This document shows positions 1 to 64,000 of a DNA stretch of 64,000 nucleotides, piece by piece. This DNA is from Artocarpus heterophyllus (Eukaryota; Streptophyta; Magnoliopsida; Rosales; Moraceae). The notes below the pieces were generated by a model. That model had not been told where the DNA came from, searched no databases, and worked only from the letters and a program-made list of their open reading frames with translations. Where the stretch lies: contig JAJQZP010000440.1 of assembly GCA_025403435.1 (NCBI GenBank), positions 310,001 through 374,000 of the forward strand, written 5' to 3'. A program made the position numbers and the translations under genes. The stretch's first letter is position 1. The number at the start of each line of letters is the position of its first letter.

Positions 1-946
1 TATTTGAACTTTCGATATGAAGGAAACTCGGTGTTCTATGTTTGCATATGCGATGCTTCTGGTTCTGAGATTGACTACCCATGTGATGGTCCAAGTAGAG
101 ATCTAGAGCCAGAGTACTTTGGCAAGCATAACGAGGAGTATATGAGAAATGATGAGAATGTTGAAATTTTGGATGTCAAGCCTTCCATTTGTCGTGGTTC
201 CTCTCAAAGGAAACCCTTTAGCACAGATGTAGAGCAACAGTCTTCTAGGGAAAGACACAATTTTCTCCGTCAACAGACAATAAGCAGGCGTACTAAGCGT
301 TGCAGAAATGCTGCTTCCGTGGATTCTCCGCTATATGAAGAAAATATGATGCCGCCTCACCCGCCAACTTTGCCACTTAAACATGAAGGAGATGCTGAAA
401 TGCATGTTCCCAAGAGTTTATTTTATGCTAGATCGAGACTAGTTATATCCGAGGAAACTGAGAAGGCGGTTCATGTTGCCAGTATGTGCAAGCTTGAAAA
501 TCCTTCTTTTATGGTTATCTTAAGACCACATAACTTCAGTGAAAAGCATGTGGTGAGGTTACATGCATAATTTTTGCTTTCAAATTTCTTCGTTTTTACT
601 TATTAATATGTGGTGCAGTAATTAGTTTCAATTCTTTTTGCTTTACTTTGATTAGGATGTGCCTACTGAATTCGTAAAGAGGCATTTGAGCTGGTGTTCT
701 GAAGACATTCAACTTCAGGTTCATAATGGGGAACGCAGGTGGTCGGTTCGGTGCTTTTATACTGGCAGCAGAGCAAAAGATGGTTCAAGGAGAATGAAGA
801 AAATAGGCAAAGGGTGGCGTCTATTTTCATCAAACAACAATTTACAGGTAGGAGACGTTTGTGTTTTTGAGCTGGTGACGAAAGGGAACGATGTTGTGCT
901 GAGAGTGTGGATATATCGTGCAGCTGATTATGCAACCCCAGTCTAA
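1..946 (+). CDS. B3 domain transcription factor (REM/VRN1-like), 5'-truncated by window edge
   Basis: This is the 3' part of a DNA-binding nuclear protein of the plant B3 superfamily. The reading frame is open from base 1. Exon A (1-552) encodes the C-terminal half of a first B3 domain (pattern F-x-Y-x-G-x-S-x-F, then SEIDYP) and a long polar, basic linker. It then begins a second B3 domain (ETEKAVHVASMCKLENPSF). The donor is gtgagg at 553 and the acceptor is ttag ending at 655. Exon B (656-946) completes the second domain: PTEFVKRHL, HNGERRW, WRLFSSNNNLQVGDVCVFEL, VLRVWIYR, then stop. The phase-0 intron splits the second domain at the same place as in the neighbouring B3 gene at 3212-11431, so the two are tandem duplicates. 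No frame damage is visible. DNA target and regulation cannot be read from the sequence. The first exon(s) and promoter lie outside the window. Confidence 0.85.
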
Positions 947-2978
947 AAACATATTAAAGCAGTGTAACTTGTCCCAAGAGTTGAAGTTGATGACAGAGTG
1001 GTGCGTAAATGAGCAGCAACATACCTTTCTTTTCTTTTTTGTTTGTTTGCTTACTGGGATGGGTAACTCGAATAGGTCTCGGATAGTACTAACTTGTGTA
1101 GTGGATTTTGTTGCAGTAGAACTCCAAACTGCAATTGCCTTTTTTCTTTAGTCTCCTAGTAATAGTATGGAGTTCAAAATGTATGAAACTGCAACTTCTC
1201 TGTGTATAGCTATTTTGTTGTGGAAAATATGCAGCTTTTTGTGTTTTCCTTGTATATTGTTGTTGATGTTGTTGTTCGTATTACTAATAATCATACTTTC
1301 CTGCTCCTGCTACAGCCGCTGCCGCTACTGCAGGTGCTACCAATCCTCCTACTGCTGCTCCTAATTCGCGTGATTGGGTATATAAGATATAATATATAGG
1401 TCAATAGATGAGTGGTCTACATCCTGCACTATGCACGGTCTAGATCCTGCACTTGCAAGTGCATTTAGCATTCTTAAAGTAACTAATCCCTATGTTCAAA
1501 ATTCCTTATAATTAGGAAGTATTAGCTCTACGTAGACTACAACTGTTCTCTCGAGGATACATTATTGCATCTCATTTTCTATGAAGAAGAAATACAGGGC
1601 TACAAAAAGGACACATGATTTATGAGATAAATACAGGTAGATATGAAGGTTCAATAAATAAAAATACTGGGCCACGTTTCCATGTATTTTCTAATCTCTT
1701 GAAATGCCTACCACACGTTGAGTAGATGTACTCTTTGGGAAGTAAACAAAAAAAGGCTCCCATAATTGTTTAGTCATGAGGGGAGCCAATTAATATTTCA
1801 ACATGTTCGGTACCAAAATAAATGAGTAAATAAATAATATTTCAATGTAGAAAACGAGAAGGCAATGTGGTTTGCTCTCCCAGTAAATCCTCTAGATATG
1901 TAATTAATTGACTGAAAACAGGAACATCGGGATGGTAAATACCATTTTTTGTAAAGTACATGAATATGTAAAAATATAGGTCCATACGTTAATTTGCTTT
2001 TCATAGATATAAACATGAAAACAAAATGGTTTAAAGTTCAGCAGGGGTGCATATGAAAAAAAAACGATACTTTCAGGGCAAAATGAAAAATCACAAATTT
2101 TCGAAAGCTATTTTTGCTCTTTGGCCAATAGTTCCCTTGCTTGTTTACTATATAATATGGTCCCTTATATTATTTAAGGAAAAAAAAAAAAAAGAACCCA
2201 AATACAGCTAAATGGTATGTGACTAAAATGTGAGCGGAAAAGAGTTTTGAATCCCAGTCTTGCACGCAGGCCATTATTCCTTTTCCCTGCGTATGATATG
2301 ATAGTTCAATCAGACCAGTCCATAAGAAAAAATCATTTCTTGCTCTCTCTCTCTCTCTCTTTTTTTGTTCAAGTGATCGATGAGCATCAGAAGTGGAGTG
2401 GCCGTTCTGTGCTTTCTTCTTTTTTTTTTTTTTTTTTTTTAACTTTAGCACTCTCTCAGTCTCAGCTCTTTAATTTGCTGATCTGTTGTTGATCAAAATG
2501 GCGCGCATGCCAAGCAATATTCAGCGCCGGAAGTCAGCTTCTACGGCCACACCACCGCTGCGTTTTGCCCTTGTCAGGCAAAAAAACGACTGTGGGAGTA
2601 AATTGGAATTTTCATGCTTTTATAAGCCGAAGTGGACCGAAATGGCGTCCTCTGGTTTCCTTTTTGACTTGATCTTTTTTCATTATTAACATGGTGAAGT
2701 ATCATCCATGTCCCTATGATTTTGAATTTTTAATTATTTGAAACTTTTGTGCAGAATAGTCGTTTTGCCATTTTTTTCTTCAATCATCTTGATCTCAGTT
2801 TTAACACAAAATCTAGTTCAGTTGTTAAAGTTCAAGTGCCAGTCATAATTTTAATACCTTAATGGCTAAAACAGTGGTTTGATGAAATAAAATACTGTTA
2901 TAAAAGTGCCGCATGATGTATTATGTAGTAGTAGTAATATTTAAGCTGTTAGTTTTCATTAAATTTAAGAACACGAAC
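947..2978. other. Intergenic spacer with simple repeats
   Basis: This holds the presumed 3' UTR of the upstream B3 gene and then AT-rich sequence with no gene I can support. Simple sequence includes a TGT/GCC-rich stretch near 1258-1345, a 13-base A run near 2180, a CT microsatellite at about 2343-2361 and a T run at about 2420-2440. A short open frame at 2486-2689 was checked as a possible first exon of the next B3 gene. It lacks the expected HFFKII-type B3 start. Confidence 0.6.
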
Positions 2979-3133
2979 CTTGTTTGGTTATGTTTTCAAA
3001 ATTTTTGAAAATGTTTTTACACGTTTTTCAAAATAAAAATTTTAAAAATACTCTTTGCACAATTTTTAAAAAATTTACATTTTTCAAAACAAAAATATTT
3101 TCACATAATTCAAAAATAATACCAAACAGCTCA
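2979..3133. mobile_element. Short AT-rich MITE-like element
   Basis: The segment is bounded by near-inverted ends (TTGTTTGGTTAT on the left, ATACCAAACAGC on the right). It is filled with A/T-rich, partly self-complementary sequence (TTTTCAAAA and TTTTTGAAAA blocks). This is the shape of small non-autonomous DNA transposons with GTTTGGT ends. It lies just upstream of the second B3 gene. No clear target-site duplication was found, so the exact ends are uncertain. Confidence 0.35.
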
Positions 3134-4081
3134 ATATGTTTAGTATATTTATCATGTCTAACCGTTCAAAAATAAAAATAAGAGTAATTATGTTGTTTGA
3201 CTTTGACATGGTTCCTTCACATGATCCCATTAAAGTCTACCATGATGTTTGGTAAGGAACTGTCTGAGGTTGCTACTCTCACTGCTCTGGGTGGTAAATC
3301 TTGGCGAGTTAGGTTGAAAAAGTGTAGGGAGAACATTTGGCTTTGTGTTGGTTTGAAGGAATTTATTGAATATTACAAGATCCACTATGCTTCTACTGTC
3401 CAATTCACGTATCAAGGGAGTTCATCATTCTGTTTTTGTATGTTTGATGCAATGGGTTCTGAAATCGACTCCTCCCCATATGACGATTCAAGAGAGATAA
3501 TGATACAAGTGATGATGAAAGTGTTCAAATTTTGGACGCCAAATCTCCCATTGTTCTTGGCTCCTTAGGTAAGCATGGAGAGGATACATGTGACAATGAA
3601 GGCTTTGAAATTTTGGATACCACACGTCCTATTTGTCGTGGTTCCTTTAAAAACAAAGCCTCTAATATTGGGAGTGTAAGGCGACGACAGTCTCTTAGGA
3701 AACGGCAAAATTTTTTCCCTCCGCGGAAAAGAGGCAGGCCTCCTAAGCATTCTAGAAGTGGTGCCTCCATGGCCCGCCAAACTAGATGTACGAAGGACGA
3801 GAAAGCATATCAACTAAAACAAAGTAGCAAGTCTCACTTGTGTGTAAGACGTGAAGAAGACACTGAAATGGTTGTTCTTAGGTGACCCGAATTCAGATAG
3901 ACTCGACCAAAAAAACTCACGGTACAACAATTATGGTGAGATAATAAACGTGAAAATTTTTATGAAATCTGTGGTGCTACCTACGTGGTATGAACCTTTG
4001 CATTTTGGACTGTTTAGTTTACGTTTTGGGCTCATAGGGTTTTGTTTATACATATATATGATTTATTGCGTTAGAGTTTGG

Positions 4082-4523
4082 TGTAACCGTTTCATTCCAA
4101 CGGTTTCAAGAATTGAAACCAATCAATTTCTTTAACGGTTTAGAATTGTAATGGTCTCATATTTTTATGTTTTCATTAAAACCATAATTAAAAAATTTGG
4201 CAACTGTTATCCATTTTTGCTATATATTTTCTTGATGGGAGGAAATCAAAGCAGAGAACAAAAACAAAATTTTCACGTTCATCTTGTTGAACAAATTTCT
4301 AGTTTGGTCCCTATCACCTCTCTCTCACATCCGGATTATGCACCATCGCATTTGAGTGTTTGAGTGATAGAAGTGCCAAATTTGTCATGCAACGTTCTAC
4401 AACATCAACTCAATTACATTGTGGATTGCAATGGCCGAAAGTACAAAATCTTTTACGCTTCCGTTTTAATTCGATTTTATTATGCATATAGTATTTGGCA
4501 TGGTTGAATCGTTTAAGATTTCA
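4082..4523 (+). repeat. 5' LTR of Copia element
   Basis: 442 bp, beginning TGTAACCG and ending GATTTCA, so the canonical TG...CA ends are intact. It is preceded by target-site copy TTTGG. Compared by eye with the 3' copy it shows about 15 substitutions, almost all transitions, so the insertion is not recent. Confidence 0.92.
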
Positions 4524-4525
4524 TT

Positions 4526-4537
4526 TGGCATCATAGC
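4526..4537 (+). promoter_or_regulatory. Primer-binding site (initiator Met tRNA), degenerate
   Basis: TGGCATCATAGC starts two bases after the 5' LTR. The common plant initiator-Met PBS is TGGTATCAGAGC, and this site differs at two positions. It fixes the LTR end at 4523. Confidence 0.8.
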
Positions 4538-5878
4538 AAATTTGACCTCTGCCTTGCATGAGAAATATGGAAAATATACACTGTAGAAATGTTTCGGTTG
4601 AAATTTTTTTTTTGATTTCTGGGTTTTTAATTTTAACGTTTCTAAATTGAAAATGAGATTAGAAATCATTTAGACATTAGATTTCTATGATTTCTACAAT
4701 TTGAAACGACAAAATTGGTTTCGGATGGGAGAATTATAGGCGAGTCTCCAACCGGGTTGAAACCGGGTCGTTCGGGTGAAGAAGACCGGATTAAAAGGTT
4801 GAAGACGAGAAAAAATGACATGTCATTTGGCTTGGGTCAGCCAAAAATGACATGTAGTTTCAGGCAATGAAGGACGTTTCTTTCCAGCAAGAAACGACAT
4901 GTCGTTTACGGCTTGGGGGGGAGGGGGGCATTTAGCCTCCATGAAACGACGCCATTTAAAAAAAAAAAACAAAAATTAAAAAAAAATTTGATTTTTTCAA
5001 AATTTCATAAAATGATATTTTTAAGGAAAATTTCATAAAATTTTCATATTTTATATTTTTATGAGATTTTCATAATATCCACAATTTTGGTTTTTTTTAA
5101 TGAAATTTTTCATATTATGGAATAAATTATGAAAAATTCATAATTTTGAATATTCATAATTTTTGGTATTTGTTATGAATATTATACAGTATTTGTGTGT
5201 ATATAATTTTATAAATTTATGTGCATATAGTGTTCATTATGTATAATTTGTGATTTAAAATTATGCATGCAATATTAAGTTAAATAATTTAGTACATTTA
5301 ATTTTGTGCAATAATGTGCTAAATTATATTTTTGAATGTATAATTTTAATCTATACACAATGAAAATTAGTGCATAAATTATGGTTCTTTGTTCATATTT
5401 ATTTGTTGCTTAAGGTAAATGCAATTTATTTTATGAGCAAAAATTTAAGAATAAATGTCTTGTGATATATGTATTTAATTTTTGAATAATTAAATAGTAG
5501 CCACAGAATCTTTGATTATGCAAAAAATTATATTAGATGTTTAAATCACATATGGTAAAAAGACATTAAATTGTGATTAATCATATGTAATATGATAAAT
5601 TTTATCGTACAAGAATTTTTATTATTTTTAATATGATTAGTTAGGATGATGTATCAAACTATCTTTCTTAATTTACTCACAGGAATTAAGAAAATGGCAT
5701 ATAATTTGATAGTGTCATTATAAGGATATATGAATCTATTTGAGTTAAAAATTTAGCCCACAGGCAATTTTTATGTCATTTGATTCATATATTAATGCAT
5801 GATTTACATTGGTAAACATGTCATAAAGTATTGTAGCCTCAATTTATTAACTAAGCATGTATGTTTTATTATACAGCT
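4538..5878 (+). other. Copia untranslated leader with CGACATGTCG palindromes
   Basis: About 1.3 kb between PBS and gag. The first part (4720-4960) is GC-richer and carries several copies of ACATGTCRTTT, including a perfect 16-bp palindrome AAACGACATGTCGTTT at 4892-4907 and TGACATGTCA at about 4816. The rest is very AT-rich with no coding potential. The leader of the related element near 61700-61875 and at 63901-64000 has the same palindromes and the same CCGG/GGTTGAAGA-type flanking sequence. Confidence 0.75.
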
Positions 5879-8800
5879 ATGCAAACTGTGAGCTATTCTG
5901 ATTTCCAATGTGACATTCCTGAACTTAAAGGAGATAACTATAAGGTGTGAAAGGAGAGAATTCTTCTTCATTTAGGTGTCATGGACATTGGCTTTACTAT
6001 CTGTAAGGATGAACCACCTACCATTATGGAGACCAGCCAGCCAGATGACGTTGATCGTTATGAAAAGTGGGAGCGATCTAATCGGCTCTGCGTAATGTTC
6101 ATAAAGACCAAGATCTCGACTGGCATACGTGGTTCATTGGAGCAATATGACAATGTGCTAGCTTTGATGAAGGCAATTGATGAGTAGTTTGCTACATCAG
6201 ACAAAGCTTTGGCTAGTACCTTGATAATGAAATTTTCATCCATGAAGCTTACTATAATTCATGGTATGCGTGAGCACATCATGCAAATGAGGGATATAGC
6301 GGCTCAGCTGAAGACACTTGAGGTTGAGATGTCTGAAACCTTTCTTGTGCACTACATCCTCAACACTCTTCCACATCAATATGGACCTTTCAAGATATCC
6401 TACAATACACATAAGGATAAGTGGTCCATCAATGAATTGATGACCATGTGTGTTTAGGAAGAAGGAAGGCTTGTTATGGACGTGGGAGAGAGTGTGTATT
6501 TGGCAACTCAAAGGAAGAATAAGGGCCAAGCCAAGAATAAGGGAAAAGGCAAACTGCCTGCTCAAGCTGATATTAAGAAGGAATCCAGGTGTTTTTTTTT
6601 GCAAAAAGAAGGGGCACATAAAGAAGGATTGTCCTAAATATCAGAGATGGCTTGACAAAAAAAGGTACTCAATTCTCACTTGTTTATTATAAATCTAACA
6701 TGGTTGATGTTGAGCATAACACATGGTGGATTGATTCTGGTTCTTCAATCCATGTCACTAATTCATTGTAGGGATTGCAAGGCCTAAGGAAGTTAGTGGG
6801 AAGTGAGCAGTGCATCTATTCAAGCAACAAGATGCTCTCATATGTTGAGGCTGTCGGAACATGCAATTTAGTTTTATCTAGTGGTTATGTTTTAAAGCTG
6901 GAAAAGACATTTTATATTCCTAGTTTTTCTAGGAATTTAATTTCAGTTTCAAGGCTTGTACCGTTGGTTTTTCCTTTAATTTTTTAGACACTATATTTAG
7001 TTTATTTTATAGATCTGAACTTATAGGAAATGGTACGTTGTCGAATGGTCTTTTCAAAATAAATTTACAAGATAAAGCTTCTTATACTTCTATGCATATT
7101 CATGATAATGCTGACATTAAGAGATGTGTTATGAATGAAGATTCTTCTATGTTGTGGCACTGTAGGTTGGGTCATAGCTATATTAAGAGAATAAAGAGAC
7201 TAGTGAATGATGAGGTACTTAGTACTCTAGATTTTACTGATTTTGACACTTGTGTGGACTGTATAAAGGAAAAGCATACCAATATGTCAAAGAAAGGTGC
7301 CAAGAGGAGTTCAGACATATTAAAGATCATACATACAGATATTTGTAGTCCAAACATAGATGCGTATGGTCAAAAGTATTTCATTACTTTTATTGATGAT
7401 TACTCGCGATATATGTATCTCATACATACAGATATTTGTAGTCCAAACATAGATGCGTATGGTCAAAAGTATTTCATTACTTTTATTGATGATTACTCGC
7501 GATATATGCATCTCTACTTGCTTCATAACAAAAATGAAGTTATAGATGCCTTTAAGGTGTTTAAGGCAGAAGTAAAGAAACAATGTGGTAAGCAAATAAA
7601 GATAGTGAGATCTGATAGAGGTAGTCAATACTATGGTAGGTACACCGAAGATGGACAAGCACCTGGTCCATTTGCAAAGTTTCTTCAAGAACATGAGATA
7701 GTTGCCCAATATACTATGCCCGGTTCTCCAGATCAAAATGGTGTGGCAGAAAGAAGAAACCGAACATTGTTAGATATGGTGCGGAGCATGCTTAGCAGCT
7801 CCAAGCTTTCTAGGTCTTTGTGGACTGAAGCTCTCAAAATGGCTGTGTATATATTAAACTGAGTTCCAACTAAGGTTGTCTCAAAGACATCGTTCGAGTT
7901 ATGGAAAGGTTAGAAACCAAATTTGCGACATATACGCGTTTGGGGATGTCCGTCTAAAGTGAGAGTCTATAATCCACAAGAAAAGAAACTAGACCCAAGG
8001 ACCATAAGTGGGTATTTCGTTAGATATGCTGAACGGTCTAAGGGATACAGATTTTATTGTCCATCACATACCACTAGGTTTGTGGAATCAAGGAATACGG
8101 AATTTCTTGATAATGACTTGATCAGTGGGAGCGATCGATCCTGAAACACCATTCCAAAGAAAGATCATACAGATGCTCAAGCTTCCACTTCATATGATAG
8201 AGTGATTGTTATACGCGACACACCTACAGTTCAAACGCGTGTTGAACAACAACCAGTTATTCAAGTTCCACAAATTGTTGATCAAGAAGCAGTAGATCCC
8301 GCTAAACAACAAATACAAGAATCTGTTGAACAGCCAGTTGATCAACATGCTCCTCAAGAGAATGTTGAACCAGCATTAAGGAGATCTACTAGAGTAAGGC
8401 GATCAGCCATTCCTAGTGACTATATTATGTATCTACAGGAGTCTAACTACAACATAGGAGCCGAAAATGATCCAGAAACGTTTTCACAAGCCATGATTTG
8501 TAAAGAATTTAACTTGTGGTATGATGCAATGAAAGAAGAGATGAACTCTATGTCATCTAATGGAGTCTGGGATCTTGTCAAGTTGCCTGATGGTGTAAAA
8601 GCCATTGGATGCAAATGGGTCTTCAAGACAAAGAAACACTCATTAGGCACCATTGAGAGACATAAGGCAAGACTCGTTGCTAAAGGATTCACTCAAATGG
8701 AGGGTATAGATTACACTGAGACTTTTTCTCTTCTATCTAAAAAGGACTCCCTTCGTGTGATCATGACGTTAGTGGCTCATTTTGATTTTGAGTTACATCA

Positions 8801-10040
8801 GATGGATGTGAAAACGACATTCCTTAATGGTGATCTAGAGGAAGAGGTTTACATGAAACAACCTGAAGGATTATCCTCTAGTGATGGTGAGCAATTGGTG
8901 TGCAAACTCAAGAAATCTATATATGGTTTGAAACAGGCTTTCCGTCAATGGTATTTGAAATTCCACGATGTCATCATTTCATTTGGTTTTGAAGAGAACA
9001 TCATGGATCAGTGTATATACCAGAAGCTCAGTGGGAGCAAGATTTGTTTCCTTGTTTTGTATGTGGATGATATCCTTCTTGCAACCAATGACAAGGGATT
9101 TCTATATGAGGTGAAACAATTCCTTTCTAAGAACTTCGATATGAAGGATATGGGTGAGGCATCTTATGTCATTGGCATAAAGATCCATAGGGATAGATCT
9201 CGATACATTTTGGGACTATCACAGGAAACCTATATCAATAAAGTCTTAGACAGATTTCAGATAAAAGATTGTTCACCAAGTGTAGCACTCATTGTGAAGG
9301 GTGATAAGTTCAATCTGAACCAATGCCCAAGGAATGATTTCGAGAAAATTCAAATGAGCAACATTCCTTATGCTTCAGCTGTCAGAAGCCTTATGTATGC
9401 TCAGCTCTGCACAAGACCTGACATTGCATTTGCTGTGGGAATGTTGGGAAGATATCAGAGTAACCCAAGCATTGACCACTAGAGGGCTGCAAAGAAGGTG
9501 ATGAGGTACCTTCAAGGCACAAAGGATTACATGCTTATGTATAGGTGAACTGACATTCTAGAGGTGATTGGCTACTCCGATTCAGACTTTGCTGGCTGTG
9601 TTGATTCGAGAAAATCAACTTCAGGTTATATTTTCATGCTAGCCGGAGGAGCTGTATCTTGGAGGAGTGGAAAGCAAACGTTGGTTGCTACTTCCACAAT
9701 GGAGGCAGAGTTCATTTCTTGTTTTGAGGCTACTTCGCATGGTGTATGGTTGAAGAGTTTCATGTCAGGCCTTAGAATTGTAGATTTTGTGTCTAGGCCA
9801 TTAAGGATATATTGTACCAATTCAGCTGCTGTCTTTATAGCTAAGAATAATAAGAGTGGCAGTCGAAGTAAACATATCGACATTAAGTACTTAGCCATAA
9901 GGGAACGGATTAAGGAAAATAAAGTGGTCATTGAGCATATAAGCACTGAATTGATGATCGCAGATCCTCTGACAAAAGGAATGCCACTGAAGTCATTTAA
10001 GGATCATGTAGTTCAGATAGGACTTGGTTCCATAATGTAA
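5879..10040 (+). pseudogene. Copia gag-pol polyprotein remnant
   Basis: The ATG at 5879 opens a gag-like frame (DIPELKGDNYK) with a stop where a Trp codon is expected (near 5948). More gag follows (ISYNTHKDKWSINEL), then a CCHC zinc knuckle near 6595-6640 and a protease-like segment near 6720 (WWIDSGSS). Integrase covers about 7130-7860 (HCRLGH zinc finger, ITFIDDYSRY, PGSPDQNGVAERRNRT). RT covers about 8450-9300 (WVFKTK, HQMDVKTTFLNG, LVLYVDDILLATN). RNase H covers about 9560-10040 (YSDSDFAGC, TMEAEF, DPLTKGMP). Stops near 6186, 6457, 7861, 8144 and 9481, plus frame changes, break it into pieces. Integrase also contains an in-frame 93-bp tandem duplication. This is a dead copy. Confidence 0.92.
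7327..7512 (+). repeat. 93-bp in-frame tandem duplication inside integrase
   Basis: Two adjacent near-identical 93-bp units (7327-7419 and 7420-7512) repeat 31 codons around the integrase core (HTDICSPNIDAYGQK ... YSRYM), including a catalytic-type Asp. The reading frame is kept. Only one base difference (gtat versus gcat near the end) was seen, so the duplication is much younger than the element's other damage, or gene conversion has acted. Confidence 0.9.
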
Positions 10041-10324
10041 TTTTGTTTGTACATACAATTTACAGTCTTAATGAAACTCTTATTCAGTTGTGATGTTTTC
10101 TCATATTTGTTTTACGCATAAAGTTATTAGAGAAAAATTCACATTTGGTAGGACCAAGAATAAACATTGGGTTTATTCATAAAGTTAAGTTACCATATAA
10201 AGAATAAAGTCTGAGAAATAATACATAGAAGATAATACTCACAATTTAGAGAAATTATCGCCGTAATTCATGTATTTGTTTCCTGAAAGCTTGGGTTTAA
10301 TGAATATAAGGATAAATATAGAGA

Positions 10325-10337
10325 CCAAGTGGGAGAA
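10325..10337 (+). promoter_or_regulatory. Polypurine tract of Copia element
   Basis: CCAAGTGGGAGAA lies immediately before the 3' LTR, the usual site for plus-strand priming. The minus-strand relative has the same AAGTGGGAGA at its 3' LTR border. Confidence 0.75.
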
Positions 10338-10779
10338 TATAACCGTTTCATTCCAACGGTTTCAAGAATTGAAACCAATCAATTTCTTTAACGGTTTAGA
10401 ATTGTAATGGTCTCATATTTTTATGTTTTCATTAAAACCATAATTAAAAAATTTGGTAACTGTTATCCACTCTTGCTATATATTTTCTTGATAGGAGGAA
10501 ATCGGAGCAGAGAACAAAAACAAAATTTTCACGTTCATCTTGTTGAACAAATTTCTAGTTTGGTCCCTATCACCTCTCTCTCACATCCGGATTATGCACC
10601 ATCACATTTGAGTGTTTGAGTGATAGAAGTGCCAAATTTGTCGTTCAACGTTCTACAACATCAACTCAGTTACACTGTGGATTGCAATGGCCGAAGGTAC
10701 AAAATCTTTCACGCTTCTGTTTTAATTCGATTTTATTATGCATATAGTATTTGGCATGGTTGAATCGTTTAAGATTTCA
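10338..10779 (+). repeat. 3' LTR of Copia element
   Basis: 442 bp, starting TATAACCG (one substitution from TG) and ending GATTTCA, followed by target-site copy TTTGG at 10780-10784. It matches the 5' LTR over its full length. Confidence 0.92.
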
Positions 10780-11431
10780 TTTGGTATTATCGAATTTAGC
10801 CTCCCTAATCGCCTCCATTTTATAATCTTTTACGAGTTTAGTGATTATTTCTTTTCTTTTGTTAGTGTTTTTTCTCCTCTTGGATTTCTACGTAAATCTG
10901 TGTGTGTTTCTTGTTTTTGTTTCTATAGTATTATTTTCGTAACATAAACCAAGGAAACAAAACATGTCAAAGGAAACTGAGAAGGCAATTTGTGCTGCCA
11001 AAATGCGCAAGCTTAAAAACCCTTCTTTTTTGGCCCTCCTAAGGCCAAATAATGTCGTACGAAATTTTGTGGTGAGCTAACATATACATCTACAAATTGT
11101 TTTTTAATTTGTCTTGGCTTAATTCACTACAATTTTTTTTTTTAATCTGTGCTTCACTTAGACCGTTGAAGAGTACATCAAACTTCAAGTTCACAATGGG
11201 ACGCATAAGTGGCCTGTTCTGTACGGCTCCAATGGTAGAGACATTTCAAGCTCGTTTAAGAGAATAGACATGGTTTGGGATCTATTTTCATCCGATAATA
11301 ATCTGGAAGAAGGAAACGTTTGTGTTTGTGAGTTGATCGCCAAGGAAGAAAACAATATTCTGATGAGGGTCTGGATATATCGCTGCGCTACAAAAACGTT
11401 TCAAATTAAAGTAACTTGGTCTAAGAGTTGA

Positions 11432-14400
11432 TGCATTTTGATTTAACAAAAGAGTAGCTAGCTAGCAACATAGCTACTTAACTTCTTTTGCTTGTCGTGT
11501 TTTGTTCACTTGTTCATCTCAGACTCTTGTGTTGGCGTTCAATGTTAGCGGATTTATTTACAAGTACATAGGTATTACAAATTGCCATTTGTGAATATAT
11601 TGCCCCTAAATTGAAGTGGTTACAACGGTTTATGAGGTTGTTTTGAGACAGTCATTCTGTGGGATACTGCTCAAGACTGCAGCTTGTGCAGCTTCTTCCC
11701 CGAAGTAACGTGTCTAAGCTCCATTGGTTTTAAGTGAACTTGTGTGATATACTCTGCTATAGCTAAGAGAAAACATACGAGGGAGGTGGTTGCATTCTGT
11801 TTTGGTTTTCTCCGGTTGTGAGCTCTGGGTTTCTTGTACTGGGGGTGGAAAGTGTTTGTTTCCTGGGAAAAATTCCCTTTGTACAGAGAGAAAGCTTGGT
11901 GAGTGCAGTGCTTCTCTGATTGTGTAATACTCATTCATCTAGCGGATTCAACTAGGGCAAGATGCCCTGACTCGATGTAGGATCATTCAAGATCCGAACC
12001 AAGTATAAAACTTCTGTGTCGATTTTCTTTCTGCCTTTTCTTCCATTTCTGGTTCATGTGTTATGTCACAGTGATTATCCCTCACAAATATTGCCTCTTT
12101 TTATTTGGAAGGGTTCAAAACATGTATGAACTTTCTATGTGCTTATTTTGGTCTGCAAGTACAATGCAAATTTGGATATTTTCACGATTTGAATATGATT
12201 AGCTCGTTAGCTAACGTTTTATCTTTTTCTGGGAACATATAGCTCCATTTTTGCTTGACACATAGCGCAAAATGTAAAGATCTATTATTTTTTAAAATAA
12301 ATCTGTAATTCTTTTAATATAAATGGGTACCTTCAAAGAAAAAATTAAGCCTATCTTAGACTTTTTTTTCCCCCCTAATGTAAAGAAAAAGGAGGTTCTT
12401 ATGATGTTTGTAAGGTTGTTGTCGTTGTTCTCATGTCGTTTATTGAGAATTAAAACGGGTCCATATCTTACGTCGTTGTTGCTTTAGGCCTTCGTTTATT
12501 CAAGATATTGCCGTGTTTAGTACATGTCGTTTTTATGCTTGTCTTTTCTTCTTGTCGTTTCTAAATGTCATTCATTGTGATTTACTATGTTTTGAGCGTC
12601 ATTTTTTTCCCCGCTTTTAATCGGGGGGATTTTGAAAAGTAGCTTTAAGAAAAAATAATTTTGGGGAAATGATTTATTTTTTGGCAGTTTTTTGACACAA
12701 AAAACTTTTTTGGAATCTTTGTGCTTTTATAGCCAGGTGAGTTTTGAGGTTGTCGTTTTAAGATGCATGCTCTTCAAGAAAAGGGCCCAACGTCCTGGGG
12801 GTATGAAGTTTGGGCTTTGTTGTTGGGTTGGCCAGCTGCACAACTCGAACTTGGTAGCAACACCTTTGACTTCGACTTTGTAAAAATTGTTGCCCAACTT
12901 TAGAGTGTTTCTTTAAGAAAAAATTTCTTACAATATTTTTAAAAATTATATTTATTTATTTTATATTAAAAAAATATGTCACATTATCATTCATATTATA
13001 TATTAAGTAATTAATTTATATTAAAAAAAATATGCCAGATTATCATTCATATTACATGTTAAGTTTTTTCACAAATAAATATATAGATATTTATAAAAAG
13101 ATGTTGTTTTTAAAAATTCTCCTATCTTTGCTGCTTTAAATATATTAGATAGATGTATTTAATAGCTCTAAAATCTTGTTTTAATATAAAAATTGATTTT
13201 TTTGGGGGGCATTGACTTGGATCATGTCAAACTTTCTACTCGGAAAAAGATGGAGAAAAAATGACTTAAGCCTGAAGGAATCTTATATATGTAATGCCTT
13301 TTTTGCGTCTTTATTTTATTATTATTTTTTGCTCCACTCGGGAAAATGTTGTGAAAATAATGCTCAAAATTGTGAAATACGTAGTTAATCTCAAAACTAA
13401 AGAGAAGGGAAAATAATGTTGAAAGTTGTGAGCGACCCACGTAAGAGAGAGAAAAAAAAAGTGATGCGTTTAATTTAATATCTTTACAAAATTATATGTA
13501 TTCTCAGATAAACTAAAATATCTGTAATTTGTTGAAGAAAATTAATACCCTGTCGCCTACGTGAAGACTTTGCTTCTACTAGGTCGTAGGTTTGAGTAAT
13601 GGCAATTGCAAAAAGACTTTTAAACCTATGGCTAGGCCCGTTAGATGTTAGATGATGAAATCCAAGACCATAGTCCTTTTTAAACTTACAAGTGTAACAA
13701 CATTTTGAACATTTTAAATAATAATGGTCACTTTATTGTTATTAGTTTTTTGAAGTCAACTTTTATTTTGTTTTTCATCTGAGCACCATTCCCTACTTAT
13801 GGTAAAAATTTTATGGTTGGATACTAAAAATATTACTCCTTCAATAGATCACATCAAGAACACAAATTCTAAACCATCATACATATATTTTTTCAAATTT
13901 CTTAATTACCATAATTTTTGTAATTTTACATAATACTAACTTTCATGGTGATAACTTAAAAATGTTGAATTCAATAACCTACTATAAATTCTTCTAAATA
14001 TTTATTTATTTGTTTGCATATTTATTTAGTTTTTGGGTTACTTACATAATTGTATATCTTAATTTTAACTTTTTTCAATCTATTGCTCTATTTTTAAAAA
14101 CTACAAAGTTATTCTTTGAATTTTGAAAACTTATTTCCATATTATCACTCTCAATCAAAAAATTTGGACAATTATAACATGACTATCCTTAAAAAAGTTA
14201 TGAAAAATATTTTATATTTTAAAAACAAAAAAATCCTAAAATAAAACATCAAATTAAAAAAAATCTTAAATTTTTGACTTTTTTAAATTTTAAAATATTT
14301 TTAATTTTTTTTAAAAAACATATATTTCATAAACAAATTAGATTTAATTAAAGATATTTTTATCTTATCCTTATGTTTTTCGGGCAAAAAAGTCTGTGAA

Positions 14401-15060
14401 GGATAAAATTGAAACAAATTTTTTAAATTTAAAAAATACTTTTGTAGTTTCTAAAAAATAAAATAATAAATTAAAAAATTAATAAAATTAAATGATATGG
14501 TAATATAATTAACCCTTTATGTATTTTGTTGCGGACCTTATTATTTAATTGTCTTCAAAGAATTCTCCTCGGCGGGGTCGACCTGAAGAGAATTATTAAT
14601 AATCATCATTTTACGAAGGAGGTGCCATTGGTTTTCAACTCATTTTATTTGTTTCTATGTCTTTTTGGAAGCATTATTTGTTTATTTATTTATTATTATT
14701 ATATTATTATTTTTATTATTATTTTCTTATTGTTACTTTTTTCTCTGTGGTTTGATAATATTTTTAAAATAAATAAAAATAATTTTATTTTAAAAAATAA
14801 ATTTTTTTATAAATTATATTAAAAATATTTTTAAAATTTTTATCTCAAAAACGCACTAAACCATTCCAAAAACAATCGAAACAAAACCAAACCGCCCAAT
14901 TATTCGGCACAACACACCACAGAATCTCACCAACTTTACGTTTTCTCTCTCAGACAAAAGAAACTACAAAAAAAACTCTCCCGTTCTCCTCCAATCCTAG
15001 GCACTGTCACACCAAACTTTCTGATATTTTAGAGAGAGAAAGAGAAAGAGAGAGAAAAAA
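11432..15060. other. AT-rich intergenic region
   Basis: There is no gene I can support. Around 12410-12600 are scattered copies of ATGTCGTTT/TTGTCGTTT, the half-site of the palindrome seen in the Copia leaders. A short hairpin, ccccgcttttaatcgggg, lies near 12610. The rest to about 14900 is extremely AT-rich. The last 150 bp (14900-15060) become pyrimidine- and GA-rich and probably hold the promoter and 5' UTR of the DUF1218 gene. Confidence 0.5.
12961..13066. repeat. Tandem AT-rich duplication (two units)
   Basis: A segment of about 50 bp (ttatattaaaaaaatatg, then cattatcattcatatta) appears twice in direct orientation about 57 bp apart with few changes. Confidence 0.6.
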
Positions 15061-15480
15061 ATGGAGAGAAAGGTTTTGCTGGTAAGCTGTGCCGTGGGGT
15101 TTTTAGGGCTATTATCAGCTGCTACTGGGTTTGGTGCAGAGGCTACTAGGATTAAGGTTAGACCCTCTAAAGGTTTTTTTTTTTTTTTTTTTTTTTTGGA
15201 TTGGATCTTTTTTTTTTTTATTATTTTCTCTTGCGGGTTTGTTTTAATTCAGCTTTTATATGCTTTTCTTATCGTTTTCTTTTGTTTGTATGCATTAATC
15301 CTCTGTTTGGTTTCTGGAAAAAAGACGAAAATGAATAAAGTCGAGTGCTTTTGGTAATTTTCATGCTGCTTTCGTTTCTGGAGCAAAAAAATGAAGAGTC
15401 CAAGTGTTCAAATTTGATAGATTGAGTGAACGTTTTGAGTAAAGTTTTAAAGTTGGCATTTTTTTTTTCTTTTTGCAATA

Positions 15481-15522
<42 letters not shown>

Positions 15523-18500
15523 CTACATTTCTTGTTGGCGAAGTATACACGCTTCTGAAATGGTTTGATTTTCTGTTTTCTAGCGACTTTTTTGTGATTT
15601 TCTTTGGTGCCCTTGATATGTTTTACTCTTCACATTAAAATTTTCTCTTTTGCTCTGTCTGGAAGCTGTGAAATGTAAAAAAATTCTCTTGGTGTGTGTA
15701 TATATATATTTGGGACCTTAAGAGCAGATTATGATGGAAGCCCTTCAATTAAAAGGAGCTTATTGGAGGGATTAAAGGGGGAGAGAGAGAGTTCATTGCT
15801 GTTTTTACTCACTTTCCAGTAGGATTTGAAATCTATGTTTATATCTGTTTATTACAGACTCCAGTGATTTATTTGACTTCAAGGATTCAACTTTTTGCAT
15901 ATTAATTAATGGTATTACTTAGTACTTACTACTAGAATACAACTTTATCTTATCCCCTAGCAATTTATGTAGTTTTATCTGTTTTTTGAAACATATCTCT
16001 TCCTTTGGATATTGGGATATATATTTCTTATTAACCGTTAGTAATCATGTATTTGTACATCAATCGACTGAATTATCTACTCAGTGTTTCCTGTGTTTGA
16101 CTGCATACTAATGTTTATGTGTAGTTCAGACTGTCTACTAAAAACTATTAGTAAATTTGTCAAAAACTGCCTTCTATATTGATATCTTTGCCGTATTTTT
16201 AGGCTAGATTTCATTACTACAAAGTTCAATAGGCTAGTTTTTCCACCGTTTTCCTCCCCAATTACTAGAGTCGTTTGATTACTATGACTTATTTTTTCCT
16301 CTTTTGGAAGACCTTAAAGGCAAGCACTTCAATTCAATTGAGATTAAGAGCGTGTTTAGTGGGTGAGAAAATTTCTAGAAGGGAGAGGGGTGAGGGGATT
16401 TGTGGAAGGTTTTGAAACCTATGGTTGGGGAGAAAATGGATTGTGTGAGAGATTTCAAATCCTTCGAAGACCCCAATTTTAATCTAAAGGGAATTCGCAC
16501 CAAACACATTAGGAGAAAGGTCCTTTCTTTCCTCCCTATTTCCTTCACCTAGGTCATTTGTCTTCCTTTCTTTCCTTCATATTTTCTATTTTCTATTTTC
16601 ATATCTACTTTCAAAATCCCTAGGTTTATCTAACTTCAAGGCTTCAGCTTTTTGCAATCTAAAATAATAGTATCACTTTCTACTAGAATATGGCTCCACT
16701 ATCTTGCTTAAGATGTTAGGACATTTATTATTATTCATCAATAAACATAGTTTCGTTATTATGCTGATCCTTCTCGAAATTAATTATCTACAGTCTACTT
16801 GGTTTTACCTATATTCAACTGCATTATAAAATTGGGTGAATCTTGGTTAATACTTTCAATGCTTTCTTCTTGGGGTTTTCATAACATAGTAGTATACCTT
16901 TCCTCTTCCTACATTTTTATTGTTTTTTCTTGAGGTGTTATTTAGTTCTACTTTGAGTATCTTTTTAAAGGCTTGAAATGCCAAATGAGGCCATATGCAA
17001 TATGCTGTGAAATTAGACTTTTATTAGGGGCGTCCCACGTTGAGAACAAGAGAATGCTGCTATTCCCAATTTGAAAGTTTTCATCTTGATTTTTTAATTG
17101 TGGTCACGTTTTAAAGGTGCCTCCTTTGTTCATCTGCAGATCGTTTTTATATCTGTACATCATTATCGTTGATTGTAATAGTCCTAACAACTTTGTAAAC
17201 TGATACAACAATGCTAAAATTGTTGTGCCTTATCATCTTTTTATTTAATCCTGCAGGGTTCGCAGGTTCAATTCCTCTCTAATACTCAATGTGTATACCC
17301 ACAGAGTCCGGCAATGGCTCTTGGCCTGACTGCAGCAGCAGCTCTTATGGTAGCACAAGTAATAATAAACGCGTCAACTGGGTGTATTTGTTGCAAAAGA
17401 ACCATCCAACCACTCAACTCGAATTGGAAAATCGCGCTTTTGTGCTTTGTTGCTTCCTGGTAATTAGAAACTGCCTTTTGGTTTGACACAACTTTTAGAC
17501 TTGTGGTATTCTATATCAATGTTTTAAGTGATAGAAAGTAGAGAACTGACAAGAATTATTACAGAGGCTTTTTTCCTTCCCCCTGCTTCATAGGAATCGC
17601 ACATGTCTTGCCTTGTACTAACATGCTATGTTAGGATGAAGCAATAATTTTGCACCAAGGGATCTTACACTACGTTTGGTAAGTATGAAAAGTGGAGAGA
17701 AGGAAGAAGGTGGGGAGATTTTGTGAGAGGAAATAGAAAAGTGGGGTTGTTCGGTGGGAGAGAAAAGACGAAGAGAAATTAGAAGGGAAAATAGTACAAG
17801 TGGGACCCACCATAACTTAATGCAGAGATTTCAAGGGGGAAAGTTTATCACGCTTAGAACAAGAACTACTTTTTCGACCTCACTTTCAAATTAAATGTTA
17901 TAAATAAGTAGTTAAAATGGTGGTTAGAACTATTGGACCCATAACTTTTTTAATCTTTATTGGATGACAAAGGTAGGAGAAGACTTTGACAAAATGTGAG
18001 GTTAATAAACTAAAATAATGATGGACAGAGGAAAACCTAGGGAAAGTGTGACAACAGTAGTAATTTCATAAATAATTTTACTTTTATCCCTCTAATTTCA
18101 CTTGCATACCTAAGAACAAACGGTTAAATTGACTTTCTTCTCCTCCCTAATTATACCAAACAACATAAGAGAAAAACAAAATCTTTTACTTCTTTGTCCC
18201 TCTGATATTCTCTCGCTTCCATTTTTCTATCCCTCTTGTTTTTCTTTCCTTCCTACCAAACATGATGTTAGCATTTTCGGTTGGTCTTGCATCTTGTATT
18301 TCCTTTTCAAGTGGTCAATTCCACATACATTTTCTTGCAGGTTCACATTTGTGATAGCGTTTCTTCTGTTGCTAACTGGAGCTGCACTCAATGACCGACA
18401 CGATTTAGAGAGCGTGTACTTCAGCAACTATTACTGTTATCTTGTGAAGCCGGGAGTCTTTGCCGGAGGTGCTGTTCTGTCTCTTGCAAGTGTGACACTC

Positions 18501-18674
18501 GGAATTCTATGCTACCTTACCTTCACTTCAGCGAAGAGTGGTGAGAATCCGTGGGGCAGTTCGGTTCCCAATCAGGGTGGAATAGCCATGGGGCAGCCTC
18601 AGTTTCCACCACAAAACAGTCAGGACCCAGTTTTTGTACATGAAGACACATACATGAGACGACAGTTCACCTGA
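15061..18674 (+). CDS. DUF1218 family four-helix membrane protein
   Basis: Three exons, 15061-15156, 17257-17459 and 18341-18674, have consensus GT-AG borders and encode 210 residues with no break. Exon 1 gives the N-terminal hydrophobic segment (MERKVLLVSCAVGFLGLLSAATGF). Exon 2 holds TQCVYPQSPAMALGLTAAAALMVAQ and the CICC cysteine cluster. Exon 3 gives two more membrane segments around ALNDRHDLESVYFSNYYCY and a Gly/Pro/Gln-rich cytosolic-looking tail. The conserved cysteines and four predicted helices match the land-plant DUF1218 family (At1g13380 type), some members of which affect secondary-wall lignin or organ symmetry. The biochemical role is not known. The ATG follows a GA-rich 5' leader. 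Intron 2 contains a 600-bp MITE-like insertion, and intron 1 has an AT microsatellite. Confidence 0.9.
15479..15519. repeat. (AT)n microsatellite in intron 1 of the DUF1218 gene
   Basis: About 40 bp of almost pure TA dinucleotides, with T-runs nearby at 15175-15198 and 15210-15220. Confidence 0.95.
16346..16512. mobile_element. Possible small MITE in intron 1 of the DUF1218 gene
   Basis: Left sequence gcgtgtttagtggg and right sequence caccaaacacatt are imperfect inverted copies about 165 bp apart. They enclose purine-rich sequence distinct from the surrounding intron. The duplicated target would be TAA/TAG, which is imperfect. Confidence 0.35.
17668..18267. mobile_element. 600-bp MITE-like transposon in intron 2 of the DUF1218 gene
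   Basis: The insert starts CACTACGTTTGGTA and ends TACCAAACATGATG, inverted with about 11 of 14 matches. It is flanked by TTA on both sides (17665-17667 and 18268-18270). A 3-bp TTA duplication fits PIF/Harbinger (Tourist) MITEs. A CACTA-type start with 3-bp duplication is the alternative. No transposase frame is present. The exon 3 acceptor lies 70 bp downstream and is intact. Confidence 0.6.
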
Positions 18675-20230
18675 TGGATTCGGAAGATGGCTGGCATGAT
18701 CGTCTTTTTTTACTTTGGAGGTAATATCTTCAGCAAATTTTTTAGGGGATTTCTTTGGTAGCATTTTGGTCTAAAATCTTCTTTTTGTTTTATTTATAAT
18801 ATACGTAAAGTTATTCACTGATGTATATTGTAGAACAGAATGGATTTTCTTTCTATATAAGCTGGATGGATTATTGTTACTTTCTTAAGGAAACTGTTTT
18901 TCAAGACCATTCTATAAGAGGTTGTTTCTTATCTACAATCCCATTTGAAGATTCTTGTTCGTTTGGAAGATCGTGTTTGTTCCTCTTAATCAAGAGAGAA
19001 CAAACTAGAAGACTAGATAAGAAAGGAAGAAAAGTTGTGTCCCTTGCTAGTTATGCTCAATTTGTCACGCTTACTTATTGATGAGAAATTACTTGTTTGA
19101 CTAAACATGATTTATAGAACTGCGGATAGTTTAACAAAAGGAATCCGACATAATTATAAGAGAGAACGAGAGAATTAGGCCATTATTAATTGAGAATAAA
19201 AATAAATAGACGAAGATGTAATGGTGTTTAATAAATAGCTCATTTAGATTAAAATAAAATTTATTTATGTATAGATTAACGTAAAAAGAAGCACGAACGA
19301 GCAAGCAAAAAACAATAAACAAAAATGAAAAGAAAAAGAAAAAATAAGAGGTAAAATTAGAAATCTAAGTGTTTAAAAAAAACAAATGATTTTAAAAATG
19401 CTATGTATTTAAATATTTTTAAAAGTATACTATATATTTACTTAAGAATTAAAATTGTGTACTTCACGCAATTTCCCTTAATCTCTTAATCCTAATCCCT
19501 TGATAATTTAATAGAATTATAGGAGCATCTTGAATCCGTTGCCCAATTTATTCCCTTCCCTAATCTCTCATACAAAACGAGCACAAGTCTTATTTTCTAT
19601 CCACTAATCCTTCTATTATTTTCTTTCTTCGTTTTCCTTCTATCAAACTAGGCCTTAAAGTTTCAAACTCGTCACTTCAACATACAAGCAATGAAAATCA
19701 ACTGGTAATCCTAATAAAACCCCAAAAAAATGAAAACAAAAATGTTACAGAACCTTTAAAAAAGAAAGAAAAAAAAATGTTACAGAACCCAAAAGAAACA
19801 AAAAATGAAAAAAATGTTGGGCACGTTCTAAGTTGTCGATCCGGTCATGCTAGGCTGGTATAAAGCATAGACCAAGTCAAGCAGCCAACTAAAAAAGCTT
19901 CTATTGATGACAAAAATGAAAAAAAGAAGATAAACATATTACATGGGCATAGGCATGTATGATTATAAAAATATATGATTGGATCTCTAGCAATAAGAAA
20001 TTCTTCCCACCAAACATTTAACCTTTTAACAATCTATCCTCCATCCACGCCCCTCATTACTCTACCAACCACAAAGTATAGTCAATTCAACTCCAAAGAA
20101 GCCATATATAACAGGACACCACTCGACTTGTAATTAATTCCAAACTCATAGTCTTCTATTCCTAATCTAATACTCTCACAATCCACAAGTTTCTGAAAAG
20201 TTTAGGTTTCAAGGTTGAGGGTTTATCGCT
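18675..20230. other. Intergenic region and BAHD promoter
   Basis: This contains the presumed 3' UTR of the DUF1218 gene, AT-rich sequence without a supportable gene, and the upstream region of the BAHD gene. A TATA-like TATATAAC lies near 20105, about 125 bp before the ATG at 20231. Confidence 0.5.
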
Positions 20231-22350
20231 ATGGCAGTATCGACTCCTGTTTCTTTAACGTTCAAGGTAACAAGGCACGAACCGGAGCTGGTTGTCCCAG
20301 CTAAGCCTACCCCACACGAGCTTAAACAACTCTCAGAAATCGATGACCACACCAGTCTACGGTTCCATATTCCGATGATACAGTTGTATAGGCACAGTCC
20401 CTCCAAAGAAGGTAAGGACCCCGCGAAAGTGATTAAGGAGGCACTTGCAAAAGCACTTGTGTTTTACTACCCTTTCGCCGGTAGGCTCAAGGAAGGCCCT
20501 GGCGGGAAGCTCTTGGTGGATTGCACCGGGGAAGGTGTGTTGTTCATTGAGGCTGATGCAGATGTTACGCTTGACCAATTTGGAGATGTTCTGCCCCCAT
20601 TTCCTTGCTCGGAGGAACTTATTTATGATCCTCCTAAATCCCAAGGGATTTTGGCTTCTCCCTTGTTGCTAATTCAGGTAAGTTTCTCCTACATGTAATT
20701 CATTTGTCTATGTTTCATCTACTCATGATTGAATGTTTTAGTTGCTTTAGATCACTTATTTGTTTCTCTAGAGAAAAAAATGGTAAATACATGAATCAAA
20801 AAAACATAACCAAGGTGTCAAACTGGTAGAAGTTGACTATTCTGACATAATTAATAAACTAGAACTTAGCTCAAGGAGTAATCTATTCAAAATATACATG
20901 TAAGAATGTTTTAATATTCCCTCACCGTACATTATTTAAAGTTTTATAATTTTGCCTTTTTTTTCCTTCTATCAATTATCACACAAAATATAAAATAATC
21001 ACAACCGTTCATGTGCACCGTAACCAGAAATCTAGAACTAGTATTTTTTTTTTTTTGGTAATATGTAAAACTAATACAAGTATGAAAAGTGTTTAGCGTG
21101 CAAATTACTTGTGTAATTATGGTAGGTGACTCGCCTCAAGTGTGGTGGCTTCATATTGGGATTGAACCACAACCATGCCCTCTCTGACCTAAAAGGGCTA
21201 GTCCAATTCCTGACGGGGGCGGCGGAGATCGCAGCCGGCGCACTCACCCCTTCCATCCTGCCCGTGTGGCAAAGGGAGCTCCTCAATGCCAGGGACCCTC
21301 CCCAAACAACATGCACCCACCATGGCTTCCACCAAGCCCCAGCCGCCCCTGCCCCGGCCCATCATGTCGAAACGACCCACATCTCTTTCCTCTTCGGGCC
21401 CTCCGAGGTCTCTGCCCTCCGCAGGCTACTGCCACCGCACCAACAGAAGTATTCCGACTTCGAGCTCCTCACTGCCTGCGTCTGGCGCTGCCGTGTAGCT
21501 GCACTTCAGGTAGTGGTGAAGCCACATAAAAAGTACATTTATTGGGCTTCCAAAATTTTTACTTTTTATGTTGGAAGCTTTTTGTAAAATTAAAATTTTG
21601 TGACCTTATTTTGATACATAAAATAATAAGTACTTCTGCATTTAATAATAAAAAAATTAGTGGCTATAAGGCTAACTTAATAATAATTTTATGATAACTT
21701 AATTTTAAAATATAGAGTTAAAATTCACTTATTTCTGGGCTTAAAAAAAATTATAACCATGTCTCTTCAATATTCATATTTTATAATTTTTGTATTATAG
21801 TTATATTTTCTGACTGCGCCACTCGCTACAGGTCAACCCCGAGGACGAGGTCTATATGATACTCGTCGTTGACTCGAGGCCTGCGTTCAACCCTCCATTG
21901 CCGACCGGCTTCTACGGCAACGCGCTAGCGTTCTCCACCGCGGTGACGACAGCCGGGGAGCTGCAGCAGAAACCTCTGGAGCACGCGGTGGAGCTGGTGA
22001 GGAAGGCGGCGGCGGACGTGTCGGAGGAGTACATGAGGTCGTTTGCCGACTTCATGGCGACAAATGATCGGCGACACTTCACTTTGGTGAGATCGTTTGT
22101 TTTGATGGATTTGAGGGGCGTTGGATTTGGAGACGTGGACTTCGGGTGGGGCAAGCCCGTTTACGGTGGGGCCCCCGGGGCCATGCATGGGGTGTCGAGC
22201 TTCTTCATGGGGTTCAAGGACGGAGTGAGTGGAGAGGAAGGGCTTGCGTTGCCCCTTTGCTTGCCTACTCCGGCTATGGACAGGTTTGTGAAGGAGTTGA
22301 ATTCTTTGTTGCGTTTGGTCAAAGATGATGATCATGAAGTTGTTGGCTAA
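20231..22350 (+). CDS. BAHD acyltransferase, benzyl alcohol O-benzoyltransferase-like
   Basis: Three exons, 20231-20677, 21126-21509 and 21832-22350, join in phase to a 449-residue protein, the normal BAHD length. BAHD enzymes are cytosolic and transfer acyl groups from CoA thioesters to alcohols or amines. The N-terminus ([18 protein letters not shown]), [50 protein letters not shown] and [12 protein letters not shown] are typical of benzoyl-CoA:benzyl alcohol/methanol-type acyltransferases of scent and fruit ester formation. The catalytic HxxxD is present as HALSD in exon 2, in an unusual context (LNHNHALSD instead of LNHTMSD). The structural DFGWG motif is intact in exon 3 ([13 protein letters not shown]). 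Substrate cannot be decided from sequence. No frame damage is seen. Confidence 0.92.
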
Positions 22351-22720
22351 AGTTTTGTATTTTTTTTTTTTTTGGGAGGGCTTCCAAAGTCCAAATTGGT
22401 GTGCTGAATAATAATGCCGAATATAGCTCCAACTTGTTTAATTTATTAAAGCTGGGAAAAAAAAAAGCTGGAGAAGAAAAGAAAAAAAATGGCTCGAGAA
22501 AGCTACATGTCGTTTGACATATGATTTTAAACGACATGTTTTCATGCTTATGTTCTCTGTTTGAAAAATGAAACGAATTATCGTACACAATACAATGTTG
22601 TATGTTAGTTTCATGTCAATGTCATTTACGTTTTCTTGTCGTTTAATTGATAATAAATGACATTAATATTGATTTTATGTTTTAAGCTCGAAAAAGACAA
22701 CTACATCTCGTTTTCTTCCA
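22351..22720. other. 3' flank with CATGTCGTTT half-palindromes
   Basis: The presumed 3' UTR has T and A runs (22361-22373, 22456-22490). At 22505-22545, ACATGTCGTTT and AAACGACATGT occur, the same motif as in the Copia leaders at 4890 and 61790. At 22700-22720 the sequence resembles the stretch preceding the palindrome at 4870 (ttttcttccagcaagaa). This may be a fragment of such a leader. Confidence 0.4.
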
Positions 22721-23090
22721 GCAAGAACTGGGAGGGTGTTTGGCTAAAAGTGAAAACTATTGATGGGAACTGTTTTTATTGTAGCATGTGAGAGCTTTAT
22801 ATTGTAGTAACTTTTTTTTCTTTTTTTTTGTAGCAAGAACTGGGAGGATGTTTGGCCAGTGGTGGTAACCATTGGTGGGAACCGTTTTTTACTGTACCAT
22901 GTGAGAGCTTTACATTGTAGCAACTTTTTTCTTTTTTAATGAGCAAGAACTAGGAGGGTGTTTGGCTAGTGGTGGTAACCATTGGTAGAAACCTTTTTTA
23001 CTGTAGCATCTGAGAGCTTTACACTATAGCAATTTTTTTTTTTTTACTGTAACATGTGAGAACCTTAGCCAAACAAGGGGCAACACTCCC
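22721..23090. repeat. Three tandem copies of about 111 bp with MITE-like ends
   Basis: Copies start with gcaagaact at 22721, 22833 and 22943. Each carries GTGTTTGGCYA, a GGTGGTAACCATTGG block, CTGTAGCATGTGAGAGCTTTA and a poly-T end. After the third copy the array closes with TTAGCCAAACAAGG (about 23065-23080), the inverse of GTGTTTGGCTA. This suggests a MITE whose left part was amplified. Confidence 0.8.
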
Positions 23091-24221
23091 ACCGAAAAAC
23101 TTTGTCATGTCTTCATTTGCCGAAATATTTTAAGGACATAATTTAAACTACAATTTGAATATAAAACATTGTAGCTATATAAATTTTGTAAAATAAAATA
23201 CAAATTAAGAATCATGTCTTGAAACGGGCTTTATATAATGTTTTGTCTTAGTTGACATACCTCGTTGCAAATCATGTTATAACCAAATATTATATATTAT
23301 TTAGATTGCAAAAAAATTCATAATGTTTTGAACTTAAATCTCTCTATCACTTTTTCCAAATTACAACTATAAATAATAATAGAAAAATATACTATCATCA
23401 TAGAGATTGTTTCACTTTTTGATAAATTCAACAAGAAAGAGTCTTGAGGAAGAACAGAACAAAAAATCTCCCCTTTATTCACCGTTAGAGTTGTGAGTGT
23501 TAATCAATTTTGGGATTGGCATGGATTATAAGCATGGATGGAGGGAGAAGGGGGCAAGGGCGGGGCCCCACTGGCACAAGGGCCCTTATGCTTTGCGGTT
23601 AGTTATTAGAAAAATAAAGACAAAACAAATTATATTTCTTACTAGTAGTTTTCCCCTTTTAAAGTTTTTGTGAATTGTGTAATATTTACATAGTATTTTA
23701 TAAAATTTTAACTATATCTCAAGTTTTGACAGTAGAGTACATTCATATTTTAAGTATAAAACGTACGAATAAACCAAAAATTAACATTCCACTATGTATA
23801 TTTTATATTAACGTGAATTATAATGTATAACAACCGTGGTTGATTAAAAGAAAAGGAAAAAAAGATACAAAAAAATAAATAAAGGTAAAAAGGGGAGAGA
23901 TAAATTAAGAAAATATAGCTGTGTTTTAGTTCAAAATTTTGGTTACATTCATGCCATTTAAAAATATTTTCTAATATTCCCAAAAAATAGGGCCATGTGG
24001 CGTAAAATAATTCGGAAAAAGTGTGTCTTTGTAAATTTAAGCAAAAAGTAAGCTCAGCGTCACTTAAAACGACCTGGAGTTTTTTTATTGAAAACGACAA
24101 ACAGTACGTGGTTGACCAAGGAGTATTTAGTCATTACACTGTCGACACGGCGACTACAGAAACCTTAAATTGCATCATTAAAGAACCTGGCCTATGATTT
24201 TACTAAAATAACCCAACGTAC
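23091..24221. other. Intergenic, no gene seen
   Basis: AT-rich sequence with no convincing coding potential. A GC-rich patch (ggggcaagggcggggccccac, near 23551) interrupts it. The last few hundred bases lead into the CDC20 promoter. Confidence 0.5.
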
Positions 24222-24300
24222 ACTTAACGGGCACCGCCATCTAAATAAGGGTACTTTGGTAAGACCATATTACAACGGTTAAATCAAAAAATGAGCCGTT
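24222..24300 (+). promoter_or_regulatory. G2/M-type AACGG (MSA-like) elements upstream of CDC20
   Basis: Three AACGG cores occur 390-470 bp before the ATG: TTAACGGGC near 24225, ACAACGGTTA near 24272-24281, and AACGG on the minus strand at about 24296-24300 (GCCGTT). The middle one fits the mitosis-specific activator consensus core AACGGYYA bound by three-repeat MYB (MYB3R) factors. CDC20 is a G2/M gene, so the context is fitting. Binding is inferred. Confidence 0.6.
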
Positions 24301-24362
24301 GCAACCATTTTAGGATTCGGCGCACCACGCCTTTCTTCCATCAAGGCAACATCTTTATGTCT

Positions 24363-24456
24363 TAAAACCCTAATCTTTAACCTCAATCACTATATAAACA
24401 CTCACATTTGTCCTCTCACAGATATCAATCAATCTCTCTCTCTCTCTCTCTCTCTA
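24363..24456 (+). promoter_or_regulatory. CDC20 core promoter: telo-box, TATA box, CT-rich leader
   Basis: AAAACCCTAA (telo-box type, common in promoters of genes active in dividing cells) at about 24364 is followed by TATATAAAC at 24391-24399. A CT-repeat at about 24432-24455 lies where the 5' UTR should begin. Confidence 0.65.
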
Positions 24457-24692
24457 ACGACAAACGCTCTCAGTGAACAAGAACCCCGCGTTCGATTCTC
24501 TCTTTGACTCTCTTAATACTCTTAATTTTCTGTTGTTTACTCCTGTGGATTAACTCTGTTTTGCAGGCTTGGATTTCTTGTTCAATTTGATTTGATTGCG
24601 AATTTCCCTTTTTTTAGGGCTTTTGTTTTCTGTCTTGGACCTTTTTTGTTGGTTATTATTTTGTGTAGATATATATATTTTGTTTGCAAAGA

Positions 24693-26895
24693 ATGGATGC
24701 AGGATCTGTGAATTCTTCATCATCGATCTTGAAGACCCAGTCTCGAAGCCCTCTTCAAGAGCAATTTCTTCACAGAAAGAATTCCAGGGAAAATGTAAGC
24801 ATCTATTTTTCACTCCGGATCTCTTTTATTGGGTTTTTCCTATTGCAAGTTTAGTTCTGTCTTTACAATTTTTTTCCCCTCTTAACAATTGGAATTTTGT
24901 TCTCAATTTTCAAAATTTTTGAAATTAGGGCATGTTAAGGTTTTTTTATCTGGGGTTTTGAAATACATGAATTAGCCTAATTGCCATTTGTTTATAAAAA
25001 TTCATGAAATCAGGCATTTGTTTTAGATTCCTGAATGTGGAGTATATTCTAATGTAAATACGAATTCTGTTATAGAATGTCAAAACTGAGGGCTTTGTTT
25101 ATCATTTTGAAACCCACGAATGTCCCTATTTGGAACTCATTGGGTTTTGCATTTATGACACGACGATTTGCTATTTTGCTCATAATTGTTGAAATTTGAG
25201 AAATTAGGCCTTTGATTCATCTTGTAGATTCCAATAACACAAAATTAGAATATCAAGTTCATGAATGAATCCTTACTGTGATGATATATGATAACCAGCT
25301 GGACAGATTCATACCCAATCGATCAGCAATGGATTTCGATTATGCCCACTATATGCTGACAGAAGGAAGGAAAGGTAAGGAAAACCCAGTAAGTTCATCC
25401 CCATCAAGAGACGCCTACCGGAAGCAATTGGCAGAGACCTTCAACATGAATCGGGGTCGGATCCTTGCTTTCAAGAACAAGCCTCCCACCCCAGTCGATC
25501 CTTTCCCCCACGAGTTCGCTTCGGCTCCACAGAACAAACCTGCAAAGTCCCGGCGACACATTCCTCAGGTGGGAAAAATTCGATCTTATACTCGTATCTT
25601 TGAGAAACTTGGAGATGAATTCTTGCTGCTTCTTTTGGATGTTTTTGTAATTCAAAGTTGTGTCCTAATAATGTGGTTGGTTTTTGTTTTGTGCAGTCTT
25701 CAGAGAGGACTTTGGATGCTCCTGACCTTGTGGATGACTACTACCTGAATCTCTTGGATTGGGGAAGCGCAAACGTTCTTGCAATAGCTCTCGGAAACAC
25801 AGTGTATCTTTGGAATGCCACAGATGGCTCTACTTCAGAACTTGTTACCATTGACGATGAGAATGGCCCGGTTACAAGTGTTAGTTGGGCTCCTGATGGA
25901 CGCCACATCGCCATTGGCCTGAACAATTCTGATGTACAGCTCTGGGATTCAACTGCTAGTAGACAGGTTTGTTACATAAAGCACCTTCCTTTCCTTTGTA
26001 TGCTAGCAAGTTATAGCAAGGATCGTGCTAATGATTGGCCTTATTGTGATTATGTTTTTCAGCTGAGAACTCTAAGAGGTGGTCATAGAATGCGAGTGGG
26101 CTCACTAGCCTGGAACAATCACATACTTACTACCGGTGGAATGGACGGTTGGATCATCAACAACGACGTAAGAGTTCGATCTCACATCGTTGAGACCTAC
26201 AGAGGACATGAGCAAGAGGTTTGTGGGCTCAAATGGTCAGCCTCGGGCCAGCAGTTGGCAAGTGGAGGGAATGATAACCTCCTCCACATATGGGACAGAT
26301 CAATGGCTTCGTCAAATTCAGCAACACAGTGGCTGTACAGGCTCGAGGACCACACATCAGCGGTGAAAGCCCTCGCTTGGTGCCCATTCCAGAGCAACTT
26401 GCTGGCTTCTGGTGGAGGAGGCAGTGACCGCTGCATAAAGTTCTGGAACACACACACCGGTGCATGCATCAACTCGGTTGACACTGGCTCTCAGGTTTGC
26501 GCTTTGCTGTGGAACAAGAACGAGAGAGAACTGCTTAGCTCACATGGGTTTACTCAGAACCAGCTCACTCTTTGGAAGTACCCTTCAATGGTTAAGATGG
26601 CAGAGCTCACTGGCCATACCTCAAGAGTTCTTTTTATGGCTCAGGTAATTGTTACATGAATTTCTAGAAATCATTTTGTTATTTAAACCCACTGGATTTT
26701 TCTGTATGCTGCTGTGTGCAAATGTTCTAACTTGTCGTATACTTTGTTTTTCAGAGCCCAGATGGTTGCACAGTAGCATCGGCAGCCGGGGACGAAACAT
26801 TGAGGTTCTGGAATGTTTTCGGTGTCCCTGAAGTGGCTAAACCTGCTCCAAAGGCCAACCCTGAACCTTTCCCTCATTTGAATCGCATTCGGTGA
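24693..26895 (+). CDS. CDC20: CDC20 (Fizzy) WD40 activator of the anaphase-promoting complex
   Basis: Five exons (24693-24794, 25299-25568, 25697-25966, 26063-26644, 26755-26895) join in phase into 454 residues, matching plant CDC20 length. The product recruits substrates to the APC/C ubiquitin ligase at metaphase-anaphase and is the target of spindle-checkpoint proteins. Visible motifs are C-box DRFIPNRSA near residue 36, GKENP near residue 60, [10 protein letters not shown] (MAD2-interaction-like) near residue 84, and seven WD40 repeats. The repeats include [69 protein letters not shown] and [13 protein letters not shown]. The protein ends in the Ile-Arg tail (LNRIR) that docks on APC3. No frame damage is seen. 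A decayed partial copy lies about 6 kb downstream. Confidence 0.96.
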
Positions 26896-27299
26896 TCCAA
26901 GAATACTGAAAAAAAAAAGGCTCTTATAGTTATGTATATTTCTGCAAACAGTTCTTTATTTGTGAGCATATCAGTAAACGGCTACTTAACATATAAAGAG
27001 TGCAACAATTCGTTGTGTTGTTGAACAAATCTCTGCATAGTAGCTTTCATGAAGATGTGTGGATCTCAATGCAAGCCACAATTTGTGGCAATTAAAAAAG
27101 TCACCGGATGGCGATAAATAGCCATTCTCGTCAGAGTTGGAAACATGGAAAATCCCCGTTGACGAAGAGTAGGAAGTTTTGAGTGCAAAGGGGATGTTGG
27201 GTAAAAGTGTCTTGGTGTATGTGGGAAATAAGTGAGGGATACAATCACTTTTTTTTTTAACAATTCAGCTTTACGTAGTAGAAATTTTCTCGCTGCATT
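26896..27299. other. CDC20 3' UTR and spacer
   Basis: A short A-run follows the stop and AT-rich 3' sequence extends to about 27060. No further gene is seen up to the start of the repeat region. Confidence 0.5.
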
Positions 27300-28434
27300 C
27301 CCAAGAATTTCTAATACATTAAAAATGTATTAAGTTGAGGATTATATTAAGATAAAAAGTACAGTTTAAGAAAAAATACTGTATAGTGTAAGGAAGTACA
27401 CTGATAAAGTTATTACACTGCAAGAGTAAAACAGTATGGAAATTGGACTGTTTAAGGTCATGCAATACAGAATTGGACTGTGTAGCACATGTTTTTTTTA
27501 TAAAAGTGCAAAAAGAAAAAAAAACGAAAAATCTCAAAATAAAATCAGCTCTCTCTCTACTTTCTCTCTCTACATTTTCTCTCTCTCTCTCCTCAAAAAC
27601 CAGTCCAAGATTTTGGCCTCTATTTTTGACACCTTCCGCACCAATGGAAAGCTCCCGTCGAGCTGAGTCCAACGAGGTGTTGTGCCGCCCACAACGCCGT
27701 CGGAGGAGGCCACATGCGCCGTCCAAAGTGGCAAAGAAACCCATTTCTTCCCGACGTGATTTCTCCGTCATCCGACCACCAATCGACGTGATCTTGGTGT
27801 CTATGGACTCAGCATGAGGAGAGGGGCAAGATGGTACCACTCTCCCAGCTTGATTTTAGCTAGAGCAAAATGACAGAACTACCCCTGTCGCTGCCACTGT
27901 AGCCGCCGTTGACTTCGCCATTCTAGGCGGAGTTGAGGCACACGACCGATGCCTTTAGCTTCATAATGGTATGGAGAATTTTCCCCCCCAATTAATTCGA
28001 CTGAACCACGGCTGCACGACAGAGTTCGGTGAACGCTGCCACCAACCGCCACGAGCAGCGACGATCTCACCTATCGCGCCGCTGTTAAGCCAAATTGAGG
28101 GCATAATTTTCTTCAGAGGGTCAAGGAGGTTAAGACCCATCCCCCAATTTCTCTAAACCACCACCGGAGGAGCGAAAATGAGTGACGCCACGCGGGGGGT
28201 GGTAATGGAGGGGGAAATGTTTAGTAAGACACGGGGAATAAAGCCCCCAACTCAATTTCATGGTTGCTCCGCCAGAGATTGGAGATCGAAATCTCCATTT
28301 TTGCCATCAACTTTGAGCTTCGATCTGCATGGTTAGAGGCCGAATTGGGTGAAATTGACACCGTCATTGGACTTAGAAGGGTCAATTTAGGGGGGTAGGC
28401 CCGAGCTCAGCCCCCAACGGAGCCAATTGACACC

Positions 28435-28514
28435 GGTCAACGTCGGTCAATGATGGTCAACATTGGTCAACGGTGGTCAACACCGGTCAACGGTGGTCAA
28501 CGTCGGTCAACAAC
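28435..28514. repeat. Eight-unit 10-bp array of GGTCAAC (W-box core on minus strand)
   Basis: GGTCAA recurs at 28435, 28445 and so on to 28505, exactly every 10 bp. Seven of eight units read GGTCAAC followed by three variable bases. The complement GTTGACC contains TTGACC, the WRKY-binding W-box core. The period is close to one helical turn. A regulatory role is inference. Confidence 0.9.
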
Positions 28515-29479
28515 CACTTTGGGATTTTGTGATCCGGACCTCCGATCGAAGATCCGAGATGGCCTCCCAACTTGTTTCGATGCTTTTAACGCGATGGTGA
28601 CCTCCGTTCAAGCTAATTCCACTCTGGTGAAAATCATCTGGTACTGATTGCACATAGATCGAGGTGATTCAAACAGTAGTAACGGAGTCCAAAATGACAG
28701 TTCTAGTAATGCATGATCTCCAGGAAGCATTCCTAGCCATTCATGGTCGCTCGAGGAGCACTATAGAGGATGCTTCATATATTGTAGATACAACGAGGTA
28801 CAACTGGACCTACTTAGCTTGGAGTCCAAGTAAATAGGAATCTTGCCTACAGTATGAACCTTTTTAAAATAAATTATTTTAGATGCTTTCATGAAAATTT
28901 ATGAAAATGCATGATCAGTGATTGTTACACTGTTTTATGTGAGAATGGGTTTTATAAGGTTACGAGGATGACGAAATACCCGTTAAGGGTAAAATCATCA
29001 TTATCGAGGAAACGGCTAGAACGGAGTCGAACACTCCGATTTAACATAACGTTATTAGACGAAAAATGTTTCGTAATACGTTAAGTAATGAAATCGCCAG
29101 TAAGATGGGAGATTTAATAAGGGATGTTTAAGTAAACGAGAGGTAAACTGATGGGTTACGAGGTTAAAAGGAAAAGTAACCCCGGTGGGTTACAAAGCTA
29201 AGTGAAGGAAAGGTAAACCGGTGGTTTATAAGGTTAAGTAAAGACAACGGTAAACGAAAGTATACTAGTCAAGTTAAAAGGAAAGAATGGTTAATGTTTA
29301 CGTTTTATTATCAATCGAGTGGATTGATAATAAAAAAAGTTAACTAATAAGTCAACTGTCATTTGATCGAGACACAGAGGCCGACTAATGGAAGGAAAAG
29401 GAACGGAATAAAGAACGCTAGAGCATAGTTCGGGTAAGTTCAAATCTCACCTACAGCATGAAGTAAATGATTTTTAAAT

Positions 29480-29960
29480 GCTTATTTATAATTTGCAAAT
29501 GAGTTTGCAATTATTATGCAAGTTTCTTTTAAAGTATGTTTGCATTTATTATGCAAACAGTTTTAAAGTTCAAGAAAAAGATTTGCAATAAATTTGCAAT
29601 CATTATGTTTAAAGTCTATTTGTATATTGATATGCATCACGTTTTTTAAAAGTTTAAGTTATGATTTTCAAAGTATTTAAAGTATGTTTTGCATTATGAC
29701 AATGCATAATGTTTTATAGTTTAAGTTATAAGTTTCATGATGCATTTGTTATGCAATAAGTTGCATTTGTTGTGCAATAAGTTTTAGAATAAAAGTTATA
29801 ATTTGTAAAATATGATTTCGTTATATGTTGCATTTGTTATGCAATAAGTATTAGAATACAAGTTATGATTTGCAAAATATGTTTGCGTTTTATGATGCAT
29901 TTGTTAAGCAATATGTTGCATTTGTTATGTAATAGGTTTTATAGTACAAGCTATGAATTA
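29480..29960. repeat. Degenerate repeats of TGCATTTGTTATGCAATA
   Basis: Roughly ten spaced copies of a TTGCATTTGTTATGCAATAAG-like unit are interspersed with AAGTTATGATTTGCAAA-type sequence. Many units are themselves partly palindromic (TGCA...TGCA). Confidence 0.75.
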
Positions 29961-30194
29961 CAAGTGTGTTTGCATATGATGTGATTGCATTTGAAATGCT
30001 CACTAAAGTTAATAAGAAGGTAACGCAAAGATAAAAGAAAAGTATCGTACCAGCCTCTTTGGTATGAGGTAATGAAAGTAAAATTAAAGTTTGACCTCCT
30101 AGATGTGAGGTATAAGACCTTAATGTTCGATGGTCTCTAGTCTTCCATAAAAGAAGCATCATGTTTATGATCTCATAATTAATGAGTTGGTACG

Positions 30195-30310
30195 AACACT
30201 AAAGTAAAGTAAGGAAAGTGAAGGTAAGATAAGGAATAAGGATAAAAAGTTAAAGTAAGATAAAGAAAGTTAAGGAATGAAGATAGAAAGTTAAAGTAAG
30301 AAAAGAACGT
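30195..30310. repeat. Degenerate GTTAAAGTAAG/AAGGAA tandem repeats
   Basis: Purine-dominated tandem units such as aaagttaaagtaagataa are repeated with small changes, with no T-rich interruption. Confidence 0.7.
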
Positions 30311-30429
30311 TTATAAGACACTCATAAATGAAAGTTCCTAATTGAGCATAAATGGAGTCATGCATTCAGATTTTGCCAGAATTCATTTTTATGAAATATT
30401 TATATGTTATGTTATAAAAGACATTTTGA

Positions 30430-30665
30430 GAAATGTTTTACGTTAAATGTTTATGAAAAACATTTTTATTATTTTCAAGAAAAGATTTATAAATGACGTT
30501 TTAAGAAAAACGTTCAAGAAATGTTTTACGAAGAATGTTTATGCAAAACGTTTCAGAAATGTTTTATGGAAAACGTTTATGAAAAATGTTTTCAATTTAT
30601 GAAAAACGTTTTCAGAAATGTTTATGGAAAACGTTCTTGAAAAATGTTTCAAGAGAAAGGTTTTT
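30430..30665. repeat. Degenerate repeats of AAACGTTTATGAAAAATGTTT
   Basis: About ten diverged units built from GAAAAACGTT and AGAAATGTTT follow each other. The AACGTT cores are self-complementary. Confidence 0.75.
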
Positions 30666-31781
30666 TATGAGAAAAGTTTCAAAGCATGATTAAATGATTT
30701 GTGAGTTTATGTTTGAATTTACTGAGCGAAAGCTCATTAAAAGTTTCTTCATGCTGTAGGTAATTTATCGGTGACCAATAAGACCCATTAGAAGAGCTGG
30801 GTGTTGCGGAGAACAGATGCGAAGATTTGGGTATGGATACCACCACTGTTTGCTTCCGCTAACGCAAAGAAAAGGTTTTCCATTGTTTAATGTAATGTTT
30901 TCAAAGTCTAAAGAAAATCTGAGTTTTAAGAAGTGTTTCAAAAGTTTTAAGATACATTGTACTAGACGTGTTATAAATTTTAAAGTGAAGTTTTAAGCTA
31001 TGATTTGATAAATGTTCCTTGTTAAGTTTTAAGGAATGATTTGAAATAGATTTAAAGGCAAGTGTTGAGTGAGCTCTCTACCAAATTTACGACAGAGGTC
31101 GCATCAGTTTTAAATAACGTTTTAAAGATTGTTTAAAGAAAAAAAAATTATTTCAGTATTTTTCTTACTAAGTAAGTAAGATTACTATTTATGAAATGAT
31201 ATTTAAGAAAGTAAAGTAACTGTCTAAAAAGGCGGATCGGCACAAATTTAATAGCCGAACCACATTAAAATACATGTCTATAATTTTTTTTTTGTCCATT
31301 CAATATCGACATTTTGTTATTATGTTAAGAAAACTGATCCCAAATCACATAATTGGTATAATTGATTAATTAATTTAATAATTACATAAATTAAGTAATT
31401 TTCAATCACATAATTCATCACATTCTAAATATTTTTAAAACGGAGAATATTATTCTTCAGCAAGGAATTTTTTTTTTAAAAGACCTTTTTTTTTTTAACA
31501 AATTTCGTTTAGAAGGACACAAAGTTTCTGAAAATCGAATTTTCAAGCCGACAACAAGGTTATTGTGAGAATGGAGGGAGCTCCGCGAGCAAAACACAAT
31601 TACAGTTAACTTCTTCTTAAGCCTGGAAATTAGCCGAGCGAATTGACTAAAGTCAAAATTTTATGTTAAATTTTAATAGACTAAAATATTATAGTTGTTT
31701 AACTATTGTTTAACTACTTCATATATTGTTTTTATCTCCTCCAAATAAAAGACTTTTAAATAAATCTTAATTTTTGTTTAT

Positions 31782-32298
31782 GGTATTTGCACTATTGGCC
31801 CTAAATTTATTGCACATTTATAAATTATCCTCTCAACCTTTAATTTTACTTAGTTACACTTTGAACTTACAAATTTGTAGCAAATCACCACCTATTGATA
31901 ACAATATTGTTTTTTTAATGCTGAAATTGATATGTGATTTTTCCATGGATATTTAATTAAGAGCATAACAGCTCTTATTTTTTTAATGAATATTAACCCA
32001 AATTTATATTTAAAACAAAGTTAATTTAATATTTTCTATTTTAATAAAAACTTAATTAAAGATATTAATTATCACAATAAATTTGAGTTAAAGTACATAA
32101 AAATGACTATTTATGTCATTAATCAATTATTCATGTGTAAGTTACATGTCAATTACAATTAAAAAACTAACATCACTATCAATTGAGGGTGATTTGTTAC
32201 AGATTTATAAGTTTAAGATGCAACTTGCCCAAGTTAAAAGTTCATGAGGTAAATTATAAATGTACAATAAGTTCATAGAACAACAATGCAAAATACCC
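31782..32298. mobile_element. Foldback MITE with long terminal inverted repeats
   Basis: The left arm (from 31782, GGTATTTGCACTATTG) is matched in inverse by the right arm (to 32298, GCAAAATACCC). Arms are about 140-150 bp with perhaps 75-80% agreement by eye, separated by about 200 bp of AT-rich DNA. Matching inner blocks include ACATTTATAAATTA / TAATTTATAAATGT-like and AGCAAATCACC / GGTGATTTGTTAC. There is no coding capacity. Long-TIR structure suggests a Mutator-like derivative. The duplicated target could not be identified. Confidence 0.65.
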
Positions 32299-32458
32299 TT
32301 CCATACAAGTTAAAAAATACATATGAAGACATATTGTACAATTAGAAGTAAAAACAATAGTGTAAGTGAAAGTTTTTAATAATATTGTGCATTAAGTTTA
32401 AAATTAGAGGATTTTAGAGAAAAAAATGTAATGATTAGTTTTAGATCAAATTCATTGG

Positions 32459-32502
32459 TGTAGATGAAATATTTAAGATGTGCATGGGGTTCAACTGCTA
32501 TT
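32459..32502 (+). pseudogene. CDC20 pseudogene fragment, left half (exon 3 end)
   Basis: The 44 bp before the Gypsy element (attggtgtag ... ggttcaactgctatt) align with the end of CDC20 exon 3 (25912-25955, attggcctga ... gattcaactgctagt). Its continuation lies on the other side of the element at 40686. The stretch is short, but the two halves are in the right order and orientation. Confidence 0.6.
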
Positions 32503-34477
32503 TGTGACACCCGTTATTCTCCTAACGGGTATTGAGGTAATTAAATTAATTTTTAATGTATAAAAAAAAAATTGCTTCATTTAAATTTATTTTATAATAT
32601 TTATTTTTATCTATTTTTAAGTTTTCTAAAATTCTCCTATATTTATTTAGTATGATTACTAAAAAGCCTTAGAACTTCTAATAAATCTCAAAAATGTCAT
32701 ATTGGCATTATGTGTGTTAAAGTCTTTAGATGAGACATAAGGATATCTTTTCCAACTACTCTTGACCCTCATTTTCTTTATTTCCTCCGTGACATGCTTC
32801 AACATGTCTCCTCTATAATTGTTTCTATCACTTCTTTTCAAAGACTTCATCTTTTCTTCCTTTCTCTTCCACGGTTCCCACACTCTTCTTCTCATTTCTT
32901 TGCTGAAGCAAAATACTTAGAGAACTTCTTCAAGGCAGCCATAAAAATCAGCCACCATCACCTCCATTTGAGCAAGAATTTCAGTCATACCGAAGTAAAG
33001 GAACCTGTTTTGAAGCCATTTCAAGCTTCCAACTAACCATAATCCGAGGTTAGAATCTTATGAACAAATTTAGTCTTTCATTTATAAATTTTCTTTTATA
33101 CTAAAGGATTATTCAAATTTGCGTTCTTAAACCTAAGTATACGTTTGTTGCTATTTTGGAGCATATGTATGAAGTCTAAGTGTATATGCCCTAGACAGAA
33201 AATTTATATTGTTAAACTTTATAATACCTCTATGGGCAGTGGTTATTTCTTGAAATTCTAAGATTAAATTAAAATAAATTTTATGAATGTAGTTGTATGT
33301 TGTGCTTTAGTTTTAATTGTCCTTATGCACGCCTTAGGATCAAGGGAGTATGGAGCTAACGTTAATTGATTCCAGGATTAAGAGACTGTTGATAAGCTTA
33401 AAAGGTAGGGATTCTATTACTCATCTTTTGTGAGGTTTTTATAGAATTAAAATTGATTGTTTTGCCGCAATATATATATATCTATGTTGAACTGATATTA
33501 TATGTATATCACATATGAAACTATGACATGGACTCGTCTTGTATTGTACGGCGAGGAACATAATGAATTGACACATGTTATAAATTGAGAAGCATGGTTA
33601 GGAAAATTAACTCTATTAATAATGATTTAATATAGAGAAATTGTGAGACATGAAAAGGGCGACGGTTACGTCCTTGGGCATGAATACCCTAAAAGGTAAA
33701 GTAGGGGGAAGGCGATGACGCTTCCTTGGGTTGAAAGTCCCAGAACACACTGTACAGGAATCGATTTGGTGAGGACTCGGGGCTTGATGTCCCCTCACCG
33801 GAACACCCTTGGAATGTTTATAGGGTGATCAAGTGCGCCCATTTGGGTTTCGATGAGTTGAGTGATACTCAATTTAACATGGATACCTAGGAACAATGAT
33901 GATTGGTAATATTTGTATAAATGTGTAATTATGACACTTGGTAATGATTAACTACGGTATCCATAAGATGTGATCATAATAAACCTCATAATCTGGAATA
34001 TGATGTAACTTACTAACCATGCAGATTTTAATGTGGTAATGATAAAAACCTAAAGGTGGGTAATGGTTTTCTCTACTGAGCATAGTGTTGCTCATACCCT
34101 TATGTTTATATCTTTTCAGGACTCACTAAGTGTGAGGTGGCTACGAGAAATATAGTTGAGGAAGTGATCTAGCTATATTACATTGGGACTGCTTCAATTG
34201 TTGAGAATGTTCTTCATGATAATGTAAGCATCAATTGTTACTTTCTGTGACTGTATTACAATGTGTTGAGGGTTAAAATGATGATGACAACAGTTTATAT
34301 TATTAAATTTAAGGTGCTACATTAAAACTGTGGTTTATTTGTCGTTTATATTTTTATTTTTGAGTTGAGAGTTTTCATTTAAGTCCCGGGCAAATTTTAT
34401 TTTTAAGGTTTTACTTTTATTATTTATTTTTATTTTATCTCATTAAAAACTGTTAACCCCCATATAGGGGCGTTACA
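32503..34477 (+). repeat. 5' LTR (1975 bp) of the LOG-carrying element
   Basis: Starts TGTGACACCCG, ends CGTTACA. It includes the pseudo-palindromic TACTGAGC...GCTCAT motif near 34076 and pyrimidine stretches. Its only seen difference from the 3' LTR is one extra A in the A-run at about 32562. Confidence 0.95.
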
Positions 34478-34484
34478 GAATTTT

Positions 34485-34496
34485 TGGTATCAGAGC
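34485..34496 (+). promoter_or_regulatory. Primer-binding site (initiator Met tRNA)
   Basis: TGGTATCAGAGC, the exact plant consensus, lies 7 bp after the 5' LTR end. Confidence 0.93.
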
Positions 34497-35933
34497 CTAG
34501 GTTCGGTTAACCTAGGGAGTGTAGCACCGCTTTAAAAAAATATATTTTTGAGATGGTTTTGAAGCTGAATTTTCATTGTCATCATCAAAATGAACCTTCA
34601 CATTGATTTATACAGTCTAGAAGGATGTAACATGGAAAGGCCATAAAATGAAAATACTAATGGTTATATGAGTACAATAATTACATAGAAGGAAAGTATT
34701 AATAGTTATGAGGGAATGATAATTATATGGAATGAGTTTATAAGTAGATTGCTTATGAGAGATTCGTATAATATTTGGATCTATAAGCATATCTAATTCG
34801 TATAAACGATGAGAAATTCGTGTAGATACGAGGATTTAAAAGCCTTTTGTCTCGTGAAAAACAATAAGAAATATAAGGCTTGATTTATTGATTTTAAAGT
34901 TTGACATAGATATGCCAAATTTTTCGTAATTGATTCAAACCTAAGTAATGATTATGTGTGGATTCGATGGAGCACATAAGTGTCAATGTCTTTTCTTAAA
35001 AGTTCTATATATTTGAGGAATATGATATAAGTTGGGAATCATGGTATTGAATCTTGAGAGAGATAAATGTTAGACTTTTGGTCTGTTGAGACTGTGTAAA
35101 GTCTAGAATGCATGAATCTCAAAATTGGAATATTTTGTTACGTACATTGTATTTAAGTGTATCAGTGAATCTTTTGGTTACCTAAGGTTTTGTTATATGA
35201 GGAAATTATATATTGTATAAGTAGAATTGTGGGGATTGTAGATGTTCCTAAGTAGTAACATCTAGTGTCTTTGTTCGTTGATATGGTCTACGTTGAAAGA
35301 CGTAAATCGTATTGATTTCAAGGTTAGTCACATTCTAAACCCTTGGTAGTAATGATGATGAATCCATTGATAGATGTTAAGTATTATGAATAACATATGG
35401 GTGTATGCATTGTTCAATAAGGTTTTGATTAAAACAAAATTATTTGAGTTGCTGGATCATTCAGGAAGATCCTTGTTGTCGTTAAATTAGATTTGTTATT
35501 TATAGTTAACTTTATCTATAGTGGGCTTTGAATTGGGTTTAAGATTCATACGAATTGGTTTTCAATTTTATGTTTGTTATTTAACTCGTTCTAAATGTGT
35601 TAAGGCCGAAACAACCTGACCATTTTCAACTAAGAACATTTGGGCCTAGTTTAAATCTTAAATCAGTTTGATGCACACTGTCTCTCCCACGTGGTCTCTA
35701 TACGTGTCATATAAGTGGTTTAATTATTGTTTACAAATACGTTTACTGTGCATAAGAGCTTATTTCTCCGAGTTCACTTTTTCTCTCTTAATTTGTTATT
35801 TTCTCTCTAAATCGCAAATCCTCTTCTTTTTCATTAAAAATTCTTCTTTTCCTCAAAAAGAAGAAGGAATTCTAGGATTCTGCAATTTACTATCTTAATT
35901 TTTCCTTTCTATTTACTCTTCTTTCATCTCATC
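34497..35933 (+). other. Element leader without gag or pol
   Basis: 1.4 kb of AT-rich sequence full of stops in all frames, where gag would normally lie. The last 120 bp before 35934 are CT-rich (ttctctctaaatcgc, cttcttttcctc) and look like a genuine 5' UTR for the following ORF. Confidence 0.6.
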
Positions 35934-36455
35934 ATGGACCCAAAGTACCAACACCTGAGAAAGTATTTCCCATCACTCTCCCAAAAGATTCTTAGAAAGA
36001 AATACAAGGCTAGAATTACTCGGTTGTGGATTCTTATGCGTTTTGGTATCCCTTGTGATGTGAGAATGTTGATAGAGGGGAAAATCCGTCCGAGTGACTT
36101 TAGTCAAGATGTCGGTTTACCAGGAACAGGTACCAGTCGTAGTGCAATGAAAAGAAGAGCTCGTGCCATCGTGGTCACTTGTAACAAATGTGGAAGACAA
36201 AATTGTAACGGTAAATGTACTTCACCTGGTTATATGTCTACGAATAGAGAGGATAAAATAAGGTTTTGTAGGGATGGACTTTCAAAGGAGAACTTGGATA
36301 GCATCCATCCTCCTCTCCACGGTCACCCTAGTGGATATGTTCAAGGAGCTATTTTTAAACTCTGGCCTAAATTTTATACAGAAAGACAACGCCTCAGGAA
36401 TATGGTATTTCTAGATCCTGTTTGTCAAGCCATAAGAAAATTGGATGGGGAATAA
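35934..36455 (+). CDS. Unrecognised 173-aa basic protein with a four-Cys cluster
   Basis: An uninterrupted frame from ATG at 35934 to TAA at 36455, preceded by a CT-rich leader. I do not recognise the family. The N-terminal 60 residues are Lys/Arg-rich (KILRKKYKARITRLW). A basic patch (AMKRRARAIVV) leads into C83-x2-C86-x4-C91-x3-C95, a possible zinc-binding knuckle differing from the retroviral C-x2-C-x4-H-x4-C. The C-terminal half (HPPLHGHPSGYVQGAIFKLWPKF) is His/Pro/aromatic-rich. It lies where gag-pol should be, inside a recently moved element, and is intact. It might bind nucleic acid (a gag substitute) or be a captured host exon set. Both are guesses. Confidence 0.6.
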   Translation: MDPKYQHLRKYFPSLSQKILRKKYKARITRLWILMRFGIPCDVRMLIEGKIRPSDFSQDVGLPGTGTSRSAMKRRARAIVVTCNKCGRQNCNGKCTSPGYMSTNREDKIRFCRDGLSKENLDSIHPPLHGHPSGYVQGAIFKLWPKFYTERQRLRNMVFLDPVCQAIRKLDGE

Positions 36456-37100
36456 GTCATCGCTCTATAAAGGTTATTTAGTCTTTACTTATTTAAAGCA
36501 GTTTTAGCTGATGTTCAACAGTTTGTGTTTTTCTTTTACTCAGAATATTTGCTTTTGTGTTTGAAATAATTGTGATTATTAGATTGATACAGTAAGTGTT
36601 AATATCTTATTTAATTTATGATTTTCTTAAATATATATATATAATAAAATATATTATCTTATCAGACACGTTACATACGGTACAGTAATATGTTTGAATT
36701 TTGAAAAGCTTATCCAGATATTTCAAGATTTGTGTCTCAAATTTCAAAAGTTCTACAGTATTTGTCGTTTATATTAAATTTCTAGACTCGGTGTATATTT
36801 GTCAAAAAGTCTACAGTTGTGTCAAGAGGGTCTTCTGTCGAATTGTTCTCAATTGTCAAAAGTTATACAATTAGAGTCTAATCTTTTTCAAAAAGTGAAT
36901 CAGATTTTCTGAAAACTATCAATCACCTTATCTTACTTTCTTATCCGCACAATATTTTGTTTAAATCTTTGGATTACCTTTTCATTACCTACTCGTCTAT
37001 CTCTTTAGCCCTTTTTGTATATTTCTCATCTTTAAAATCTCATGTAGAACCCGAAGTCTAAGTGGAGCAGACATTAAGCAACCACTTCTATAAACCAAAT
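36456..37100 (+). other. Spacer between the two element ORFs
   Basis: AT-rich sequence without coding potential. The first part is 3'-UTR-like, and a TA-rich stretch lies at about 36632-36650. No splice-linked exon was recognisable. Confidence 0.5.
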
Positions 37101-37752
37101 ATGTCTACCTCCCAGTCCACGAAGAAAATAAAGAATGTCTGTGTCTTTTGTGGTTCCAGCCTTGGAAAAGATAAAGCTTATTTAGAAGCTGCAAATCACT
37201 TAGGGCAAGTCCTAGCACGCAAGAAGATTAACATAATCTATGGGGGTGGTAGTATAAAAATGATGGTAAATATGGCACTAGCAGCTAGGTCTAGCGACGC
37301 TACTGATGTAAGAATTTGGCCTCATATTCCAGTTGAAGGAAACCTTTGTAAGGAAGCCATAGGTAAAGGAGAAGGAGTCAGGAGTATCCCTAAAAAATTT
37401 TAAAGACATAATCTATAATTCTGATGCTTTTATAGCATTACCTGGTGGTCTAGGTACTCTTGAGGAAATATTTATAGTTGCTTGTGGGCAATTGTTGGGC
37501 TTTTATTCCAAACCTTTGGGACTGCTGAACGTAAAGGGTTTTTATGACGGTCTTTTGAAATTTCTAGATTACGCTGTGGAAGAAAACATCACTACAGAAT
37601 CGGAGAGACAAATCTTTGTCACTGCTTCAACAGCTGAGGAATTGATAGATAAAATGCAAATAATACATCCAGAATCCGACACTGCAACATCCAAGCTTGA
37701 ATGGGAAAGGGAAAGCCGGGAGCGGCCAATTGATTTGAATCTCCATCTGTAA
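37101..37752 (+). pseudogene. LOG-like cytokinin riboside 5'-monophosphate phosphoribohydrolase inside the retroelement, one frame break
   Basis: LOG enzymes release active cytokinin bases from their nucleotide precursors in one step. From ATG 37101 the frame reads VCVFCGSSLGKDKAYLEAA and INIIYGGGS, the normal LOG N-terminus. A diverged stretch follows where the family has GLMGLVSQAV. The frame stops at 37401-37403 in AAAAAATTTTAA. One base further the reading resumes with SDAFIALPGG, LGTLEEIF, KPLGLLNVKGFYDGLLKFLDYAVEE and TAEELIDKM, to a stop at 37752. The catalytic PGGxGTxxE motif (PGGLGTLEE) is intact. Total span is about 217 codons, usual for LOG. It has no introns, although plant LOG genes normally have several, so it was probably captured as cDNA. 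It is probably inactive unless the break is bypassed. Confidence 0.85.
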
Positions 37753-38691
37753 TCTTTTTGTTTTATCTTTGGCATGTAGGCATGTGTGTCCGTATTTCGT
37801 GTGTTACGAATAACCGTTTGCCTTGTATTCTGTGTTTCTTGTGGTACGTTGTTGTTCAATCTTTTAGATTCATTGAGCCTAATGCCGGGATGGCTGGATA
37901 CGGAGTACTTGATGCTCTCGAAACGCATCCTTCTTAAGGTCCGATCTTTTGTTTATCGATGTTTTTGTATCCTCTAAGCATGCATGATATGGATAGCTGG
38001 TATACGGAGTGCCTTGTACTCTCGAAACGTATCCGTATCATAATTGTAATGTGTAATATTCTGTTAATATTATGTGGAAGTACCAGAGTCAGTTATGGGG
38101 ATATTCCATATGAAATATGAGTATATTATTTGGGTTGAATGTTTGTGTCATGAGGATAGCTGTTTAATGAAAAATATGTCGGGTATGTTTGCAACCAGAG
38201 ATTCCGTTTAATATCTCTATGAATAAGTTTAATGTATGGTTTTGAATATAAGTGTTTGTGATATATGTTTTATGATTATGTTTTAGTTTATTAGTTGAGG
38301 TATGAAATCAAATATATTTGACTTTTCCTTACTCAAAAAGGAAAAGGAACCTAAAGATGAAGTATATAAAATTTCTCTAGCAATCTCCTTACATGTGATT
38401 GTAAATCACAGTCCATGGACAATGAAGGACTGGAATCATGGTATGGTAAATATGTATGCCTGATCAGATTCTTAGACTATTATACGGTGTTACAAGTTGA
38501 AACTTGTCAAAAATACTCTCATTGAGGGATTTAGGAGTAAGATTTATTATGCAAGTAAATAAGTGGAGATACGTTGACTTAAATTTGAAGGACAAACAAC
38601 ATTAACAGTTTAGACACGGAATTGGAATCATAATGGAATCAAAATTTTTACTAGTATTGCTAGAATTGAAATTTCGAGGACGAAATTTCTT
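37753..38691 (+). other. Element 3' interior, non-coding
   Basis: No gene is seen. It contains an imperfect direct repeat (37890-37930 and 37991-38035; core GGATACGGAGT ... CTCTCGAAACG). It ends with ATTTCGAGGACGAAATTT at about 38670-38688, a remnant typical of the pol end of plant Gypsy elements. Confidence 0.6.
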
Positions 38692-38706
38692 TAAGGGGGG
38701 TAGAGC
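38692..38706 (+). promoter_or_regulatory. Polypurine tract of the LOG-carrying element
   Basis: TAAGGGGGGTAGAGC lies directly before the 3' LTR. A G-rich purine tract here is the expected plus-strand primer. Confidence 0.8.
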
Positions 38707-40680
38707 TGTGACACCCGTTATTCTCCTAACGGGTATTGAGGTAATTAAATTAATTTTTAATGTATAAAAAAAAATTGCTTCATTTAAATTTATTTTATAA
38801 TATTTATTTTTATCTATTTTTAAGTTTTCTAAAATTCTCCTATATTTATTTAGTATGATTACTAAAAAGCCTTAGAACTTCTAATAAATCTCAAAAATGT
38901 CATATTGGCATTATGTGTGTTAAAGTCTTTAGATGAGACATAAGGATATCTTTTCCAACTACTCTTGACCCTCATTTTCTTTATTTCCTCCGTGACATGC
39001 TTCAACATGTCTCCTCTATAATTGTTTCTATCACTTCTTTTCAAAGACTTCATCTTTTCTTCCTTTCTCTTCCACGGTTCCCACACTCTTCTTCTCATTT
39101 CTTTGCTGAAGCAAAATACTTAGAGAACTTCTTCAAGGCAGCCATAAAAATCAGCCACCATCACCTCCATTTGAGCAAGAATTTCAGTCATACCGAAGTA
39201 AAGGAACCTGTTTTGAAGCCATTTCAAGCTTCCAACTAACCATAATCCGAGGTTAGAATCTTATGAACAAATTTAGTCTTTCATTTATAAATTTTCTTTT
39301 ATACTAAAGGATTATTCAAATTTGCGTTCTTAAACCTAAGTATACGTTTGTTGCTATTTTGGAGCATATGTATGAAGTCTAAGTGTATATGCCCTAGACA
39401 GAAAATTTATATTGTTAAACTTTATAATACCTCTATGGGCAGTGGTTATTTCTTGAAATTCTAAGATTAAATTAAAATAAATTTTATGAATGTAGTTGTA
39501 TGTTGTGCTTTAGTTTTAATTGTCCTTATGCACGCCTTAGGATCAAGGGAGTATGGAGCTAACGTTAATTGATTCCAGGATTAAGAGACTGTTGATAAGC
39601 TTAAAAGGTAGGGATTCTATTACTCATCTTTTGTGAGGTTTTTATAGAATTAAAATTGATTGTTTTGCCGCAATATATATATATCTATGTTGAACTGATA
39701 TTATATGTATATCACATATGAAACTATGACATGGACTCGTCTTGTATTGTACGGCGAGGAACATAATGAATTGACACATGTTATAAATTGAGAAGCATGG
39801 TTAGGAAAATTAACTCTATTAATAATGATTTAATATAGAGAAATTGTGAGACATGAAAAGGGCGACGGTTACGTCCTTGGGCATGAATACCCTAAAAGGT
39901 AAAGTAGGGGGAAGGCGATGACGCTTCCTTGGGTTGAAAGTCCCAGAACACACTGTACAGGAATCGATTTGGTGAGGACTCGGGGCTTGATGTCCCCTCA
40001 CCGGAACACCCTTGGAATGTTTATAGGGTGATCAAGTGCGCCCATTTGGGTTTCGATGAGTTGAGTGATACTCAATTTAACATGGATACCTAGGAACAAT
40101 GATGATTGGTAATATTTGTATAAATGTGTAATTATGACACTTGGTAATGATTAACTACGGTATCCATAAGATGTGATCATAATAAACCTCATAATCTGGA
40201 ATATGATGTAACTTACTAACCATGCAGATTTTAATGTGGTAATGATAAAAACCTAAAGGTGGGTAATGGTTTTCTCTACTGAGCATAGTGTTGCTCATAC
40301 CCTTATGTTTATATCTTTTCAGGACTCACTAAGTGTGAGGTGGCTACGAGAAATATAGTTGAGGAAGTGATCTAGCTATATTACATTGGGACTGCTTCAA
40401 TTGTTGAGAATGTTCTTCATGATAATGTAAGCATCAATTGTTACTTTCTGTGACTGTATTACAATGTGTTGAGGGTTAAAATGATGATGACAACAGTTTA
40501 TATTATTAAATTTAAGGTGCTACATTAAAACTGTGGTTTATTTGTCGTTTATATTTTTATTTTTGAGTTGAGAGTTTTCATTTAAGTCCCGGGCAAATTT
40601 TATTTTTAAGGTTTTACTTTTATTATTTATTTTTATTTTATCTCATTAAAAACTGTTAACCCCCATATAGGGGCGTTACA
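38707..40680 (+). repeat. 3' LTR (1974 bp) of the LOG-carrying element
   Basis: Same sequence as 32503-34477 with nine instead of ten A's near 38766. Followed by target copy CTATT at 40681-40685. Confidence 0.95.
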
Positions 40681-40685
40681 CTATT

Positions 40686-40880
40686 AAACAAATTTGTTAC
40701 GTAAACTCCAACTCCCTTTTGTCTTTGCATATAGCAAGTTTAAGTCATATGCAAAATTGTGCTTATGATTGCCTTATTTCAACTATGTTCTTCAGCTCAA
40801 AGGTGGTGGCTCACTAGCCTGGACCAAAGACCTACTTACAATTGGTGGAATGGACGTTTGGCTAGTGGATATGATTATAT
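40686..40880 (+). pseudogene. CDC20 pseudogene fragment, right half (intron 3 and exon 4 start)
   Basis: ttgttacgtaaa ... agcaagtttaag resembles CDC20 intron 3 (from 25970), including its end (gattgccttatttc ... cttcag). The exon 4 beginning follows (GGCTCACTAGCCTGGA, then TGGTGGAATGGACG). About 30 bp of exon 4 is missing after the splice site. Presence of intron sequence shows a DNA-level duplication, not a retrocopy. Homology fades by about 40880. Confidence 0.75.
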
Positions 40881-42199
40881 TTGTTAAATTTTAAAAATCT
40901 TTTGTCAATTTTGTATTAGGGACCAAAACTGAGGGCTCATATGGTGACACTTCAAAATGCATGTGGAAGGAAAATCAGAGTGCGCACTCTGAACTAAGTT
41001 AGAGTTATGAAGTCCTCGAATGAATTCACAATCCTTTCAAAATTTCTACCTTGTGTCTACAGCAGGTACGATTGCATTTTACTTTAAAAGAGAAAAACTG
41101 TCTGTTTCTGTTAGTTTAGTTGCATAAGAGAAATTTATTTTAAACAAAAATTGTTGAAGACCATGTTTCCTTGAGACGACTCTTAGGGCATGTTTGCTTT
41201 GCATCAAAAGGAAAATGGAAGTAAGGTGTGATTCCATTTTTTTTTTAAATAATGTGTTTACTTACAAAATCAATAACGAGAGTTTTGTGGGCCCCGTACA
41301 ATATAAGAAACAAGGAAACAGAATGTCAATCCTCTCATATCCTTTAGTATTGATTCCCTATTAAAGGGAATGAATGTTATATTTTTTTAAATATCCAAAA
41401 TCAAATGTTATTATCTAATAGCTATTAATTATGTAAAAAAGGATATTTAGTAATTATATTGAATAAGAGTCTTTTTGCTAAGTAAGTAAACACTAGACAA
41501 AAGGAATGGGATTGTTGCCCATTACCTCATGGGGTTATAACCTTAGTGTACACAAAACAATAGGACCCAGTCTAAAAAGTATCAATTTTGTTAATAGTAG
41601 AGTTATAACTTACGAGAATGAAAAAGATTTTTCAATTGAAAAACACAGCCCTATGCATTAAAAATTTTAGCTTTAAATTGCAACCGTAACCAAATGTGGT
41701 GCCGCTGTTTTATGACACCAAAAACAACTCGTGATTGGCTCGTGACTTTTTTTTTTTTAATTTATTTTTGAAAGATTATGTTGAAGCGTCCACTGCGTAA
41801 TAATTAAATAGATCGATATAACATGTACATAAAGATCGAACGGGTTCTATTAAAATTGAATATAAAGTTTTGGGACCGTAGAAATAAACCCTTTTCAAAT
41901 AATTGATGTTAGAGAATATGGCGATGAAAGTAAAGAAGTATAGGAAGGCTTCTCATTCAAAAAAAGTATAAAAACAATGGAAAAATACTTGGTAAATACC
42001 AGTCAATAATGTTGAATCATCTCCTCAATTCATCAACAAATTAAAATCATGTAGTTTACAACAAAACAACATTGAAATCTTCAACTCTACAACAATAATT
42101 AAACAAGTGATAATATTTCTACCCAAAATATATAACTAAATAAATAAATAAAAACAACATTAAACACATGAAAAAAAATCAAATAACATACATTTAGTA
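40881..42199. other. Intergenic, one duplicated segment, no gene
   Basis: AT-rich. At 41653-41707 a segment (atgcattaaaaattttagct ... ccaaatgtggtgccgct) matches 51310-51364, the end of the DUF674-like fragment beyond the CHX locus, at roughly 90% by eye. Confidence 0.6.
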
Positions 42200-43791
42200 C
42201 TACTTCATATTCACTTTCAATCTTTTATTCCCTTGCCCTCTTATAATCTGTTGTTGAACCACCACTACAGAAGCACTACCACTGAAATCATCAGCCCCAA
42301 TATAGTCCCTAATGATCCCGAACTCCTGATGATTCTTCGAGTCCGTCCAATCCGACAATCCTTGGAGAAGCACTGGATTGACCCCCTGCTTCCTCCCCAC
42401 AATCAAAAGATCAAAACTATCATCGTTCATGGCCTTTATCGCCTCCATCGTCTCCGCGCTGTTACTCACAATCACCTCCTTGAAAAGCATCCTCTCGTTT
42501 CCGTTATTCTTCTCCAAAAACCACGTCATCAGCCCATCGTCCAGCTTCTTCTCCATCTTGTCATCCCCTTTGCCATTGAACGCCAGGAGTCGGATCACCG
42601 TCAGGCAGACGTCGGGGTTTCTGAGCATCCGGTCAGCATAGGCCAGAGCTTCTCTTGCATCAGCTCCTCCTAAAAATAACGTTGCGATGTTGAGCCTGCG
42701 GCTGCGGCCGATCTGACTATTCCTTATGCTGGCGTAGCCTTTTTCGATAAATATCCCGACGGAGCACGGTGCGTTGGACAACACCAAGGAGTTGACGGAG
42801 TGGTCACCGAGAGTGAGACGTTCTCCTTCAACTGCCCCTCCAGTACTGTCGTCAAAATTATCCCTGATGAAGGGAAGGATGATGATAGTTGCTTTGTTTA
42901 TGAGAGCTCTCTCGCAGATATCTTGATACATTGTTCTTTTAGGGGTGACGATGGTGTAGGAGTGCAGTTTAAGGCAATCGGACTCGGCATGGGATTTTTG
43001 GAATTGGTTGAGGACGTTATGCATGACGAGGCAGGAGGCATACTGCGGGGGAACGTCGTGCTGGCTGCAGTCGTGGTCAATGCAGACTGGAGCGGCGCCG
43101 CCGATGAGTTCCATCATGACGAGGGCGGTGACAGAGAAAGGCGTGGACGGAGTCGGGTTCGAGGCCTCGAGGAGGATGACAAGTCCTGCCACACTTTTTT
43201 GGTTGTGGATGGGGAGGAGGATGCCGAGATCGGTGCCGGGCGGTGTGTGCTGGATGGTCCTTTTCTGGTTCACCATCATGTATTGCTTTGCCGGGTCATA
43301 GAAGATGCTGATTAGGGGTGTTAGTATTCCGGTTATCAGGGTCGTTAGGAGCACTAGTATTGTGAAATAGGACGGATGTAACATCTGACAACACACATAT
43401 AGCACATATATATACACACATCAATATCACATGATCATGCATAGAAAGAATAAATAAAAAATAAAAGGATAGAAAACCTAGCAAGCTAATTAAGCTATGT
43501 ATAGAGTATAGTATATACATACCCGTTTGTCCATCCAATGAATGAATAACAAAATCTCCATTTCAACCCTGATGCTGAGAGTAAGGCTGATGGCAAGGCT
43601 ATTCCTCCAAGGTAACTTGAAGTAGAGACAAGAGAGGAAAGTGGCAAGATTCTTGGTGACGTAGCCAGTTATTATCATGGCCACAACCGGCTTCAACATC
43701 GGCCAAATAAAGTTGACATTGAAGATATCAACATACATTCCGATGTATGCGAAGGAGAAGGGCATAAGAATGTGTGTGGCTATGGTCTCTG

Positions 43792-44509
43792 TGTTGAGGA
43801 ATTAGACGACTCCTAATTCCAATGATCGCAAGAACGAACAATTGCAGAAAATAAATAGGAGAAAAGAAGAAAGAAGAGACACCAAATTTTATACAGGTTT
43901 GTCCAAATTTAAGACTACGTCATAGTTTTACCGCTTGCAGATTCCACTATGATGAAGGAGATTACAGATTACAAGAGCAGTTTCTCACACATTCACAAAT
44001 TGTGCTTACCAAAAATCTCTTCTATCTAACACCCTGTGGGAATTTTTCTCTCTCAAGGATGGAGCTCTCAAGAATTTTGCCTCTCACAAAATAATGCCAC
44101 TCTCAATCTCACACACACACAACCCTAGCCACCTTATGTCTATTTATAACCAAAGGAGGAGAAAAATAGCAACTAATGAGAAACCCTAGTAGTTTCCCGG
44201 TTTTGGGACCTTTGAGTTCGACTCTGACTCAAAAAATATCGCTCATCATAGCGCGTCAGCGCCGCGGCGCTCGAAACGGGCGCTGCAGTGCCCCCTGCAG
44301 CGCCTAGGCGCCATCCACTCGCAGCCTAGGCGATTTTCTCCTGGCACCTAGGCGCCCTTGTCCTAGCGCCTAGGCGCCCTCGTCCTAGCGCCGCGGCGCT
44401 CTTTTGCCAGAGCTGCGGTGCTTACTCCCTGCCTCCGAGGACGCGTTTCTCTATTTTTTTCTTCCTTTGTGCTGGGGTCTCGACTTGATTTGATTCCACA
44501 TCTACAACA
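43792..44509 (-). repeat. 3' LTR (718 bp) of the CHX-inserted Copia element
   Basis: Plus-strand ends are TGTTGAGG and CTACAACA. At 44250-44420 it holds GC-rich palindromes: AGCGCCGCGGCGCT (perfect 14-mer) and several GCGCCTAGGCGCC. It is 44 bp longer than the 5' LTR, and the difference falls in this palindromic part. Confidence 0.92.
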
Positions 44510-44567
44510 ATCTCCCACTTGGAGATTAATAAATCACCATGTCTCCCACTGCAGCAGCAACGACTTC

Positions 44568-47210
44568 TCACACCTCTTGGAGAAGTCCAACTGAAGTTGC
44601 GCACAACTTCAGTTTCTCAATCGGAACCATCTTGGTGAACATATCTCTGGATTCTTTTACCACCCACCTTGCCTTATACCATTTGCTGCCATCACTTTTA
44701 TCTTTTACCTGGTATACCCACTTGTTGTGCAAGGCCCGCCCTGTGGTAACTTTGCCAGTTGCCATGTCCGATTGGACATCAAGGAATCCATCTCGTCCCT
44801 TATGGCTAACTCCCACTTGACTGAATCTCTAGCCTCCATGGCTTCATCATAGCTCTCTGGCTTACCTCTATAGGTCAACAAAATATAATGCAGAGTAGGG
44901 AGTATCTCTGCGACGGTCTTATAGTCTGGCTAGACCTCCTGACAAGTGTGGCAGGAGTACTCTGGTTTCCCTCTGGAGCTACATTTTCTTGGTCTTCAAC
45001 CTCTAGATTCTCCACTTTCACTTCAGGAAGATCCTTCAATGGAATCACCTCAGGCTTCTTGTCTTCAGAACCTGAACCCCTGGAGTCAGTGTTGTCTCTG
45101 TCCTTATACAGAACACCTTCATTGAAGATCACATCCTTGCTCCTAATAATCTTCTGACTTTGGTCATCCCAGAGTCGATAACCAAACTCAAGTTCACCAT
45201 AACCAACTAGAAAACACTTCTTTGACTTGACATCTAGTTTACTTCTGCAGCAGAATCAATGTAAACATAGGAAACACAACCAAACACTCTCAAGTAAGAG
45301 AGATCAACCTTTTTATGGCTCCAGACTTCTTCCGGTAGCTTGAACTTCAACGGTGTGGATGGACTTCTGTTGATCAGATGAGTGGCTGTATTAATCGCCT
45401 CAGCCCAAAACATCTTTGGCAGCCTTGCATGCAACCTCATGATTCTGGCACACTTGTTTAAAGTCCTATTCATCCTCTCAGCTACCCCATTCTGTTGTGG
45501 TTTCCCTGGAATGGTCTTCCTCATCTTTATTCTATTCTCAGCACAGTACCGCCTAAAATCTTCATCTAAATACTCTCCCCCATTGTCAGACTGCAAGCAC
45601 TTCACCTTCAAATTTGTCTCGTTCTCCAACATGGCTCTACATCTCTTAAAAGCATTATAGACATCAGATTTGTTTTTCAGAAAGTAAACCCACACCTTCC
45701 TATTTGAGTCATCTATGAACGTCACATATTAATTTACGCCACCAAGGGAAATCACCGGCGCAAGCCCCCACACATCAGTGTGAACTAGCTCTAATTTCCT
45801 GGACTTAGGCTCTCTACCAATCTTTGAGAAACTAACTCTCTTCTGTTTATCAAAGATGCAAGCTTCACACAAACTATGATCAACAGTTTTCAAACCCGAC
45901 AGTTTTCCTTTGCAGTGAAGCACCTTCATACCCTTCTCACTCATGTGACCGAGCCTATAATGCCATAGCTCTGTATTGGCAGCGGAATCAGCTACTGCTA
46001 TCGTATCTATGTAGCTAGAGTTCATATAGAGAGTTCCAGCCTTGCATCCCCGAGCAATAACCATCGCTCCTTTTGTGACTTTCCAACCTCCACAATTGAA
46101 GGTCACTTTATGTCCTTCATCATCCAGTTGCCCCACCGAAATCAAGTTGCGCATTAGTATAGGAACATGTCTCACCTTATGAATCTTCCACACAGACCCA
46201 TTAGGCATTTTTAAACTGACATCTCCAATGCCAACAATATCCAAAAGTTCTTCATCAGCGAGATAAACCTTACCATGATTTTCAGCAACATAATTCTCCA
46301 GGACATGACGGTGTGCAGTGGTGTGGAATGATGCTCCTGAATCTATCACCCACGAATCAAAAGAACTGTCAACTGACAAGATTAAAGCATCTTGTTGCTC
46401 TTCAGTGGCGGCGTTAGCTGCGTCATTAGTCTTGTCTTCGTTCTTCCTTGGAGCCCTGCAGTTCTTTTTCAAGTGGCCAGTCTTCCCACAGTTCCAACAC
46501 TCCATTGTCCTACCGTTCCTTGACTTACTTCTCTCATTCCTCGACTTGCCTCTCCTGCCATTATCCCTGTTGGATTGCCTGTCAAGTTTCCTGCCCCTAT
46601 CATCAACATTAAGGGCCGAGTTCGACGAAGAGGCTTCACCTGAGTCCTTCTTGCGAACTTCTTCTGCCAGAATGGAGTTTCTGACATCAACAAATTTTAG
46701 TTTGGCATTCCTAAGCGAATTTGTAATGGCCACCCTCATGGGTTTCCAACTATTCGATAACAAGGCCAAGAGGATTAGGGCATTGATCTCATCATCGAAT
46801 TTAATCTCTACCGAGACCAATTGGTTCAGGATGGTGTTGAAACTATTCAGATGCTCTACAACCGAGGCACCTTCAGGCATCTTTAAATTAAAAAGCTTCT
46901 TCATGAGATGTACCTTGTTATTGGATGAGGGCTTCTCATACATCTCTGACAGAGCCTTCATCATCCCTGCTGTAGTAGTCTCCTTCGCAACGTTGTGAGC
47001 AACGTTCTTTGACAAGGTCAAACGGATCACACCGAGCACTTATCTATCAAGGGGATTCCACTCCTCATCCTTCATGCCTTCGGGCTTATTACCCAAGGGC
47101 AAGTGCAGTTTCCTGCTGCAGAGATAGTCTTCAACTTTCATCCTCCAATAGGAAAAAACCGAACCATCAAATTTGGTGATGCTGACTGCCATACCTTCTT
47201 CTCCAGTCAT
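44568..47210 (-). pseudogene. TNT1-like gag-pol remnant with RT/RNase H deletion
   Basis: Gag starts at 47210 (ITKFDGSVFSYWRMK). A stop near 47040 replaces an expected Gln codon. Gag then continues with a CCHC zinc knuckle (CWNCGKTGHLKKNC), protease motif WVIDSGASFH, pre-integrase LWHYRLGHMSEKG, and integrase (SDNGGEY, PGKPQQNGVAERMNRT) after another stop at about 45728. Linker sequence follows, then only the first RT residues (WVYQVKDKSDGSKWYKARWV). That stretch is joined near 44655 directly to the last RNase H residues (DMFTKMVPIEKLKLCATSVGL). About 1.5 kb of the usual pol is therefore missing. Confidence 0.9.
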
Positions 47211-47230
47211 CGTTCTTGATCAAAACCTCC

Positions 47231-47242
47231 GCTCTGATACCA
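47231..47242 (-). promoter_or_regulatory. Primer-binding site of the CHX-inserted Copia element
   Basis: Minus-strand TGGTATCAGAGC, two bases inside the 5' LTR border at 47245. Confidence 0.93.
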
Positions 47243-47244
47243 GT

Positions 47245-47918
47245 TGTTGGGGAATTAGGCGACTCCTAATTCCAAGGATCGCAAGAACGAACAATTGCAG
47301 AAAATAAATAGGAGAAAAGAAGAAAGAAGAGACACCAAATTTTATACAGGTTCGCCCAAATTTAAGACTACGTCCTATTTCTGTCGCTTGCAGATTCCAA
47401 TATGATGAAGGAGATTACATATTACAAGAGCAGTTTCTCACACATTCACAAATTGTGCTTACCAAAACTCTCTTCTATCTAGCACCCTGTGAGAATTTTT
47501 CTCTCTCAAGGATGGAGCTCTCAAGAATTTTGCCTCTCACAAAATAATGTCACTCTCAATCTCACACACACACAACCCTAGCCACCTTATGTCTATTTAT
47601 AGCCAAAGGAGGAGAAAAATAGCAACTAATGAGAAACCCTAGTAGTTTCCCGTTTTTAGGACCTTTGAGTTTGACTCTGACTCAAAAAATATCGCGCATC
47701 ACAGCGTGTCAGCACCGCGGCGCTCGAAACGGGCGCTGCGGCGCCCCCTGCAGTGCCTAGGAGCTCTCCACTTGGCGCCTAGGCGCCCTCGTCCCAGCGC
47801 CGCGACGCTCTTCTGCCAGAGTTGCGGCGCTTGCTCCCTGCCTTCGAGGACACGTTTCTCCCTTTTTTTCTTCCTTTGTGCGGGGGTGTCGACTTGATTT
47901 GGCTCCACATTTGCAACA
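47245..47918 (-). repeat. 5' LTR (674 bp) of the CHX-inserted Copia element
   Basis: Plus-strand ends are TGTTGGGG and TTGCAACA. Scattered substitutions and one block deletion separate it from the 3' LTR, so the insertion is older than the one at 32503. Confidence 0.92.
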
Positions 47919-49440
47919 CTCTGTCCTCTTGACCAACGTGGATCCTATTGGCAAGCCGTCGGGAAGGACAATGCCAAACCAGAGTGGGCCGGTTCCAATG
48001 GTTAGACCGAACAAATCGGTGACAAAGCCCCTGGCGAGGGCCTCGACGAGGAAAGCTACGATGATTGGTTCATTGATGCGACGGCGCTTTCGGACAACAA
48101 AGAATGAGATGATAAGCTTTCGGATGATGATGAGGAAGATAAAGACGAAGATGCCAGAGGCAATCATATAAAGCCTCTGTTGTTGGAATAGGCTTTCTTG
48201 TCCTGTTTACCATATTCGAAGGTAAAGACGCCTATGATTCCCATAGCGTCAGAGATGATGGAGATGGAGAGGGCCATACGGCCAACCTCAGAGCTAAGGA
48301 GGTTGAGCTCCTTAAGGACATCGTAGAGGATGGGGAAGTAGGTCAAGGAGACAGTAGAGGCAATGAGACTAAGGGAAGAGAATGTGGCGAGGTTGGCATC
48401 CATGGAGTGTCGGAGGAAAAAGCCAACGACGAAGAGGATGAGCATAGGTACGAAAACACTGATGAGGATGATACAGATGTGCCTCTTGTCGGACTTGGTG
48501 ACGAGGGTCATGTCCATCTTGACACCAGAAACGAAGAGGTAGTACATAAAACCAAGGAAGGCCTATGTTCTTCATCATGAAGTCGGAGTTCTCAGGGAAC
48601 ATGAACGCCTTGAACTTCTTGCTCCGACTTAACAAGCTAGGTCCCACTACTATGCCTCCCTGTATACATATATAAATATATATATACTCACACACAAATG
48701 CATAAGACTTATTTTGAACGGAATAGGGTAGACAAACTTGGTGCTGTTTGATTATAATAGTGTAAGAAAAGAAAGATAATAATTAAGGACATGGCATAAA
48801 CTTGCTGAAAAGAAATTAGGATTTAGCAAGGTTACAATATTAATATTCAGATATACCATGACATTCTGAATTGTCCTAACATCAATGAAGATTAGAAATT
48901 CCAAATATCAGATAATCAGATTTTAATTTCTAATCAAGCATACAATAATTAAACGACCAATTAAATAGAGGGAAAAGAAAACAAATCAAAGATCATATTT
49001 CACATTGGATGGCTTGCATGATGCATCACTTATATGCAATAAATTATATATTACCACAATTCACATGTGGTGTACATATGTATTATTATTAATAATTAAT
49101 TAATTAAGGAGACTACTCACAATGATATCGGAGACAATATTTGGCTGTCTAGAGGCTTAAGAAGGAAGCGAATTAAGCGAGTGACGATGATGACAGAACT
49201 GATCTCTAACAATACCAAAGAAAAAGATAACTTTGAAGGGTTATCTCCATGGAAAACACCGAAAGAATGATCGTGATGAATCGTTAATTGGCAGACGAAC
49301 GCTCCCGGCACGTAGCTCTTGAATCTCGCAGCCGCACCGTTATCGGTTTTTCCGGCAACAGAAATGCCGCCTCCCAATATACCGGCACCTACCCACGAGT
49401 TGTACTGCAGCCCATTGTACGCTGGGAATTCCCTTACCAT

Positions 49441-51306
49441 GTTGTTATGCTAAACCAAGTTAATTTTTCTTTTTTTATTTATGATTTTGTTTTTTCGGTT
49501 GAGTTTGTTTTCTTTGGTTTGAAGGCTATGCAATAAAGGCCATTAAGTCAACTAACTAAGGCCCCTGCTGTGTCTAGGCCCTTTATTATTAGGATATTAG
49601 TTTGTTTCTCAAGATCGATTTTTAATATTTATTCTTTTTTTTTCTAACAATTGACTATATACGTATTTTGAAACCTCTCTTATGGCTGGCACATTTATTG
49701 GTATTTTATTTCAACCATTTTTATCCTTTTTCAACTAACTGTGCAGCTGAAAAAAAAAAAACAAAAGAAAAAAATCACATAATTTTACTATAGCTAATGA
49801 GCAAATGCACTTAATATCTATTCTTATAACTGATTAGTTCTTAATCATGCTCTCTCCGAAAAATGTTCTTACGAGGAATGGAAAAAAATCGAGGATAGTA
49901 TCTCAAAAATTTTGTTATTTGTTCTTGATTTCGTTTTATTATTTGCTCTATTGAATATTTTATTATCCTATTGTGTTAAATAGTTGTCATTCTGAAAAAG
50001 GATTGCTATCATGTTTGGGTTTTTGTTGCATTTTTGTTAAGAATTCCTATCCAAATCAACAAAAAAAAAACCTACCACAAATGTAGGGGAAAGCATTGGT
50101 TTGCTAAGAGTATGTTCAACAAAGAACCTTGTGAGACGTGGATTAGAACATTTAGTCTAACATTTTTATTTCTCAATAATGTATCATGTGTGTGTGTGTG
50201 TGTGTGTGTTTTTAACTAGTACTAGCTATAGGTATGAACATATTATTAATACTAGTTATAAACAAACTTTTAAAATTTTATAATAACAAAAAAAAAAAAT
50301 CTTATGTGTGTAAAAAAGGAATGTTGGTTGCATTACAAAATTTTGACTTAAAAATGCTACAAATTATTAGGGTGTTCACGGAATCCGTCCATCTATTCAA
50401 TCCAATTCGAGCTACTAGATTGGATTAGATTATAAAAAAATATGGATTAGTTTTAGATTGGGATTTTCTCAATTTGATATGTATAAATTGGATAACAGCT
50501 TCAATATCTCCCAATCGGTCTAATATGTGAATCCAAGCTATATACATATTGTATAAATTACATAGACATATACATACATATAATATATGTGTATATATAG
50601 ATAAAATTCTAATAAATACATAAATTTACTGTGTCTAAAGATACACCCTAAAAAAAAAAAAAAAAAGAATCTTAGTTTAATTACAAAGACCAACGTTATT
50701 TACATATAACATTTACTCATATTTGAAGTTTATTTAAGTTAACTTAGTTGTAATATTTTGTAATGATACAATTTGATTTATTATCAAAGATTTGTATTTG
50801 ATTGGGTTGTGATATGTGAAGTTTTGTTAAATTATGTTATGTCATATTATGTTAATTTCAATTTCTAGTTTTGTTTTAATAAATTTAAATGCTTAATCCA
50901 TGAATTAGCAAAAGTCAATCCACAAAATTTGTGGTTTTTGAATTAGTATAGAATTAGGGGTGTTCATGGATTGGTTTTGGATTAAGATTTTTCCAACTCC
51001 ATATATACAAATTTGATTACGAATTGATCCCTAATCTATATCATCCGATCTATGACACCCCTACTATCCAATTACAAGAAATAATGCTAAGATATACAAG
51101 CAGAAAGAGAAGATACAACTGATAGCTAAGCGTCCACTAAAAAAATGTCATCCTCAAAACCATAATAAGTTCATGCTCTTCCCTCTAGATTGCACTATAA
51201 TACAACAAAACAAGCATAATAGAACAAATGGGAAACATAGAAAAAACAATGTCGAGGGATAATATTCTTTGGAATTGCATTGAGATGATGAATTTAAAAA
51301 CATGGC
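49441..51306. other. Intergenic, simple repeats and a possible MITE
   Basis: No gene is seen. It includes a GT microsatellite at about 50187-50209 and A-runs at 49750, 50060, 50290 and 50653. The MITE-like block at 50369-51064 is listed separately. Confidence 0.55.
50369..51064. mobile_element. Possible MITE with TAGGGGTGTTCA ends
   Basis: Left TAGGGTGTTCACGGA and right TATGACACCCCTA are near-inverted. An additional inner copy TAGGGGTGTTCATGGAT starts near 50956. The block between is rich in TGGATT/AATCCA. Target duplication was not found. Confidence 0.35.
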
Positions 51307-51708
51307 CTATGCATCAAAAATTTTAGCTCCAAATTGCAACCGTAACCAAATGTGGCGTCGCTCTCCTGGGACAACAAGACAAGCTCGCACATTCTTGTCC
51401 TTATGTGTGAGATCTCTATGCACTTTCATTTGAGACTTCAAACTCAGACCATTAACTTTTTGAAGCTCTTGAACTAGTAATTGCTCCATCTCAATGTCCC
51501 GTCCCCTTGGCTTACCAATTGTTGTCGTTGTTGTAGCCACATTGTTTATGGCCTTCAGTTTTTCAACAACGACATTATCATCCCCTGGTAGAGGTAGCAG
51601 CAGTGTTTTCCCTTCTTTGATATTGCTATCAACGAATTCTTTTTTGGCTTCGGCAAATAAAACTCTGCTGTTCTTAATGTCAATGAAAAGCTTACTCTCA
51701 ATGGTTAT
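51307..51708 (-). pseudogene. DUF674-like fragment
   Basis: On the minus strand an open stretch of about 134 codons starts after two stops, without an ATG. It begins FIDIKNSRVLFAEAKKEFVD, which resembles the start of plant DUF674 proteins (LLIDxKxxRVLFAEAGKDFVD). It continues with GKTLLLPLPGDDNVVVEKLK and a polar tail ending RRHIWLRLQFGAKIFDA. Length is far below the roughly 450-500 aa of the family and the middle is not recognised, so it is a truncated copy or an exon of a diverged gene. Function of DUF674 is unknown. Confidence 0.4.
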
Positions 51709-53602
51709 CTATTAGAATTGGTTAAGGAAAATTCTATTCATATTCCAAATATTCCTAAAGCCACCCCAAACTAAAAAACATCATATTTTAAAGTTTGAAA
51801 TTATGTTTTTTAATATTAAAATCTACTATATTTCTAAAATCACTAACAACTCTAAATCCCTTATCACAATTTTAATAACGTAGTTTTTTCTTCTTCTTTT
51901 TTCCCTAACCGGCAAAGATTCATACCCCAGATTAAAGACCCAAAAATCACGTTTGTACCTTTTTTTAAAAAAAAAAAATTGAAGATACGTCCAAGTTCAA
52001 ACCTGCATTTCAAAGAAAAAAAACAAAATATAAAAAAAATTCCTCGTGATAAGCTTTTCATCATATTGTTCAAGCTGTTCAACAGTTTTTTTTTCGTTAA
52101 CTGCAATTTTTTTTCTTATGCAGAGACAAAAAGGGTCATAAAATCACATAAATAGCCAAGAGATATTTGTCCTTAATCATTTTCATCTTCCTGATTTCCT
52201 ATAATTTTCAAACTGGTAAAACTTCATTTTATGTCGTCTTTATGAATTATGATCCTTACATTTATATTGATGATCTCCAGGCTCAGTTTTAGTTTCCTTG
52301 TATTATATTCAGCGTGTTTTTTTATGCCAACAATTTCACCTTTTTGATCCTTGATTTAGGTATTTTTTTTCTCGAATTTCCTTTTGATTACCATCATTAA
52401 TTTATCTTCTAATGCCATTATTTTTTATTCCATGCATTGGTCTCATCACGCAGGAATCCATATATTCATCTCGGGTGTGAACTTTAACGGGTAAAAAGAT
52501 GAAAAAATAAATTAGTCACTAAAATTATGGGAAAGGATTTGGTTTTGTTGAGGGTGTACTATAGGGTATTTTAAGAATATAGAATATTAAAAATATAATT
52601 TTAAATTTTAAATATAATATTTTTTTAGTTTGAGGAATATATGTGGTGTAAATAAAATTACTCATTGGCTAATTAGCTAGTTTTACCTTTATATTCTACA
52701 TACATGTCTTATCTACCACAAATGTTGGTTTTTACTAGACCTAATCAACCTTTGGAAATATAGTACGATAGGGGTCCAAGTTAACCGAACGAAAGATCCC
52801 TAAAATCAAGCTATTATTCTGTGTTTGAATTTCAAATATAGCAGGAAACTGGGTCCAACTTAACCGAATGAAAGATCGCTACAACAAACTAAATATATTT
52901 TGTGTTTTTTTTTTTGTTTTTTTAAGGGATTTTTGAGGAAATTATTATGTGTTTAAATCTCAAAGTTTCTTTTTTTTTTTTAAGTTGAAAAATAAAAAAG
53001 TTATCAAATTCTGTGACAAATTCTTGGCAATTAACGTTAAGAATTTAGTAATTTCTCAGAGTTATCCACAACATAAACAAAAGGAAAAAATTAAGACAAA
53101 CTATACTGGTTTAGATGATTGCCTGGTCTTCATCTTGGATAATCACATTACGCCTCTTTTAATCACTAATAAATTATGTACTTTAGAAGTCATGAAGAAA
53201 ATTATTCACAAAAAATGAAGAGTTATTTATTTATTTTTATTTATTTTAACGTCAATGCAATTGCTTGACTTGAAATTTTCCTTACAACATATATATATAT
53301 ATATATATATACACACAAGTACGTAAGAATTAGACGCATTGGACCATTATTTTAATTTAGAAATATGCATAAGCATATATAATTCTTTTCCTTGCATTTT
53401 ATGCAGGAACAATTGTCAAAGTCAACAACGACATTTTCCCCAAAGATGGGACATGTTTCATTTTGCCACTGTGCGTTAGTGGTTGACTTCAGACTTGGAA
53501 AAATTCGGGCATTTTTTCTAACTCTTGCATTGCTACTATAACTGGAAAGTGCAGGAACGTCACATTGCGCACTTGCAAACTCTAATCCCGATTTGGACCA
53601 TC
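51709..53602. other. Intergenic, no gene recognised
   Basis: AT-rich with T and A runs and an AT microsatellite at about 53290-53311. A frame at 52949-53218 is open but matches nothing I know. Confidence 0.5.
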
Positions 53603-54509
53603 ATGGGCTTATCCATTAGTCGAATAATAATTTTGTTCCTTGTATTTCTGGCACAACATCTTACTGGCAGAGCTACATTCAGTCGAGGATAAGCGGCCAC
53701 CCGCCCTATCTCAATTTTTTTCTTTTATATTTACATATAAAATTTGATGAAAATTGTAATTCACCTTTTAAAGTTATTTAATTCTATGTTTGTCGCATCT
53801 CATAATATTTTCTTACTTTTTTCTTGAACTTAGTAGTAACACTTCTGCTCCCTCGGACTTATTTTTGTGGCTCCGTGCCTAACTGTCATATTTGCTTTCT
53901 CAATGAACACAGAGGCATACTTTGCATTGAAAGTGAAAAGCAGGCGCTCTTGAGTTTGAAGCAAGATCTTGTGGATCCCTCAAATAGGCTCTCATCTTGG
54001 ATTGCCGGAGAAGTCGACTGCTGCAAATGGGCGGGAATTATTTGCAACAACATAACTGGAAACGTCAAAGAGCTTCTCCTTAAGAGCACTGACTCTACTT
54101 ATGCTGCATTTAAAGGCAATATCAATCCATACGAGTCACTTAGACCTTAGCCACAACGATTTTGGTGGGTCTCAAGTTCCCAGTTTCATTGGCACTTTGG
54201 TGAGTTTAAGATATCTTAGCCTCACAAATGCAAGATTTGGAGGGAAGATTCCCCACCAACTTTGAAATCTCCCAAGGTTGCACTTAGCATTAGTGCGCCT
54301 GGATTATACACAGAGAACTTTCACTGGCTTACCGGTCTTTCTTCATTAAAATATCTAAATACGAGCTCTGTGAATCTTAGTAAAGCATTCGATTGGTTAC
54401 TGTCCATAAACACACTCCCTTCTTTGTTAGAATTAGGATTCTCCTCTTGTGAACTTAGTCATATTCATCATTTTCATTTTCTTCATGACTTCTAAAGTAC
54501 ATAATTTTC

Positions 54510-54640
54510 ATGATTATAAGACATGTCGAGGATCTTAAGAGATGTAAGATTGACATGTCGAGGATCTTAAGAGATGTAAGAGTCATATTCATCATGTCAA
54601 TCTTACATCTCTTAAGATCCTCGACATGTCTTATAATCAT
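54510..54640. repeat. Perfect 48-bp inverted repeat with an internal direct duplication
   Basis: Arm 54510-54557 is the exact reverse complement of 54593-54640. Between them, the left arm's gacatgtcgaggatcttaag block is repeated once directly (54520 and 54552). RNA across it would form a long hairpin. It lies inside the LRR pseudogene and breaks its frame. Confidence 0.95.
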
Positions 54641-55074
54641 TTTCATTCTTCCTCTCTTGATTGATTGTTTAGTGTGCATAATCTTATCTTTATTGACCCA
54701 TTGGACAACGATCTTGGTCACAATGGTTCAATTCCTTGTGGTCTCCGAAACATGACCCTTCTTCAACATCTTGATTTGTCTTCCAGTGATTTTGATTCTC
54801 CTATCCCTAATTGCCTTTATGGTTTTTCAGGTCTTCAACACCTTGTCCTTCGCTCAGATGAATTGCATGGAGTTATATCAAGTGCCATTGGAAATCTAAC
54901 TTCTATTGTTAGCCTTGACCTCTCATATAATAATTTGGGAGGGAAATTAACACCAGCCCTGGGAAATCTTTGCAATTTGGAATCAATTTTATTGGAAGGA
55001 AACAAACATAACGGAACCATCTCAAATGCCTTTGAAAGTTTGTTAGCTTGCAATCCCAACAGACTAAAGTCAAT

Positions 55075-55103
55075 GTTTTTTTTTTTTTTTTTTTGGGGGG
55101 GGG
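55075..55103. repeat. T-run followed by G-run
   Basis: About 20 T then nine G inside an LRR repeat. It disrupts the coding frame (expected ...NNSFTGQI after it). Confidence 0.9.
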
Positions 55104-56161
55104 AATAATTCTTTTACTGGTCAAATCACAGAAATTGGAGAGTTCAAAGATCTAGCAGTTATAAATATTTGGGGCTAATTTGCTTTCTGGTCCCATTCCT
55201 ACGTCACTTCGGAAATTATCAGCATTGGAGATTTTAATTATTGCTCTAAACACATTAAATGGATCTCTTCCAGAGGGGCTTGGTTCTCTCTCAAATTTAC
55301 AACAACTTTATATCAACAATAATCTTTTCGAAGGTGTTGTGTCTGAAGTTCATTTCTCCAATCTCCCAAATTTGTGTGTCTTAGAAGCTTCTCAAAATTC
55401 ACTGATTCTGAGAGCAACTCCAGATTGGATTCCCCCTTTTCATTTTGCAATATTACAGTTAAGTTCTTGGAACTTAGGTGCTCAAGTTCCAATGTGGCTT
55501 AAATCACAAAGAGATTTTATTGAAATAGATCTCTCAAATGCTGGAATTTCAGATGTCATTCCCAGTTGGTTTCGGAACTTATCTACTAGCTTCTAATACA
55601 TGAATCTATCTCACAATCGATTACATGTCGAAGTTCCTGATATGCATCTTGTTAATGATTACTCTGTGATATACTTGGGTTCCAACAAGTTTGAAGGCCT
55701 ATTACCCCGTATCCCTTTGCATGTCTACGAGCTCGATCTTTCCAATAATTCCTTTATCTGGTGACATTTCTCACTCCTTATGTCATCCAATGGGGTTAGC
55801 ATAACAGACTGCATATTTTTCATCTCAGAGAAAATGTTTTATCAGGAAACAGTCCTGACTGTTGGATGTATTGGCCGTTATTAAAGGTGATAAATTTGAG
55901 TGATAACAAACTTAACGAAGAAATTCCAAGTTCCATGGAATTATTGCAGAGCTTGGAGTCATTGCATTTGCGCAACAATAGCCTCTCTTGGAGAAATATC
56001 TCCATCTCTTTATAATTGTACAATGTTAACTATCATCGACCTTGGTCTAAATAAGTTTGTGGGGAACAAACCAACATGGGTTGGAATTGTTCTTTCAAAT
56101 CTGATAATACTCGGCCTTTATTCAAACAAGTTTAGTGGACAGATTCCATTCAAATTTTGGA

Positions 56162-56559
56162 TGTTGTGTAATGCAAATTGCAACATTCATAACAATTTTA
56201 ACTCATAAAAGCAGAAGCAAGTGAATCATACAGTACCTCCGGCCATTGATTTTCTGTTTTGCAAATTTGCCCAAATTTCTCACTGTTGTTTTGGAGTTTC
56301 TGAGCACTCTCAATTCTCCTTTGATGGTGTAATGTGTCTGAAAATTGTGTGCTGAAGAACCAAACATGAGACTCAATTTAAACTAACCATGGCCCATCAC
56401 ACTGTTACTTGCAGTCAAAGGGCAGTTTTTTTTTTTTTTTTTTTTTTTGGTTCTGAAAACTACTCCTCAATAGCAGTTGATGTGGTTATGTTCAAATTTT
56501 AAACATCCCATATCGGCCACCGGTTTGTTAGAATATGGGACGTTACCCAAGTTCTAACA
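56162..56559 (-). repeat. 3' LTR of the minus-strand Copia element
   Basis: On the minus strand it starts TGTTAGAACTTGG just after AAGTGGGAGA and ends ..ACACAACA. The end at 56162 is chosen because TGTT...AACA ends pair and LRR coding resumes there. It contains a T/A run at 56429-56449. Its U3 differs from the LTR of the related element, while CAATGGCCGGAGGTAC near the end is shared in part. Confidence 0.7.
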
Positions 56560-56571
56560 TTCTCCCACTTG
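56560..56571 (-). promoter_or_regulatory. Polypurine tract of the minus-strand Copia element
   Basis: Minus-strand CCAAGTGGGAGA directly precedes the 3' LTR, the same tract as at 10325-10337. Confidence 0.75.
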
Positions 56572-56835
56572 GCCCATAGATCGCATCAACTATTACAGTA
56601 AGAAACAAAATATATGAATCACAACAATAGGTCCTCTGAATGACGAGTATTATCTTTCATATATTACAATATATCTTGTCTCTCAAGATTTGCCCATGTA
56701 ACTTAATGAACAAACCCTATATTTATTCTAGGTCTAAACTTTAGTGATATTTCTCAAAAATAAAGTTGTGCACTTAACTGAAGTTGAAATGAGAAAATAT
56801 CATAAATATAGAGTTTCATTACAAAGTACAACAAA

Positions 56836-59800
56836 TTACACAAGGGAACCAAGTCCCCTTCTGTCCACATGATCCCTAAATTTTACTGGTGGCATGCCTT
56901 TAGTTAAGGGATCGGCAATCATCAATTAAGTCCTTATATGCTCAATGACCACTGCTTTATCCTTAACACGCTCCTTTATGGCTAGATACTTAATGTTGAT
57001 GTGTTTGCTTTGACTACCGCTCTTATTGTTTCTAGCCATAAAAACAGCAGCTGAATTGTCACAAAATATCCTCAATGGCCTAAAGATAGAATCCACGATC
57101 CTAAGCCCAGAAATGAAACTCCTGATCCATACAGGTAGCCTCAAAACAAGATACGAACCCTGCCTCCATAGTGGAAGTAGCAGTCAAAGTTTGCTTGGCA
57201 CTCCTCCATGAGACAGCTCCACCAGCTAGCATGAAAATGTATCCGAAAGTTAATTTCTGTGAATCAATGCAGCCAGCGAAGTGAGAGTCAGGGTAGCCAT
57301 TGACCTCCAAATTATCAGTCTGTCTGTACATAAGCATGTAGTCTTTGGTCCCTTGAAGGTATCTCATCACCTTCTTTGCAGCTTTTTAGTGGTCCATACC
57401 TGGATTACTCTGATATCTTCCTCACATTCTAATAGCAAATGCAATGTCAGGCCTTGTGCAAACCTGAGCATACATAAGTCTTCCAATAGCTGAAGCATAT
57501 GGAATGTTGTGCATCTGTTCTCTTTCAAGGTCATTTTTTGGGCACTGATTCAAATTGAATCTGTCACCCTTCACAATGGGAGCTATACTTGGTGAACAAT
57601 ATTTCATCCAAAATCTCTCCAAAACTTTGTTGGTATAGGTCTCTTGAGACAGACCCAAAATGCCTTTATATCTGTCTCTATGTATCTTAATACCTATAAT
57701 AAAAGATGCATCACCCATATCCTTCATGTCAAAGTTTTTAGAGAGAAATTGTTTCACATCATGTAGCATACCCTTGTCATTGGTTGCAAGTAGAATGTCA
57801 TCCACATATAGGACTAGGAAACAAATTTTACTCCCACTGACCTTCTGGTATATGCATTGATCCATGATGTTCTCTACAAATCCAAATGAAGAGATCACGT
57901 CATGGAATTTTAAATACCATTGACGGGAGGCTTGTTTCAACCCATATATGAATTTCTTAAGCTTACACACTACTTGCTCACCACTACTAGAGGAGAATCC
58001 TTCTGGTTGTTTCATATAAACCTCTTCCTCTAGTTCACTATTGAGAAATGTTGTTTTCACATCCATTTGTTGCAACTCTAAGTCAAAATAAGCAACGAGC
58101 GTCAAGATAATACAGAGGGAATCTTTCTTAGATACAGGAGAAAAGGTCCCTTGTAGTTGATTCCTTCCTTCTGAGTGAATCCTTTGGCGACGAGTCTTGC
58201 CTTATATCTTTCGATGTTGCCCAATGAGTCTTTCTTTTTTTTATAGACCCATTTACACCCTATGGCTTTGCAGCATCAGGCAACTTGACAATAACCCAGA
58301 CTCCATTAGATGCCATAGAATCCATCTCATCCTTCATAGCATCGTACCAAAGTTTCGATTCTTGGCAACTTATGGCTTGTGAAAACGTTTCGGGATCATT
58401 TTCAGCTCCAATGTTATAGTCCAATTCTTGTAGATACACAACATAATCACTAGAAATTGTTGATTTCCTTTATCTAGTAGATCTCCTTAATGTTGATTCA
58501 ACATTCTCTTAGGGAATCTGTTGTTCAACTTGTTGCTCAACTATTTTCAATGGTTCTTGAGCAACTTGACTTTCTAGATTATTATCAGCAGTTTGTGGAA
58601 CTTCAATAATCGGTTGCATAACACTCAGTTGAACTATAGGAATGTTATGAACAATAATCAACCTATCACTCGATGTAGATGGTTGAGCTTTACTAAGATC
58701 TCTTTCAGAAACTATGTTTCGAAATTGATCGCCCCATTAATCAAGTCATTCTCAAGAAACTTGGCATTCCTTGATTCCACAAATCTAGTGATGTGAGTTA
58801 GACAGTAGAATCTTTATCCTTTAGACCTTTTGGCATATCCAACGAAATACCCGCTAATAGTCCTTGGATCTAACTTCTTCTCTTGTAGGTTTTACACTCT
58901 TACTTCAGACAGACATCCTCAAACATGTATATATCGCAAACTCAGTTTCCAACCTTTCCATAACTCAAATGGCATCTTTGGGACAGCCTTAGTCGGAACT
59001 CGGTTTAATATATACACAGTCATCTTAAGAGCTTTAGTCCATAAGGATTTAGGAAGATTGGAGTTACTCTACATACTCCGCACCATGTCCATTAATGTTT
59101 GGTTTCTTTTCTCTGCCACACCATTCTGATCCGGGGAACCAAGCATAGTGTATTGGGCAACTATTTCATATTCTTGAAGAAACTTTGCAAATGGACCTTA
59201 AGATTGTCCATCCTCGGTGTATCTACCGTAATATTCTCCACCTCTATCTGTCCTCATGATCTTAATTTGCTTTTCGCATTGTTTCTCTACTTCAGCCTTG
59301 AAAACTTTAAAAGTGTCCAATGCTTTGTCCTTTGTATAAGGCAAGTAGAGATACATGTATCGTGAGTAATCATCTATGAAAGAGATGAAGTATTTCAGAC
59401 CATATGAGTCCATGTCTAGACTACAAATATCTAAATGTATGATCTCTAATATTTCTAAACTCCTCTTGGCACCTTTCTTAGACTTGTTGGTTAGCTTTCC
59501 CTTAATGCAACTCACACAAGTCTCGAAGTCAGTAAAATCCAAAGTACTGAGTACTCCGTCGTTCACTAACCTCTTGATTCTCTCAATGGAGATACGTTCT
59601 AATCTCTGATGCCACAACATAGAGGAATCCTCATTTATAACACAACGCTTAATGCCAGATTGAACATGCATAGCAGTATAAGACAGTTCATTTTGTAAAT
59701 TAATTGAGAAAAGACCATCAGACAAGATACTATTTCCAACAAGAACAGATTTCTTAAATAAACTGAAGGATTTTTTTGAAAAAGTAAAGAAATATCCCAA

Positions 59801-60948
59801 AGGTACAAGTGTTGATACAGAAATCAAATTTCTAGAGAAACTTGAAATATAAAATGTCTTTTCTAAATTCAAAATGAAACCACTACTTAGAACTAAACTG
59901 CACATTCAAACAGCCTCTACATGTGAACGCATCTTGTTTCTAGAATAAATGCATTGTTCACTTGCCATTGGCTTCCTTAGGCTTCGCATACCCTGTAAGG
60001 TATTTGCAACATGGATTGTAGATCCGGAATCAATCCACCATGTGTTATAAATAACATCAACCAGATTAGATTCATAACAAACAAATGAGACTGAATTACC
60101 TTTCTTCTCATGCCAACTCTGAAATTTGCCACAATCCTTCTTCATCTATCCCTTTTTTTTACGGAAGAAACACTTGGATTCTTTTTTAATGACAGCTTTG
60201 GAAGGTATTTTACCTTTCTCCTTATCTCTGGCTTGATTCTGGTCTTGATTCTGATTCTTTCCCTTGGTTGTTGTTAGTACAATTTCACCCATTTCCATTA
60301 GAAGCCGCCCTTCTTCTTGAGTACACATGGTCAGCAGTTCATTGATTGACCATTTGTCTTTATGTGTATTGTAAGAGATTTTAAAGGGCCCATATGAATT
60401 TGGAAGGGTGTTCAAAATGTGGTGCACCAAGAAAGACTCAGACATATCCACCTCAAGGTTCTTAAGTTGAGCCGCTATGTTCCTCATCTCCATGATGTGC
60501 TCACGCATACCTCTCACATTGGTGAGCCTTAAGGACGAGAACCTCTAATTAGAGTGCTAGCAAGTACCTTATCTAAAGTTTCAAATTGCTCATCAATGGC
60601 CTTCAATAATGCCCGGACCTTGTCATACTATTCGACGGAACCACATATGCCAACAGAGATCTTGGTCTTTGTGAACATGATACTAAGGCGATTAGATCGC
60701 TCCCAACGTTCATAAAGAGCAATCTTATCCTAAGTGTTAGTTTCAGTGATTACGGGCTCGTCTTTTCTTATAGCATAATCAATGTTCATCCACCCCAAGT
60801 GAAAGAGAATTCTCTCCTTCCAGACCTTATAGTTATCCCCTTTTAGTTTAGGGATATCACATCGAACATCAGAGAAATTCACAGGTTGTATGAATGCATA
60901 ATTAAAACAGACATGCTTATGATCCAAAATATTGAGACTAATAGACAT
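56836..60948 (-). pseudogene. Gag-pol remnant of the minus-strand Copia element
   Basis: Minus-strand reading gives gag from about 60948 (DIPKLKGDNYKVWKERILFH). A zinc-knuckle region near 60160 (KCFFRKKKG) and protease-like WWIDSGSTIH near 60050 follow. Integrase segments run 59905-59198 (MLWHQRLERIS, ISFIDDYSRY, GGEYYGRYTEDG), the rest of integrase to about 58830, then RT at about 58370-57420 (QQMDVKTTFLN, LVLYVDDILLATN). RNase H at 57370-56836 (SHFAGCIDSQK, TMEAGF) ends RDHVDRRGLGSLV. Stops or frame changes occur near 60145, 59905, 59197, 58106, 57421 and 56925. It is dead. Confidence 0.9.
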
Positions 60949-61888
60949 AAATCATGCTTTACCAATGTAAATCATGCATAAAATCATGAATCTAGTGACA
61001 TAAAACTTGCCTGTGGGCTAAAGTTGTAATTCAATTAGATTCATTTACTATATGATAAAACTATCAAATTATGTTCTCTTTTCTAATACCTGTGGGTAAA
61101 TTAGAAAATATAATTTGATATTTTATCCCAATTAGTCATACTAATATAATAGAAATTTATGTGGGATAAAGTTTATTATATTGAGTATAACTAATTGCAA
61201 TAAATGTCCTTTAACAAAACGTGATCCTAAACCAATTAATATATAATTTTGCATAATTAGAGGTGTTGTGGCTAAGCTCTAACTATTCAAAATCATATGG
61301 ATCACTCAGACATTTAATTTTGTTCATAAGAATATTCATAAAAAATTGCATATTCTATGGGCAATATAAATAATCATAAAAAAAATCTAAATTTGTGCTA
61401 AATAACTTAACTTAATAATATGTATAAGAAAACACAAAATTATACATATAACATTAAATTAGCACATTAATTATGCACAACAAATTTAGCACGTAATAAA
61501 CAAATTCCTTTCAATATGCTAAAATTATTTAACGCAATATTGCATGCATAATAGATAATGAATTATACATACAAAACAACATATAATTTTTAATACATCA
61601 AAAAAAATCATAAAACAAGGTATTACTTAAATCCAAATAAACAAATTTGGAAAAATGTGCCTTAAAAATAATTTTGTTTTGTTTTTTTAAAATTTTGGTG
61701 CCCATAAAACGACATGTCTTTTTTCCTCAGAATGGAAAAACGATGTGTCATTTTCTCTTGATGAGTGCTGCGCCATATCAACTCAAACGACATGTCGTTT
61801 TTCCCAAACAAAAAAGACATGTTGTTTTGTACGAACGACAGCACTCCCTTAAAACACCAAACGACGTGTCGTTTTTTGTTGAAGAAAC
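60949..61888 (-). other. Copia leader (inner part) with CGACATGTCG palindromes
   Basis: AT-rich non-coding sequence, then at 61700-61875 a palindrome cluster: AAACGACATGTCGTTT (61785-61800, perfect), AAACGACGTGTCGTTT (61859-61874), plus AAACGACATGTCTTTT near 61707 and related forms. It corresponds to 4800-4960 of the related element. The leader resumes at 63905-64000 after the nested solo LTR. Confidence 0.75.
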
Positions 61889-63899
61889 TGTTAGACATGT
61901 ATGCCCTAAGGAGTAAAAATGTAATACGTTTTTGGAGACATTTTTATCAATAAAGAATTTATTCATTTATATATACCAAATCTTGTCCTCTTTACGTTCA
62001 TATTTGTTGAATGTATGATTAGCAAATAGTAGTCTGAGACTATCAATCTAAACCTTAAGAATTGGGCATATGATGGGATGATTATGCGATAGACATGATT
62101 CTTAAGGTGATGGTCTAAAACACATGATCCACAATTGAGGGAATAAAGTTGGGCGCTTTATTCATGTAAAGATTGTTATGTTGTCTATATCTCTTTTGGG
62201 AGATGGTTTGTCTTGACCATTAGAGTTGGACTCCGTGAATAGAACCATTGGCGCGTTGTCATAGGTGACGACGTGTTGGATCGGGACATAAAGTGACTTG
62301 ATTTAGATTAATAATTCTGTCTTGGCAAATCGATTCACTTTAGACAGTCATTTGTATTGTATCTTAATCCTGAGATGAATAGTGGGCCCGTTATCTCGAC
62401 TGGTGTCTTTTGATGTACCAATGGGTGACTCCCACATCTCTATAGTGGTATGCATGCCGGTACGTTGGAGGCATGACTCTTGATAGCGTAGACTTGTTAT
62501 TCATAGATATGGAATCCATGGCTCTTCTTTAGGAGTAATGATATCCTCTTATATGCGTTGTCCTGTAATTGGAAAACTGGAGCGCTCAACCATTTGGATA
62601 CATAGGTGTAACTGAATGGTATACTATCTTTGGATGGTAAGTTTTCTAATGGTGAGACAATGGAACGTAAGATAAAAATAATCAGGAAGATAAGACAGAA
62701 CTTGTCCCCAAGTCGATTATGGATTATCATATGGGGATACGATGCACTATGATATGTCATGGAGACTTGGCTACACGAGCTTCGTAATTCTATAAAGTTT
62801 GAGAGTGCAGCTCCAAGCTTTTAGTGGAGTAGCGTTGGAGTTGATAATTGTGAAATGTATATCTGGGATATTGGGTTTCATAATTATCATGAGCTTGAAC
62901 TTTATAGGTCCATTTTGGTCCCATTTGCTAGCTCACAAAATCCTGTAACGACACGGCGTGCTTTTCTAATAATTGGTGACTTATGTCGGATTTATCAGAT
63001 TGGTTTAAAATTTGTAAGAATCAAATAATTCATGTCTGATTATCGGTTGAATTAATTTTGTAAGAAATTAGTTCAAGATAAACTTGTTGAATTATTGCGA
63101 TCAGTTAATTCTTGTCTGTTTATCGGTTGTTTTAATTTTGGACAAAATTAGAACAAGATAAACTTGTAGAATTATTGTGAATTGATTTATTTTCTTAGAG
63201 ATTATCTTGATAAAGTTTGTTTTCATCAGATAACTTCTCTATTGGGTTATTTGAATCAAAACTGAGACTTTATCCTTTAGAATCTCGGGTGGAAAATAAA
63301 AGATTCACGGAGATTTTTTCTCTGGAGTTCGGCCTGCCGGATGACGTGTTCGGCCTGCCGATCAGAATGTTCGGCCTGCTGATCAACAGAGATAAGATTA
63401 CGCATTTTTACACGGATCTTATCAGATATTGATCCGAACTTGATTCTGTTTCGAGTTTTTGAGACCTAGTCTGATATGGACTGACCCCAGGACCAATAGG
63501 TATAAAAAGGGAGTGAGTCTCATGATTTACTCAGATCAATTTGAGAGATTAAGAGTGATACTCTTCTAGTGAGCATCTGAATACTCCATGAGAGCTTTTG
63601 TTCACAAATCACGAACACTAGCTTTGGGTTCTCTCTATTGATTGGAAGGAGAGTCACCGGTGGAAGAGCTGTACGTGTGAGCCCACACTCACTCCGGTTG
63701 TGGATAGAGAATAGCAAAGAAGACCAGTTGGTTGAGGCTCTTTTAGAACGTTACTTCTCTATACAGGTTGCGGAGGTTCTTCAGCACACTAAGGTTAGTA
63801 AGATCTATCTAATTTATACATATAACATGTCAAACTTGTGTTTTGGAAATAACTCTGATGAAAATTTTTAAAATTCCGCTGCGCACTTTGTTTCCAACA
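61889..63899 (+). mobile_element. Nested 2011-bp solo LTR
   Basis: The insert begins TGTTAGACATG and ends TTTCCAACA, with GAAAC duplicated at 61884-61888 and 63900-63904. It has no coding capacity or primer site, so it is a single LTR left by recombination between two LTRs. A TATA box (TATAAAAAGG) lies at 63501. Orientation + is inferred from that TATA and the sequence running to the CA end. The internal short repeat GTTCGGCCTGCCGAT occurs at 63329-63380. It interrupts the leader of the minus-strand Copia element. Confidence 0.88.
63501..63511 (+). promoter_or_regulatory. TATA box of the solo LTR
   Basis: TATAAAAAGGG, with CCAAT 8 bases upstream (63492-63496), places the LTR transcription start near 63530. 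Confidence 0.6.
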
Positions 63900-64000
63900 G
63901 AAACTACATGTCGTTTTAAGTCATCTTCAACCTCCAGCTGGGTTGTCTGACCGGTTGCGATCCGGTATCGACCTGAACAGAAATCCGATGATTTCCAGCG

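Follow-up and report, generated by a model that had tools for sequence, protein, structure and literature searches.

Non-autonomous retrotransposons are usually regarded as coding-dead passengers. Several described systems come close to the element considered here. The LARD, as defined in the available text of PMC6022998, possesses LTRs, a PBS and a polypurine tract (PPT), exceeds 2 kb, lacks gag-pol and carries no domain. Additional genes have been recorded in other LTR elements: in the available portion of PMC9289625, which credits Steinbauerova 2011, a LOG (YgdH) domain is reported for Populus and two species of Citrus, in the consensus sequences of their Gypsy elements, and Phalaenopsis Gypsy elements are reported to retain an AlkB demethylase ORF through rounds of copying.

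The window, that is, the whole 64,000-nucleotide stretch of Artocarpus heterophyllus DNA analysed, contains an LTR retrotransposon whose family resembles the LARD in its LTRs, PBS, PPT, length above 2 kb and absence of gag-pol but which, in contrast to the domain-free LARD of the text cited, includes a LOG domain and retains two coding genes on which selection seems to act. With the Citrus and Populus elements it shares a LOG-type domain inside an LTR element; those elements were found through their RT domain, and an ORF173-like partner goes unmentioned in the available portion of PMC9289625. The Phalaenopsis elements likewise keep an extra ORF, but theirs encodes a different enzyme and they measure 25 kb, unlike the window family. 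The first-pass annotation had supposed the combination to be undescribed, which was too broad in view of the Citrus and Populus report; what is new is that ORF173 and LOG turn up as a pair again in a second family, which has an LTR of its own together with gag and protease.

Anatomy and abundance of the window family

The element is complete and occupies positions 32503-40680 of the window, with paired LTRs, TSD, PBS and PPT all present:

32498..32502, no strand: left TSD, CTATT
32503..34477, + strand: 5' LTR, 1975 bp, TGTGAC...GTTACA
34485..34496, + strand: PBS, TGGTATCAGAGC, from sequence reading
35934..36455, + strand: ORF173, a 173-aa zinc-finger-like protein (CX2CX4CX3C), with a sub-threshold Viral_NABP match
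37101..37752, + strand: LOG-like gene, ATG at 37101, single frameshift near 37380-37404; contains PGGxGTxxE, with Asn where the catalytic Arg would be
38693..38700, + strand: PPT, AAGGGGGG, from sequence reading; the 3' LTR starts 6 bases further on
38707..40680, + strand: 3' LTR, 1974 bp
40681..40685, no strand: right TSD, CTATT

The PBS presumably fits initiator-Met tRNA. The two LTRs differ by a single gap column and no substitution, and CTATT flanks the element on both sides; the recent movement and the one-base LTR difference proposed in the first-pass annotation are thereby upheld, and the PBS, PPT and intact 173-aa ORF that it had listed were all located.

The window family consists of young, high-copy, non-autonomous LTR retrotransposons. 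A genome search with the element's interior gave 43 rows from 38 scored candidates, and the whole interior is covered in 24 of these rows (the window copy counted in) at 97-100% identity. At least 150 genome places match the ORF173 protein at 100%, and at least 150 match the LOG protein at an identity shown, after rounding, as 100%; with the 5' LTR as query, the best 40 genome places were scored from 745 first-look candidates. The earlier proposal of a family rather than a single capture is borne out by the 24 near-complete interiors, by these protein matches and by the persistence of both ORFs. LTR pairs were obtained in 17 of 21 elements; after L024 (mispaired nested copies) and L009 and L010 (a tandem array with a common LTR) were dropped, 9 of the 14 resolvable elements have pairs free of substitutions. 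Divergence between copies, as regional means, is 1.0-2.3% (19 of 21 copies, some chosen for 100% ORF173 identity).

The element's interior holds 41 stop-to-stop segments of at least 38 aa, three of which represent the two genes. A Pfam scan of 20 of the 38 non-gene segments detected no gag, protease, RT or integrase, in agreement with the first reading; the sole match was a DUF at chance level (E 0.11). Placement among the Tekay-type chromoviruses goes by RT/integrase phylogeny and a chromodomain, and the element offers no pol for it, as far as those segments show. The interior between the LTRs is the same in 19 of 20 loci, at about 4.2-4.4 kb as far as fetched (L024 was cut). Eight rows of the interior search stop at interior base 3377, and gag-pol beyond that point was considered and rejected: the two that were read onward (L048 and L049) both run on into the same 3' part, more diverged, and then the LTR. 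The envisaged gag-pol partner, an RT/integrase donor with the window family's LTRs, was not found among the best-scoring copies listed by the genome searches.

The gene pair in a second LTR family

A second LTR family of this genome, its LTR different from that of the first, also has ORF173 followed by LOG. In this family (L051), ORF173 is 55% and LOG 49-60% identical to those of the window family; the ORF173 of L052 is 70% identical. L051 carries gag and a weak protease match besides the pair, and the copy read, one tandem period, has no room for RT and integrase. On the evidence of that one copy it is like the TR-GAG elements, as described in the available text of PMC6022998, in having gag, plus a weak match to protease, but neither RT nor integrase; it differs in the additional presence of ORF173 and LOG, and the window family differs in lacking gag. 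The type-2 LOG of L051 retains the Met and catalytic Arg positions.

Of the 147 type-2 LOG places listed (150 rows minus three short exon-like matches), 62 have a type-2 ORF173 in the same orientation no more than 1.5 kb upstream (crude chance 0.02). Ordinary host genes were rejected as the source of these 147 frames: most matches run for about 59 aa within a single frame, in contrast to the three short exon-like ones, 135 are without a stop, and ORF173 adjoins 62. Most of the second-family ORF173 copies listed are broken, with no stop in about 61 of the 150 rows listed (hand count).

That ORF173 and LOG also occur together in an unrelated element within this genome points to a role for them in the service of the elements that carry them. 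The best explanation as a whole, which we consider reasonably probable, is a non-autonomous family that keeps ORF173 and LOG for the element's own RNA, with the polymerase supplied elsewhere. The family could instead be a deletion derivative of an autonomous element with gag-pol and both ORFs, its proteins persisting by continual budding from that source. Both the YgdH domain in the RT-anchored Gypsy consensus of Citrus and Populus (PMC9289625, in the text available) and the union of the pair with gag and protease in the second family are consistent with such an origin, but the uniform interior of 19 of 20 loci, as far as fetched, and the shared synonymous changes that separate lineages within the gag-pol-less family itself argue against it, and we rate it as possible though rather unlikely.

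Selection and protein resemblances

Changes were counted against the window copy in 19 copies chosen by LTR or leader only; a sample holding copies picked for 100% ORF173 identity (L020-L028) was kept out. Among the changes that at least two copies have in common, 20 are synonymous and 9 are not (20/29), and among private ones 14 are and 41 are not (14/55), a difference of P 1.6e-4 that is drawn from few (29 shared), unpolarised changes with the kinship of copies ignored. Over all changes, ORF173 is biased (20 synonymous versus 23 not, P 0.004) and LOG is not (14 versus 27; P 0.34 and 0.32 for its two parts). Since shared changes are mostly synonymous and private ones are not, both proteins were apparently under purifying selection during the spread of the family. 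The broken window LOG, and an ORF173 stop common to three fetched copies, indicate that transposition in some lineages went ahead in the absence of one protein or of both. That the ORFs merely hitchhike, without function, in a burst too recent for their decay would agree with the substitution-free LTR pairs and with the unbiased LOG counts, but is improbable given the mean regional divergence already reached among copies, the synonymous lean of shared but not private changes, and a pair still recognisable in other elements at 49-70% protein identity.

ORF173 is intact in 18 of the 19 copies. The top Pfam match of all three homologues scanned, over the Cys-containing part, is Viral_NABP (PF05515), at 16.3, 17.1 and 15.3 bits, all below the Pfam gathering cut-off of 23 bits. 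In this match ORF173 weakly resembles the cysteine-rich nucleic-acid-binding proteins of plant viruses (Viral_NABP, Carla_C4); with scores under the curated cut-off the kinship is a candidate only, and a plant-virus origin as a settled matter was rejected. KduD (NCBIfam, E 6e-4), a better match than Viral_NABP for the window ORF173, was discarded: it was gone in homologue pieces, where Viral_NABP stayed. No ORF173 or LOG relatives in viral contigs were confirmed by tblastn, and AlphaFold2 on ORF173 without an alignment was uninformative (mean pLDDT 35).

The window LOG-like reading spans two frames, matching TIGR00730 (E 6e-13) in its N-terminal part and Lysine_decarbox (E 7e-22) in its C-terminal part. 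The LOG-like coding region first annotated thus stands as to family and PGGxGTxxE motif, but in the window copy a single frameshift, around 37380-37404, interrupts it; programmed frameshifting might conceivably rescue this LOG. In many other copies LOG is a 216-aa open frame; among the 19 sampled copies it is unbroken as far as read in all and complete in 15, and PGGxGTxxE, kept in most copies, is changed in two and unmatched in one. The family LOG matches AtLOG3 (E 4.8e-43) and TIGR00730 (130.7 bits, above the cut-off of 96.35), and scores 85 bits against the NCBIfam equivalog CtkRMPhLog, under its cut-off of 300 bits.

With residues mapped via the MHxRK motif, CgLOG Met96, His97, Arg99 and Lys100 become I, P, N and F in an aligned intact copy, and the catalytic-Arg position is Asn in all 38 copies readable there. 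The catalytic and pocket roles of these residues in CgLOG are taken from the available text of PMC4979012. The "cytokinin-activating" label of the first-pass annotation is doubtful for the window family, because the window LOG is frameshifted and Asn replaces the catalytic Arg throughout the readable copies. An active cytokinin enzyme that alters the host cell in the element's favour is a very unlikely role for the LOG-like protein: the PGGxGTxxE motif and the Met and Arg positions of the type-2 LOG would fit, but all four positions are altered in the window family, and alanine at the CgLOG pocket residues brought an almost complete loss of activity (PMC4979012, as far as its available text goes).

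Possible roles of the pair

Were the favoured explanation correct, and both genes kept for the element's own RNA, an autonomous element would supply reverse transcriptase and integrase to the window family and both proteins would aid that RNA: ORF173 perhaps as a small RNA-binding protein in packaging or anti-silencing, and its LOG-like companion through the binding of nucleotides, the hydrolysis of cytokinin-riboside-monophosphate having probably been lost from the window family LOG. More speculatively, and with a low probability in our estimation, ORF173-LOG might be a portable accessory cassette that moved from one LTR lineage to another, unrelated one, and it may include a nucleic-acid-binding (anti-silencing) protein like those of plant RNA viruses; gag-pol-less elements would then thrive as satellites of autonomous ones, in a divided genome of which one class provides the polymerase and the other accessory proteins.

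A large gag-pol-less family with two retained proteins, apparently selected for, together with the recurrence of their pair in an unrelated family, implies that such elements may live by accessory function. Why a LOG-type protein that lacks the catalytic arginine should be worth retaining is a question that the system raises, and it offers a direct test of the role of additional ORFs in plant retroelements.

Structure of the element and its surroundings

The first-pass annotation had drawn attention to an LTR retrotransposon carrying a LOG-like gene, an observation that proved real and worth the interest overall. The element, in a window that corresponds to G000:C85:310001-374000 of a genome of 985 Mb in 334 contigs, is best described as belonging to a non-autonomous LTR family with a two-gene cassette, a 173-aa ORF (ORF173) followed by LOG, which appears to be under selection.

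Features of the element (window coordinates)
32503-40680: whole element
Both flanks of the element: target site duplication, CTATT, 5 bp
32503-34477: 5' LTR, by alignment to the 3' LTR
34485-34496: primer binding site (PBS), after the 5' LTR
35934-36455: ORF173
37101-37752: LOG-like gene
Six bases upstream of the 3' LTR: purine tract
38707-40680: 3' LTR, by alignment to the 5' LTR

All the structural hallmarks initially proposed (paired LTRs, duplication, PBS and purine tract) were confirmed by LTR alignment and sequence reading, the LTRs differing by one gap column and no substitutions. The PBS presumably fits initiator-methionine tRNA, and we take the 3' end of the element to resemble Tekay chromoviruses. 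The claim that the interior lacks gag-pol agrees with a Pfam profile scan of 20 of the 38 stop-to-stop interior segments (≥38 aa, both strands, two genes excluded), which returned no match to gag, protease, reverse transcriptase or integrase.

Elsewhere in the window, an LTR-like pair at 4084-10639 (300-nt seeds 98% alike, 6.26 kb apart) encloses, on frame reading, Copia-like pol frames and contains a 93-bp direct duplication at 7327-7512. A diverged Copia-like element at 56889-61047 is inverted relative to the one at 5.7-10 kb, with which it aligns in eight blocks at 76-87%, and a repeat pair at 43792-47922 (86-95% alike, 3.4 kb apart) encloses frames read as Copia-like gag and integrase. A short degenerate repeat with a 54-nt, ATGTTT-rich unit lies at 30412-30649. 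Frames at 20231-22350, 25278-26659, 42200-43417 and 54665-55596 look like host genes, presumably a BAHD-type acyltransferase, a WD40 protein, a cation exchanger and an LRR protein.

Family size, age and apparent selection

That the element belongs to a family, rather than being a single insertion, was borne out: the ORF173 and LOG proteins each matched at least 150 places in the genome at 100% identity (rounded for LOG, where most score one step under the query itself). True copy numbers exceed 150, since nearly all listed matches fall on contigs C1-C10. Scoring 38 candidates against the window interior yielded 43 rows, of which 24 (window counted) are full-length at 97-100%, and a leader query was scored for the best 40 of 3069 candidates.

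LTR pairs were resolved in 17 of 21 elements (the window's and 20 loci); excluding one mispaired and two tandem rows left 14, of which nine had pairs without substitution and 12 an exact 5-bp duplication. Because copies differ by a mean of 1.0-2.3%, depending on interior region (19 copies, partly similarity-chosen), while most LTR pairs do not, multiple source lineages have probably been active recently. Three loci (L018, L025, L027) represent a variant with LTRs of ~2.33-2.36 kb rather than 1.97 kb, with ~380 bp extra in the LTR. Two others, L009 and L010, form a tandem array of elements with a common LTR, and five LOG copies on one strand at ~6.6 kb spacing (G000:C9:16537152-16564376) probably represent a tandem array of LTR-sharing elements.

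Among 19 copies chosen blind to ORF state, nine by LTR alone and ten by leader alone, ORF173 is intact in 18, in keeping with the intact ORF first described. The LOG coding region, also proposed then, is complete (216 aa) in 15 and open up to the end of the fetched or aligned piece in the other four, but the window's own copy is frameshifted. LOG is broken in 10 of the 11 loci from the interior search (L009-L019), L019 being intact; the lesion in the window and L009-L018 is a frameshift near residue 100, replaced in L018 by a stop at residue 73. L015-L017 have a stop in ORF173 in common.

Changes present in at least two of the 19 copies were 11 synonymous to 5 nonsynonymous in ORF173 and 9 to 4 in LOG (stops counted as nonsynonymous), against private changes of 9 to 18 and 5 to 23, respectively (P 0.03 for ORF173, 0.003 for LOG, 1.6e-4 combined). 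These numbers are small and were scored against the window copy as reference rather than on a tree. The pattern is that expected of selection on the proteins in spreading elements and drift after insertion. Pooling all changes, ORF173 retains a synonymous bias (20 to 23, P 0.004); LOG has none (14 to 27; P 0.34 for one of its two parts and 0.32 for the other), which speaks against selection.

The two encoded proteins

ORF173 is Lys/Arg-rich by eye, with a CX2CX4CX3C motif. Its best Pfam match, and that of two homologues, is Viral_NABP (E 0.0096, 0.0056, 0.02). All three matches fall on one region of the profile and score under the cut-off; a nucleic-acid-binding role is our best guess. KduD, an NCBIfam match of the window's ORF173, was absent on rescanning homologues. 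Among the literature titles listed on NABP-type proteins, none tied them to retrotransposons.

For the intact LOG of copy L036, the best match is Arabidopsis LOG3 (2a33; 200 residues, E 4.8e-43, 41% identity), the next-best chain being 5zbj (E 1.5e-33), which we take to be bacterial. As the match reaches residue 204 with two Arabidopsis chains and only 187 with 5zbj, LOG probably derives from a plant gene of this type; its frame, a single exon, suggests that it was captured via RNA. L036 and the majority of copies retain the PGGxGTxxE motif, which is altered in two and unmatched in one of the 19. Positions mapped through MHxRK to Met96, His97, Arg99 and Lys100 of the LOG enzyme CgLOG read I, P, N and F in L036, and Asn occupies the Arg99 position in all 38 copies with the stretch matched, of 40 inspected (read downstream of the shift in frameshifted copies). 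For CgLOG, PMC4979012 proposes Arg99 and Glu122 as catalytic and reports that, with the exception of S19A, replacing pocket residues by alanine almost completely abolished activity. The cytokinin-activating role originally ascribed to this LOG is thus not upheld: with Asn for Arg99 and altered pocket residues, the family's predicted protein is probably not a normal enzyme of this kind.

Nor is the combination of LOG and LTR element wholly undescribed, as had been supposed. Our survey (LOG, YgdH or cytokinin with retrotransposons) covered open-licence PMC papers; according to PMC9289625, YgdH, a domain also seen in LONELY GUY, is present in the LTR consensus sequences from Citrus sinensis and C. 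clementina and, when no filter is applied, from Populus trichocarpa, in agreement, per that paper, with Steinbauerova 2011. The review PMC7264820, whose text mentions neither YgdH nor lonely guy, states that in many elements most or all of the copies carry additional ORFs. LARD and TR-GAG are used as defined in PMC6022998.

A second family with the ORF173-LOG pair

Querying with the LOG3 stretch where the window's family diverges most gave at least 150 places (best 150 of 1315 candidates). Three are short and exon-like (28-37 aa at 74-96%), which is how host LOG genes would be expected to appear; the remaining 147 listed (type-2) are 40-51% identical, mostly ~59 aa long, and 135 have no listed stop. 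One such place, L051, lies inside a tandem array of period ~9.8 kb. Here gag (PF03732, E 2e-22) is followed by a weak match to protease and then by homologues of ORF173 and LOG, in that order. The ORF173 homologue is 55% identical (E 3e-63) and has a single stop, at about its residue 143; the LOG homologue is 49-60% identical and retains the Met and Arg positions. In this copy the gag-protease stretch carries three stops, and the ~0.9 kb between protease and ORF173 is insufficient for reverse transcriptase and integrase. Apart from two short chance-like matches, the putative LTR region of L051 is dissimilar to the LTR of the window's element. Its putative PBS lies near base 4139 of the reverse strand; we presume the PBS to be tRNA-Asp-like and L051 Athila-like.

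At a further locus, L052, an ORF173 homologue (70% identical, two stops) is followed 0.7 kb downstream by LOG. Among the best 150 matches listed for each protein, 62 of the 147 type-2 LOG places are preceded on their own strand by a type-2 ORF173 no more than 1.5 kb upstream, versus 0.02 expected under crude random placement. As only ~61 of 150 listed type-2 ORF173 matches (hand count) are without a stop, this second family looks older and more decayed. The ORF173-LOG cassette is best called common to the window's family and a different LTR lineage within this genome.
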